Part shown: in pieces, positions 1 to 38,166 of the stretch | Layout of the letters: each line of letters begins with the position of its first letter | How positions within the stretch are numbered: the stretch's first letter is position 1 | Assembly (NCBI GenBank): GCA_002841685.1 | Contig: PHAM01000010.1 | Location: 1-38,166 of the forward strand | Reading direction: 5' to 3' | Origin: Elusimicrobia bacterium HGW-Elusimicrobia-2 | Lineage (GTDB): Bacteria > CG03 | Length of the DNA: 38,166 nucleotides | Notes under the pieces: model-generated | The model's input: the letters and a program-made list of their open reading frames with translations, nothing else | Database searches by the model: none | Told to the model about the DNA's origin: nothing | Position numbers and translations under genes: made by a program

Positions 1-260
1 GTCAGAGTTTATATAATTTCCTCGTGAAAGAACGAAGCATATTTAATCTTTGGATGAAATCTCTTCAAAATAGGTTCGAGCTTTTAGCAGTATGCCCCAA
101 TAATTCAAGAAGTTCGATGAGAATACGCGTACATCGCCGTCACAAAAAAAGCTTGGTCATATGAAAAATATGTTTTAGCTTTTTGAGTAGAAACAGCACT
201 CATTTTTTCCGGCCAGGTTAATCATTCTTAAATCAAGAATGGAATAATCCTGCACAGTTT
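1..260. other. AT-rich stretch with no recognisable gene
   Basis: I see no convincing coding frame, RNA gene or clear promoter here. The sequence is AT-rich and carries stops in all frames at short intervals. It may be the 3' flank of the cold-shock transcription unit read from the minus strand. Confidence 0.5.
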
Positions 261-377
261 CTATGAATGATCTTCAGGTTTTATGTTTTTTTGTTGTTTT
301 CGCTGTCTTTTTTCGTCGTTCTTTTTTTTCTTTAACTGTTCTTTAAGACATTTTTGATATCCGTAATTAGGTTTCAA
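261..377 (-). CDS. Small lysine/glutamine-rich ORF downstream of the cold-shock gene
   Basis: A 38-codon frame starts with TTG 5 nt after the cold-shock stop codon and ends with TAG. The product is very basic (runs such as LKKKKNDEKRQRKQQKN) and begins KPNYGYQK. I see no Shine-Dalgarno sequence, so translation would depend on coupling to the upstream gene. From memory, short Lys-rich proteins of this general look occur beside cold-shock genes in some diderm bacteria, but I cannot name a family with certainty. It could equally be a chance frame in A-rich sequence. Function unknown. Confidence 0.3.
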   Translation of the reverse strand: MKPNYGYQKCLKEQLKKKKNDEKRQRKQQKNIKPEDHS

Positions 378-382
378 TTTTG

Positions 383-577
383 TTATGAAATCTTTTTAAC
401 GTGAACTGCCTTTAAGCCTCTCTCGCCGTCTTCAGAATCGAATTCCACTTTGTCTCCATCCTGCAGTGTGCCGGATTCGATGTCATTTTTGTGGACAAAG
501 AGATCCTTGCTCTTGTCGTCCGGTTCGATAAAACCGAAATTCTTTCTTTCATTGTAAAATTTAACTGTACCTTTCAT
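383..577 (-). CDS. Cold-shock domain protein, CspA family
   Basis: A 64-residue single cold-shock (OB-fold) protein that should bind single-stranded RNA and DNA in the cytoplasm and act as an RNA chaperone. The two nucleic-acid-binding motifs are visible: RNP1-like KNFGFIE near residues 12-18 and RNP2-like DLFVHKNDI near 25-33. Length matches the family. Two in-frame ATGs lie close together (583 and 577). An AGGAGG sits 8 nt before the second but only 2 nt before the first, so I chose 577. RNP1 here has Asn where Gly is more usual (KNFGFI rather than KGFGFI). It is transcribed from its own promoter with a leader of about 60 nt, and a small Lys-rich ORF follows 5 nt after its stop. Confidence 0.93.
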   Translation of the reverse strand: MKGTVKFYNERKNFGFIEPDDKSKDLFVHKNDIESGTLQDGDKVEFDSEDGERGLKAVHVKKIS

Positions 578-646
578 AATCATAGCCTCCTAAATTGGCT
601 CTACATTGAAAAAAACTACAAAACGCTTTTTTCATCAATTGGAACT

Positions 647-674
647 ATGATACAATATTTACAGCTTATGTCAA
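647..674 (-). promoter_or_regulatory. Sigma-70-type promoter of the cold-shock gene
   Basis: On the minus strand a perfect -35 TTGACA (669-674) is followed by a 16-nt spacer and TATCAT (647-652) as -10. Transcription would start near 640 and give a leader of about 60 nt ending in AGGAGG before the cold-shock ATG. Confidence 0.65.
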
Positions 675-731
675 CTGCGGCGGTGAAGATTTTTTTGGAT
701 TCGAGTCAGCTTCAAATCCCTTAATGTGTTT

Positions 732-815
732 TGCCGGAGGTGGGATTTGAACCCACACAAGCTAGTGCTCACTGCGCCCTGAACGCAGCGCGTCTGCCAG
801 TTCCGCCACTCCGGC
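732..815 (-). tRNA. tRNA-Leu (anticodon CAG)
   Basis: The minus strand folds into a full class II tRNA. It has a 7-bp acceptor stem (GCCGGAG/CTCCGGC), discriminator A, an anticodon stem CTGCG/CGCAG with loop TTCAGGG giving anticodon CAG, a long variable arm typical of leucine tRNAs, and the T-arm GTGGGTTCAAATCCCAC. The CCA end is not encoded and must be added by the CCA-adding enzyme. Confidence 0.95.
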
Positions 816-821
816 TGTATT

Positions 822-830
822 TGCTATAAT
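822..830 (+). promoter_or_regulatory. Extended -10 promoter of smpB
   Basis: TGCTATAAT matches the extended -10 consensus (TG-n-TATAAT) perfectly. No -35 is visible 17 nt upstream. The expected start site (about 837) lies only 2 nt before the smpB ATG, so the mRNA would be practically leaderless. Confidence 0.55.
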
Positions 831-854
831 AATCTAATATGGAAGCGAAGTCAA
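826..854 (-). promoter_or_regulatory. Promoter of tRNA-Leu, inside the start of smpB
   Basis: Reading the minus strand, TTGACT (849-854) is separated by exactly 17 nt from TATTAT (826-831). The start site would fall near 819, leaving only a few leader nucleotides before the tRNA 5' end at 815. The -35 element lies within the first codons of smpB, and the -10 overlaps the -10 of the smpB promoter on the other strand. Confidence 0.6.
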
Positions 855-1291
855 TAAAGATAAGAAATCGAAAGGCGCATTTCAATTACCAGATCCTTGA
901 CAAATACGAGGCCGGAATAGAGCTGAAAGGCTGTGAGGTTAAATCCGTGCGCATGGGAAATGTAAGCCTTGAGGGCGCGTATGTGAAACTTCTAGACGCA
1001 GAAGCCTTTATGGTGGGCATGCACATAAATCCGTATGAGTATTCGGGACTGGACAGGCCGGATCCCGACAGGGAGAGGCGTTTACTGCTGCATAAAAGAG
1101 AGATTAAAAAAATAGGGGATAAACAATCTCTTCAAAACTTGACAGTTGTTCCTCTTAGTTTGTATTTTAAACGTGGACTGGTTAAGTTAGAGATAGCGCT
1201 TGCCAAAGGCAAAAAACTTTATGACAAGCGGGATGCCCTGAAGAAAAAGACGATTCTGAAGGAAATAGGGGGTGAAAGGTCTCGACGGTGA
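839..1291 (+). CDS. smpB: SsrA-binding protein SmpB
   Basis: SmpB binds tmRNA and brings it to stalled ribosomes for trans-translation. The 150-residue protein has the family features in order: an N-terminal NRKAHFNYQI strand, the signature ELKGCEVKS near residues 29-37, LEGAYVKL, the HINPYEYSG loop, RRLLLHKREI, and the LAKGKKLYDKRD segment before a basic C-terminal tail. There is no Shine-Dalgarno sequence before the ATG, and a strong extended -10 lies just upstream, so the message is probably leaderless. The last eight codons including the stop (1268-1291) are also the 5' end of the tmRNA gene, so the SmpB tail GGERSRR is written in tmRNA sequence. That tail is normally a functional basic helix placed in the mRNA channel. 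Confidence 0.95.
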   Translation: MEAKSIKIRNRKAHFNYQILDKYEAGIELKGCEVKSVRMGNVSLEGAYVKLLDAEAFMVGMHINPYEYSGLDRPDPDRERRLLLHKREIKKIGDKQSLQNLTVVPLSLYFKRGLVKLEIALAKGKKLYDKRDALKKKTILKEIGGERSRR

Positions 1292-1359
1292 CAGTGTCCT
1301 TTTCAGGCAGCAGGCTGCGGATGGTCGTTGGCCGCATATAAATTCGACCGCTTTAAACT

Positions 1360-1389
1360 GCCAACAACATGGCAATGGCAACCTGCTAA
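1360..1389 (+). other. Proposed tmRNA tag-peptide reading frame (A-N-N-M-A-M-A-T-C, stop)
   Basis: About 10 nt after pseudoknot 1, and directly after TTTAAACT (the same kind of sequence that precedes the resume codon in other tmRNAs), the frame GCC AAC AAC ATG GCA ATG GCA ACC TGC TAA opens. It starts like other tags (A-N-) but ends A-M-A-T-C instead of the usual A-L-A-A type end recognised by ClpXP. The frame is inferred from position, and the alternative frames give either an immediate stop or a long read-through. Confidence 0.5.
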
Positions 1390-1399
1390 AGGTTACCCG

Positions 1400-1431
1400 G
1401 TGTCCCCGGCATGTTCGCCGGCCGGGATGAC
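1400..1431 (+). repeat. REP-like GC-rich palindrome inside tmRNA
   Basis: GTGTCCCCGGC, a loop ATGTTC, and GCCGGCCGGGATGAC form an imperfect hairpin. It resembles the dispersed 'TCATCCCGGC' palindromes I know from many genomes. It sits in the variable pseudoknot region after the tag frame, where tmRNAs tolerate insertions. Confidence 0.5.
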
Positions 1432-1595
1432 GCCGACATCAGGTGAACTGGCGCGGAAGGGCGTTTCCCTCTTTCGCGTGAGAAAACAGGGAACTACCCT
1501 TGCCGTATTTCGTCTGCGGAAGACGGCTCCGGGGGAAATTTAAAACGCAGAATAAGCCTGTAGATACCCGGAAGGTGCTTTATCGGACGCGGGTT

Positions 1596-1657
1596 CGACT
1601 CCCGCCACCTCCAGTAGTTTTAAAGTAAAGGTGGAGCAAGCCAACTGCTTGGCTTGC
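1596..1657 (+). repeat. 62-bp direct repeat, copy 1, including the tmRNA 3' end
   Basis: The stretch starts in the T-loop of the tmRNA, runs through its 3' end, and continues 44 nt past it. A perfect second copy lies at 1773-1834. The last 22 nt form a perfect hairpin (GCAAGCCAA, CTGC loop, TTGGCTTGC) without a T tract. Confidence 0.9.
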
Positions 1658-1772
1658 GGCGGGATTCGAAGACCGCAGCGATGCGCGAGTTTTCCTGAGC
1701 GAAGTCGAAGGGAAGGCGAGCGCCGCGAGGTGCGGGCCGCGAAAAATTTCCGTCAGGAAATTTATTTGTGGC

Positions 1773-1834
1773 CGACTCCCGCCACCTCCAGTAGTTTTAA
1801 AGTAAAGGTGGAGCAAGCCAACTGCTTGGCTTGC
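1773..1834 (+). repeat. 62-bp direct repeat, copy 2 (duplicated tmRNA 3' end)
   Basis: Identical to 1596-1657, 177 bp downstream. The DNA between the copies (1658-1772) contains a dispersed-repeat fragment (CTGAGCGAAGTCGAAGG) and begins with GGCGGGA, which is inverted relative to TCCCGCC in this copy. No integrase gene lies in or beside the interval, so it is either a remnant of site-specific integration at ssrA or a local duplication. Confidence 0.9.
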
Positions 1835-1893
1835 CGTGTTTTGGTTTTTGAAAGCGCGGATGCGCGCGAAGCGAAGATTAGGAGGATACACAG

Positions 1894-2355
1894 ATGCCTG
1901 TATTTGTCAGCGATGCTAAACTCGGAGCGGAAAAACAAAAAGTTGTGGAAACGGCCCTTAAAATCCTGGCGGAACTCATAAAAGCGGACGGCTGTTCCTT
2001 TATGATGAAGCACGATGACACAGATGAGATCGAAATAGTCTCATCGGGAGAAGAGAGCGCTGAGGTTGCCGGTAAGAAACTGGGAATCCGCGTCAAGGTC
2101 GGCGAAAGGATAGCGGGGAGATCCGCCGCCGAAAAGAAGCCCTTCCTGATCGTCGGGGATATTTCTCACAACAAAAATTTCACCCATTTGAAAAAATATG
2201 AGGAAATATCATCCGGTTTGAGCGTGCCGGCAGTCAAAAACGGTAAAGTCGTAGGAGTGATCAACGCAAAAAAATCCACGTCAAAAGATATCCTGACGCA
2301 GGATAATCTGGACACCGCCAAAATCATAGCCGATATCATCGCCGCGGAATTTTAA
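1894..2355 (+). CDS. GAF-domain protein heading the motor-like operon
   Basis: A 153-residue soluble protein that consists of essentially one GAF domain: an N-terminal helix with ETALKILAELIKADGCSFMMK, the central GERIAGRSAAEKKPFLIVGDI segment near residues 72-92, and the closing LSVPAVKNGKVVGVINA strand near 111-127. GAF domains sense small ligands or mediate dimerisation. No output domain is attached, so it would act on a partner. The start is set by AGGAGG at 1880-1885, 8 nt upstream. It lies 10 nt before the FliF-FliG fusion and heads the operon, which suggests a regulatory input to that system, but nothing in the sequence shows the ligand. Confidence 0.8.
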   Translation: MPVFVSDAKLGAEKQKVVETALKILAELIKADGCSFMMKHDDTDEIEIVSSGEESAEVAGKKLGIRVKVGERIAGRSAAEKKPFLIVGDISHNKNFTHLKKYEEISSGLSVPAVKNGKVVGVINAKKSTSKDILTQDNLDTAKIIADIIAAEF

Positions 2356-2365
2356 GCCAGCAATA

Positions 2366-3730
2366 ATGAGATTGCGCTTCTTACCGGCATTTCTGGCTTT
2401 TTTTCTTCCGGCGCATTTATTGGCGGCTCAACAGGGCGCGGATATACAGACAAAGATCGCCATAGAAAAAAATCTGGAAGAGCGTCTTCACAGGATATTA
2501 ATCGAAATAATCGGTACAGATAAACTGATCATTGTCATAGATGTTCAGCTTGTCGGCAGCGGCGATGGTAACGATGAAGAAGACGAGGTCGTGCTGCCGG
2601 GCGTGCCGCTCCAGGAAAAACTCGGCCTGGGCATCGCCGGCCTGCAGCTGGGCGATACGGCGAAAAAAATAAAAAAACTTTCAGCGCAGATCATAGTGGA
2701 CAACAATCTTCCGGAAAGCATGGTCAAGGTCATCAAAGAGGTGTCGTCCGGCGTGCTCGGCATGGATGCGGAGAGGGGCGATATCCTCTCTATAGAGAGG
2801 ATCAATTTCAGAAAAAACCCGTTCAGCTGGTCCGATATTATATATCCTCCGCATTTATGGGGTCTTTTGTTCACGGCGTTCCTGGGCGCGGGACTGGCCG
2901 CTTTTTTCATTTTTGTCACGAAGACTTTTCCGGGTTCTGCTGAGGCGGTATCGCAGGCTGTGAGGGATTCGGGCGAGAAAAATGCCGGGCCCGCCGGCGG
3001 TTTTTCTTCCGCAGTGACGGCTTCGGCGTCGCTTTCTCCTGATTCCCGCGGTCGCGGTATATCCTCGGAAGAAAAAGGGCATTTTTCTTTTCTGACACCG
3101 GATATCGCGGATAAACTTATATTTCTGCTCAAAAAGGAAAAACCGGAAAATATCGCTCTTGTTTTGAATTACGCTCCCGGCTTATCAGGCGCCATCCTTT
3201 CCGGTCTGGACAGGAAACTCGCCGGCGAGGCCCTTGCCCGCCTGACTGATACGCGGTCTCTTCCGGGTGAAGAAGTTTCCAGGTGGGAGAACGAACTGAG
3301 GCAGAAACTCGATTTTTTTGTCGGCGGCAAAGAAATTGTCTCAGATATATTGGAGAATCTTTCCGATGAGGAGATGGATGAATATATCGCGTTTATAGGG
3401 GAGAAAGACCGCGCTTTCTCCGAAGAGCTCAGGAAATCCGTTTTCAGGCCGTCGCATCTTGCGGAAATGCGCGCTGAAAACCTGCTACTCGTCTACCAGC
3501 ATTTTAATCCTGTTTCATTTGCCGATGTGCTGAGGATTCTTCCTGAAGATATCAGGAAGAAGGCGCTCGGTAAATTCCCTGAAGGCATATCATCGCGGCT
3601 GAACGAGGAAATAGAGCTCGGCGCCGGTTCGGGGAAGGAAAAACTGCTCGCGGAGAAGAAGGCTCTTTCGCGCCTGGTGTCGCGCCTCAGAAGAGACGGC
3701 CTGCTGAAAACGGATTCAACGGAGGCTTAA
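2366..3730 (+). CDS. FliF-FliG fusion: periplasmic FliF RBM3-like domain, one membrane helix, cytoplasmic FliG-like domains
   Basis: A 454-residue inner-membrane protein. Residues 1-21 are a signal peptide. Residues 30-148 match the C-terminal periplasmic part of the MS-ring protein FliF: LEERLHRILIEIIGTDKL, then KKLSAQIIVDNN, then the AERGDILSIERINF strand. Residues 164-186 are a transmembrane helix equal to FliF TM2. After a Gly/Ser/Ala linker, residues 245-345 match FliG middle-domain repeats (EKPENIALVLNY) and 345-447 match the FliG C-terminal torque domain (FRPSHLAEM, DIRKKALGKF, SSRLNEEIELG, and the final KKALSRLVSRLRRDG helix). FliF RBM1, RBM2 and TM1 are missing, and the FliG EHPQ motif that binds FliM reads EKPE (258-261). 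With MotA and MotB directly downstream, it should be the torque-receiving partner of a stator. No Shine-Dalgarno sequence is evident at the start. Confidence 0.85.
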   Translation: MRLRFLPAFLAFFLPAHLLAAQQGADIQTKIAIEKNLEERLHRILIEIIGTDKLIIVIDVQLVGSGDGNDEEDEVVLPGVPLQEKLGLGIAGLQLGDTAKKIKKLSAQIIVDNNLPESMVKVIKEVSSGVLGMDAERGDILSIERINFRKNPFSWSDIIYPPHLWGLLFTAFLGAGLAAFFIFVTKTFPGSAEAVSQAVRDSGEKNAGPAGGFSSAVTASASLSPDSRGRGISSEEKGHFSFLTPDIADKLIFLLKKEKPENIALVLNYAPGLSGAILSGLDRKLAGEALARLTDTRSLPGEEVSRWENELRQKLDFFVGGKEIVSDILENLSDEEMDEYIAFIGEKDRAFSEELRKSVFRPSHLAEMRAENLLLVYQHFNPVSFADVLRILPEDIRKKALGKFPEGISSRLNEEIELGAGSGKEKLLAEKKALSRLVSRLRRDGLLKTDSTEA

Positions 3731-3735
3731 ATTTT

Positions 3736-4500
3736 ATGGATCTAATGACGATTCTGGGCCTTGCTATCGGCGGCGGCGCGATATACATTGTCATGCTCCA
3801 CGGGGATGTTGTCTATCTGCTGTTCAATCTGGACGCCGCCATTCTTGTTTTCGGCGGGACACTGGGCTCCACCATGATAGCTTTCCCTTTTAAAACCATT
3901 GTTCAGCTTCCGCGTGCCGTTAAGCTTATTTTTTTTCCGCCGCCGAAAATTAACATAGGCGGACTTATAAAGGATATGGCTCTTCTTTCGGCCGAGGCGA
4001 AAAAATCGGGGATTATGACGCTCTCGGACGGGAAGCTGAGGACGAAAGATCATTTTCTTTCGGAAAACATAAAAAAAATTGCGAACGGTGTGGAAAAAGA
4101 CATTATTGTCGAGAACATGCGGCAGGAAATCTTTTCCGTGGCCCAGAGGCATGAAAGGGCCTCGGGCGTTCTTCAGGCGATGGCCACTTTTTCTCCGATT
4201 TTCGGGTTGCTGGGTACGCTGATCGGCGTGATCCAGGTGCTAAAAAACCTGCAGGATCCCCAGAGCATGGGCGCCTCAATGGCCATCGCTGTGACGACGA
4301 CTTTTTACGGTATTTTCGGCGCGAATTTTCTTTTTTTGCCGGCATCGCTGAAGCTGGGGGAATATTCGAGAGAGGAAATACTCGCTAAGGAACTTATAGC
4401 CGAAGGGCTGGAATCTGTTCTCAACGGCGAGGTGCCGTCCATAACCACGCGCCGTCTTGACGCCTTCCTGTCAAAGCAGATCCGCGCGAAACAGCAATGA
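3736..4500 (+). CDS. motA: MotA-family stator protein
   Basis: A 254-residue MotA/PomA homologue, normally the five-subunit ring of an ion-driven 5:2 motor. TM1 and TM2 are at residues 3-22 and 31-51 (FNLDAAILVFGGTLGSTMIAFP). A cytoplasmic loop of about 90 residues follows, then TM3 near 146-168 with the family hallmark FSPIFGLLGTLIGVIQVL (Pro154) and TM4 near 178-202 (MAIAVTTTFYGIFGANFLFLP, Pro202). The cytoplasmic loop is the part that touches FliG in flagella. Length is in the usual range. It begins 5 nt after the fusion gene; a GGAGG lies about 10 nt before the ATG. The match is to the MotA rather than the ExbB/TolQ branch. Confidence 0.93.
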   Translation: MDLMTILGLAIGGGAIYIVMLHGDVVYLLFNLDAAILVFGGTLGSTMIAFPFKTIVQLPRAVKLIFFPPPKINIGGLIKDMALLSAEAKKSGIMTLSDGKLRTKDHFLSENIKKIANGVEKDIIVENMRQEIFSVAQRHERASGVLQAMATFSPIFGLLGTLIGVIQVLKNLQDPQSMGASMAIAVTTTFYGIFGANFLFLPASLKLGEYSREEILAKELIAEGLESVLNGEVPSITTRRLDAFLSKQIRAKQQ

Positions 4501-4514
4501 TGGACATGGGGTCA

Positions 4515-4555
4515 ATGGGGACGGTTCCTATTGCTACAATAGTAACCGTCCCCAT
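4515..4555. repeat. Palindromic repeat between motA and motB, copy A
   Basis: Two 19-nt arms, ATGGGGACGGTTCCTATTG and its inverted copy with one mismatch, flank a CTA loop. The same sequence recurs at 9793-9836 and as a half copy at 10443-10461. It fills the gap between the motA stop and the motB start, where it would form a strong RNA hairpin inside the operon transcript. Confidence 0.85.
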
Positions 4556-4570
4556 CCTCATTGATAAGGC

Positions 4571-5239
4571 ATGATATTCCGTCCGATCAAACAAGCCGTG
4601 AAGGAACCTATCTGGCTGACTGTTTTCTGCGATATGACAACCAACCTGATGCTTTTTTTTCTGCTGCTGTACGGTTTCACAAGACTTTCCAAGAGCCGTC
4701 AGCAGGAAATGTATGCCGCGCTGAGCTCGGCGGGGAACAGGGAAAAAATCCTTCAGCGCAAGGCCGACGGCGTGCTGAAAAAATTCGCGGAAGACGAAAC
4801 AAGCTCTAATCTTAAACAAATGATGAGCAGGGGGGATCTGAACAAATACTCAAATCTTGAAACTTCCGAAAGCCAGATAAGGCTTGTTCTGAACACTCCC
4901 GTGCTTTTTGACTCGGGCCGCGCGGAATTGAAGCCCGAAACAAAAGCGTTGTTAAAGGGCATAGCAAGGACATTGTCAATGACATCTTACAAAATAGTGG
5001 TGGAGGGGCACACCGACAATGTGCCGATAAAAAGTCAGGAGTTCAGGTCAAACTGGGAACTTTCTGCGCGCAGAGCGGTGAATGTTATAAATTATTTTGT
5101 CAGCCGCGGCCTGCCGGCTGAGAGGTGCATAGCCGCGGGGTACGGCGAATATTTCCCGCGCTATTCCAATGATGATTTTGCGCAGAGGCAGAAAAACCGC
5201 AGGATAGAAATCGTGCTCCTCAAGGAGGATATAGAGTGA
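4571..5239 (+). CDS. motB: MotB-family stator protein with the ion-binding Asp
   Basis: A 222-residue protein of the usual MotB plan. One transmembrane helix (residues 14-36) carries W15-x5-D21 in WLTVFCDMTTNLMLFF, with Asp21 in the exact place of the proton-binding Asp of E. coli MotB. A linker of about 60 residues follows, then an OmpA-type peptidoglycan-binding domain (residues 100-220) with VLFDSG, VEGHTDNVPI, NWELSARRAVNV and KNRRIEIVL. It should pair with MotA to form the ion channel and anchor the stator to the cell wall. Only a weak AAGG precedes the ATG, and a palindromic repeat lies just upstream. It overlaps the second motB-like gene by 4 nt. Confidence 0.92.
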   Translation: MIFRPIKQAVKEPIWLTVFCDMTTNLMLFFLLLYGFTRLSKSRQQEMYAALSSAGNREKILQRKADGVLKKFAEDETSSNLKQMMSRGDLNKYSNLETSESQIRLVLNTPVLFDSGRAELKPETKALLKGIARTLSMTSYKIVVEGHTDNVPIKSQEFRSNWELSARRAVNVINYFVSRGLPAERCIAAGYGEYFPRYSNDDFAQRQKNRRIEIVLLKEDIE

Positions 5240-5913
5240 GCCGTTTCGTCACCGGCCGTCGGCATGGCGACAGAATGATCGGTGAAAAGAAAAAATTCGA
5301 TCCGTCATCGTGGAAAACGCCTTACGGCACGATGATGCTGCTGTGCATGATTTTTTTTATGATTCTTTATACCATATCGTTAAAGTCGGGCGTTGAATAC
5401 GAGGGGGTTATAGCGAAGCTGCAGTCCGGTGTTTCGCGTGAAAAGCACTCCGCCGGGGATGTTGAGACGGCCGAGAAAATGGAGGAAATATTCGGTTCCG
5501 AAAAAGGCGTCATTCAGATGGACGCGAGGAAAATAAAGATAATGCTGGACAGCCCCGTGCTTTTTGACTCGGGTTCCGCCGAACTTAAAGAAAGCAGTCG
5601 CGATGTCCTCTTTAAAGTTGCGCAGGTGCTCAGGGAAACGCGCAACAAGGTGAATGTCGCCGGCCACACGGACGACATTCCTTTCTGGGCTCTCCCCGGC
5701 GGTAATTTTGAGCTCTCAACTCTGCGTGCATTTAATGTGATCAGGTATTTTATAGATGTTGAGAAAATACCGCCGGCACGATTTTCCGCCTATGGTTTCG
5801 GCGAACACAGTCCTGTCGCGCCGAACACCGACAGCGCCGGCCGCAGCCGCAACAGGCGCATAGAGATCAGCATCCTGCGTGAAACGGCCCGAAGAGAAGG
5901 CGCGAAAACCTGA
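5236..5913 (+). CDS. Second MotB-like protein lacking the ion-binding Asp
   Basis: A 225-residue MotB paralogue starting with GTG, in a 4-nt overlap with motB and with AAGGAGG 7 nt upstream. The transmembrane helix WKTPYGTMMLLCMIFFMILY aligns without gaps to E. coli MotB [20 protein letters not shown], and the position of the essential Asp is Thr. The rest of the family plan is intact: VLFDSGSAELKESSRDVLF, VAGHTDDIPF, NFELSTLRAFNVIRYF and SRNRRIEISIL in the OmpA-type peptidoglycan-binding domain (about residues 92-218). The protein can probably bind peptidoglycan but should not conduct ions alone. A role as the second, non-conducting B subunit of a mixed stator, or as a passive anchor, is inference. 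Confidence 0.88.
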   Translation: MSRFVTGRRHGDRMIGEKKKFDPSSWKTPYGTMMLLCMIFFMILYTISLKSGVEYEGVIAKLQSGVSREKHSAGDVETAEKMEEIFGSEKGVIQMDARKIKIMLDSPVLFDSGSAELKESSRDVLFKVAQVLRETRNKVNVAGHTDDIPFWALPGGNFELSTLRAFNVIRYFIDVEKIPPARFSAYGFGEHSPVAPNTDSAGRSRNRRIEISILRETARREGAKT

Positions 5914-5914
5914 T

Positions 5915-6781
5915 ATGAGGATTTTCTTTATTTCCGCCGCCGTGTTTTTGGCCTCCGTTTCCTTATGCCCAGGGGCTGATGATATAGGCGCGCTGTATAA
6001 TTCCGCCGTGAAAAATTTCAGCGCGGGCAAATACAGCGACGCGATCAGGTGCTGGCAGAGGATACTTGAGATAGATCCCGAACAGGTGCCCCCGCATAAA
6101 ATGATAGAATTCACGAGAGGCAAGATAAAGCAGGAGCTCGCGCCGCGGGTGCAGGCCTTTGAAAAAAATATGCAGGCCGGAAAATGGTTCATCGCCCATG
6201 ACGCCGCGTGCAGGGTGCTGGATATCGACCCGGCATATCCGGGCCTCGCCGAAAAAAAAGACAAACTCGGTGAAATAGCCGGTATCGTCGAAGATTGTTC
6301 GGGCTCCGGCAAGGTGCCGGTCATGCTGAGAAAAAGCGTCAACGCTTATTTTGATAAAAATCCCGCGCTTATGTTTGACGCGGCCATATATGCCGAACAG
6401 TTAAATAAGGATATTGCCCTCGGCAAGAAAATTTCCGCACTGCTATTTTACATGGAAAAAAAATACCCCGAGGCAAGATCCCGCGTTAAGCTGATAGCGG
6501 GCATGGATCTGATGAAACAGATGCTCCAGAGCTCGCTTGATTCTATTTACAAAGCCGATTACACCGGCGCGATCATGTTTTGTGACAGGATTCTCGCGCT
6601 TGATGAAAACAGCACTCTCGCCCTTATGAGAAAAGGTTCGGCGTATTACGCGCTCAACAATTTTAATGAGGCGCGTAAAAACTGGCAGCTGGCGCTTAAA
6701 ACAGATCCTAAAAATAAAGATGTGAAAAAATTTCTGAATCTGCTGGATAGAAAAAAGAAAAAAAACGGCGGAAAAAAATAG
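5915..6781 (+). CDS. Secreted TPR-repeat protein
   Basis: A 288-residue protein with a signal peptide (MRIFFISAAVFLASVSLCPG, then ADD) followed by tetratricopeptide-like helices: NSAVKNFSAGKYSDAIRCW near the start, a divergent middle part, and two clear C-terminal repeats (DSIYKADYTGAIMFCDRIL and YYALNNFNEARKNWQLALK) before a Lys-rich tail. I chose ATG 5915, which starts 1 nt after the stop of the second motB-like gene and gives a normal signal peptide; an upstream GTG at 5879 in the same frame would add 12 charged residues. TPR proteins are scaffolds. Here a periplasmic scaffold between the stator domains and the outer membrane is plausible but not proven. Confidence 0.8.
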   Translation: MRIFFISAAVFLASVSLCPGADDIGALYNSAVKNFSAGKYSDAIRCWQRILEIDPEQVPPHKMIEFTRGKIKQELAPRVQAFEKNMQAGKWFIAHDAACRVLDIDPAYPGLAEKKDKLGEIAGIVEDCSGSGKVPVMLRKSVNAYFDKNPALMFDAAIYAEQLNKDIALGKKISALLFYMEKKYPEARSRVKLIAGMDLMKQMLQSSLDSIYKADYTGAIMFCDRILALDENSTLALMRKGSAYYALNNFNEARKNWQLALKTDPKNKDVKKFLNLLDRKKKKNGGKK

Positions 6782-6792
6782 AGGAGGTTTTA

Positions 6793-7107
6793 ATGAGCGA
6801 ATTCAAGATCATTACCTGCATAGTTGAGAGGGGGAAGGCCGATAAGATCGTAGAAAAAATATCCTCGTCAACGGGTTACGGCGTGACGAGTTATTACGCC
6901 CGCGGCACGGGCGTGCGGGAAAAGATTGGTTTCATCGGCCGTCTGATAGAGCCGGAGAAGGAAGTTTTTACGACGGTTGTGCCCGCTGAAAAAGCGGATG
7001 AAGTGTTCGATAAGATCGTGGAGCTGGCGCATCTGAAGGAACCCGGCAAGGGTTTCGCCTTCATCCAGGATGTTGATCGGGCGGTGGGGTTTTACCAAAG
7101 GGACTGA
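6793..7107 (+). CDS. PII-like signalling protein
   Basis: A 104-residue protein with the ferredoxin-like fold pattern of the GlnB/PII superfamily: an N-terminal strand FKIITCIVERGKADKIVEKI, a short T-loop region around YARGTGVREKIGFIG, and the second half with VFTTVVPAEKADEVFDKIVELA followed by PGKGFAFIQDV. The long T-loop and uridylylated Tyr motif of classical GlnB are not recognisable, so it belongs to a divergent PII-like group that may bind a nucleotide or another small effector. AGGAGG lies 5 nt before the start. It sits inside the motor-like operon, suggesting control of that system by a metabolite, which is inference. Confidence 0.75.
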   Translation: MSEFKIITCIVERGKADKIVEKISSSTGYGVTSYYARGTGVREKIGFIGRLIEPEKEVFTTVVPAEKADEVFDKIVELAHLKEPGKGFAFIQDVDRAVGFYQRD

Positions 7108-7110
7108 CTT

Positions 7111-7845
7111 GTGAAGACGCTTTTTTTTATAATCGTCGCCGGGGCCGCGCTGTATCTGTCTAAAAGTGTGAGCGTTAAACCCTATGTGCCGGAATCGGCG
7201 AAGAAGCTCGGCGCGTCACTGGGAGAATTCAAAGAAAAATATTCGGGGCTCTCTCCCGAACAGCAGAAGACCTTGAATGATCTTTCCTCCAGCCGTGACA
7301 GCGGGATTTCTTCGGAAGAACGCCAGCTCATGGCCGAGATCCATAAGACCATGCAGGCGGAGAGCAAAGCGCCGGTTATAGAAAAGTTCAATAAGATGTT
7401 TTCTCCCGAGGGCGAGGAAAGGGAAATAGTGCAAAAGAAGACGCTATCGGAGTACGCTTATGTGTTTCAGCTCCGGCTTCTGAAGATACATAGGGGGCTG
7501 CGACATTATTATTACTGGGCTTCGGCATTTATATTTCTTTTCTCCCTCGCGTTCGCGAAAAACCTGTATTATTACAGGGCCGTTAAATTTTTTTCCGCAG
7601 GGGGTTTTACGGTCTCGCGATACGTTATGTTCCTTTTGTCGGCGGCGGCGATCATTTTTTATTTGAGCCTGAAAAGGAATATATGGCAGGAGTGCGGCGG
7701 CGATATATTCCCTCCGGTGGCGGTTCTTTTGGCGGCATCATCGGCGGCGCTGAAATTATATGACGCTAATTTTCCGGTTTACAGCAGGCTCATGGGGAGT
7801 TTTCTTCTGCCCGGCCTGTCATTTCTGCTGATTGCCTCCGGATGA
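7111..7845 (+). CDS. Inner-membrane protein of unknown function
   Basis: A 244-residue protein that starts with GTG 3 nt after the PII-like gene. An N-terminal hydrophobic helix (residues 1-17) is followed by about 115 hydrophilic residues rich in Ser, Glu and Lys. Four hydrophobic segments then occupy the C-terminal half (roughly 134-151, 165-185, 195-212 and 222-243). I do not recognise a family. The tight spacing places it in the same operon as the stator genes and the outer-membrane barrel. Confidence 0.7.
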   Translation: MKTLFFIIVAGAALYLSKSVSVKPYVPESAKKLGASLGEFKEKYSGLSPEQQKTLNDLSSSRDSGISSEERQLMAEIHKTMQAESKAPVIEKFNKMFSPEGEEREIVQKKTLSEYAYVFQLRLLKIHRGLRHYYYWASAFIFLFSLAFAKNLYYYRAVKFFSAGGFTVSRYVMFLLSAAAIIFYLSLKRNIWQECGGDIFPPVAVLLAASSAALKLYDANFPVYSRLMGSFLLPGLSFLLIASG

Positions 7846-7871
7846 TGAATATAGTACTTTAGGATGGATTT

Positions 7872-9788
7872 ATGAATGTGAAAAAAATATTTCTCGTGAT
7901 GTCGCCGGCGATTTTGTTTTTGATTGCCGGAGCGGCCTCTTCTTTAGTGGCGCAAGCGCCGGCGGAGATACAGCTTGCCGTGGCTGCGCCCGATCCGGCC
8001 AAGGCGGGAGACGAGCTGACTTTCCAGATAATAATACTGAATAAGGAAACGGCCGCCTGGGCGAAAACTGATATCAACTGCGTTATAGAGCTTTTTGATT
8101 CGTCGGGAAAATATATAGGCAAAACACAGGGCTTTAAACTGCCTTCCGATGTGCCGCCGGGGGGCTCCTCTCTTATACTCGCGTCTCATCAGATACCTTT
8201 TTCCTATTCCGGTCGCTATCAGTTCAGGGTGATGCTCTATAAAAAAGGCCAGAATATACTCACGAGCGCTTTTTATGATTTCAGCGTCAAAGCGGCGGCC
8301 GTGGAGGAAAAAAAAGACAAGCCGTTATTCCTCAACGGGAATATGTCATTTCTCTGCAAGAACAGCCAGCGCGCGGATTATCAGGGCTCTGTTTCCGCCA
8401 ATATCCTCGGTAAATTATATGACAGTACGCTGGTTTTTAATTCAAACGCTTATTCCTCGGAAGATGACAGATTCGACATTGATTCCATTTATCTGTCTCT
8501 TTTTGCCAGGAAATATAAAGTGTCAGCCGGCGATGTGATGCCTGAATTTTCTCCGCTGTCGCTTTATTCTCTCGCCGGGCGCGGTCTTGTTCTGGATTAT
8601 ATGACCCGTTCCGCCGATTTTTCCGGCGTTTATATAAGAACGCAGGAGGCGGCGGAGGGAGACGCCACCTCCAACGGCGTTTATGCCAGATACACGGGCG
8701 GCCTCAACGCGTCTGTGAAACTACCGGCAGGTTTCGGTTTAAAATTATCGGGTGTTCAGACATACGATTCTGAAAGTTCCATCAGCGATCCCGGTCCCGC
8801 GAATTCCGCAATAGCGAACGAAGTTTTGAGTTCCGAGATGCGCTGGGCCTGCGGGTTTATGGATGTGAAAGGAGAGTTCGCCTCCAGCTCGCGCAGGGAA
8901 AAAGAGTATATCGCCGTCAGTGACTCATACGACAGCGGGGTTTCAACAACCGGCGCGGCCTACAGGTTTGAAACGCGGTTTTTTACAAGAAAGTTTAATC
9001 TGAAAGGGAAATACCAGAAAGCGGAAGCGGATTTTTTAAGCCTCTCAAGTCCAGGTCTTTATCCCGACAGAGAGAGCTCCGAGGTGTCCGGGGGGTATTC
9101 TCCTTTTCAATTCCTGAGGGTTTCCGGCGGTGTTCAATCATCTGAAGATAACCTGGAGAATGACGCGGACAGAGACACGACAAAGCAGACCGTGTCAAAT
9201 TACGGTTTCCAGCTCAATGTGAAAAATCTTCCGGGCATCAGTGTTTCATCCACGCTGAACAAAGTGGAGGGCAGTTCCGTCACCGTGCTGAGCAATGAGA
9301 CGAAAGGGCTGAATATGGGCCTGAGCTACCGGCTCGGTGGCCAGATGATCTCAGCGGGAATTTCCGAGTCGGCTTTCAGGAATCACGCCTCAACGGCCAC
9401 CGGCCATGATCTTGACACCGGTGTTTTCTCTTTCGCTTATTCCGGAGCCATTGGTTCTTTTTTGTCTTTTGACGCCGGCTACGCAAGTAATGAAACAAAG
9501 AATCTTTACGACCTGTCAATTGATGAGACGACCTCTCTTTCGCTTGGCGCCAATGTCAAGTTCACAAAAACGCTGAATCTGTTTTTATACGGTTCAAAAA
9601 CTTCAAGGGAGAAGCTCGCGGACAATGTGAAAACAGACACGCAGAATTACTCGGCGGAAATCACCTATAGCGCCCGCAAAAATCTTTCCGTCACAACCGG
9701 TGTCAGCGTTGAGAAAAACGACGAAACAACTGACGCCGAGGATTACAGTTCCACGGGTTATCTCTTCCGCCTTCACTACAGCTTCTAA
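7872..9788 (+). CDS. Outer-membrane beta-barrel protein with an N-terminal Ig-like domain
   Basis: A 638-residue protein with a signal peptide (residues 1-28, ending SSLVAQA). A domain of about 110 residues follows, with the alternating strands of an Ig/CARDB-like fold (QLAVAAPDPAKAGDELTFQIIILNKE to GRYQFRVMLYKKGQNILTSAFYDFSV). The remaining 470 residues alternate polar and hydrophobic positions in many amphipathic strands and end in YLFRLHYSF, a typical barrel C-terminus with terminal Phe recognised by the BAM complex. It is the last gene of the motor-like operon, 26 nt after the membrane protein. Function unknown; it could be the outer-membrane part of that system. Confidence 0.8.
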   Translation: MNVKKIFLVMSPAILFLIAGAASSLVAQAPAEIQLAVAAPDPAKAGDELTFQIIILNKETAAWAKTDINCVIELFDSSGKYIGKTQGFKLPSDVPPGGSSLILASHQIPFSYSGRYQFRVMLYKKGQNILTSAFYDFSVKAAAVEEKKDKPLFLNGNMSFLCKNSQRADYQGSVSANILGKLYDSTLVFNSNAYSSEDDRFDIDSIYLSLFARKYKVSAGDVMPEFSPLSLYSLAGRGLVLDYMTRSADFSGVYIRTQEAAEGDATSNGVYARYTGGLNASVKLPAGFGLKLSGVQTYDSESSISDPGPANSAIANEVLSSEMRWACGFMDVKGEFASSSRREKEYIAVSDSYDSGVSTTGAAYRFETRFFTRKFNLKGKYQKAEADFLSLSSPGLYPDRESSEVSGGYSPFQFLRVSGGVQSSEDNLENDADRDTTKQTVSNYGFQLNVKNLPGISVSSTLNKVEGSSVTVLSNETKGLNMGLSYRLGGQMISAGISESAFRNHASTATGHDLDTGVFSFAYSGAIGSFLSFDAGYASNETKNLYDLSIDETTSLSLGANVKFTKTLNLFLYGSKTSREKLADNVKTDTQNYSAEITYSARKNLSVTTGVSVEKNDETTDAEDYSSTGYLFRLHYSF

Positions 9789-9792
9789 GTGT

Positions 9793-9836
9793 AATGGGGA
9801 AGGTTCCTAATTGTGGCAATAGGAACCGTCCCCATT
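9793..9836. repeat. Palindromic repeat after the barrel gene, copy B
   Basis: Arms AATGGGGAAGGTTCCTAATTG and CAATAGGAACCGTCCCCATT around a TGG loop. It is the same family as 4515-4555. Located 5 nt after the stop of the last gene of the operon, it could serve as a transcript end or protect the mRNA 3' end. Confidence 0.85.
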
Positions 9837-9863
9837 GACGCATTTCCGGAGCCGGACAGTTTG

Positions 9864-9907
9864 GTGACATAAATCACGTAGACAGCCCTGCGAAAAAAAA
9901 CTATGAT
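9864..9907 (+). promoter_or_regulatory. Promoter of the response regulator with a CRP/FNR-like palindrome
   Basis: GTGA-N6-TCAC (9864-9877) lies directly upstream of TAGACA (9879-9884), a 17-nt spacer and TATGAT (9902-9907). The -10 ends 5 nt before the ATG, so the start site falls on or next to the start codon. The palindrome has the layout of CRP/FNR-family operators near -43. Confidence 0.6.
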
Positions 9908-9912
9908 ATAGC

Positions 9913-10302
9913 ATGAAAACTAAAAAAGTGCTGATTGTGGACGATGACCCCGGTATCAGAACCATGAACGGTTTTACGCTCATGCGCGAAGGTTTTGATG
10001 TTGCTTATGAATCGGAGGGCCCGTCGGCGCTGGCGAGGCTTTATCAGGAGGATTTTGACCTGGTGCTGCTGGATCTGCGGCTTCCGTATTTGAGCGGAGA
10101 TCATATCATGAAACTGCTGAAGGACAAGGATAGGATCCCGGCAAAAGTCCTGATTATATCGGGGCTCCCGGGAGAAGTGATAGCGTCAACCGCCGAGCGT
10201 TACGGCGCCGCGGGCTATCTGGAAAAACCTTATACGCCGCAGGAACTTGTAAAAAAAGTCGCGGAACTTTTTAGCGGTTCAGGCGAGTTGGCCGCAGAGT
10301 AA
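9913..10302 (+). CDS. Single-domain response regulator (CheY/Spo0F-like receiver)
   Basis: A 129-residue protein that is one receiver domain without an output domain. The acidic pocket D10-D11-D12, phosphoacceptor Asp54 (LVLLDLRLPYLSG), Ser83 in the place of the conserved Thr/Ser, and Lys105 (LEKPYTP) are all present. It would be phosphorylated by a histidine kinase encoded elsewhere and act through protein-protein contact. There is no Shine-Dalgarno sequence, and the -10 box ends 5 nt before the ATG, so the mRNA is probably leaderless. It lies between the motor-like operon and the surface-protein region. A link to the motor, as CheY has to FliM, is tempting but nothing in the sequence proves it. 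Confidence 0.9.
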   Translation: MKTKKVLIVDDDPGIRTMNGFTLMREGFDVAYESEGPSALARLYQEDFDLVLLDLRLPYLSGDHIMKLLKDKDRIPAKVLIISGLPGEVIASTAERYGAAGYLEKPYTPQELVKKVAELFSGSGELAAE

Positions 10303-10342
10303 AATTAAGATTTAGCGCGGTTTTTGCGTGCTGCCGGATTTT

Positions 10343-10386
10343 GTGACTAAAAGCACGTTGACAAAACCTTGCGGTCATTGTAGAAT
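10343..10386 (+). promoter_or_regulatory. Promoter with a CRP/FNR-like site upstream of the surface-protein operon
   Basis: GTGA-N6-GCAC (10343-10356), then TTGACA (10358-10363), a 17-nt spacer and TAGAAT (10381-10386). The distance from GTGA to the -35 is 15 nt, the same as in the promoter at 9864, and the GCCGGA upstream is also shared. The start near 10393 leaves a leader of about 90 nt before the small gene at 10484. Confidence 0.7.
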
Positions 10387-10442
10387 TTAGCAGTATTTGA
10401 GAGAAAGTAATTTGTTTGCTTGTTTGCAAAAAGGTGAAAAGA

Positions 10443-10461
10443 ATTGGAACCGTCCCTATTG
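10443..10461. repeat. Half copy of the palindromic repeat
   Basis: ATTGGAACCGTCCCTATTG corresponds to one arm of the repeats at 4515 and 9793. It lies in the leader just before the Shine-Dalgarno sequence of the next gene. Confidence 0.6.
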
Positions 10462-10483
10462 AAAACGGGAGGAGGTGCAGTCA

Positions 10484-10705
10484 ATGGCAATACAGTTAGT
10501 AAAAGCGGAGTTTAAGGCGGAAACAGACGGGAGTGTAAAAGTTGAATTAAAACTGTCGGGCGCAAAACCCGGAATGGTTTGTGAACCTGATAACCCTGAA
10601 GCGCCGCAATCGATTCAGGTTCGCGTAACAGTTGTTCAGCCGAATAACGGCGGTTTTGATTCAGGCGTCTTATATCTAACCTCGCCGGGGAAGATAGAGT
10701 TTTGA
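10484..10705 (+). CDS. Small hypothetical protein at the head of the surface-protein operon
   Basis: A 73-residue protein, mostly beta-strand in appearance (LVKAEFKAETDGSVKVELKLSG; IQVRVTVVQ), with no signal peptide and one Cys. The start is ATG 10484, placed 8 nt after AGGAGG; an upstream in-frame GTG lies inside that Shine-Dalgarno sequence and cannot be the start. I do not recognise the family. It follows a strong promoter with a CRP-like site and precedes the secreted 964-residue protein by 23 nt. Confidence 0.65.
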   Translation: MAIQLVKAEFKAETDGSVKVELKLSGAKPGMVCEPDNPEAPQSIQVRVTVVQPNNGGFDSGVLYLTSPGKIEF

Positions 10706-10728
10706 TGTTATGTGAGTATGGGAGTTAA

Positions 10729-13623
10729 ATGAAAAAAAACATTTTATCAGCGTTGTTGTTTTTTCTGCTGGCGATAAATTCATCTCAGGCAGCGTTGGTT
10801 TATGTTGGGTCCACTACATTTAACGGTTCTGCAAACGGTTTCGATATGGGCCGCGGTATTGTTTACCGCAACCAGAGCAGCGAACTTTTTGTTACAGGGG
10901 CTTCTTCTACTACAGGCGAAGGCAGAAATATATGGCTCGGCAGGTTTGATGCGCCCGCATCCGATACGCCGCCTACCCTTCTTGACAGTATTTCAATAAC
11001 AGGTAATCCCGCGGCATCTACCGATGATGGTTACGGAATATCAATTCATCCTTCAAACGGCGACCTGTATGTTACAGGCCGGATATACAACAGTCCCAAT
11101 AACCTTGATGGATATATTGCGCGATATACGCCGTCGCTTACTTTAGTTTCTTCAGTCACTTTTACAGGCGCTTACGGCGCTGATAGCGACGAAGATTTCT
11201 GCCAGTCATCATCTTATGATTCCGCCGGTAATGTTTATGTGGCGGGCACGGTTGAGCAATCGCTCGGTGAAAATGATATCTTTGTAGGAAAATATAGCGC
11301 CAATCTGGGACTTATCACTTCAGCGCTTTTCGACGGCCCCGGTGGTATCGGAGACGGTGATTTAGGTTATGGGGTATGGGTTGATAAAGTCGCCGATATT
11401 GTATATGTTTGCGGTAGAAGCGGCAATAGCGATGGCGGTGAGATAATCGTATATAAATTGAATTCTTCCCTGACATTTATTTCTTCAACGACATTGAACG
11501 GTTCGGCAACTAGCAGTAGTGATTGCGCGATGGCTATCACAGGTAATCCCGCCACACAGAATTTGTATGTTGCAGGTTATGTGGAGCAAACAACAACCGG
11601 ATTGGATATATGGATTGGGAAATACGATTTTAACCTTAATTTACTTTCTTCAACCACAATTGACTACGCAAATTTCGGTGATGAGGCAAGGGGTATAACC
11701 ACATGGGGGACAGATATTGTTGTATCCGGCTACACAGGAATTACGGCAACCGATAGAGCGATGTGGGTAGGAAGATATAACCAGAACCTTGTCCTATTAT
11801 CCAGTCATACATTTAATCCTAATACAACCAATGATGAAAATTATGATGTCGCCATAGATATCGCCGCAAACAAGGTTTATACTGTCGGTGGTGTTCCTAC
11901 AAACCAGAACGATATCGCAATTCTTAAATACGCAGATTCCCCTGCAGGCGATACAACTCCGCCCGCGGCAATATCAAATCTTACTGCCCTCGTCGGCGGC
12001 AGTGCGGGTGAGATACAACTTAAATGGACGGCGCCGGGCGACGACGGGACGACGGGCGGAAGCGCTTCGTCTTACGAAGTGAGATACGCCACGAAATATA
12101 TTGGTACAGCCGATTATAACGCGAGCTGGACTTCCGCGTATTCACAGTCGTGGGGCCCTGCCGCTCCAGGTTCGCAGGAACCGCCGATACTGGCGGGATT
12201 CAGCGAAGGCGTAACTTACTGGTTCGCGATAAAGGCAACTGACGATGCTAGTAATCAAGCGAGTTGGACTTCGTCGGGAACGGTCTCATCGGTAAATACT
12301 TTAAACAGCGCATACGCAAAATCAGATTCAAATTTGCTTCCTTCAATAAAAGGACAGTGGCACTACGGGTTTGAAGGAATAACTTTACTAGACGATCCAA
12401 TATGGGAAGAGATAGGTACGGCAAGCGGGATTGACAGCGTCGGCGCGACGGTTCACAGCGGCATCCGGGATTGCTGTCTGGAAAATCTTACAACGGCATA
12501 TTCAGGACGGACAATTTATTCGGCAACCTGCACGGTGACGGCGGGACAGGGTTATTACGGGGGAATTTGGGCTTATGTCTTTACTAACGGAGGCACGGAT
12601 GTCAAAGATGTCAGTTTTAAGCTGGCTGTACGGTGGTATAATTCTTCGGACGCTTTCATATCGGAATCATCGTCGGAAGGCATAAAGCTGTCGGCGTATG
12701 ATACTTGGGAAAAGATAATATATTCTACGGTGACGGCTCCGGCGGGTGCGACACAGGCGCGGTTTGTTGTTGCCGCGCTGGAAACGGTTGCTCTGGATTA
12801 CGATCCGTGTATTGATGACGCTGAGTTTATTGTGGCGGAAGGCGTAACCGGAGATATTACTCCCCCGTCGGCGGTGACGGATTTGTCGGCGGCAACGGGA
12901 ACTAATGAGGGAGAGATTGATTTGACTTGGTCAGCGCCGGGTGATGACGGGATGACGGGGACAATAAGTTCGGGCGAGTTCCGCATAAAATATTCTTCAA
13001 AAACGGATGCGTCCGATAAAGGCGGCTGGGTTTATACGAGTAATTATGTGAGCAGTTCATGCGCAAACATTATTCCGTCCTCGTCATACGGCCGCACAAT
13101 TACAGGGTTGACGGCGGGGGCTACATATTATTTCAGGATCTGGACGGCGGATGAGGTGCCGAACTGGTCGGGTATTTCAAACGGAGCGATCGCACAGGCG
13201 GGCATTTTTTCGGCGGACATAACGGAAATTTCATTTAATTTCGGGCAGATTTTTCCGGGTAATAGCGCGGTGTCTCTTTCGAGCGCGACTGTGACAAATA
13301 CCGGAAATACCAATGCGACTTATGAGATAAAATTATCGACGCCGCCGAACTGGAGCGCGGGAACGGCGCCTGCCGCCGACCAGTTTGTTTTTTATGTGAT
13401 ATTCAGTTCGACACAGCCGACAGCGGGCAGTTTCGGAGCGGAGGATATTTTAAGCACGGCGACGGTGAGCTGCACCACGACTGTTTTTGCGGGAGACGAA
13501 AACGGCGTCAGCGTTCCGTCGGGAGCGAAGCGCGGAATGTGGGCGTATTTTAAGGCGCCGACCGCGACAAGCGTTGAAACGCAGCAGGGAATTGTTGTGA
13601 CGCTCACGCCAAAAAAACCATGA
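10729..13623 (+). CDS. Secreted beta-propeller/FN3 surface protein (964 aa)
   Basis: A signal peptide (residues 1-21, ending SSQA) leads into about 380 residues of propeller-like repeats of SBBP type (units such as DSAGNVYVAGTVEQSLGEND followed by IFVGKYSANLGLITSA). Then come an FN3 domain (about 410-525, with the WTAPGDDGTTGG loop), a region of about 150 residues resembling a carbohydrate-binding jelly-roll (545-705), a second FN3 (710-825), and a final beta domain ending GMWAYFKAPTATSVETQQGI. No sorting domain of the kind seen on the 4085-residue protein is present. The second FN3 is nearly identical to the one at the start of that protein. The stop overlaps the start of the next gene (ATGA), coupling a toxin-antitoxin gene to a surface protein. 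Confidence 0.85.
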   Translation: MKKNILSALLFFLLAINSSQAALVYVGSTTFNGSANGFDMGRGIVYRNQSSELFVTGASSTTGEGRNIWLGRFDAPASDTPPTLLDSISITGNPAASTDDGYGISIHPSNGDLYVTGRIYNSPNNLDGYIARYTPSLTLVSSVTFTGAYGADSDEDFCQSSSYDSAGNVYVAGTVEQSLGENDIFVGKYSANLGLITSALFDGPGGIGDGDLGYGVWVDKVADIVYVCGRSGNSDGGEIIVYKLNSSLTFISSTTLNGSATSSSDCAMAITGNPATQNLYVAGYVEQTTTGLDIWIGKYDFNLNLLSSTTIDYANFGDEARGITTWGTDIVVSGYTGITATDRAMWVGRYNQNLVLLSSHTFNPNTTNDENYDVAIDIAANKVYTVGGVPTNQNDIAILKYADSPAGDTTPPAAISNLTALVGGSAGEIQLKWTAPGDDGTTGGSASSYEVRYATKYIGTADYNASWTSAYSQSWGPAAPGSQEPPILAGFSEGVTYWFAIKATDDASNQASWTSSGTVSSVNTLNSAYAKSDSNLLPSIKGQWHYGFEGITLLDDPIWEEIGTASGIDSVGATVHSGIRDCCLENLTTAYSGRTIYSATCTVTAGQGYYGGIWAYVFTNGGTDVKDVSFKLAVRWYNSSDAFISESSSEGIKLSAYDTWEKIIYSTVTAPAGATQARFVVAALETVALDYDPCIDDAEFIVAEGVTGDITPPSAVTDLSAATGTNEGEIDLTWSAPGDDGMTGTISSGEFRIKYSSKTDASDKGGWVYTSNYVSSSCANIIPSSSYGRTITGLTAGATYYFRIWTADEVPNWSGISNGAIAQAGIFSADITEISFNFGQIFPGNSAVSLSSATVTNTGNTNATYEIKLSTPPNWSAGTAPAADQFVFYVIFSSTQPTAGSFGAEDILSTATVSCTTTVFAGDENGVSVPSGAKRGMWAYFKAPTATSVETQQGIVVTLTPKKP
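12863..13203 (+). repeat. FN3-domain duplication, copy 1
   Basis: The DNA for the second FN3 of the 964-residue protein is repeated with high similarity at 16742-17083. Long blocks such as GGGACAATAAGTTC and GAGTAATTATGT are shared. The two copies flank the whole toxin-antitoxin cluster in direct orientation. Confidence 0.9.
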
Positions 13624-14462
13624 AAAATTTAGAGAAGAAAATAGAATTGCTGAAAGATTATTTTTCAAAAGAGCAGTCGGTGATTATGGCCTATGTTTTT
13701 GGTTCTTATGCCAAAGAGAGAGTTATGTCTGAATCGGATTTTGATGTTGCTGTTTATTTCAAGCCGCAAGACAGGGAAATAGAATACGAGAAAGATAGGG
13801 AATATCCGGAAGAGGACAGAATCTGGAGCGATGTTGAAAGAATTGTCGAGGTAAACACGGACTTTGTTGTTATGAACAGATGCCCCGCCACCCTCGCTCT
13901 GGAAATTCTTGAGATAGGGAAAAAGATTATTGTCAAAGATGAAGAGCTCCGTCTTGAATTCTATCTCATCACAAGTTCCGTCGCGATGGACTTTATGGAA
14001 TTTGCGAGGGATTTCTATGCGATCAGGCAGCGTTCCGCATCATTAAGCGAACGGGATAAACACAATTTAATGAGGAGAAAAGTTTTTCTGGAAAATGAAA
14101 TAGGCGAAATTGATTATTTTAAAGATTTGGATTTTAAAACTTACAGTACGGATAGGAACAAAAGGAGAATTGTAGAGAGGTGGATTGAAGTTATAGTTGC
14201 CGCATCAATTGATATTGCTAAAATAATGCTCGCCTCGGAAAAAAAAGAAATTCCCAAAACTTATAATGATACGCTGAAAATGTTCGGGTGGATGGTTGGA
14301 TTTGAAGGGGACTTAAATGAGAAATTTTCTAAATTTGCGGATTTAAGAAATATCTTAGCGCATGAATATCTGGATATTTTGTTTGTGAGAATAAAAAAAT
14401 TCATTGACGAAGCGAAGCCGATTTACAGGGAATTGATTGATTTTGTGGATAAAAAAATATGA
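13620..14462 (+). CDS. Fused MntA-like nucleotidyltransferase and HepT-like HEPN protein, copy 1
   Basis: A 280-residue protein combining both halves of a type VII toxin-antitoxin system. The N-terminal MNT nucleotidyltransferase has G28-S29 followed by ten residues and D40-x-D42 (GSYAKERVMSESDFD), the GSX10DXD motif of the antitoxin MntA. The C-terminal HEPN domain has R243-N-I-L-A-H248-E-Y250, the RX4HXY motif of the RNase toxin HepT. In known systems MntA adds AMP to the HepT Tyr and blocks the RNase; here both are one chain, so modification could be intramolecular. The start ATG overlaps the stop of the surface-protein gene by 3 nt. A paralogue of the same length lies at 15043. Other possibility: a self-regulating defence RNase rather than a plasmid-type addiction module. 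Confidence 0.8.
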   Translation: MKNLEKKIELLKDYFSKEQSVIMAYVFGSYAKERVMSESDFDVAVYFKPQDREIEYEKDREYPEEDRIWSDVERIVEVNTDFVVMNRCPATLALEILEIGKKIIVKDEELRLEFYLITSSVAMDFMEFARDFYAIRQRSASLSERDKHNLMRRKVFLENEIGEIDYFKDLDFKTYSTDRNKRRIVERWIEVIVAASIDIAKIMLASEKKEIPKTYNDTLKMFGWMVGFEGDLNEKFSKFADLRNILAHEYLDILFVRIKKFIDEAKPIYRELIDFVDKKI

Positions 14463-14475
14463 AAAGGATAATAGG

Positions 14476-14742
14476 ATGATATCAAAAACTGATAAAAATG
14501 TAATTATAGAATGCGCAAAAAAGTATAGTGTAGGAGAAATCATTCTATTCGGTTCTTCCGTTGATAGTGAAACTGCAAATGATATTGATATCGGCATAAA
14601 AGGAATTCAACCGGAGTTGTTCTTTCAGTTTTATGGTGAATTATCGAGAAATTTATCTAAAGAAGTTGATGTAATAGACCTGGATGAAAAAAATTCTTTC
14701 AATAAGCTGGTAGAAAGAGATGGAGTAAAATTATATGGATAG
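14476..14742 (+). CDS. Stand-alone MNT nucleotidyltransferase (antitoxin-like)
   Basis: An 88-residue minimal nucleotidyltransferase with the core FGSSVDSETANDIDIGI: G26-S27 and, after eight residues instead of ten, D36-x-D38. The C-terminal strand VDVIDLDE carries the third acidic position. I chose ATG 14476, which follows an AAAGGA; an upstream in-frame TTG would run into the preceding coding region. Its stop overlaps the start of a broken ORF where the HEPN partner of such genes normally sits. Confidence 0.75.
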   Translation: MISKTDKNVIIECAKKYSVGEIILFGSSVDSETANDIDIGIKGIQPELFFQFYGELSRNLSKEVDVIDLDEKNSFNKLVERDGVKLYG

Positions 14743-14929
14743 TTTGATAGAAAAAATCAACGCTGAAATGGAAAACATATTTGTCGTGTATTCGGCATTT
14801 GAAAAAGAAATAGCCCGGATTATTCACAATGTATGTCATTCCGAAGGAGTTTTTACGACTGAGAAATCTAAGATTCCTCACTTCGTTCGGAATGACAGAC
14901 CGTTGTTTTTGTCCTCGGAGTATGAATAA
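14735..14929 (+). pseudogene. Remnant of a HEPN-type partner gene, interrupted by a palindromic repeat
   Basis: The frame starts with ATG inside the end of the MNT gene, the usual arrangement for a HEPN partner. The first 32 residues (MDSLIEKINAEMENIFVVYS...) look like the first helix of such a protein. From 14834 the sequence is a 64-bp inverted-repeat element, translated as CHSEGVFTTEKSKIPHFVRNDR, and the frame ends soon after. No HEPN active-site motif remains. The assignment to HEPN rests on position and on the first helix only. Confidence 0.5.
14834..14897. repeat. 64-bp MITE-like inverted-repeat element
   Basis: TGTCATTCCGAA at the left end and TTCGGAATGACA at the right end are perfect 12-bp terminal inverted repeats. 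The interior holds AATCTAAGATT. It resembles the widely dispersed TGTCATTC palindromes found in many bacterial genomes; a related half element lies at 16664-16691. No target-site duplication is obvious. Confidence 0.8.
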
Positions 14930-15042
14930 TGCAGGATAGGTAATTTTCTTAAAGGATTATGATAAAGAAACGTAAATTTTTAACTGCTTGCCCCGCTGGC
15001 TCCGCCGCAGGCGATAACGGTGACAATGGAACCGATAAAGCC

Positions 15043-15885
15043 ATGATGGATTTGGATGAAAAAATAAAATTGCTGAAAGATTATTTTTCAAAAGAACCGT
15101 CGGTTGAGATGGCTTATGTTTTCGGCTCTTATGCCAAAGACAGAGTTATGTCGGAATCGGATTTTGATATTGCGGTTTATTTCAAACCGGAAGGCAGGGA
15201 AATAGAATACGAAAAAGTCAGGGAATACCCGGACGAAGACAGAATATGGGCTGATGTTGATAAAATTACGGGCATTAACACCGACCTTGTTGTAATGAAC
15301 AGGTGTCCTTCCACCCTTGCTTTTGAAATTTTGCAGACGGGGAAAGAGATTATTGTGAAAGACGAAGGCCTCCGGCTTGAATTCTATCTCATTGCAAGTT
15401 CCGTTGCGGAAGATTTTAGAGGGTTTGTTAAGGATTTCTGGGCGATTGAGCAAAGGTCGGCATCTTTAAGCGAACAAGATAGAGTCAAGCTCATCAAGCG
15501 CGCGGAATTTCTCAATAGAGAATTGATGCTTTATTCTATCTTCAAAGATTTGAATTTTAAAGGGTATAGCGATGACAGAATTAAACAGTTGAGCGTAGAA
15601 AGATGGATTGAAAATATCGCAAACGCATCAATTGATATTGCGAAAATCGTTCTCTCTTCCGATAAAAAGAAAATGCCCGAAACATACAAAGAAACTCTGA
15701 AACTTTTTGGAGTTTTGTATGATTTTGGGGAAGAAAAAACAGAAAAATTGGCAGAATTTGCCGGTTTGAGAAATTTTCTGGCGCACGAATATCTTGATAT
15801 CCGCTTTGAGAAGATTAAAAGATTTATCGCCGCCGCCGAACCTCTTTATAGGGAACTAATTGAATTTGTGAATAAGAAAATATGA
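15043..15885 (+). CDS. Fused MntA-like nucleotidyltransferase and HepT-like HEPN protein, copy 2
   Basis: A 280-residue paralogue of the protein at 13620, similar over its whole length. It keeps GSYAKDRVMSESDFD (GSX10DXD) in the MNT half and R243-NFLA-H248-E-Y250 (RX4HXY) in the HEPN half, so both active sites appear intact. I chose ATG 15043 because it gives exactly the length and N-terminus of copy 1 (MMDLDEKIKLLKDYF against MKNLEKKIELLKDYF). An earlier ATG at 14959 would add 28 residues (TACPAGSAAGDNGDNG...) with no counterpart, although an AAAGGA stands close to it. The stop overlaps the next MNT gene (ATGA). Confidence 0.8.
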   Translation: MMDLDEKIKLLKDYFSKEPSVEMAYVFGSYAKDRVMSESDFDIAVYFKPEGREIEYEKVREYPDEDRIWADVDKITGINTDLVVMNRCPSTLAFEILQTGKEIIVKDEGLRLEFYLIASSVAEDFRGFVKDFWAIEQRSASLSEQDRVKLIKRAEFLNRELMLYSIFKDLNFKGYSDDRIKQLSVERWIENIANASIDIAKIVLSSDKKKMPETYKETLKLFGVLYDFGEEKTEKLAEFAGLRNFLAHEYLDIRFEKIKRFIAAAEPLYRELIEFVNKKI

Positions 15886-16232
15886 AAAATTTGAATGAAT
15901 TCCTAACAGAAAAAGAAAAACGAGCGGTGGAAGAATTGAAACAAGGGCTTAAAAAACTTTACGGGGATAATCTCGCGCGTTTAATTCTCTACGGTTCGAA
16001 AGCGAGGGGCGATTCCGAAGACGGTTCGGATATTGATATTTTAGTGGCGCTGAAAAAAATGGGTTTGCGATTTGACGAAATTGACCGAATAGGCGAAATT
16101 CGCGCCCCGATTTGTCTTAAGTACAACATAACTCTTTCCGTTATGCCTGTGTTGGAGGAGTGGATTGACGCAGATTATAAGACAATATTTGTTCACAATG
16201 TTTTAAATGAGGGAGTGAGGATAAATATATGA
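15882..16232 (+). CDS. MNT nucleotidyltransferase of a two-gene MNT-HEPN module
   Basis: A 116-residue nucleotidyltransferase with LYGSKARGDSEDGSDIDILV: G38-S39 and, after ten residues, D50-x-D52. The C-terminal part (ITLSVMPVLEEWIDADYKTIF) supplies the last strand of the fold. It starts within the stop codon of the preceding gene and overlaps the following HEPN gene by 4 nt, the classic order for an antitoxin-type MNT before its HEPN partner. Confidence 0.85.
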   Translation: MKNLNEFLTEKEKRAVEELKQGLKKLYGDNLARLILYGSKARGDSEDGSDIDILVALKKMGLRFDEIDRIGEIRAPICLKYNITLSVMPVLEEWIDADYKTIFVHNVLNEGVRINI

Positions 16233-16621
16233 CGGCGCAGAACGAAATAAAAGGATTAATTGCAAAGGCACAGAGGAGACTGAATTCTGCCGGAGATGAA
16301 TTTCAGAAAGAGAATTATGATTTTGCGGTTTCCCACGCATACTATTCAATGTTCTACTGCGCGGAAGCGCTGCTTCTTACTAAAGAGTTGAGATTTTCAA
16401 AACATTCCGCCGTTCATTCCGCTTTTGGAGAACATTTTGCTAAAAACGGTGAAATCGATCCGAAATTACACAGGAAGTTGCTGGATGCGTTTGAAAAAAG
16501 AAGTAATGGTGACTATGAATACATGATTGAAATAACAAAAGAAGAAGCGGAGAAAATTCTAAGAGACGCAGAGTTTTTTGTAGGCGAAATAAAGAAGAAA
16601 TTAAATGAAAAAAATTTGTAA
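16229..16621 (+). CDS. HEPN-domain protein, partner of the upstream MNT
   Basis: A 130-residue all-alpha protein of the HEPN family: RLNSAGDEFQKENYDFAVSHAYYSMFYCAEALL (residues 17-49) followed by the conserved RSNGDYEY near residues 91-98 and a long C-terminal helix. The sequence is of the common MNT-partner type. A strict RX4-6H motif is not visible, so RNase activity is less certain than for the two fused proteins. It overlaps the MNT gene by 4 nt, and its last 17 nt overlap the start of the giant surface-protein gene. Confidence 0.8.
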   Translation: MTAQNEIKGLIAKAQRRLNSAGDEFQKENYDFAVSHAYYSMFYCAEALLLTKELRFSKHSAVHSAFGEHFAKNGEIDPKLHRKLLDAFEKRSNGDYEYMIEITKEEAEKILRDAEFFVGEIKKKLNEKNL

Positions 16622-19600
16622 ATCTTTGCCTGGTGTAGCAAGCGTAATAGCGGCAATCTCACTTGTCATTCTGAGCGGAGCGAAGAATCTCGCCTTCGCC
16701 GCGACGAGCGATTCAATAACTTATTACGTAACGGTGAGTTCACCTCCGGCGGCAGTGACGGATTTGGCGGGGGCGACGGGAACGAACGAAGGCGAGATTG
16801 ATTTAACGTGGTCTGCCCCCGGTGACGACGGGCTGACGGGGACAATAAGTTCTGGTGAGTTTCGAATAAAATTTTCTTCAAAAACGGATGCGTCTGATAA
16901 AGGCGGCTGGGATTACACGAGTAATTATGTAAGCAGTTCATGCGCAAACATTATTCCGTCTTCGTCATACGGCTACACAATTACCGGCCTTGTCGCGGGG
17001 GCTACTTACTATTTTAGGATTTGGACAGCGGATGAAGTACCGAACTGGTCAACTCTTTCAAACGGAGCGACCGCGCAGGCGCAGGTTGCTCAGGGCGGGA
17101 TTTGGAAGAGTGTTCAGGGCGGGAACTGGGGTGCGGGCGCAACTTGGGATAAAGGAAACGTTCCTAATTCACTAAGTGTTGTTGAGATTTCCCACACCGT
17201 AACATTTGATATGTTTGATGCGGAATGTTCCAGCGTTACTGTTTTTAATTTTGGGACTTTGCAGTTTGACGGGGCGGTTTCCACAAGAACCCTGACGGTA
17301 GCAGGAAACCTTGAAATAATGAACGGCGGAAATTTTCTGATGCCGCCGAATACCGGTTACATTTCAACGCTGAAGATTAAATGCGACACTGACGGAGAGC
17401 ATGGGATTATCGTAAATAACGGCGGGATATTTGATGTTCGGGGAAATACCACAACAACGCCGTCCACGAGAAACTGCTTGATTGCATCAGACAATCCATC
17501 CGCAAAAACATACATCCAAAACCTTTCACAGACCGAAGCTAATTTCAATATGTATTATGTGGAAGTAAGCAGCGTGGGAGTGAATGCTGATGGAAAATGG
17601 GGAATAACTTTTTATGGTTCACCGATAAGAGGAAAAATAAATTATTGCAGCATTCATAATGGGTATTATGGTATTTACATTTGGGGTAGTTCCAACAATA
17701 CAATAAGCAATAACAATTGTTATTCAAATTCTTTTAGTGGCATTTACCTTAACGGCAGTTCCAACAACATACTCAACAATAACAGTTGCTACTCAAATAC
17801 TCAAAGTGGCATTTACCTTGGCAACAGTTCCAACAACAACACACTCAGCAATAACAGTTGTTACTCAAATACTCAACCTGGCATTTTGCTTAACGCCAGT
17901 TCCAATAACAACACGGTGAGCAATAATAATTGTTATTCTAATGCTGTGGACGGTATTTATCTTGACACAGTTGAGGACAATACACTGAATAATAACAATT
18001 GTTACTCAAATTCTGGAAATGGCATTGATGTATTCACTTGTGTTGACAATATCCTGGGCAATAATAATTGTTATTCTAATTTGAACGGTATTCGTTTTAA
18101 AGACAGTGAGAACAATACACTGAATAATAACAGTTGCTACTCAAATTCCCAATATGGCATTTTAGCATCAGCCGATGATATTCTCAATAATTTAATTGTA
18201 AATTGCAATTTAGGGAAAGATGGAATTAACACGAGTGGAGATATTGGTTATTATAATACTGGTGGTGGTGCTCCAAAACTAATCTTAAAAAATTGTAATT
18301 TATATTCCACAACGAAAGTTAATCCGACAAATATGTACGACGGGTCTCTTGTTTCGTATAATCAGGACGGGACACAGGGTACAACAAAAATATGGGGTGA
18401 TTATAAAATTGAAAACGGCGAAACGGGGAAATTTAATTATGCTGACTTGCTTTATGCCTCAACAGCTACATTGCCGAATTCTACTTTGAAAGGTTCAGGT
18501 TCAATAACATATCCGACGACAAATGATAGTCAAACGCTGACTGAATTTTGGGAAGTAAAATATAACGGTTCAAGTTTTGATGTCCGCAGAGGAACGTGGG
18601 CGGTTCTGGATTATGATGGTGATGCGACAGTCGGTTCGCCATATTCAGGTTCACCGAGAGGCGTAGGTTTTACAGTGAGCGGCACATTTCAACTGAATGA
18701 TGCATTTTATTTTGTGACAATTTCATCGTCGGGTGATCAAAATACTCAGAAGATAATTGAGTTCAGTAGTTCAACAATCGGCACAAAATTGAGTGTTGAT
18801 TCCGGCGGAACGATTCAGATGATAGGAACACTGGGTTATCCCACTATATCCACGGCTTCGGCGAGCGGCGTGTATTACGGTTTTGCGTCTTCCGGAACAA
18901 TGGAAGCGAGTAACTATAAGTTTTTCAATCTCAATTCGGAAGGCCTGAAGTTTCAGTCCGCCGGTGCTGATGTTGTGGATTTGAGCAGCGGAACTTTTGA
19001 TAACATTCAGGACAGCGCCGGTGATTCAAGTTATATCTGCGTGTTATATCTGACATCCGCCGCTACATGGTACAACTGCACATTCAACGACACTCCGGGG
19101 ACGGCGGATTATAATGTTAAGGCGGACGGATCGGGAGTAAACTGGACATTCAGAGATTATGACGGCGTAAAAAGCGGCGTAACTTACAGTTCCGCGACAA
19201 ACGGAGCTGTTATATACTGGGTTGTTCCGGACGCGACCCCGCCGACGGTCGGGATAATAACCCCGACAGATGATTCCTATGTGAACAGTTTGTCCCAGAT
19301 AGAGGGAACTTCAGATGATGATGTTAGCGTGAGCACGGTGATGGTAAGTATGCAGAGATTGAGCGACAAATGGTACTGGTCGCCGGGGCCGCAATGGGCG
19401 GTTGGAGAGACGTGGAATGGGGTAAACAGTTTTGTCGCTTCAACGTGGACGCTGACTTCACTGCCGGGCTGGGTGGACGGTTCAAGTTATACGGTCGTTG
19501 CAAAAGCGCAGGATACAAGCGGCAACTGGTCGCAGGTTTATTCAACGGTGACGTTTACTTATGATAATTCCGCGCCGGTATCATCGGCGACATATCCTGT

Positions 19601-22600
19601 AAACGGCGGGCATTATGTTGATGTGGACTCAATCACGGGGACGGCCACGGACGATGTTTCGGGAGTGAATGAGGTCAACATCCAATTAAAGAGGCAGGCG
19701 GATAATAAATACTGGGACGCCGTGGGTTCATTGTGGACATTCAGCGCGATATGGAGCACCGCCACAGAAACGACGAACTGGAGTTTTAACGCAATCCCGG
19801 TCATCTGGTCAACCGGCAGCTATAGTGTTCAATCAAGGGCGAAGGATGCTGCGGGAAATTGGGAGACCCCGACAAGTTCAACAACATTTAGTATTGGATA
19901 TTCAACTCCGGCCGCGCCGACGGGATTCGCGGGGACAGCACAGTCGGCAGTGTCAATAAAATGGTCATGGAATGATGTAAATGAAGAAGACGGATATTAT
20001 GTCAGGGATTCATCGGGGGCTCTGAAGCAAACTCTTTCCGCGAATGTGACTTCGTGGTTGGAAACGACGGGGTTAACGGTCAATACCTCACATCAAAGAT
20101 ACGTGGAAGCTTATAATGCGAGCGGTTCAAGTAAATGCGCGGCAATAATCAGATACACATTGGCAACTACTCATTCGGGATTATATTTTAGCGGCGGCGG
20201 GGGTTCAAGTGTGACTTTTGCATGGAACGTAAATACTAATCCGTCATGGACGAGATGGGGAATATATAAATCAACGGACGGTTTTATAACGAGCACGGCA
20301 ACTCTAAAGAATTTTGCGGCGAATTATACAAGCAGTACTTATACTGATACCGGGTTGACTGACTTAACAACCTACTGGTATAAGGTACAGGCGTTTAATG
20401 GTGACGGGATAGGTTCCACTTTCAATAATATCATATCAACGAAAACTCCGGACGAAACTCCTCCGACAGTCGGAATAACAAAACCGGCTTCAACTTATGT
20501 CAATAGTTTAGGGCAGATTGAGGGAACCGCGGCGGATAACGGGGGAATAAACTATGTTAATGTTGAAATCAGAAGAAACTCGGATGGTTATTATTTTGAT
20601 TCAGCGACATGGGGAACGCAGACATGGCTGGGGGTGAGTGTTTTTACGAGCTCATGGACATATTCGGATCCTGACCTCTCCTGGATTAACAGGTCAAGTT
20701 ACACCATAACAGCGCGGGCCTGTGACACAGCTCTTATATATTCCGCGACGACAACAGTGACGTTTACTTATGATATAGATTTGCCGACTTCGGCGGTGAC
20801 ACATCCTGCCGAGAGCGGCAAGTACGATTCTATCACGCAGATAACGGGAACTTCCGCGGAGGCGACATCCGCGATAAATGCGGTAGATATAAGTGTAAGG
20901 AGAACATTAGGCAACGAATATTGGGACGGGTCATCATGGGTCGACGGCCAGCAATGGCTTACGGCACTGGCTGCTGACGGCACTTACGACACTCTGACGG
21001 AGAACTGGAAATTTGATATAGAGTATTCTACAGACGTGTTTTCATCGACGGGGCAATATGTGGTTTCATCGCGGGCGCAGGATTCCGCTCTGAACTATGA
21101 GCCCTTAATATCGTCAGTGACATTTGAAATAGTGTTTTCAACACCTCCGTCAGTCGGTGGAATTCAGGGAGATGCCGTTTCAACAGACAGCATTAACTGG
21201 TCGTGGAGCGATATAGTGGAGGAAGACAATTACAGGATTAAGAGCGCCACAGGGGGGATTTTGAAAGACGCTCTTCTCGCGGACACGACATTCTGGCTGG
21301 AAACCGGACTGACCGCAAATACGACGTACCAAAGATATATTGAGGCGTATAATACAATCGGTTTCAGCGCGGCCGCGACGTCTATCATTTATACATTGGC
21401 GAATGCGCCTTCGGGTTCTGATTTTAGCGCAGTATATAAAACAAGCGCAACGGTGACGTGGTCGTCAAACGGCAACCCTGCGTTGACAGGATATATTGTG
21501 GAGTGCGATTCAACGACGCCGTATGATTTTGTGTCTGTTGATTTAACAAGCGGCTGGATAGATGTAACGACGCACACATTCACAGGGCTGACAAACGATA
21601 CGAGCTATTATTTTAAAGTGAAGGCGAGAAACGGCGGTTTAACGGAAACAGGATTTGATTCAATAATATCTACAGTTACGGTTTATGATGATAAGGTTGT
21701 TCCCACTTTAGGAATAACCAAACCGCTTGACGGTTCGTATACAAATAGTGTGCCTCAAATACAGGGCACATGTGCCGACGATGTGGCGGTTTCGACGGCT
21801 GCGATAAGAATTTTTAATCAGATAAACGCGAATTACTGGAATAACAATACGACGATTTGGGATGCTACGCTAACGCCTGAAACTGCCTGGTTCGCGCCAA
21901 CGCTTTCGGCCGGCGGGACATTCTGGTGGTTTAATTCTCCGGGCTGGGCGGACACAAAGGTTTATGAAATCAGCGCAAAGGCGAAGGATACGGCCGGCAA
22001 CTGGTCAGCGGTTTTTTCAACGGCTGTTTTTACCTACGATGTCACGAAGCCGGCTTCTGCCGTGAGCGTTCCGGAAAACGGAATGAAACTCGCCACATTG
22101 ACAAGTCTCGGCGGCACGGCAGCGGATGCAACATCCGGAATTTCGCAGGTTAAAATTCAAATCACGGATCTGACGCAGGGAGCGACATACTGGAACGGCA
22201 GCGGTTGGGTGGAAACTTCCGCGTGGCTCCCCGTAAGCGGGGTCGACCCCTGGTCGTACAGCTTTGTTGACGGCGACTGGACTGAAGGGCATGTTTATAA
22301 AATACAGTCTCAGGCGACGGACACCGCGGCCAATGTGGAGTCCGCCGTAAACGCGAGTACATTCACCTTCAGCAATGCCGGAATCAAACTGCAGGTTATT
22401 CTGCCAGGCGAGACGGCGACTTCCGGTATGTCTCCGGGGAAGAGCGGCACGCCGACCGCGCAGATGGCCGGAGTGGCTTTCAGCGTAACTGTCAACGCCG
22501 TTGACGATTTGTGGAATCTTTCGGTGAATGCGATTGCGACAGCGCAGGTAACGACAAGCGACCCGAACGATACGGAGCCGTCATCGTCGGCGCTGGTAAG

Positions 22601-25600
22601 CGGAACGAAAGTTTTTTCTGTAACGATGGTGACCGCGGGAACAGCGACGATAACGGCAAGTGACACTGATGGAACGCCTCTTTTGCCGGAGACAAGTTCT
22701 GAAGTTAATGTAAATGCTAATGCTCCGTCGAAACTTCAGGTTATTGTTCCCGGAGAGGCCGCCGCCGCAGGCACGGGCGGTGGAAAAATGGGTACGCCCG
22801 ATGTTCAATATGCGGGAGCTGTTTTCACGGTGACGATCCACGCCTGCGATGCATATTGGAATGTTGTTTCAACGACTGCGACGGTAAATGTAACGACAAG
22901 CGATAATGCTGATACCGATCCCGGTAATATAGTTCTTCCGGCGGGCACGAATAATGTTAATGTAACGCTCGTGACACCGAGTACGAGTACGTTTATAACA
23001 GCCACGGCTGCCAGTTTTGCGGACGGTGTGTCGGTTTATATTGTGGTAAGTTCTACGGATGTGGTGCCGCCGACGGTGGGAATAACTGCACCAGCAGTCC
23101 TTTACACCAATAGCGTAATAAAAATAGCGGGTACGGCGAACGATAATGTGAAAGTTAGTTCTGTAACATTGTGGGTAGAAAGATTGAGCGATAATTTTGT
23201 CTGGACCGGCGCAGGCTGGAGCGGAGCAGGCCTATGGTTACCCGCGGACAATGTTTATGTCTCATCTTGGTCATACACAACCGCTGTTTCGTGGGATGAC
23301 GGTATCTCTTATGATATTATCGCGAAAGCAAAAGACAGCAACGATAACTGGTCAACGGTTTATGACACGGTGACGTTTACTTATGATATTTCTCTGCCGA
23401 CTTCGACGGTAACATATCCTGTGGAGAGCGGTCAGTATACGGATATTACGAGCATTACGGGAACTTCTACGGACACCGTTTCGGGAGTGTCGGTGACAAA
23501 AATAAAAATATTCGCATTGTCCGGGCCGTACATAGGCGCGTGGTGGCAGGATGGTTCAGGATGGCAGGGAGCTGAATTCTGGAATGACGCATCCGGTACA
23601 GCTTCGTGGAGTTTTGACACCTCAATGATAGGATGGTCGACAGGGACTTATAATGTTCAGCCGAAAGTTCAGGATGCGGCAGGCAACTGGGAAGTGCCGG
23701 TAAGTTCGGTGACATTTGAAATCATTCCTTCCACGCCTCCGGCCCCGGCGGGATTTCATGGCGAAGGGCCGGAGCTTACGTCTATGTGGTGGCGCTGGAC
23801 GGATAATTCAGACAATGAAGACGGTTTCAGAGTTAAGAGCGATACGGGGGGAATACTTGCGGATTTACTCCCGGGCGCAACCGAGTGGCATGAAGACGGC
23901 TTGAGTCCCAACACATCATATTTCAGATACGTTGAAGCGTATAACGTCAGCGGTTCAAGCGCGAGTGAAATTGCGATGAAATCCACTTTGCCGTATCAGC
24001 CGGCTTCATTACAGATTACGCAGGTATCATCAACAACGGTTACTATAACATGGTCCGCAAGCGGCAACCCCTCGTTTACAAAGTATATTGTTGAATGCGA
24101 CGGGACAAATCCCTATGATTTTGAACCGCCCGATAACGGTTACGGTAATTCCGTATTGACAACGACACACACTTTCACAAATTTAACGGCCGCGACGACA
24201 TATTATTTTCAAATAGGGGCTATGAGCTTGGACGGAGATGTAATAGTTTATTCCGCAACTGTTTCGACAATGACAGCGGATGCGGAAAGTTTTGTCGCTT
24301 CATGGAGTTCCCCTGAAATGGAATTAACCATGGATACAGCCTGGGGTGACTATGATAATGATGGAGACTTGGATCAACTCGTAGGAAATGCTGTGGGGGT
24401 AAACCGTATCTACAGAAATGAAGGAGACGGGACATTCACAATGGCCTGGAGTTCTCCTGAAAGTGAAGATACCCTGAGTGTGGCCTGGGGGGATTATGAC
24501 AATGACGGTGACTTAGACCAATTAGCGGGGAATGACGGAAGTAACAGGGTATATAGAAATAACGGCGATGGAACATTTACAATGATGTGGGTTTCGGTGG
24601 AAACGGAAAAAACATATTCAGTAGAATGGGGTGATTACGACAACGACGGCTATCTTGACCATGTAGCGGGGAATTATGGAGTTAACAGGGTTTACAGAAA
24701 TAACGGTGATGGGACATTTACGTTAGCATGGAGTTCAGCAGAATCAGATGACCACCGGAGTGTTAAATGGGGCGACTACGACAATGACGGCGACCTTGAC
24801 CAGTTGGTCGGAATTAACGGAGCGCAGCGCACCAGAGTATACAGAAATAATGGCGACGGGACATTTACATTGACATGGGAATCGACAGTAACTGACGCTA
24901 CCGTGAGTGTTGCGTGGGGCGATTATGACAACGATGGTGATTTAGATCAACTGGCAGGAAATGAGAATGAGGCAAATAAGGTATATAGAAACGATGGAGG
25001 CGGAACGTTTACACTGGCGTGGACTTCAGCAGAAACAGAAAATACAGGAAGTGTTTCATGGGGTGATTACGACAATGACGGTGATTTAGACCAGTTAGTT
25101 GGTAATGTTGGTCAAACAAACCGGATATACAGGAACGATGGAGATGACACATTTATTGCTGTCTGGAACTCGGCAGAGACAGAAGATACTCGTAGTGTTA
25201 CATGGGGTGATTATGACAATGATGGTGATTTAGACCAGTTAGCAGGGAATTATGGTCAAACAAACCGCATTTACAAATCTCTTGAAGCGGATTCAGGGAA
25301 TGCTAATACGGCGCCGGCAGCTCCGTCGGCTGGATTTTCGGCAAATTATAATTCAGCAACGGAAGAAATTGAGTTCCGGTGGGACAAATCAACAGATGCG
25401 GAAACTCCGCAGAACGGGCTTTATTATGCGATTAACATTGATACGGGCGGGATAAATTACACACTTTGGGACGAAGTGATAATGGGTGAAAAGCATACAA
25501 CAGCGAACTTTGGCAAATATATGCACAGTTATATATCCTCAACAACGGTACAACCAGGTTTTAATCTTAAAATAACAACAGCGTTGCCAACAGGGGTTAC

Positions 25601-28600
25601 GTATTATTGGCATGCGCACACGATTGACGGGCAAATGAGGGCGAGTTTATCCTCTACGGAGCAGGAATTTTATTTCAGCGGAGCAGTTGTCTCAACGCCT
25701 TCGGCGCCGACGGTTTTTTCGGGAAATTTTAGTCAGGCGGGAGGGGCGGTATGTGACAGTGGAATAAATGATTCCGGCAAAAGTATTGTAATTGACGAAG
25801 TGTCTTTCGGAGGGCCGTATATTTTCACCGCAGGGACATTGTCCACTGGTGCAGTTACAGGGATAATAATCAAATACGATAGTTACGGCAATGTTGTAGC
25901 ATCGTTCACAATTGCTAATGCGGATATTGATGAAATTAAGCTGGATAGCAGCCAGAATGTAGTTATAACAGGGCGATTAGTTGGGGGAACTAAGCCCGAT
26001 GATTTTTTAATAGAGAAATTTAGTTCGAAACTGGGTTATATTAATTCAGTAGTTTACGATGGTGGTAATAACGACAGGCCATCTGCTTTGGCAATTGATT
26101 CATTGGATAATATCATAGTTGGCGGATATAGTTGGAGTGGAACTAATAATTGGAATATCAGAAAGTACGATTCAAGCTTGACAACTCTTTTAGCAAATAA
26201 AACATATGATTCAGGGGGGGATGATGTCGTACATAGCATTGCTGTTGATGCAGGGGATAATATCGTGGTTACCGGAGTGACACATCCTAATTCTACTTTT
26301 GATTGGTATACAGTGAAGTATAATTCCGATTTTACAAGTACTCTTGGTTCGGCACTCTTTGATGGCGGTGGCACGGATTATCCGTATGGCGTACAAGTTA
26401 ATTCGGACAATAGTATTTTTGTAACGGGTTTTTCAAACAACGGAGTTACTAATGATATCCTAACAATAAAATATTCGTCGGATCTTTCTAGCGTGTTATC
26501 TTCAGCAACATTTGATAATGGGGGGGATGATGCTGGGTATTCGATAACCAGCAGCAGCAAGAATATTTTTGTTGGGGGTTATACTTATAATGGGGTTGAT
26601 AAGGATTGTATCGCGCTGGCATACAATTTTAATCTCGCTTTAGTTTCATCCTATACGTATCAGAGTGGTTTTGATGATACATGTTATGGAATAGATATTG
26701 ACAGTAGCTCATTTGTGTATTTAACAGGTTTTTCAAGCAACGGAAGCGATTATGATTTAAGAGTAATCAAAACATTTTTTTCCAGTATTGAAATAGCTGT
26801 TCCGGTGGCGCCTACGGTTTTTTCAGGCACGGCTCAAAGCGCCTCGGCTATCATGTGGACATGGACGGTCAATTCTTCCAATGAAGACGGTTTTTATCTC
26901 AAGAATTCGTCTGATGCGGTTGTGCAGACGCTTCCCGCGGGCGCGACTTTTTATCTTGAAACGGGGCTCGGTGTGAACAGCGAAACTTACAGATATCTGG
27001 TTGTGTATAACGGCGCGGGGGAGAATTCTTCAATACCGGCGGCGATTTACACTCTTGCGAACACCCCCGCGTCTTTCGGAGTAACTGTTTCTTCTTACTC
27101 GGCGCTATTAGACTGGACAGCCAACGGCAATCCCGCCGGCACGGACTATGAGATAGAGTGGTCAACGGCTCCGGATTTTTCCGGCGCCGATTACGACACG
27201 ACGACGGATGTGTCTTATCAGATAACGCCCCTCACCGGTGAGACAACTTATTATATCAGGATAAGAGCCGTTAACGTTGACGGCTTTTCAACGGCTTTCT
27301 CTGTGAAACAGGTTTTTACCGCGGAGCCGGATCTGACGGCGCCCGCCGCGGTGACCGCTTTTACCGCCGAAACGGTGAATATAAAAGGAGCGGTGAAACT
27401 TTCCTGGACAAATCCCGGCGACGACGGCACCATAGGAACGATAATAGGAGGCGCGCAGATAATAAGTTATGAGACGGGGGCTGTGACAACGTTTATGCCG
27501 GATATCGTAAAAAATATAATCCCCGGCACAACGGAAGCGCTGACGGTTACGGGCCTTACCCCCGGCAGCGTTTACACATTTTATATAAAAATAAAAGACG
27601 AAGTGGGCAATGAGTCCAGTGAGGTGTCGGCCGTTGTCTCAGCCGGAGCCCAGCCTGTACTGCAGGTTTCCGGCATAACAAGTCCCATAACCGCGGGTGC
27701 CAGCAGCGATTTTACGGTTGAGGCGAAGAACGCTCTTGGCGCAACAGACACGGGCTACACGGGAACAATAACTTTTGAAAGCAAAATAATGGACGGGAAA
27801 GAGGCCGGCTTTCCCGCTATGCCTGTCGGAACTTTGCCTGTTGATTATAGTTTTACAAGCGCCGATAACGGTATTCATGTCTTTTCCGGCCGCGCTGTTT
27901 TCAGAGATAATGGAGAAATATATAGCTGTTATGTAAGGACGACGGATAAAGGAGATGCTCTTATAACGGGCCAGCAGGTTGTGATGGTTTCACCGAGGGA
28001 TTTTATTTCGGGCATCGTCACGCAAAAGGACGGGACGCGCCTGTCCGGTGTTTATGTTGAGGCATACAGCACGGGTTTATCCACGGGTGTGCCGTTTACG
28101 ACGATAAACGGCAGTTATACGGTTATAAACCTTGCTATAGGCACCTACACGGTGCGCGCCACATGGACGGACGCGGGCGGCCTTGAATCCTCGGCGGAAA
28201 AGCAGGCGCCAAACGGCACAGCGGCCTTTAATTTTACTCTCGGTATTAATTTTGATCTGTCTATTGTGCAGGGTATGGTTTTGGGCCTGAGCGCCTCAAG
28301 CATACGATCAGCGGCAGGCCTTATAATGCCGCGGGCCACTTCGGAATACGCCTTTGTCGAGATAAGCGCGGGCAGAAAAGTGATGAGAATACCCGTCGCC
28401 GCCGACGGCTCTTTCCGCATGGGGAATCTGCTCCCGGGCAGATACAGCGCAAGGGCCTGGGACGGGAGCAGGTATTCAAACAGCGAAACGCTCATTCTTT
28501 CCGGCGGCGCGCAGGTGACGGTGAATTTTACGTTCCCTGTGTCTGCGCAGGTGTATTGCTGGCCGAATCCTTTTGTTGAATTGAAAACAAGTGAGACGGG

Positions 28601-28862
28601 TGTGCACATAAGATATATAGGCGCTCTTTACGGCAGGACTCTGAAAATATACACACTCACGGGAGAGCTTGTCAGGAGCGCGAGCGGTGCTGATTTTGTT
28701 TCTGTGCCCGCCGGCGCCGATGCAGGATATGAATTTGTGTGGGACCTGAGGAATAACAGCAGGCAGGATGTGGCAAGCGGCGTTTATTTTTACATACTGG
28801 AACTCACGGACGCATCCGGCGGCGCCAGAAAATACAAGGGTAAGATAGGGGTGGTGAGATAA
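16605..28862 (+). CDS. Giant modular secreted protein (4085 aa) with a type IX/FlgD-like C-terminal domain
   Basis: Order of modules by residue: signal peptide 1-32 (ISLVILSGAKNLAFA, partly made of a dispersed repeat); FN3 47-160; a right-handed beta-helix of NosD type about 345-530 with repeated NNNCYSNS units; a beta-rich region to 870; a long run of Ig (PPTVGIT...) and FN3 units 876-2565 in super-repeats, interrupted by two Ig-like domains starting LQVILPGE and LQVIVPGE (about 1926-2145); seven FG-GAP/VCBS repeats 2565-2893 (WGDYDNDGDLDQL); an SBBP-like propeller 3045-3395; FN3 units to 3680; carboxypeptidase-regulatory-like domains about 3800-3980; and a C-terminal domain from 3984 (CWPNPF to GVYFYILELTDASGG). 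That end resembles type IX sorting or FlgD-like domains, suggesting surface attachment or export. Likely role: adhesion or polymer binding. The ATG lies inside the HEPN gene. Confidence 0.85.
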   Translation: MKKICKSLPGVASVIAAISLVILSGAKNLAFAATSDSITYYVTVSSPPAAVTDLAGATGTNEGEIDLTWSAPGDDGLTGTISSGEFRIKFSSKTDASDKGGWDYTSNYVSSSCANIIPSSSYGYTITGLVAGATYYFRIWTADEVPNWSTLSNGATAQAQVAQGGIWKSVQGGNWGAGATWDKGNVPNSLSVVEISHTVTFDMFDAECSSVTVFNFGTLQFDGAVSTRTLTVAGNLEIMNGGNFLMPPNTGYISTLKIKCDTDGEHGIIVNNGGIFDVRGNTTTTPSTRNCLIASDNPSAKTYIQNLSQTEANFNMYYVEVSSVGVNADGKWGITFYGSPIRGKINYCSIHNGYYGIYIWGSSNNTISNNNCYSNSFSGIYLNGSSNNILNNNSCYSNTQSGIYLGNSSNNNTLSNNSCYSNTQPGILLNASSNNNTVSNNNCYSNAVDGIYLDTVEDNTLNNNNCYSNSGNGIDVFTCVDNILGNNNCYSNLNGIRFKDSENNTLNNNSCYSNSQYGILASADDILNNLIVNCNLGKDGINTSGDIGYYNTGGGAPKLILKNCNLYSTTKVNPTNMYDGSLVSYNQDGTQGTTKIWGDYKIENGETGKFNYADLLYASTATLPNSTLKGSGSITYPTTNDSQTLTEFWEVKYNGSSFDVRRGTWAVLDYDGDATVGSPYSGSPRGVGFTVSGTFQLNDAFYFVTISSSGDQNTQKIIEFSSSTIGTKLSVDSGGTIQMIGTLGYPTISTASASGVYYGFASSGTMEASNYKFFNLNSEGLKFQSAGADVVDLSSGTFDNIQDSAGDSSYICVLYLTSAATWYNCTFNDTPGTADYNVKADGSGVNWTFRDYDGVKSGVTYSSATNGAVIYWVVPDATPPTVGIITPTDDSYVNSLSQIEGTSDDDVSVSTVMVSMQRLSDKWYWSPGPQWAVGETWNGVNSFVASTWTLTSLPGWVDGSSYTVVAKAQDTSGNWSQVYSTVTFTYDNSAPVSSATYPVNGGHYVDVDSITGTATDDVSGVNEVNIQLKRQADNKYWDAVGSLWTFSAIWSTATETTNWSFNAIPVIWSTGSYSVQSRAKDAAGNWETPTSSTTFSIGYSTPAAPTGFAGTAQSAVSIKWSWNDVNEEDGYYVRDSSGALKQTLSANVTSWLETTGLTVNTSHQRYVEAYNASGSSKCAAIIRYTLATTHSGLYFSGGGGSSVTFAWNVNTNPSWTRWGIYKSTDGFITSTATLKNFAANYTSSTYTDTGLTDLTTYWYKVQAFNGDGIGSTFNNIISTKTPDETPPTVGITKPASTYVNSLGQIEGTAADNGGINYVNVEIRRNSDGYYFDSATWGTQTWLGVSVFTSSWTYSDPDLSWINRSSYTITARACDTALIYSATTTVTFTYDIDLPTSAVTHPAESGKYDSITQITGTSAEATSAINAVDISVRRTLGNEYWDGSSWVDGQQWLTALAADGTYDTLTENWKFDIEYSTDVFSSTGQYVVSSRAQDSALNYEPLISSVTFEIVFSTPPSVGGIQGDAVSTDSINWSWSDIVEEDNYRIKSATGGILKDALLADTTFWLETGLTANTTYQRYIEAYNTIGFSAAATSIIYTLANAPSGSDFSAVYKTSATVTWSSNGNPALTGYIVECDSTTPYDFVSVDLTSGWIDVTTHTFTGLTNDTSYYFKVKARNGGLTETGFDSIISTVTVYDDKVVPTLGITKPLDGSYTNSVPQIQGTCADDVAVSTAAIRIFNQINANYWNNNTTIWDATLTPETAWFAPTLSAGGTFWWFNSPGWADTKVYEISAKAKDTAGNWSAVFSTAVFTYDVTKPASAVSVPENGMKLATLTSLGGTAADATSGISQVKIQITDLTQGATYWNGSGWVETSAWLPVSGVDPWSYSFVDGDWTEGHVYKIQSQATDTAANVESAVNASTFTFSNAGIKLQVILPGETATSGMSPGKSGTPTAQMAGVAFSVTVNAVDDLWNLSVNAIATAQVTTSDPNDTEPSSSALVSGTKVFSVTMVTAGTATITASDTDGTPLLPETSSEVNVNANAPSKLQVIVPGEAAAAGTGGGKMGTPDVQYAGAVFTVTIHACDAYWNVVSTTATVNVTTSDNADTDPGNIVLPAGTNNVNVTLVTPSTSTFITATAASFADGVSVYIVVSSTDVVPPTVGITAPAVLYTNSVIKIAGTANDNVKVSSVTLWVERLSDNFVWTGAGWSGAGLWLPADNVYVSSWSYTTAVSWDDGISYDIIAKAKDSNDNWSTVYDTVTFTYDISLPTSTVTYPVESGQYTDITSITGTSTDTVSGVSVTKIKIFALSGPYIGAWWQDGSGWQGAEFWNDASGTASWSFDTSMIGWSTGTYNVQPKVQDAAGNWEVPVSSVTFEIIPSTPPAPAGFHGEGPELTSMWWRWTDNSDNEDGFRVKSDTGGILADLLPGATEWHEDGLSPNTSYFRYVEAYNVSGSSASEIAMKSTLPYQPASLQITQVSSTTVTITWSASGNPSFTKYIVECDGTNPYDFEPPDNGYGNSVLTTTHTFTNLTAATTYYFQIGAMSLDGDVIVYSATVSTMTADAESFVASWSSPEMELTMDTAWGDYDNDGDLDQLVGNAVGVNRIYRNEGDGTFTMAWSSPESEDTLSVAWGDYDNDGDLDQLAGNDGSNRVYRNNGDGTFTMMWVSVETEKTYSVEWGDYDNDGYLDHVAGNYGVNRVYRNNGDGTFTLAWSSAESDDHRSVKWGDYDNDGDLDQLVGINGAQRTRVYRNNGDGTFTLTWESTVTDATVSVAWGDYDNDGDLDQLAGNENEANKVYRNDGGGTFTLAWTSAETENTGSVSWGDYDNDGDLDQLVGNVGQTNRIYRNDGDDTFIAVWNSAETEDTRSVTWGDYDNDGDLDQLAGNYGQTNRIYKSLEADSGNANTAPAAPSAGFSANYNSATEEIEFRWDKSTDAETPQNGLYYAINIDTGGINYTLWDEVIMGEKHTTANFGKYMHSYISSTTVQPGFNLKITTALPTGVTYYWHAHTIDGQMRASLSSTEQEFYFSGAVVSTPSAPTVFSGNFSQAGGAVCDSGINDSGKSIVIDEVSFGGPYIFTAGTLSTGAVTGIIIKYDSYGNVVASFTIANADIDEIKLDSSQNVVITGRLVGGTKPDDFLIEKFSSKLGYINSVVYDGGNNDRPSALAIDSLDNIIVGGYSWSGTNNWNIRKYDSSLTTLLANKTYDSGGDDVVHSIAVDAGDNIVVTGVTHPNSTFDWYTVKYNSDFTSTLGSALFDGGGTDYPYGVQVNSDNSIFVTGFSNNGVTNDILTIKYSSDLSSVLSSATFDNGGDDAGYSITSSSKNIFVGGYTYNGVDKDCIALAYNFNLALVSSYTYQSGFDDTCYGIDIDSSSFVYLTGFSSNGSDYDLRVIKTFFSSIEIAVPVAPTVFSGTAQSASAIMWTWTVNSSNEDGFYLKNSSDAVVQTLPAGATFYLETGLGVNSETYRYLVVYNGAGENSSIPAAIYTLANTPASFGVTVSSYSALLDWTANGNPAGTDYEIEWSTAPDFSGADYDTTTDVSYQITPLTGETTYYIRIRAVNVDGFSTAFSVKQVFTAEPDLTAPAAVTAFTAETVNIKGAVKLSWTNPGDDGTIGTIIGGAQIISYETGAVTTFMPDIVKNIIPGTTEALTVTGLTPGSVYTFYIKIKDEVGNESSEVSAVVSAGAQPVLQVSGITSPITAGASSDFTVEAKNALGATDTGYTGTITFESKIMDGKEAGFPAMPVGTLPVDYSFTSADNGIHVFSGRAVFRDNGEIYSCYVRTTDKGDALITGQQVVMVSPRDFISGIVTQKDGTRLSGVYVEAYSTGLSTGVPFTTINGSYTVINLAIGTYTVRATWTDAGGLESSAEKQAPNGTAAFNFTLGINFDLSIVQGMVLGLSASSIRSAAGLIMPRATSEYAFVEISAGRKVMRIPVAADGSFRMGNLLPGRYSARAWDGSRYSNSETLILSGGAQVTVNFTFPVSAQVYCWPNPFVELKTSETGVHIRYIGALYGRTLKIYTLTGELVRSASGADFVSVPAGADAGYEFVWDLRNNSRQDVASGVYFYILELTDASGGARKYKGKIGVVR
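16664..16691 (+). repeat. Dispersed-repeat fragment inside the signal peptide of the giant protein
   Basis: TGTCATTCTGAGCGGAGCGA and the next eight bases match the start of the widespread TGTCATTC palindromes related to the element at 14834. In this frame it is read as VILSGAKNL, the usual translation of that repeat. Confidence 0.7.
16742..17083 (+). repeat. FN3-domain duplication, copy 2
   Basis: Encodes the first FN3 of the giant protein and closely matches 12863-13203 at DNA and protein level (shared EGEIDLTWSAPGDDG and SSCANIIPSSSYG). Together the copies bracket about 3.5 kb of toxin-antitoxin genes. Confidence 0.9.
17650..18160 (+). repeat. Tandem beta-helix repeats, period about 69 bp
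   Basis: About seven units of the type N-NN-C-Y-S-N plus a turn (GIYL, GSSNN, TL) encode coils of a parallel beta-helix. The DNA is AT-rich, and the units are similar enough to suggest recent amplification. Confidence 0.8.
19231..24290 (+). repeat. Ig/FN3 super-repeats inside the giant gene
   Basis: A block of two Ig-like domains (PPTVGIT...YVNS...I-GTA and PTS-VTYP...SITGT) plus two FN3-like domains recurs with starts near 19240, 20460, 21705 and 23065. The third copy is cut short at about 22370 and followed by two different Ig-like domains before the fourth begins. Confidence 0.8.
24300..25285 (+). repeat. Seven FG-GAP/VCBS repeats
   Basis: Seven units of about 47 residues each carry WGDYDNDGDLDQL and (except the last) a YRN-GDGTF-type end. 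The D-x-D-x-D-like loop is a calcium-binding loop in this family, and seven blades would close one integrin-like propeller. Confidence 0.9.
25740..26790 (+). repeat. SBBP-like propeller repeats
   Basis: About seven units of 50 residues with the pattern DSLDNIIVGGYSWSGTNNWN followed by IRKYDSSL. They match the N-terminal repeats of the 964-residue protein in type. Confidence 0.75.
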
Positions 28863-29356
28863 TGACATTGATCAAGAGATTCGCGCTTTGTTCGCTTATT
28901 GTGTTTTGCGCGCAGGGCGTTTTTGCTGCGGGCATAAGCTCTGCTATACTGAAAAGGGATGACGCGAAAAGACTGGAGAGAGAGATAAGGAAAAGCGCGG
29001 ATATTAACGACTGCGACTGGTTCGGCAGGACGGCTCTCATGAGAGCCATAAGGTTCAACGCTCTTGATTGCGCGGAACTGCTTATCGCAAACGGCGCCGG
29101 CATAGATACTCGTGACAAAAACGGCTGGACGGCCCTCATATGGGCTTCTGTTGAATGCTCCGCCTCGGCGGTAAAAATGCTGCTGGAAAGAGGCGCGGAT
29201 CCCCACATCCATGACAATCTCGGTTACACCGCGCTCATGTTCGCCGAAGATAAGAAATGCGAAGTTATCTGCGCCATGCTGAAAGAGGCGGGGGAAAAGA
29301 GCGTTTTAAAAAAAGAGAAGAAGCCCGCCGGAGGGGAAGGGCGGAAGGTAAAATAA
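28862..29356 (+). CDS. Secreted ankyrin-repeat protein
   Basis: A 164-residue protein with a signal peptide (MTLIKRFALCSLIVFCAQGVFA) and about three ankyrin repeats: DWFGRTALMRAIRFNALDCAELLIANGAGI, DKNGWTALIWASVECSASAVKMLLERGADP and DNLGYTALMFAEDKKCEVICAMLKEAG, then a Lys/Gly-rich tail. Ankyrin repeats bind other proteins; here the location should be periplasmic. The ATG shares one base with the stop of the giant gene, so the two are translated in tandem. Confidence 0.85.
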   Translation: MTLIKRFALCSLIVFCAQGVFAAGISSAILKRDDAKRLEREIRKSADINDCDWFGRTALMRAIRFNALDCAELLIANGAGIDTRDKNGWTALIWASVECSASAVKMLLERGADPHIHDNLGYTALMFAEDKKCEVICAMLKEAGEKSVLKKEKKPAGGEGRKVK

Positions 29357-29357
29357 T

Positions 29358-31223
29358 ATGGGAAAAATAAAGATTTCACGCGCTCTGTTCCCTGCCTTGG
29401 CTGCGGCGGCGATGTTTACGGTTACGGGCGCGTTCGCGGGCAGTGTTTTAATAACCAAAACCGCCGTCACGGACAGCGGCGGATCCGCGAGGACTTTTTT
29501 CTCGTCGAGTGAGAAAATAAATCTCAGGATAGAGAGCTACTGCAGCGCGGTGTTCCTTGACGCGAACGGTAATCCAGAAAGAATAGTTTACAAATTCTAT
29601 ATCAAAAATCCCTCAGGCGCGCAGGTGTTTTATCATGACAGCAATTCGACCGAAGGCAATGTCGGCGCGGGCGCAGCGGCGCTCAGGAATATACCGATGT
29701 CTTTTTACAGCGGGCCCGGACTGTACCGTTTCCGCGCGGAACTTGTTGTGGCCGGGGCCATTGTGGCTTTTGACGAGTCTAAATCCTTTACGGTGTATTC
29801 TCCCGTTATCACTCTCACATATCCCTACGACGGCGTCACGGATCTTTTGGATAAGCCCGTTACCTTCCGATGGGTGGCAAGCGGAGCGACCAAATACAGG
29901 GTGAGTGTGGGGGAGGAGAGCTCTTTTTATAATCCGCTGTGGACGCTTGAGACGCCCGCCTCCTACGCTCAGTATCCTCTTAATCCGCCGGAGGACAGAC
30001 AGCGGCTTTCCGGCGGCACCCAGTACTACTGGAAAGTGGAGGGGCTCTCGTCAGACGGCAGCAGGGTAGCATCTTCCGACATATACGCCTTTACTCTGAA
30101 AAAAGAGGCGCTGTCGGTTTCATACAGGAACCTTGCCGTTACCGGGCTGGAATACGATCCCATGAGCGCGCCGCCGGATAAGGTGATATTGAAAGCGGAA
30201 GTGAGCAATATGGGTAATCAGACCGAAACGGCCGTTAAGCTGAATCTTTTTGTGGGCGGTATCCTGTCGGGTTTTACCCAGATAAATTCTCTGATGCCGG
30301 CACAAAAAACCGTAGCTGTTTTCGAGATCGGCCCGGTGCGTCAGGAAAATATAATAGTCACGGCCATGATAGAGGCCGCCGACGAAAACGCAAAGGACAA
30401 TGTGCTGACGAAGAGCTTCAGCGTTGATCTGCCGGAAGAGTGGATAAATGTCCCGAAAATTATAGGCCGCGTTGTTGAAAGCGGCACGGAAAACGGGATC
30501 CCGGGAATAAAGCTGAAGCTGGAAGGCCCCGTCACGAGAGACGCCATAAGCGGCGACGGCGGGCAGTATAAATTTGAAAAACTGATAAAGGGCCAGTATA
30601 AAATATCCGCCGTGGTAGAAGGAATAGAAGGCGATGTAATCAGCGTCAATGTGTCGGAAGATAAGGCCTATGCCGGAAACAAAATATCTGTTTCGGCCGG
30701 CGGTGCCGGCGTTCCGGAAAGCGCAGAAGAAAAGGGCACAGCCGTGGTCAAGGGACAGGTGTCAAGCGGCGCGGAAAAGAACCCTCTGGATAAAGTTCTC
30801 GTTAAACTGATGAGAAAAACGCCGGGAGGCGAATACCGCAGCGACGGCGAGACGCGGAGTTCCGATAAGGGTTTTTATAAACTGATGAACATCAGGAGAG
30901 GGACATATAATCTCATATTTGAAAAAGAAGGCTATGAGAGTGAGATAAAAGAAATAGAAGTGAAAAAAGGCGCGGTCGTCATAATTGACTGCGGCCTGAA
31001 AGAGAAAGCGGCGTCAAAGACTTCAGGGGCGGCGGATTCCAGCCCGGATGAAGCGTGGAAAATAATCAGGGCGAAGATAAAAGACAACAGCGTTCTTTCG
31101 GCGCTGGAGGGTTACACGGCTTCGGACATTACAATAGACAGCGGCTCGCTCAAAGACGCGCTGGATGCGATAAAGGCGGGGAAACTTAAAATCAAAAACG
31201 CTGAAGTGGAGATAAGCAGATGA
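29358..31223 (+). CDS. Secreted protein with CARDB and carboxypeptidase-regulatory-like domains
   Basis: A 621-residue protein with a signal peptide (residues 1-27, ending TGAFA). An Ig-like N-terminal region is followed by an FN3-like segment with the FRWVASGATKYRVSVGEES to GTQYYWKVEGLSSDGS pattern (about 165-245), and a CARDB-like domain (about 258-355, LKAEVSNMGNQTETAVKLNLFVGG). Two carboxypeptidase-regulatory-like domains follow (IIGRVVESGTENGIPGIKLKLEG and VVKGQVSSGAEKNPLDKVLVKLM) before a hydrophilic C-terminal tail. It starts 1 nt after the ankyrin gene and overlaps the FecR gene by 4 nt. Likely an envelope or surface partner of the giant protein; exact role unknown. Confidence 0.75.
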   Translation: MGKIKISRALFPALAAAAMFTVTGAFAGSVLITKTAVTDSGGSARTFFSSSEKINLRIESYCSAVFLDANGNPERIVYKFYIKNPSGAQVFYHDSNSTEGNVGAGAAALRNIPMSFYSGPGLYRFRAELVVAGAIVAFDESKSFTVYSPVITLTYPYDGVTDLLDKPVTFRWVASGATKYRVSVGEESSFYNPLWTLETPASYAQYPLNPPEDRQRLSGGTQYYWKVEGLSSDGSRVASSDIYAFTLKKEALSVSYRNLAVTGLEYDPMSAPPDKVILKAEVSNMGNQTETAVKLNLFVGGILSGFTQINSLMPAQKTVAVFEIGPVRQENIIVTAMIEAADENAKDNVLTKSFSVDLPEEWINVPKIIGRVVESGTENGIPGIKLKLEGPVTRDAISGDGGQYKFEKLIKGQYKISAVVEGIEGDVISVNVSEDKAYAGNKISVSAGGAGVPESAEEKGTAVVKGQVSSGAEKNPLDKVLVKLMRKTPGGEYRSDGETRSSDKGFYKLMNIRRGTYNLIFEKEGYESEIKEIEVKKGAVVIIDCGLKEKAASKTSGAADSSPDEAWKIIRAKIKDNSVLSALEGYTASDITIDSGSLKDALDAIKAGKLKIKNAEVEISR

Positions 31224-32224
31224 AAACAATTGATAGGGTGTTAAAGATTTTTATGCCGCCGCTGGCGTTGCTGCTGTTATTCGCCATCTCGTATCTGACG
31301 CCGGCCGCATTCGCCGCCGGCGACGCATCGCCGCTGGCCGTGATAAGCAAAACAGAAGGGAGAGTCTCACTGCTGAGCCCCTCTTCCGGCGGGAAATGGA
31401 GAAAAGTGGTCGCCGGCGATTTTCTTTTTGAGGGAGACAGGATAAAAACGGTGAAAAAAGCGCGCGCTGTCATAAATTTTATAAGCGGCATAGAAATAGA
31501 GGTGAACGAGGAAACGGAATTCGTGATCAAGCTCAGTGAGAAACAGGGCGACAGAAGAGAAGAAATGGATATGATCCTCGGCGAGATACTTTCAAAGGTG
31601 CGCAAGGGAGCCGATTACAGTGTCCGGACGCCCCAGGCGGTGACAGCCGTGAGGGGAACAAAATTCGGTGTGCGGGCGTCCAGGAACATCACCGAAGTCT
31701 ATGTTTTTGAGGGACAGGTGGACGTTTTCAACAGTTACGGAAAGATCCTCTGCAAAGAGGGAGAAAAAACAAGCGTCGGGGCGGGGGCATCTCCCTCCTC
31801 GCCAGCGAAACTGGAAGAAGAAGACTTGAGTAAAGAATCTTTGTGGACGGGCAAACAAAAGGAAGAACTGGATGTGGAGCTGGAGCTTAAAAGCGAAAAA
31901 GGTTTTATCGCGGGCCTGCCTGTTGAGGTGAGCCTTAAAGTCCCCGGCCAATATGACGGGAAGATAGATGTAAAAACATCCTCGGAAGATTTTGAGCTGT
32001 CAGCCGACGGAAAGAAGTGGCGAGGCGCGGAGCGTTTCAAAATGAGCGGGGGCGCTCTCACATTCTACTGCAGGAAAAAGCGTCCGGGGCCCGGCGTGCT
32101 GACCATGGATAACGACGATATAAAGACATTGATAACGGCAGTTAATTTTGATGAGGCAAAGGAAAAGAATCTCAAGCTGAAACTTGACGACGGCCGTGAG
32201 ATGGATCTCCAATTTAAAAAATAA
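31220..32224 (+). CDS. FecR-domain protein, exported
   Basis: A 334-residue protein. After a hydrophobic N-terminus (about residues 10-32, ending AAFA) comes a FecR domain: VISKTEGRVSLLSPSSGGKWRKV, VAGDFLFEGDRIKT, INFISGIEIEVNEETEF, and the signature YSVRTPQAVTAVRGTKFGVR (136-155) followed by EVYVFEGQVDVFN. The C-terminal 130 residues are beta-rich and not recognised. In classical systems FecR proteins transmit signals from TonB-dependent receptors to a sigma factor, but no sigma factor or receptor is here. Many stand-alone FecR-domain proteins occur with surface proteins, which fits this operon. It is the last gene of the surface-protein run. Confidence 0.85.
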   Translation: MKTIDRVLKIFMPPLALLLLFAISYLTPAAFAAGDASPLAVISKTEGRVSLLSPSSGGKWRKVVAGDFLFEGDRIKTVKKARAVINFISGIEIEVNEETEFVIKLSEKQGDRREEMDMILGEILSKVRKGADYSVRTPQAVTAVRGTKFGVRASRNITEVYVFEGQVDVFNSYGKILCKEGEKTSVGAGASPSSPAKLEEEDLSKESLWTGKQKEELDVELELKSEKGFIAGLPVEVSLKVPGQYDGKIDVKTSSEDFELSADGKKWRGAERFKMSGGALTFYCRKKRPGPGVLTMDNDDIKTLITAVNFDEAKEKNLKLKLDDGREMDLQFKK

Positions 32225-32229
32225 TCTGA

Positions 32230-32258
32230 TTGCGCGGGCTCTGTCTATTTATTAAAAT
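32230..32258 (+). promoter_or_regulatory. Promoter of the DUF1015 gene
   Basis: TTGCGC (32230-32235), a 17-nt spacer and TAAAAT (32253-32258). The start codon is 7 nt after the -10, so the predicted start site is the A of the ATG; no Shine-Dalgarno sequence is present. Confidence 0.55.
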
Positions 32259-32264
32259 CACGCT

Positions 32265-33143
32265 ATGGTGAAATTCGAGACATTCAGGCCTTTTATTTAT
32301 GACGCCGGCAGGGACAAGAGCGCTTTTATAGCGCCGCCTTACGATATTATCAGCGCGGCCGCTCAAAAAAAACTTTACCGCAAACATCCTAATAATGTTG
32401 TGCGTCTCATACTGGGGAAAAAATATCCCCCGGACAACGCCCGGCGAAACAACTATACGAGAGCCGCTGATTTTTTTAAAAAATGGACTGATGAGAAAAC
32501 CATTATTCCCGGCGAGCCGGGTGTTTTTATATTGAGGCAGGACTTTGAGCTTTTCGGGAAGAAATACCGCCGCGAGGGAATCGTCGCCCGCCTCGACTGG
32601 AGCCGCACATCTGCCGGGAGTATAATACCGCATGAGAAAACCCATAAAAAACATCGTCTTGACCGCAGCCGTCTGCTCAAGGCCCTGCCCATGAATTTTT
32701 CTCCCGTCTTTCTGATAACGGAAGGCGTGTCAGAGCGTATTAGAAAAGCTTTCAGGGCCGCGAAGAAGGAATCTTTTTACAGTGTTCCCGGAGAGAAAGG
32801 CGCGCTCTCCCGCGTTCCGGCGGAGCCGCTGGCCGCCCTGCTCTCATTCTTAGGTAAAAAGAAATTCGTAATCGCCGACGGCCATCACCGCCTCAGGGTT
32901 TCACGGGATAATTTCGCCAAAGACAGCTCTGCCAGATACCTCATGGTTTATATATGCGATTTTTCGGATGAGGGATGCCTCATCCTCTCGCACGCTGACA
33001 GAAAAACCCCCTTTGATAAAAACGCCGTCAGGGAGGTGATGAGGACAGGAAAGTTAATGGGGCAGAAATCCACATTTTTCTGGCCTAAACTGCCTTCGGG
33101 TTTGCTGATTCATCCGGTAAAGGAAGTCAAAGATGAAAAATAA
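32265..33143 (+). CDS. DUF1015-family protein, shortened
   Basis: The family signatures are clear: the N-terminal FRPFIYDAGRD and IAPPYDIIS, the central IIPHEKTHKKHRLDRSRLLKA with SPVFLI, IADGHHRLR (residues 204-212), and the C-terminal KSTFFWPKLPSGLLIHPV. Members are usually around 400 residues; this one has 292, with the loss between the ADGHHR motif and the C-terminal end. The function of the family is unknown; the His-rich motifs suggest a catalytic or metal-binding site. It is probably expressed from a leaderless mRNA and overlaps the TPR gene downstream by 11 nt. Confidence 0.85.
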   Translation: MVKFETFRPFIYDAGRDKSAFIAPPYDIISAAAQKKLYRKHPNNVVRLILGKKYPPDNARRNNYTRAADFFKKWTDEKTIIPGEPGVFILRQDFELFGKKYRREGIVARLDWSRTSAGSIIPHEKTHKKHRLDRSRLLKALPMNFSPVFLITEGVSERIRKAFRAAKKESFYSVPGEKGALSRVPAEPLAALLSFLGKKKFVIADGHHRLRVSRDNFAKDSSARYLMVYICDFSDEGCLILSHADRKTPFDKNAVREVMRTGKLMGQKSTFFWPKLPSGLLIHPVKEVKDEK

Positions 33144-34602
33144 AACGCGCGCTATCTCCGTCCTGCTATTATCTTTCTGTTTGTTTATTCCGGCCTCTGT
33201 CCGCGCAGCCACCGGCGCGGAAGTGGAGCCCGGGAATAATTCAATGTTTCATTATCTTCTTTACGGGAGGTATTTCAGGGAGGGCAAGTATCTTGAGGGC
33301 CTCGCCGAACTTGAAAAAGCCATGTCGCTGGATATGGGATCTGTGTTCCTGATGGAAGAAGCTCTGCCTGTTTATTTTGATATGGGCAATTACGATAAGG
33401 TTATGGAAATTGCCATGGAGCTTCTGAAGAAAAACTCTGAGAATTTTTCGGCGTTTTTTTATATGGCCAGCGTTTATGAGATAAGAAACAACACGGATAA
33501 AGCGGTGGATTATTATCTCCGCGCGGCGGAATTAAAGCCCGGCAGCGCCGATGTTGATTTTTCATTGGGCAGAATATATATGAAAAAAGAATTGTACGAC
33601 AAGGCGGAGATCCATTTTGTGAACGCGGTTCAAAGCGAGCCCGACAACCCTATAATGAGACTCACCCTTGCCGTTTTTTATGAAGCGGCGAAAAAATGGG
33701 ATAAAGCGGTTCAACAGTATAAGGCACTGGCCGAGCTCGATGAGGATTCCGTGAATCCTCTTCTGAAAATAGGCGAGATACACGGCAGAAACGGAAAATA
33801 CGATGAGGCTGAGGCTGTTTTTCTCAAGGTTCTTGAAAAGGAACCCGATAATTTTTCAGTTATCGCGGCGCTGGCCGGAGTTTATGAGAAGCAGAAGTCG
33901 TGGGGAAAACTCCGGGATGTGCTGCTTAAAATACATGTCGTGCAGGATGACTATCCCGAAGTTGAGATGTACCTGGGCCTGGCTTATCTGAACCTTGGAG
34001 ATAAAGAAAACGCTGAAGAATATTTCAGCAGGGCAGTGAACATAAATCCGGAAAACGCGCCGGTATATTATTCGCTTGCGCTGATATATATGGACGCTAA
34101 AGATTACAGCAAAGCCCTGGACGCCCTAGAAAACTCGGAGAAATACGGCGGCGAAAACACCGAAATTTATTTTCTTAAAGGCGTTTGTTTTGATTCTCTC
34201 GGCAACAAAACCATAGCCCAGGAGGCCTTTGAAAGGGCCATAGAAAAAGACCCCGAGAATCACAGGGCTTTGAATTATCTCAGCTACAGCTGGGCGGAGG
34301 CCGTGATCAACCTTAAAAAAGCCCGTTCCTACATAGAAAGAGCGCTGAAGCTTTCTCCTCAAAACAGCGCTTATCTGGACACCTCCGGCTGGGTCTATTA
34401 TCAGTCGGGCAATTACTCGCAGGCTTTGAAGCTGCTGAGGCGGGCATCTTCTCTGGAGGACGATCCCGTCATATGGGAGCATCTGGGCGATGCTTATATG
34501 AAACTCGGCAAGAAAACTTCGGCCATGAAGGCCTACCAGAAAGCTTTGGCTATGGGCGGAGACAAAATCGCCCTGAAAAAGAAGATCGATGCCTCGCGCT
34601 GA
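33133..34602 (+). CDS. Exported TPR protein
   Basis: A 489-residue protein with a signal peptide (ending ASVRA) and about a dozen tetratricopeptide repeats in register over its whole length, for example DKAVDYYLRAAELKPGSADVDFSLGRIY, DKAEIHFVNAVQSEPDNP, ENAEEYFSRAVNINPENAPVYYSLALIYMD and YLDTSGWVYYQSGNYSQALKLLRRA. It is typical of the long TPR proteins of diderm bacteria that act as scaffolds at the inner-membrane or periplasmic face. It overlaps its neighbours on both sides (11 and 14 nt), so it belongs to the DUF1015-to-ispE operon. Confidence 0.85.
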   Translation: MKNKTRAISVLLLSFCLFIPASVRAATGAEVEPGNNSMFHYLLYGRYFREGKYLEGLAELEKAMSLDMGSVFLMEEALPVYFDMGNYDKVMEIAMELLKKNSENFSAFFYMASVYEIRNNTDKAVDYYLRAAELKPGSADVDFSLGRIYMKKELYDKAEIHFVNAVQSEPDNPIMRLTLAVFYEAAKKWDKAVQQYKALAELDEDSVNPLLKIGEIHGRNGKYDEAEAVFLKVLEKEPDNFSVIAALAGVYEKQKSWGKLRDVLLKIHVVQDDYPEVEMYLGLAYLNLGDKENAEEYFSRAVNINPENAPVYYSLALIYMDAKDYSKALDALENSEKYGGENTEIYFLKGVCFDSLGNKTIAQEAFERAIEKDPENHRALNYLSYSWAEAVINLKKARSYIERALKLSPQNSAYLDTSGWVYYQSGNYSQALKLLRRASSLEDDPVIWEHLGDAYMKLGKKTSAMKAYQKALAMGGDKIALKKKIDASR

Positions 34603-35077
34603 ACGCCTTTTTTTATCCTGTTTTATGTTTCTGCTGATCTCCTGCGCGTCCCTCCGTATCACCGGCTTTCCCGCCGGCGTCCTTCCTTCCCGCGGCGTCT
34701 TCGCCTCTGAGCACTTCTCTATGATCGGGGATATGTGGGTGAGGGGTTTCGCCGACGGATATTATTCCTTCGCGCTCAAAAGCTCGGATGCCGGCACGGA
34801 ATTTCTTATCGTAGACGCCCTGGGCTCGAGCCGGAGAGACGCGACGGCCGAGGCAATAGCCGCCGAAGCCGTTGCCGCGCTCAAAGGTAAATCGGGTTTT
34901 ATCAAATCGGTCAAACAGCGCGGAGATGCTATATATTTTCGTTTTGCGCGCAACCCCTTTCACATAAAAAAGATCACGGTCTTTATGGAAGATGGCGGGC
35001 CCGGCAGGATAAAACTCTATTTCCGCAAAGGTTTTGCCGATATGCTGATCAGCATAATTGCGTATGAAGAAGATTGA
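34589..35077 (+). CDS. Putative lipoprotein of unknown function
   Basis: A 162-residue protein with a short basic start, a hydrophobic segment and the lipobox L16-I-S-C19, so it should be lipidated at Cys19. The rest is a mixed alpha/beta domain (FADGYYSFALKSSDAGTEFLIVDALG; GRIKLYFRKGF) that I do not recognise. Position, directly before ispE and after a TPR protein with overlaps on both sides, recalls small lipoproteins of outer-membrane assembly operons, but there is no motif to support that. Confidence 0.7.
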   Translation: MPRAERLFLSCFMFLLISCASLRITGFPAGVLPSRGVFASEHFSMIGDMWVRGFADGYYSFALKSSDAGTEFLIVDALGSSRRDATAEAIAAEAVAALKGKSGFIKSVKQRGDAIYFRFARNPFHIKKITVFMEDGGPGRIKLYFRKGFADMLISIIAYEED

Positions 35078-35876
35078 AATAGAAGCTCCCGCGAAACTGA
35101 ATGTTTTTCTGGACGTCAAAAAACCCGGCCGGGCCGATGGTTTCCACGAGCTCGTGAGTCTCACCGGAAAAATCAGCCTGTCAGACACGGTCAGTGTTGA
35201 AAAGGCCGGTAGAATAACGCTTGAGACGGATTCACCGTACACTATACCGCGGGGTAAAAAAAACATATGTGTCGCCGCCGCCGAGCTCCTGAGAAAAATG
35301 GCCCCTTTTCCGGGCGCCCGCATAAAACTTGTAAAAAGGATCCCTCCGGGGCAGGGTATGGGCGGAGGAAGTTCCGACGCCGCCGCTGTTATACAGGCAA
35401 TAGACAAGCTATGGGGCCTTCGCCTGATGGACAAAACAAAAATGGCGGTCGCCGCCGCGCTCGGTTCTGACGTGCCGCTTTTTCTCATGAGTTCGCCCTT
35501 TGTCTGGATACGCGGCAGGGGCGAGAAATTAGAGCTTTCCCGCAGAAAGATAAAGGGCTCTCTTGTCCTGTGGTTCGGGCGGACTCTTTCAACAAAGCGG
35601 GTTTATGAATATTTTGACAGGCTCCCGGAAGGCGATTTCTGCGGACCGTCCTACAAGATGCCGGGCCGGGCTGTTTTTTATAACGCCCTTGAGGAGGCGG
35701 CTTTCAGGCTTCGTCCTGAAATAGAGGCGAAGAAAAAAAAGCTTCTTGAGGCGGGCGCCGAAAAAGCCCTCATGACCGGCAGCGGTTCCGCGGTTTTCGG
35801 AATATTCAAAACTCTCGCCGTCGCGAAAAAATTCGCCGCTACGGAATGTTCTTGTAAAATCGCGCGCTTTTTGTAA
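35064..35876 (+). CDS. ispE: 4-diphosphocytidyl-2-C-methyl-D-erythritol kinase
   Basis: IspE phosphorylates CDP-methylerythritol with ATP, the fourth step of the MEP pathway of isoprenoid synthesis. The 270-residue protein shows the GHMP-kinase motifs: APAKLNVFLDV with Lys11, the ATP-binding loop PPGQGMGGGSSDAAA (residues 94-108), LGSDVPLF with catalytic Asp136, and the third motif MTGSGSAVFGIF near the C-terminus. I chose ATG 35064 rather than TTG 35058 because it starts directly at the family N-terminus. It overlaps the lipoprotein gene by 14 nt. The spoVG gene follows, an order also known from Firmicutes. Confidence 0.93.
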   Translation: MKKIEIEAPAKLNVFLDVKKPGRADGFHELVSLTGKISLSDTVSVEKAGRITLETDSPYTIPRGKKNICVAAAELLRKMAPFPGARIKLVKRIPPGQGMGGGSSDAAAVIQAIDKLWGLRLMDKTKMAVAAALGSDVPLFLMSSPFVWIRGRGEKLELSRRKIKGSLVLWFGRTLSTKRVYEYFDRLPEGDFCGPSYKMPGRAVFYNALEEAAFRLRPEIEAKKKKLLEAGAEKALMTGSGSAVFGIFKTLAVAKKFAATECSCKIARFL

Positions 35877-35879
35877 AAT
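35852..35879 (+). promoter_or_regulatory. Possible promoter of spoVG
   Basis: TTGTAA (35852-35857), a 16-nt spacer and TAAAAT (35874-35879), straddling the end of ispE. The leader of about 70 nt contains a short hairpin (CCGCctgaaGCGG). Confidence 0.35.
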
Positions 35880-35953
35880 AAATCAGTCTGTAATATCCGC
35901 CTGAAGCGGAATTGCCGCCATGTTGAGGGATTATGCAAACGGGAGGTAGTGGG

Positions 35954-36358
35954 ATGGAAATTACTGATGTAAGAATTTTTCTCCGCGAAGACGGAAAGAT
36001 GAAAGCTTTCGCGGCGGTTACTTTTGACGCGTCTTTTGTTGTGCACAACATAAGGGTGCTGGACGGGAACAACGGTTTTTTTGTATCCATGCCCTCCAAG
36101 AAAAGAAAAGACGGTAAATATCAGGACGTGGCCCATCCCATAACCACCGAGATGAGACAGCGCCTGGAGAAGGTCATTATAGAAAAATATAAACAGGTTG
36201 CCGCCGAAAAGGCCGCCGAGGCCCCGGCGCCCGCTCCGTCTTCAGGCGATGGCATCGCCGCGGATAACACTCAGCCCGGGGAGCCCGTTGTTTCTGAAAG
36301 CGCCGAAACTTCGGCGAGCTCTGATGTCTCCGGGCCTGGGCTGGAAGAACAAAAATAA
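35954..36358 (+). CDS. spoVG: SpoVG-family RNA/DNA-binding regulator
   Basis: The first 85 residues are a full SpoVG domain: MEITDVRIFL, KMKAFAAVTFDASFVVHNIRVLDGNNGFFVSMPSKKRKDGKYQDVAHPI (residues 16-64) and the closing helix TTEMRQRLEKVIIEKY. SpoVG proteins bind nucleic acids and act as global post-transcriptional regulators in non-sporulating bacteria too. The last 45 residues are a low-complexity Ala/Pro/Ser/Glu tail that is not part of the domain. The start is ATG 35954, 7 nt after GGGAGG; the in-frame ATG at 35933 lies upstream of that site. Confidence 0.93.
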   Translation: MEITDVRIFLREDGKMKAFAAVTFDASFVVHNIRVLDGNNGFFVSMPSKKRKDGKYQDVAHPITTEMRQRLEKVIIEKYKQVAAEKAAEAPAPAPSSGDGIAADNTQPGEPVVSESAETSASSDVSGPGLEEQK

Positions 36359-36366
36359 TTTACATT

Positions 36367-36386
36367 CCTGCCTACCGACAGGCAGG
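36367..36386. repeat. Short palindrome after spoVG
   Basis: CCTGCCTACCGACAGGCAGG: 7-bp arms around a 6-nt loop, a form I know as a dispersed repeat in many uncultivated bacterial genomes. It could also act as a weak terminator, but no T tract follows. Confidence 0.55.
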
Positions 36387-36425
36387 TGAAACGGCGCAGG
36401 ACAGACTGCCGTTCTCACATAAATT

Positions 36426-36499
36426 TGCGGGGTAGTCTAATGGTAGGACATCGGTCTTTGAAGCCGACCGTGAAGGTTCGATTCCTTCCCCCGCAGCCA
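36426..36499 (+). tRNA. tRNA-Gln (anticodon TTG)
   Basis: Acceptor stem TGCGGGG/CCCCGCA with discriminator G and an encoded CCA. The D-arm contains AGTCTAATGGTAGGAC, the anticodon stem TCGGT/GCCGA has loop CTTTGAA giving anticodon TTG, and the T-arm is GAAGGTTCGATTCCTTC. Unlike the tRNA-Leu of this window, its CCA end is in the DNA. Confidence 0.95.
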
Positions 36500-36512
36500 A
36501 TAATTTCTGGTC

Positions 36513-37682
36513 TTATTTTCGGATGAGGCGGGTTCTGATGATGCCGTCTATGTCCATAATATCCGCGATGATCTTATCGCCGGGCTTCTCCGGTATATCA
36601 ATGATGCAGTAGGCGTAATCGCCTTTGCTTTTGTTCAGCATCTCGACGATGTTTATGCCGGCCTTAGCCAGAATTGAGGATATCTGGCCGACCATGTTAG
36701 GGATATTTTTGTTCATCACCAGCAATCTGAAATCAGAAGTCGGCTCGAGCTCACAGTCGGGATAGTTGACCGAATTTTTGATGTTGCCCGCCTCCAGGAA
36801 ATCCCTGAGTTGGGAGGCCGCCATAGCGGCGCAGTTGTTCTCGGCCTCGGCGGTAGAAGCCCCCAGATGCGGTATGGCTATGACATTTTTTATACTAAGG
36901 ACTTTATCATCGGGGAAATCCGTGACATATCGCCCTGCCTGTCCGCTTTCCAGCGCTTCCGCCAGAGCCGCCGTGTCTACTATCTCGCCCCGCGAAAAAT
37001 TAAGGAGCTTTACGCCTTTTTTCATAAGACCGAATTTCTCTTTGCTTATCAGTCCGCGCGTTGAGCTGTTGAGAGGCATGTGCAGCGTTATATAATCCGC
37101 CCCGGAAAGCATCTGATCCAGCTGTTTCGCCCGCCGCACATCGCGGGAGAGGCCCCACGCCGATTCCACGGAAATAAACGGGTCGCATCCTATCACTTTC
37201 ATGCCGAGCTCATGGGCGCTGTTTGCCACCATCACGCCTATTTTTCCGAGGCCCACGACGCCGAGGGTCTTTCCGGCGATCTCCGAGCCCGCGAACTGTT
37301 TTTTGTTTTTCTCGACGAGAGCGCAGACATCTTCGCCTTTGCCCCTGAGGCTTTGGGCGTAAGCTATGCCGCCGGCGATATCGCGGGCGGCGAGCAGGAG
37401 GCCCGCTATGCAGAGTTCCTTCACGGCGTTGGCGTTTGCGCCGGGGGTGTTGAAGACGACTATCCCTTTTTCGGAGCAGGCATCAAGGGGGATGTTGTTG
37501 ACCCCCGAACCCGCTCGGCCTATCGCCAGAAGGGATTCGGGCAGTTCCATATCGTGCATTTTGAAACTGCGCAGGATTATAGCGTCGGGATTCCTGACGC
37601 TGTCCCCTGTCTCATAGCTGTCGGGCTGGAAAACAGACAGCCCTTCTTCCGCGATCTTATTGAGCGTTAAAATTTTATACAT
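36513..37682 (-). CDS. serA: D-3-phosphoglycerate dehydrogenase with ACT domain
   Basis: The enzyme oxidises 3-phosphoglycerate with NAD, the first step of serine synthesis. In 389 residues it has the N-terminal substrate domain (RAGSGVNNIPLDACSEKGI, residues 56-74), the NAD-binding loop G141-V-V-G-L-G-K-I-G149, catalytic Arg231 (NFSRGEIVDT) and His272 (IPHLGASTAEAENNCA), and a C-terminal ACT domain from about 316 (LVMNKNIPNMVGQISSILAKAGINI) that usually binds serine as feedback inhibitor. The catalytic Glu of the E. coli enzyme, in a xVFPxEP context, is not present as such; the segment reads YVTDFPDDKVL. It is a compact form without the extra intervening domain of long SerA proteins. AAGGAGG stands 5 nt before the start. 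Confidence 0.92.
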   Translation of the reverse strand: MYKILTLNKIAEEGLSVFQPDSYETGDSVRNPDAIILRSFKMHDMELPESLLAIGRAGSGVNNIPLDACSEKGIVVFNTPGANANAVKELCIAGLLLAARDIAGGIAYAQSLRGKGEDVCALVEKNKKQFAGSEIAGKTLGVVGLGKIGVMVANSAHELGMKVIGCDPFISVESAWGLSRDVRRAKQLDQMLSGADYITLHMPLNSSTRGLISKEKFGLMKKGVKLLNFSRGEIVDTAALAEALESGQAGRYVTDFPDDKVLSIKNVIAIPHLGASTAEAENNCAAMAASQLRDFLEAGNIKNSVNYPDCELEPTSDFRLLVMNKNIPNMVGQISSILAKAGINIVEMLNKSKGDYAYCIIDIPEKPGDKIIADIMDIDGIIRTRLIRK

Positions 37683-37707
37683 ATCATCCTCCTTGACGAA
37701 TAACCCA

Positions 37708-37736
37708 ATAATCTCAAATTCGCCAGCTTAAATCAA
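37708..37736 (-). promoter_or_regulatory. Possible promoter of serA
   Basis: On the minus strand TTGATT (37731-37736), a 17-nt spacer and GATTAT (37708-37713). The start site near 37701 would leave about 20 nt before the ATG, enough for the AAGGAGG. Confidence 0.4.
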
Positions 37737-37763
37737 TAATCCGGATTAAATTTTTTGAACATT

Positions 37764-37772
37764 TGTTATAAT
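37764..37772 (+). promoter_or_regulatory. Extended -10 promoter of the permease gene
   Basis: TGTTATAAT matches TG-n-TATAAT. No good -35 is visible. The start near 37779 gives a leader of about 49 nt with GGGAGG 9 nt before the ATG. Confidence 0.5.
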
Positions 37773-37827
37773 GCGGGATGATTTGACTGCGAATCGGTGA
37801 AGGAATTTATCAGGGAGGCGCGCAGCT

Positions 37828-38166
37828 ATGCTGAAAGAGTATTTTAGACTTGATGAGCTGGGAACAAATGTAAGACAGGAGATCCTTGCCGGGATCACGA
37901 CTTTCGTGACGATGGCTTATATCATCGTGGTCAATCCCGCCATTCTTGAGGCCGCCGGAATTCCATTCGGACCGTCTATGGTGGCGACTATTCTCAGCGC
38001 CTTCATCGGAACGCTCGCGATGGGACTTTACGCGAAAAGGCCCTTTGCCATCGCCCCCTATATGGGTGAGAATGCCTTTATCGCCTTTACGGTGGTCAAA
38101 GTTATGGGCTACTCGTGGCAGACGGCGGTGGGCGCGATCTTTATCGGCGGTGTTCTGTTTATTATT
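37828..38166 (+). CDS. Xanthine/uracil permease family protein, AzgA/PbuG type (partial)
   Basis: The first 113 residues of a nucleobase transporter run off the window edge in an open frame. They show the family start YFRLDELGTNVRQEILAGIT followed by TFVTMAYIIVVNPAIL, a second membrane segment (MVATILSAFIGTLAMGLYA), and PFAIAPYMGENAFIAF, close to the PFAxAPGMGxNAFFAF motif of guanine/hypoxanthine permeases. The Gly of the motif is Tyr here and the Leu is Glu (PYMGEN). It is transcribed divergently from serA. The missing C-terminal part prevents prediction of substrate. Confidence 0.88.
   Translation, partial: MLKEYFRLDELGTNVRQEILAGITTFVTMAYIIVVNPAILEAAGIPFGPSMVATILSAFIGTLAMGLYAKRPFAIAPYMGENAFIAFTVVKVMGYSWQTAVGAIFIGGVLFII

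Follow-up and report, generated by a model that had tools for sequence, protein, structure and literature searches.

Results

The operon at positions 1894-9788 of the window, as we call the whole analysed stretch of 38,166 nucleotides, very probably encodes the core of a non-flagellar, ion-driven motor that combines a MotAB stator with a FliF-FliG fusion protein (FFG), as judged from sequence and structure models. The coordinates and Pfam matches confirm the reading of the first-pass annotation that nine genes in one direction include such a fusion, MotA and two MotB proteins: nine ORFs share the + strand, spaced by -35 to +70 nt. The features of the operon, together with a candidate cargo gene in the same window, are the following.

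1894-2355, + strand: GAF-domain protein, 153 aa, operon gene 1 (Pfam GAF_2, 2.5e-13)
2366-3730, + strand: FFG, FliF-RBM3/TM-FliG(M+C) fusion, 454 aa (Pfam, Foldseek, tree)
2438-2803, + strand: predicted periplasmic RBM3-like ring-building domain of FFG, aa 25-146 (AlphaFold2 a-b-b-a-b; FliF RBM3 matches, prob 1.00)
2849-2926, + strand: predicted single transmembrane helix of FFG, aa 162-187 (AlphaFold2 helix H162-187; hydrophobic sequence)
3110-3700, + strand: predicted cytoplasmic FliG middle and C-terminal domains of FFG, aa 249-445 (Pfam, Foldseek, motif alignment)
3736-4500, + strand: MotA, flagellar-type stator subunit, 254 aa (Pfam MotA_ExbB, 4e-23)
4571-5239, + strand: MotB1, 222 aa, OmpA peptidoglycan-binding domain, ion-binding Asp at residue 21 (4631-4633) (Pfam, alignment)
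5236-5913, + strand: MotB2, 225 aa, plug and OmpA domains, Thr at the ion-binding Asp position, residue 32 (5329-5331) (Pfam, alignment)
5879-6781, + strand: secreted TPR protein, 300 aa (Pfam TPR; BLAST 1.8e-35 to an L005 ORF)
6793-7107, + strand: PII-like signalling protein, 104 aa (Pfam P-II, 4.4e-9)
7111-7845, + strand: membrane protein, 244 aa (96% ortholog in L036)
7872-9788, + strand: secreted protein, 638 aa, putative outer-membrane barrel (97% ortholog in L036)
16605-28862, + strand: candidate secreted cargo, 4085 aa, FN3-rich, T9SS-like C-terminal domain (CHU_C 8e-4; CTD pattern)

The operon is kept in sister species, with all nine genes in L036 and conservation also in L034 and L042; the GAF gene adjoins FFG in all three. 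Comparison of sister species indicates purifying selection on the operon (dN/dS 0.03-0.11). For the membrane protein at 7111-7845, Pfam and a further profile search returned no family above cut-off. The first-pass annotation had called the last gene an outer-membrane barrel; the ORF is present, but the barrel is unconfirmed, as profile searches gave no family match and the AlphaFold2 model (pLDDT 29) is unusable.

A fusion of FliF and FliG folds

Pfam, AlphaFold2 and Foldseek agree that the fusion joins the RBM3/TM part of FliF to the middle and C-terminal domains of FliG, as first annotated. Pfam detects FliG_M (4.8e-8), FliG_C (1.4e-4) and YscJ_FliF_C (2.7e-4), and in the AlphaFold2 model (pLDDT 74) the RBM domain has the order helix-strand-strand-helix-strand, a single TM helix follows, and the FliG part is helical throughout. 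The top PDB matches of this model in Foldseek are FliG (E 2e-7), followed by FliF RBM3 rings (prob 1.00, E 7e-4 to 1e-2). Ahead of the RBM3-like domain, the N-terminus reads as signal-peptide-like.

In the family alignment, the FliM-binding EHPQ motif, present or near-present in 27 of 27 flagellar FliGs, is missing from all FFGs, and the stator-facing acidic pair (FliG 288/289) is retained in most of them, as EE in the FFG of the window. The basic residue equivalent to FliG R281 is gone in 26/26 FFGs, so they cannot contact the stator in exactly the way that flagellar FliG does.

These 26 FFGs form one clade apart from flagellar FliG (support 88/86), which divides into two old paralogues that also co-occur in an unrelated lineage. 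The family is found in 13/16 genomes of the phylum and in other lineages; the genome studied here (96% complete, 1.8 Mb) holds three paralogous FFG motor modules, that is, two FFG copies beyond that of the window. A long form of FFG has about 690 aa. Two candidates on long branches were kept out of the family: L028 in G058, an FFG-like protein without nearby MotA in a genome without SprA, and L142 in G132, a genome with FliM/N.

A stator pair and an Asp-less MotB paralogue

MotA scores 142-161 bits with the best flagellar MotA/PomA models versus 18-20 bits with ExbB/TolQ, and the equivalents of P173 and P222 are kept. Both MotB proteins have OmpA and MotB_plug domains in Pfam. The ion-binding Asp is always kept in MotB1 and is replaced by T, N or S in 14 of 14 MotB2 paralogues. 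By its sequence features, MotA with MotB1 is a flagellar-type stator pair with an ion-binding Asp and a peptidoglycan anchor. The Asp-less MotB2 would probably either pair with MotB1, giving a heterodimer that has a single ion site, or act as a non-conducting anchor.

Absence of FlhA and FliM/N

The export gate protein FlhA (PF00771) was detected in none of the 16 phylum genomes, by a search that was positive in four flagellated controls. FliM/FliN (PF01052) was likewise found in 0/20 genomes (16 of the phylum and four outside it with FFG or an FFG-like protein), flagellated controls being positive, and no flagellin, rod or hook genes were recognised within the window or the FFG loci examined. 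Of the genes listed as absent on first reading, FliM/N and the export component FlhA are missing from every surveyed phylum genome with FFG. That reading had also raised the flagellar alternative, a complete gene set elsewhere in the genome with no other FliF/FliG, or a fusion with neither fold; it is answered by these counts, by the two additional FFGs and by the FliF and FliG folds of the model. The proposal of a dedicated ion-driven machine with membrane-anchored FliG as its predicted moving part, operating without a flagellum, is thus supported by sequence and model.

Non-motile genomes can hold partial flagellar gene sets (PMC12199754), and the operon could on this basis be left over by chance from a lost flagellum, or consist of decaying genes. 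We rejected this extremely improbable reading in view of the dN/dS values (0.03-0.14), the copy number (three paralogous modules in a 1.8-Mb genome) and the separate FFG clade; the phylum-wide conservation, the fused architecture and the loss of precisely the FliM-binding motif also speak against it.

Gene context of the sister modules

An order common to three lineages places a giant protein with a T9SS-like C-terminal signal, a PorV/PorQ-family carrier, FFG, in some cases a coiled coil, MotA and MotB one after the other. In five genomes (L035, 139 bits; L046, 115; L149, 133; L137, 156; L140, 109), which belong to the phylum and to two further lineages, the gene immediately upstream of FFG scores above the PorV_fam cut-off of 90 bits, and CTD protein, carrier and FFG are contiguous in L026, L044, L149, L137, L138 and L140. 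A relaxed CTD pattern, controlled by shuffling, matched 13/516 ORFs against 0.05 in shuffles (a stricter first form had matched 0 ORFs); matches to CHU_C, PorZ and PorU are weak, including those of PorZ (4e-8) and PorU (6e-7) to the C-terminus of the 4085-aa candidate cargo. By BLAST, the TPR protein of the window is akin to the TPR portion found in sister-module PorV/PorQ-TPR proteins. In these uncultured bacteria the engine genes lie next to those for giant surface proteins and their outer-membrane carriers, an arrangement that hints at a motor, so far undescribed, for moving or exporting proteins of the cell surface. Of the outputs first proposed (gliding, surface-protein transport or envelope work), this context favours surface-protein movement or export, the function itself still being an inference. 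The multi-copy, phylum-wide family, the Asp-less MotB2 and the sister modules beside PorV/PorQ carriers and CTD proteins all lay beyond the view of the first-pass annotation.

The GAF-domain protein is a probable regulator, and the GAF and PII-like proteins together would probably regulate the motor of the window. HK and REC genes belong to module 2, whose HK-REC-MotB2 end lies within 1.5 kb of sprA in the genome studied here and in G003; in G002 the module-2 genes do not adjoin sprA. These regulators could also be taken to mean that FFG and MotAB work in signalling or gating and generate no force, as a module for ion flux or mechanosensing whose output the GAF, PII-like, HK and response-regulator genes would read, with the Asp-less MotB2 as a possible sensor subunit. 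We consider this very unlikely, since the force-generating parts (the MotB1 Asp, the MotA prolines and the FliG acidic pair) are kept under selection and no such regulators adjoin the long-type modules.

SprA and GldM

A SprA/Sov homologue is encoded in the genome studied here at C93:2995-8034 (TIGR04189, 8.5e-44; 149 bits, below the cut-off of 200); the L072 homologue reaches 5e-59, and a match to PDB SprA 6h3i was obtained at 1.5e-17. SprA is present in 15/16 phylum genomes and also in G353, G223 and G082. It occurs in 158 of 386 surveyed genomes, most of them without FFG; FFG is therefore not generally needed for SprA export, and we dropped co-occurrence with SprA alone as proof of a link. 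GldM (PF12081) was found in 0/16 phylum genomes by a search of low power, nearly all of 76 other, mostly SprA-positive genomes being negative as well, and its absence as a sign of a replaced motor was downgraded for that reason.

The wide distribution of SprA without FFG would fit a real motor unrelated to T9SS, with a role in peptidoglycan or outer-membrane upkeep, a Tol-Pal-like function, or the movement of a cytoskeletal or coiled-coil element within the cell, PorV and CTD genes being neighbours for some other cause. Profile searches detected no PorV-type gene in the window's own module, which ends in membrane and secreted proteins without a family match, and the cytoplasmic coiled coil of about 1300 aa encoded between FFG and MotA in long-type modules recalls cytoplasmic gliding scaffolds. 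We nevertheless hold this explanation to be rather unlikely, as the order of CTD protein, carrier and FFG recurs in three lineages, beyond easy neighbourhood chance.

Discussion

On the strength of gene context, we favour with moderate confidence an output in which the non-flagellar FliF-FliG rotor moves or energises outer-membrane carrier or adhesin complexes, for gliding or T9SS-type export, the job of GldLM in Bacteroidota. FFG would oligomerise through RBM3 into a membrane ring, which MotA pentamers would turn at its cytoplasmic FliG face; FliF-FliG fusions form rings unaided (PMC6079021). The periplasmic RBM3 collar, together with TPR adaptors, would hand the motion on through the periplasm to PorV/PorQ/PorP-type carriers in the outer membrane, which would hold the giant T9SS-like (CTD) surface proteins that SprA exports. 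With this motion the cell may shift surface adhesins (gliding), eject loaded carriers from the translocon, or do both; GldLM performs both tasks in Bacteroidota. The module of the window would be one of three paralogous motors in the genome. Each type B substrate of Bacteroidota is served by its own carrier, and a PMF-driven energy chain moves these substrates (PMC12635249).

More tentatively, at somewhat under an even chance, FFG and MotAB may represent a second, non-flagellar class of FliF/FliG rotary machine, an ancient MotAB-driven family moving carriers and giant adhesins for SprA-type export or gliding. On this same tentative reading, the duplication of the family would predate at least two lineages, or the two paralogues would have passed together from one lineage to another; in many copies the axle would be asymmetric, MotB1:MotB2 with a single ion site.

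To our knowledge FliG is known only as a flagellar rotor, and the open-licence PMC literature yielded no description of a non-flagellar FliG machine or of a link between FliG and T9SS. Conserved in lineages without a flagellum, its FliM interface removed and its stator interface largely kept, FFG/MotAB offers a testable case. Structural studies gain from it a rotor-stator pair that is natural and minimal, and it is a candidate for the motor that powers gliding or SprA-type secretion outside Bacteroidota. The FFG family could serve as an outgroup for the origin of the flagellar motor, and the Asp-less MotB2 as a natural experiment on one-site stators.

Like the flagellar motor (FliF MS-ring, FliG rotor, MotA5MotB2 stator), the system has FliF RBM3 and FliG M-C folds, a flagellar-type MotA, a MotB with Asp and OmpA anchor, and a mostly kept acidic pair. 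Unlike it, FliF and FliG parts are in one protein with a single TM helix and a signal-peptide-like N-terminus, which belongs to a separate clade, lacks EHPQ and R281, and is accompanied by an Asp-less MotB2 and by neither FliM/N nor FlhA. Laboratory FliF-FliG fusions of Salmonella and Vibrio show that one polypeptide can build rings (PMC11481574, PMC6079021); those are engineered, with full-length FliF in a flagellated context, whereas FFG is natural, truncated and without C-ring partners.

With the Bacteroidota T9SS/gliding motor (GldLM or PorLM, GldK/N, SprA, PorV, PorP/SprF), the genome shares a SprA/Sov homologue, and the sister modules share PorV/PorQ or PorP/SprF-type carriers and T9SS-like CTD proteins; the motor, in contrast, is MotAB-FliG instead of GldLM, and most carriers have TPR domains. 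Myxococcus AglRQS-Glt resembles the present system in its MotA-like subunit, two MotB/TolR-like subunits, TPR proteins and non-flagellar force generation, but no FliG or FliF is known there. AglQ and AglS both have the ion-binding Asp (PMC9389320), whereas MotB2 never does.

The motor operon and its FliF-FliG fusion

The nine open reading frames named by the first-pass annotation lie where it placed them, at 1894-9788 on a single strand, at intergenic distances of −35 to +70 nt:
1894-9788, forward strand, motor operon: GAF protein, FliF-FliG fusion, MotA, MotB1, MotB2, TPR protein, PII-like protein, membrane protein and putative barrel
2366-3730, forward strand, the fusion gene (454 aa)

Pfam models matched the GAF, TPR and P-II proteins, MotA (MotA_ExbB, 4e-23) and two MotB_plug plus OmpA proteins; the assignment of the last gene to an outer-membrane barrel was not confirmed. 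The fusion matched FliG_M (4.8e-8), FliG_C (1.4e-4) and the end of YscJ_FliF_C (2.7e-4). Its AlphaFold2 model (454 aa, 22-sequence alignment, pLDDT 74) is predicted to combine a helix-strand-strand-helix-strand ring-building topology, one transmembrane helix and a FliG armadillo part, on which T. maritima FliG-C superposes at 1.9 Å. Among the PDB neighbours of this model, the first 13 are structures of FliG or the C-ring (E 2.4e-7 to 3.2e-5) and the next are those of the FliF MS-ring/RBM3 (probability 1.00), so both halves of the fusion are as originally claimed.

The EHPQ motif that contacts FliM (E. coli FliG numbering throughout), or a near form, is found in 27 of 27 flagellar FliGs and in no fusion. 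The D288/D289 acidic pair is EE in most fusions, with at least one acid in 26/26, K264 is usually K or R, and the R281 position is G, A or E in all 26. The two ion-channel prolines of MotA are kept in every copy, and the window MotA scores 142-161 bits as flagellar MotA/PomA versus 18-20 bits as ExbB/TolQ. MotB1, or the sole MotB, carries the ion-binding Asp in 28/28 cases, while MotB2, its neighbour in those modules, shows T, N or S at this position (14/14). From these residue patterns in FliG, MotA and MotB, the fusion reads as a rotor that would still meet a working stator and has lost its C-ring contact, and the stator axle with MotB2 may be asymmetric.

A motor core without a flagellum

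The source genome (1.78 Mb, 96% complete) encodes three fusions, in the window and on contigs C79 (about 690 aa, TPR at the C-terminus) and C85. FliG_C is present in 12 of the 16 phylum genomes examined, and a fusion profile brings in G008 as well, where the gene is cut by a contig end; G015 has a coiled coil-MotA-MotB half of a module, and the remaining two genomes are 63% and 66% complete. FlhA was found in none of the 16, and FliM/FliN neither in these nor in four outside genomes with the fusion or a like protein, flagellated controls being positive; the MAGs are fragmented, so some gene absences may be gaps. With FlhA and FliM/FliN as the flagellar markers searched, we consider it solid that this is a motor core without a flagellum. 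Public records label the named relatives as Elusimicrobia, Caldiserica and Sumerlaeota MAGs, and a search of open-licence papers found no earlier description of such a system.

Contigs C8 and C78 of the source genome (loci L104 and L105) each carry an ExbB/TolQ-type operon of ordinary appearance, one of them with two genes of the ExbD/TolR-like kind, so that the fusion modules exist in addition to the usual envelope motors.

Module types

A tree of FliG M-C regions places 26 fusions together (support 88/86), apart from 25 flagellar FliGs; within this group, two old branches correspond to two modules:
Long type: PorV/PorQ-TPR gene, fusion with TPR tail, coiled coil of ~1300 aa, MotA, MotB
Short type: fusion, MotA, MotB1, often MotB2, HK, REC

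The window module represents a third form that nests with the short type and was found in this survey only in family f1 (genomes G000, G002, G003, G005 and G006). The long and the short type also occur in the unrelated lineage f190 (both in G353, short in G223), and lineage f73 has a short-type module (G082). All motor genes tested show a dN/dS of 0.03-0.14 between congeners.

The ~1300-aa protein between fusion and MotA in long-type modules (L004 2225-6073, L046 10499-14407 and others) is cytoplasmic, with a Pro-rich N-terminus, and is possibly a scaffold. A FliF_C-FliG-like protein in G058 (L028 9823-11778) adjoins a TPR protein and a weak outer-membrane barrel upstream of dnaG and rpoD; this genome has no SprA or FliM/N, and there is no MotA near the gene. 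A FliG encoded in G132 (L142 7507-9024) is divergent, has a long N-terminus and lacks the EHPQ motif; FliM/N and a SprA homologue are also present in this genome.

Carriers, surface proteins and SprA

The gene that immediately precedes the fusion in long-type modules encodes an outer-membrane protein of the PorV/PorQ family with a TPR tail. Scores exceed the NCBIfam PorV-family cut-off of 90 bits at loci L035 (139), L046 (115) and L149 (133), and at L137 (156) in another lineage; a further carrier, without TPR tail (109 bits), belongs to short-type module L140 from a third lineage. In other short-type modules, the carriers hit the PorV and PorP/SprF models with scores under the cut-offs. In six loci (in G008, G009, G011, G082 and two in G353), the gene directly upstream of the carrier encodes a protein, very large in most cases, with a putative T9SS-like C-terminal domain; the domain pattern occurs in 13 of 516 open reading frames in the loci versus 0.05 in shuffles. 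SprA/Sov is present in 15 of the 16 phylum genomes. The source genome's copy, on contig C93, matches TIGR04189 at 8.5e-44, under the equivalog cut-off, and a solved SprA by profile at 1.5e-17; in this genome and in G003, the HK-REC-MotB2 genes of the short-type module lie no more than about 1.5 kb from sprA.

Type B cargo of Bacteroidota remains attached to a dedicated carrier, and a PMF-driven energy chain moves this cargo and also drives export (PMC12635249). The cargo-carrier-rotor-stator cassette follows the same logic, but its motor differs. The best-supported reading is that this motor serves to move or export surface proteins. SprA/Sov homologues were found in 158 of the 386 genomes surveyed, from many families and mostly without the fusion, which is therefore no general requirement for SprA; the GldM Pfam model, unmatched in the 16 phylum genomes, also lacks a match in nearly all of the 76 other genomes tested. 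For these two reasons, we propose only as a hypothesis that the fusion motor replaces GldLM. The window module has no carrier gene, and its output may thus differ from that of its sister modules. SprA-type export may extend far more widely than the Bacteroidota group, perhaps with motors of other kinds.

Other features of the window

Upstream of the motor operon lie:
839-1291, smpB
1268-1616, tmRNA gene following smpB (Rfam, 121.9 bits)
1596-1657 and 1773-1834, 62-nt exact repeat, second copy 177 nt downstream and just before the motor operon

The last 21 bases of the tmRNA fall inside the first repeat copy, and the repeat is perhaps an integration scar. At 16605-28862, the window encodes an FN3-rich surface protein of 4085 aa that carries a putative T9SS-like C-terminal domain. 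Five small open reading frames in a row (13620-16621), between two surface-protein genes, read like putative nucleotidyltransferase/HEPN (MNT-HEPN) pairs.

Follow-up and report, generated by a model that had tools for sequence, protein, structure and literature searches.

The window (the whole stretch of DNA that was analysed, 38,166 nucleotides; contig C48 of the 1.78-Mb, 95.97% complete assembly G000 of Elusimicrobia bacterium HGW-Elusimicrobia-2) carries a gene encoding a genuine fusion of two flagellar rotor proteins, composed of a signal peptide-like start, the RBM3 domain of FliF, one transmembrane (TM) helix, and the FliG_M and FliG_C domains of FliG. This gene lies in a tight run with MotA- and MotB-type stator genes, and paralogous fusions adjoin genes related to components of the type IX secretion system (T9SS). 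The predicted FliFG rotor, derived from or related to that of the flagellum, probably works with MotAB stators to power a T9SS-like secretion or surface-motility machine. Beyond the claims of an earlier, sequence-only reading of the window, the analyses revealed two more paralogous fusions in the same genome, on contigs C79 and C85 (hence C79-type and C85-type), and a setting of type IX secretion genes that suggests a likely task for the motor.

Table 1. Features of the window (aa, amino acids; positions are those of the window).
Feature	Position	Strand	Basis or remark
GAF-domain protein, possible regulator	1894..2355	+	Pfam GAF_2 E 2.5e-13; 10 bases 5' of the fusion
FliF(RBM3-TM2)-FliG(M-C) fusion, putative rotor subunit	2366..3730	+	ATG 2366, stop 3730, 454 aa; Pfam, profiles, model
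Signal-peptide-like N-terminus, residues ~1-22, where RBM1/RBM2/TM1 would be	2366..2431	+	read by eye
RBM3-like FliF domain, residues 28-146; short loop replaces collar insert	2447..2803	+	Pfam, profile, model
Single TM helix, FliF TM2 equivalent, residues 163-187	2852..2926	+	model helix; position by homology
EKPE, residues 258-261, at the FliM-binding EHPQ site	3137..3148	+	alignment
Gly407 at the FliG R281 position (MotA E98 partner): lost	3584..3586	+	alignment
Glu414-Glu415 at the FliG D288/D289 positions (MotA R90 partners): kept	3605..3610	+	alignment
MotA-like stator A subunit; Lys89 at R90 (4000-4002), Ser97 at E98 (4024-4026); channel prolines kept	3736..4500	+	MotA_ExbB E 4.1e-23
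MotB-like stator B subunit 1; channel Asp21 (4631-4633) kept, OmpA-type peptidoglycan-binding domain	4571..5239	+	Pfam, alignment
MotB-like stator B subunit 2; Thr32 (5329-5331) at the channel Asp position	5236..5913	+	Pfam, alignment
Secreted-looking TPR protein	5879..6781	+	TPR families; homology to the TPR region of the PorV-TPR proteins next to paralogous fusions
P-II-like protein, same gene run	6793..7107	+	Pfam P-II E 4.4e-9
4085-aa Fn3-repeat protein with T9SS-type C-terminal domain, candidate secreted cargo/adhesin	16605..28862	+	

In Pfam searches of the fusion, FliG_M exceeded its cut-off (E 4.8e-8), and FliG_C (E 1.4e-4, 22.6 bits, cut-off 23.3; 24.3 bits in a separate search) and YscJ_FliF_C (profile positions 95-147, E 2.7e-4, 21.8 bits, cut-off 23.8) just missed theirs. 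Among 20 homologues of the fusion, at E <= 0.01, FliG_M and FliG_C were each found in all 20, YscJ_FliF_C in 9 and FliG_N in 6, and the RBM1-2 family YscJ_FliF was absent from the 10 families tallied. A 20-row profile of the fusions aligned with residues 109-322 of Escherichia coli FliG (E 1.8e-16, 208 columns) and with residues 374-439 only of E. coli FliF (hhalign probability 81.5); against the PDB, the best matches to FliG and FliF had E-values of 7.7e-57 and 3.9e-5, respectively. An AlphaFold model of modest confidence (mean pLDDT 63.6, pTM 0.36, nine sequences) shows a helix-strand-strand-helix-strand succession in the RBM3-like region, which is the order of a ring-building motif, and a Foldseek search with this model retrieved single FliG domains (target-normalised TM-score 0.80-0.83, ~2 A, weak E-values of 0.1-0.7) and FliF chains of RBM3/S-ring size (mostly 0.50-0.59). 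Most of FliF is gone: from the RBM1-RBM2-RBM3 arrangement between two TM helices, only RBM3, RGD-bearing end included, and TM2 were found. The proposal of the sequence-only reading that a signal peptide (recognised by eye) stands in place of RBM1, RBM2 and TM1 agrees with the match restricted to FliF 374-439 and with the untallied YscJ_FliF family.

Among named relatives, the closest match came from 'Elusimicrobia bacterium CG03_land_8_20_14_0_80_50_18' (unclassified Elusimicrobiota at NCBI), with 79% identity across the fusion. FliG_C was matched in 12 of the 16 genomes of the phylum, always as part of a long fusion frame, and a profile search added a fusion cut by a contig end in G008; domain and profile searches returned no fusion in G004 (63% complete), G014 (66%) and G015 (84%). 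Most carrier genomes encode two or three paralogues. In G003, the window-type copy (L078:3282-4648, G003:C150) is split into frames of 101 and 337 aa, by either a frameshift or an assembly error. Three candidates were rejected: (i) the FliG_C match of G022 was named an MgtE-type protein (L051:8524-9855) from its layout and from the resemblance of MgtE_N to FliG; (ii) G052 carries ordinary, separate FliF and FliG plus a FliH-like gene; and (iii) the FliG-like protein of G054 (265 aa) has no FliF part. True fusions are encoded in UBP8/Margulisiibacteriota (L010 and L011); they have no MotAB next to them, lack the acidic residue pair described below, and were kept apart as far relatives. In L010, L011 and L098 of the same groups, the fusion follows a TPR protein whose end looks, by eye, like a SPOR-type domain, and the acidic pair is replaced by Gln-Phe.

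In a phylogenetic tree, one branch (98/92) separates the fusions from 12 flagellar FliGs. The fusion lineage lies outside the flagellar sequences sampled, and the tree, being unrooted, fits an origin within the flagellum as well as one outside it. Switch and export-gate genes of a flagellum were not detected: FliMN_C (FliM/FliN) and the FlhA export gate were each found in none of the 16 phylum genomes, a separate search of G000 for FliMN_C being negative as well, and the flagellate control G032 was positive for both. Two readings would assign the fusion to a flagellum, decayed or reduced. According to the first, the genes are functionless leftovers of an MS-ring, switch and stator; this would explain why only RBM3, TM2, FliG and the stators remain, as well as the split copy in G003, but it is at odds with the multiple paralogues of most carriers, their open frames and strongly conserved acidic pair, and the placement of the fusions, present across the phylum, on a branch of their own. 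We consider it very improbable. It is similarly implausible that the genes belong to a working flagellum or type III export device in reduced form, whose other genes have diverged beyond recognition or fall outside the assemblies: metagenome-assembled genomes are incomplete (95.97% completeness for G000), but FlhA and FliMN_C are undetected in 16/16 phylum genomes when the control is positive, and RBM1 and RBM2, the holders of the export gate, are missing.

The residues that contact FliM and MotA were compared in 27 fusions, drawn from the phylum and from two close outsiders (34 candidate rows, from which a fragment and a pair of upstream TPR proteins were excluded and four far relatives set aside). 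The same alignment held 12 flagellar FliGs (13 picked, two wrong ORFs, L015 and L021, removed, and E. coli added). At the four positions of the FliM-binding motif EHPQ, the fusions retain E125 in 22, H126 in none, P127 in 14 and Q128 in one case, versus 11, 11, 12 and 12 of the 12 flagellar proteins, and the reading EKPE proposed earlier for the window protein was confirmed. The known FliG-MotA contacts, as given in a passage of PMC12505986, pair MotA R90 with D288-D289, and E98 with R281. The D288 and D289 positions are acidic in 26/27 and 24/27 fusions, respectively, ranking second and fourth by entropy among 90 FliG_C columns, and the K264 position is basic (K/R) in 21/27. By contrast with the flagellar set, in which K264, R281, D288, D289 and R297 are retained in 12/12, R281 is kept in no fusion and the R297 position is basic in none. 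The far fusion-like set (UBP8, Margulisiibacteriota, G058 and G054) has for the most part lost the acidic pair.

On the side of the stator, the R90 position is basic in 17 of 21 partner MotAs, and the E98 position is acidic in 0/14 partners of window- and C85-type fusions and in 6/7 of the C79-type, where MotA keeps E98 although R281 of the fusion is gone. One salt bridge (D288/D289-R90) would thus be held and the other (R281-E98) dropped; in the window and C85 types this is true of both partners. The claim that selection had kept the stator contact and discarded the switch contact needs to be narrowed accordingly: the acidic half facing MotA R90 is conserved and EHPQ has eroded, whereas the R281-E98 half is lost in all 27 fusions. 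The same division applies to the charges to which the sequence-only reading had pointed. The EE of RLNEEIE aligns with D288/D289 of E. coli FliG, DIRKK is not among the named stator-contact positions, and the profile alignment shows conservation of the acidic pair, not of the charged ridge as a whole, which is lost across orthologues at R281 and R297. These comparisons support the view that the acidic stator contact has been held by selection while the FliM motif eroded. Since the motif is eroded and FliMN_C was detected in none of the 16 phylum genomes, a CheY-FliM switch is unlikely, as had been predicted; no fliM or fliN homologue was found that could pair with the fusion in these genomes.

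The genes of the window operon follow in the order GAF, fusion, MotA, MotB, second MotB, TPR and P-II-like, with gaps of 10, 5, 70, -4, -35 and 11 bases, and the next gap is 3 bases. A scan of the window for promoters and terminators gave 6 promoter-like sites versus 6.0 in shuffles, i.e., no excess. The MotA-like gene matches NCBIfam models of flagellar motor proteins (E 2e-47), under their cut-offs. In the 21 partner MotAs, P173, T209 and P222 are kept in every case, and the channel Asp is present in 21/21 first MotB copies (the residue of L005 was read individually). The features of a MotAB-type stator, a torque-loop MotA with channel residues and a MotB with Asp and an OmpA-type domain, are therefore in place, with NCBIfam scores below the cut-offs. 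The second MotB carries Thr, Asn or Ser at the channel Asp in 12 of 13 copies (window 5236-5913, L053, L060, L062, L064, L066, L075, L076, L078, L082, L085 and L008), and that of L007 retains Asp. It is possible that the stator is asymmetric, containing one B1 and one B2 subunit. No MotA adjoins the fusions G005a and G006b. In the C79-type locus of G000, a gene for a 1282-aa, cytoplasmic-looking coiled-coil protein (L004:2225-6073, G000:C79) is inserted between the fusion and its MotA; matches to it were found in L012/L079, L067, L070 and L077, and genes encoding ~1300 aa occupy the same place in L059 and L061.

The orthologous fusions of L006/L076 and L078 are also preceded by the GAF gene, and the C85-type operon (fusion, MotA, MotB) of G001 and G002 leads directly into a histidine kinase gene. 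In another reading, the rotor and stator act as a load or surface sensor, reporting contact with the wall or a surface to GAF, P-II and histidine kinase proteins and doing no mechanical work on a translocon. The GAF and P-II genes flanking the window operon and the kinase gene following the C85-type operon fit such a role, but the channel residues of MotA and the Asp of the first MotB are conserved (21/21 each) as in a working ion motor, and GAF and P-II are not found beside the other paralogues seen. We therefore hold a pure sensor to be unlikely.

Genes upstream of the paralogous fusions point to the T9SS. In 11/11 testable C79-type or L007/L008 loci, a PorV-type barrel protein with a TPR tail is encoded directly upstream of the fusion (5 of the 11 trained the profile). 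Among six such neighbours tested, five exceed the curated cut-off of the NCBIfam PorV/PorQ model (111-146 vs 90 bits), and the neighbour profile matches solved PorV (6h3i_F) with an E-value of 4.5e-13. The upstream neighbour in G008 is PorV-like too (by eye), and PorV-like barrel-TPR genes upstream of the C85 fusion of G000 score 61 and 26 bits, under the cut-off of 90. The window's own fusion is preceded by the GAF gene and not by PorV, which speaks against a role as a power unit; the window-type fusions have GAF upstream in G000, G002 and G003 and a PorV/PorP-like gene in G009 (45 bits), the others having neither. The TPR protein of the window operon is similar to the PorV-TPR protein of L005 (phmmer E 5e-36). 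Small genes with T9SS sorting domains are located upstream of the C85 fusion (CHU_C, 30.2 bits vs cut-off 27; L005:4710), and a TIGR04183 sorting domain lies beside the fusion in L060 (25.1 bits vs cut-off 23).

A candidate substrate is encoded in the window itself. The last 170 aa of the 4085-aa protein resemble the C-terminal ends of the PorZ and PorU models (E 6.3e-9 and 7e-8, respectively), with scores far under the whole-protein cut-offs, and the protein also matches fn3 and CHU_C (0.001). The window contains another giant Fn3-repeat protein (10729-13623), followed by repeated pairs of nucleotidyltransferase/HEPN-like genes (13620-16621, by eye), possibly of the toxin-antitoxin type.

The main alternative to a motor for secretion is that FliFG-MotAB constitutes a gliding or adhesin motor independent of secretion, T9SS-like genes being co-resident because the T9SS exports adhesins. 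The coiled-coil protein of the C79-type operon could then serve as a track or scaffold, and giant Fn3 proteins with T9SS-type ends as adhesins. It is the location of a PorV-family gene immediately 5' of the fusion in all of the 11 testable loci which argues that the motor is tied to the translocon rather than to the cargo alone, and we regard independent gliding as rather unlikely, albeit the strongest competitor.

The translocon family was recovered almost throughout the phylum. The SprA model TIGR04189 matched 15/16 genomes at E <= 0.001 (the exception being G004), none reaching the curated cut-off; the SprA-family protein of G000 has 1713 aa (E 8.5e-44, 149 bits vs cut-off 200), and the model was matched by all 10 aligned phylum members. 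In a PDB search, the 10-row SprA profile retrieved solved Flavobacterium johnsoniae SprA only (6h3i/6h3j, E 1.9e-22), and the G000 protein as a single sequence gave no match. The family is also present in G099-G102 (weakly in G101 and G102, E ~1e-6). A PorU-type C25 peptidase domain was found in only 5/16 phylum genomes, including G000, and in none of G099-G102, which speaks against a full T9SS-like machine. Three features of a T9SS are thus represented, i.e., (i) the SprA/Sov translocon, (ii) PorV and (iii) C-terminal sorting domains, with SprA and the PorV of G000 below the cut-offs.

A SprA match was obtained in 17 of 18 genomes in which a fusion was found, the remaining one being G058 with a fusion-like gene. 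This co-occurrence is inflated by shared ancestry, and gene adjacency in divergent paralogues together with synteny is the stronger evidence. In sixteen genomes SprA was matched but the searches returned no fusion (G014, G015, G022, G032, G054 and 11 more), so SprA does not need the fusion motor everywhere. As for synteny, the order histidine kinase, 120-aa gene, MotB2-like, GT2, ComF and SprA is shared by G000:C93 and G003:C77. In G000, contig C85 stops after MotB and C93 begins inside the histidine kinase; combined with the direct passage from the operon into the kinase gene in G001 and G002, this places SprA, by inference, about six genes from the C85 operon. In G002, MotB2-like and GT2 genes follow the kinase, the chain is then broken by DUF3108, and SprA lies on a separate contig.

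In Bacteroidota, the power unit of the T9SS and of gliding is GldL/GldM, as described in passages of PMC9127263 and PMC11205867, and this is the place proposed here for FliFG-MotAB. GldM was matched in 0/61 and 0/39 and GldL_N in 0/31 genomes searched; no positive control was matched, even in genomes with strong SprA, the intended GldM control (the phylum of G022) giving no match and hence no control, so that the absence of GldL/GldM is unproven. Strong SprA without detectable GldM/GldL_N is also seen in G016, G018, G021, G022, G024 and G060, which means either that divergent motors escape the models or that these genomes, too, rely on other motors.

Taken together, the fusion may form an inner-membrane ring with RBM3 in the periplasm, one TM helix, and a torque ring of FliG in the cytoplasm. 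MotA/MotB stators would push on the acidic residues that FliG_C retains, by way of MotA R90 or the Lys in its place. With no FliM/FliN and no R281-E98 contact, the motor is expected to have no CheY-type switch and probably turns one way. On the periplasmic side, TPR and PorV-TPR proteins could link it to a SprA-PorV type translocon, as gene linkage and co-occurrence suggest, and rotation might drive the export of proteins with T9SS-type C-terminal domains, perhaps also gliding over surfaces. More tentatively, somewhat short of an even chance, a T9SS-like system would be run by a FliF-FliG ring and MotAB and not by GldL/GldM, with a possible B heterodimer holding one channel Asp, and the fusion lineage could be a sister group to the flagellar rotor, itself non-flagellar, in which an earlier use of the module persists. 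Searches of the openly licensed literature retrieved nothing on a FliF-FliG/MotAB motor paired with a T9SS.

If the proposed role is correct, the torque generator of the flagellum is portable: the rotor, the stator and the contact between them were kept, the switch, export gate and inner MS-ring domains were dropped, and the output was passed to another machine. This would be a third pairing of an ion-driven motor with an envelope machine, beside the flagellum and the GldLM-driven T9SS. Two points could also be tested on it as a natural case: which of the FliG-MotA salt bridges torque requires (D288/D289-R90 being kept and R281-E98 lost), and whether a stator can work with a single channel Asp.

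Four known systems offer a comparison. The AglRQS gliding motor of Myxococcus comprises one A and two B-type subunits and represents a non-flagellar use of stators, in both of which it resembles the genes described here; it is not known to have a FliF/FliG rotor. Unlike in AglRQS, a motor named in passages of PMC12505986 and PMC12204202, the A subunit of the window keeps FliG-contact residues. In engineered FliF-FliG fusions of Vibrio (MS-ring, PDB 8z4d/8z4g; PMC11481574), the two proteins are likewise joined and a ring is reportedly still made; there FliF is full-length, whereas here the fusion is natural, trimmed, and found in a genome without detected FliM/FliN or FlhA. With the GldL/GldM-driven T9SS of Flavobacterium and Porphyromonas, the system shares the SprA-family translocon, the PorV/PorQ family, C-terminal sorting domains and the expectation of an ion-driven inner-membrane motor, but its motor genes are FliFG-MotAB, GldL/GldM being undetected in searches lacking a positive control; T9SS-like secretion would, in addition, extend outside the Fibrobacteres-Bacteroidetes-Chlorobi group, in which a passage of PMC11205867 places the T9SS. 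The system differs from the MS-ring/C-ring and MotAB motor of E. coli in that FliF is joined to FliG in a single protein that has lost RBM1, RBM2, TM1, EHPQ and R281; in addition, FliM/FliN and FlhA were not detected, the second MotB has no Asp, and the neighbours are of PorV/SprA type. The likeness to this motor consists in the FliF RBM3-TM2 part, FliG_M and FliG_C, the MotA and MotB homologues, and the acidic contact of FliG facing a basic contact of MotA.

Follow-up and report, generated by a model that had tools for sequence, protein, structure and literature searches.

A probable laterally acquired HEPN/MNT toxin–antitoxin array, including single-chain MntA-HepT proteins, within a variable surface-protein operon of an Elusimicrobia bacterium

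Genes and signals at the locus

The DNA analysed here (the window, 38,166 nucleotides) is contig 48 of the 1.78-Mb draft genome (94 contigs) of Elusimicrobia bacterium HGW-Elusimicrobia-2, which we call G000; two of its genus relatives are referred to as G002 and G003. Between the genes for two surface proteins lies a cluster made up of two single-chain fusions of MNT and HepT domains, a decayed pair of MNT and HEPN genes and an MNT-HEPN pair of the ordinary kind, all on the same strand as both flanking genes (Table 1). The start of the second fusion was set at 15043 rather than at 14959 by alignment to homologues. The HEPN stub of the decayed pair gave no Pfam match above the cut-off, and it ends in a palindromic short repeat at about 14834-14902. 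The ordinary pair consists of an MNT domain followed by a HEPN domain (PF05168 and PF01909; 71.6 and 35.0 bits, above the cut-offs in each case). Its HEPN protein carries R-x3-D-Y where the canonical RNase motif Rx4-6H would be expected, and a conserved histidine lies elsewhere; in the PF05168 HEPN-T family the histidine is replaced by aspartate in several cases (PMC3710099). The pair resembles the HEPN-T and MNT proteins of PDB entries 9xbd and 9xbc, matching both chains of 9xbd (E values of 7e-11 and 2e-20) at moderate identity; our literature search found no publication on 9xbd.

Table 1. Coordinates of the genes and sequence features in and around the cluster
Feature	Position	Strand	Remarks
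Response-regulator gene	9913-10302	+	
Best sigma-70-like promoter match, TTGACA-17-TAGAAT	10358-10386	+	Upstream of surface operon; 11/12; consensus match only
Small gene	10484-10705	+	Upstream of 964-aa gene
964-aa secreted protein	10729-13623	+	Signal peptide, delta-60-like repeats, fn3 domains
fn3 direct repeat, left copy	12850-13200	+	Near C-terminus of 964-aa protein
Fused MntA-HepT protein 1, 280 aa	13620-14462	+	GSX10DXD at residues 28-42, RX4HXY at 243-250
MNT remnant of decayed split pair	14476-14742	+	101-aa open frame listed from 14437
HEPN stub, 64 aa	14735-14929	+	Presumed dead toxin; HEPN identity inferred from position and length
Fused MntA-HepT protein 2, 280 aa	15043-15885	+	308 aa listed from upstream ATG
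MNT antitoxin-like nucleotidyltransferase, 116 aa	15882-16232	+	PF01909; GSX10DXD
HEPN protein, 130 aa	16229-16621	+	PF05168 (HEPN-T type)
4085-aa giant surface protein	16605-28862	+	Signal peptide, beta-helix, fn3, FG-GAP, C-terminal type IX-like region
Short repeat TGTCATTCTGAGCGGAGCGAAGAATCTC	16664-16691	+	Within giant's signal peptide (LVILSGAKNL); single close copy in genome
fn3 direct repeat, right copy	16731-17081	+	First fn3 of the giant protein

At its C-terminus (window 27000-28859) the giant protein weakly matches models of type IX secretion proteins (PorZ and PorU). In another part of the window, at 2366-5913, genes for a FliG-like protein, a MotA/ExbB protein and two MotB/OmpA proteins follow one another consecutively.

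The original prediction drew attention to the way in which the cluster genes run into one another and into their neighbours, and most of that description holds. The stop codon of the 964-aa gene overlaps the first cluster gene by 4 nt (ATGA, 13620-13623), the last HEPN gene overlaps the start of the giant gene by 17 nt (16605-16621), and there are further 4-nt overlaps at 15882 and 16229. The last of these is the predicted overlap of an MNT gene with its HEPN gene; the same claim fails for the first and third modules, which are single fused proteins. As a baseline we took 20 contigs of the same genome, picked by number and regardless of content (about 250 kb), and called genes with a simple caller of our own. 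In this sample 72 of 154 same-strand junctions overlapped (47%), 34 of them by exactly 4 nt (22% of all junctions) and 30 by 5 to 60 nt; across the whole window 10 of 24 junctions do so. Overlaps such as those bordering the cluster are therefore normal here and reflect the generally tight packing of this genome, and with so overlap-rich a baseline we rejected them as a sign of special coupling.

Also as predicted, there is no good promoter at the borders of the cluster. The sole strong sigma-70-like match in 10300-17300 lies in front of the surface operon (Table 1), and promoter-like matches as a whole are near chance (18 found, 13.2 ± 4.4 expected). The ribosome-binding sites tell a different story from the overlaps. 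Pairing with the anti-Shine-Dalgarno sequence yields duplex energies of +1.5, −2.2 and −2.3 kcal/mol at the starts at 13620, 15882 and 16605, and the first of these has no Shine-Dalgarno match. Such weak sites are unusual for the genome: among the overlapping starts sampled, 82-85% do better than −2.5 kcal/mol and no more than 15-18% are weaker. They are compatible with re-initiation, or with low expression. Since the weak ribosome-binding sites accompany the overlaps, which by themselves are ordinary here, co-transcription and coupled translation of the cluster with the surface operon are plausible but unproven.

Single-chain MntA-HepT proteins

Each fusion is one continuous frame in which a Polbeta domain precedes a HepT-like domain (Pfam), and both fusions pass the 60-bit cut-offs of the NCBIfam MntA and HepT models (65.2 and 62.7 bits for NF047751, 63.4 and 70.8 bits for NF047752). 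The two copies are 67% identical, with intact catalytic motifs in both; RX4HXY reads R243-NILA-H248-E-Y250 in copy 1 and RNFLAHEY in copy 2. Comparison of the copies gave dN 0.23 and dS 1.27 (dN/dS of about 0.18), and both appear to be under purifying selection. AlphaFold modelled the fused protein with a pLDDT of 91 and a pTM of 0.86, and one half of the predicted structure matches crystal structures of MntA and the other half those of HepT.

A scan of genome contigs returned 55 related loci, in about 30 of which the fused frame is full-length and 35-49% identical, from Omnitrophota, Nitrospirota, Patescibacteria, Spirochaetes and others. The motif GSX10DXD (G28, S29 ... D40, D42) is invariant in 27 sequences; in RX4HXY the histidine and tyrosine are invariant and the arginine is at least 90% conserved, and over 31 aligned sequences conservation is at least 90% for the residues of both motifs. 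Neighbouring genes were inspected at 30 loci; they are unrelated from one locus to the next and mostly housekeeping-like, as far as names can be read from the sequences. Judged in the same way, a Patescibacteria (Tagabacteria) locus has the fused gene between an apparent ftsA and ftsZ (L051, around 4941-6134). One of the 30 adjoins an MNT-HEPN pair. The fused gene was looked for on phages, viruses and plasmids and found on none, the sole plasmid matches being two distant split pairs on haloarchaeal plasmids.

A close characterised parallel is the type VII (class I HEPN/MNT) HepT/MntA system SO_3166/SO_3165 of Shewanella oneidensis, which shares with the window fusions the GSX10DXD and RX4HXY motifs, the MNT-first order and both folds. 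In this family the RX4HXY tyrosine is AMPylated by the MNT protein and the RNase is thereby kept off (PMC7641770; PMC11586414). Whereas the Shewanella system is encoded by two genes, the separate genes that characterise type VII are replaced in the window by a single 280-codon frame with a helical stretch bridging the domains, and likewise in about 30 homologues. We propose that the fusions are a single-chain variant of type VII HepT/MntA that works like the rest of the family, with putative toxicity and AMPylation. HEPN-M domains are occasionally fused to MNT, and such fusions typically lack the RNase residues (Anantharaman et al., 2013; PMC3710099). The window proteins have the same domain pair in one chain, but their family conserves those residues: judged by the alignment, HepT in these fusions has retained both the RNase residues and the AMPylation target throughout the family, in contrast to most MNT-HEPN fusions that have been described. 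A limited literature search found no description of a fused, active MNT-HEPN family. With PADLOC, no characterised anti-phage system matched the locus; the best matches were the candidate-system families PDC-S09 and PDC-M05, with a few others weak.

Most MNT-HEPN fusions have been proposed to be domesticated enzymes, that is, nucleotidyltransferases whose HEPN part binds the substrate and which are no longer toxins. The typical loss of RNase residues from MNT-fused HEPN domains (PMC3710099) would favour the same reading here, as would the presence of kanamycin nucleotidyltransferase-like folds amongst the weaker structural matches. R243, H248 and Y250 are nevertheless kept in nearly all homologues, and both NCBIfam cut-offs, set for equivalogs, are passed, so that domestication looks improbable for the window proteins.

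Genus relatives and a second giant-gene locus

The five parts of the cluster have a G+C content of 35.0-39.5%, against 48.7% for the sampled genome (gene mean 48.7%, SD 4.3), which suggests acquisition, and the cluster has probably been acquired laterally. None of three genus relatives has the fused protein: at an E value of 0.001 one gave only a distant match to the HepT half and the other two gave none. G002 and G003 both have the surface locus, with the fused gene nowhere in either assembly. In G003 the flanking proteins are 96-97% identical to those of the window, and the same response-regulator gene is followed by a different surface gene, although contigs break in this region and the locus is only partly visible. 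G002 has one surface gene in which stretches resembling window 11950-12297 and window 17078-17967 lie just 17 nt apart, and the intervening 4.8 kb that holds the cluster is absent; the locus therefore exists without the cluster. G+C content and distribution suggest gain in G000, as opposed to loss elsewhere.

The cluster is flanked by two direct repeats of fn3 sequence, 86% identical over 300 nt, 3881 bp apart and in the same codon phase (Table 1), so the interval between them could be removed by recombination. Simple excision between these repeats was considered as the origin of the G002 arrangement and rejected: it would have left window 12298-12850 in place, and G002 lacks that stretch. On the right, the G002 breakpoint does coincide with the end of an fn3 repeat. 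Of the other repeats, the REP-like repeat TGTCATTCTGAGCGG has one close copy in the genome and is unsupported as an insertion agent in the window. The dispersed repeat GGAACCGTCCCC, AAT(A/T)GGAACCGTCCCCATT, has 24 near-copies in G000, against none for a reversed control pattern; it occurs in the window at 4514, 9818 and 10442, the last two upstream of the operon. This candidate was also set aside, for although the repeat lies near the second giant-gene locus too, it is widespread elsewhere in the genome.

In-frame repeats on either side of several stacked MNT/HEPN genes are what might be expected if the cluster were an addiction module protecting the surface region against deletion between the two 86% identical copies. 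Recombination between them would, however, delete the cluster and yet spare most of both surface genes. Moreover, a fused toxin–antitoxin has no separate antitoxin to decay, so that classical post-segregational killing does not follow; one pair has already decayed; and at another surface gene, near the second giant-gene locus described below, the MNT-HepT pair that precedes it in G002 and G003 is reduced to the MNT gene in G000 (L144, G000:C14, 6664-8023), the HepT having gone and the small surface gene having stayed. We consider addiction very unlikely.

Elsewhere in G000, on contig 75 (L112, 13750-16824), an MNT-HEPN pair, an ORF6N gene, HicBA and two further ORF6N genes precede a 4132-aa surface gene, which the last of them overlaps by 4 nt. 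On contig 160 of G003 (L113, 18857-19306) the same pair runs directly into a 2831-aa surface gene, again with an overlap of 4 nt, and on contig 189 of G002 HicBA and two ORF6N genes come before a 3334-aa gene (L115, 1-1650). The 4-nt overlap of cargo and giant gene is found in three genomes, and the layouts show that the cargo at this position differs between close relatives. In G000, a stretch resembling the beginning of G003's giant gene can still be read right after the HEPN gene, with ORF6N immediately following, and in G002 a leader of 25-30 nt is duplicated, preceding both the last ORF6N gene and the giant gene. MNT and HEPN genes also occur as a pair within a secreted-protein operon (contig 27) and in ordinary contexts (contigs 15, 16 and 57), the latter counting against any general rule.

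These arrangements bear on two further proposals. In the first, the 5′ ends of giant surface genes in this genus would be landing sites: toxin–antitoxin or ORF6N genes would insert at the signal-peptide region, the start codon would be rebuilt or duplicated so as to overlap, and the cargo would become hard to lose once translation of the giant depended on it. We think this unlikely. In the second, the cluster regulates the giant gene, its translation being required for that of the giant and so coupling toxin–antitoxin state to surface display. The 17-nt overlap with a weak Shine-Dalgarno sequence at 16605, and the 4-nt overlaps at the second locus in three genomes, are in keeping with such control. 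On the other side, overlapping genes are the norm in this genome, the surface locus occurs in relatives that lack the cluster, and the gene directly upstream at the second locus varies (HEPN in G003, ORF6N in G000 and G002), which means that no one kind of cargo is required. Of the eight G000 surface genes whose 5′ side can be read, six lack such cargo immediately upstream, although eight genes cannot carry a statistical claim and the comparison was post hoc. Regulation of the giant gene by the cluster is accordingly an unlikely explanation.

A probable toxin–antitoxin array hosted by surface genes

We consider it likely that 13620-16621 is a laterally acquired HEPN/MNT toxin–antitoxin array inside a variable surface-protein operon, with the surface proteins as its hosts and not its partners. 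The comparison of relatives suggested with the original prediction turned up both surface genes without toxins and toxins without surface genes, and a partnership is unlikely for that reason; the toxins and the surface proteins probably do not work together. Three roles had been put forward for the cluster. Neither guarding of the surface region nor control of the giant protein finds support: G002 and G003 have the surface locus in the absence of the fused gene, fused homologues elsewhere stand alone, and at the second giant-gene locus unrelated cargo (HicBA, ORF6N) occupies the same position. The third, a defence or toxin–antitoxin unit carried in an accessory locus, fits best of the three, with the defence role argued by analogy. 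A precedent is the lysine operon of Thermus thermophilus HB8, where an MNT-HEPN module is inserted in one strain and not in another (PMC2701414). There, as in the window, a module sits inside an unrelated operon in one relative only, but the window differs in having several stacked modules, placed between giant surface genes.

By analogy with the families to which they belong, each HepT domain would be an RNase, switched off by AMPylation of its RX4HXY tyrosine by the MNT domain. The fused chain would hold both the writer and its target, so that the toxin would be made already paired with its inhibitor, and only a trigger, for instance phage attack or ATP depletion, would release it. The cluster probably shares the transcript of the surface operon. 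Three genes (the first fusion, the last MNT gene and the giant gene) have a weak ribosome-binding site next to an upstream stop, and their translation may depend on re-initiation. Joint transcription, translational coupling, AMPylation inside the fused chain and a role in defence or stress are all steps that we infer. At the second locus, differing cargo and a readable older leader in close relatives make the route by which such genes enter operons open to examination. A single-chain family with both active sites preserved would amount to a compact RNase held in check by its own inhibitor, and would be useful for understanding how HEPN toxins are released.
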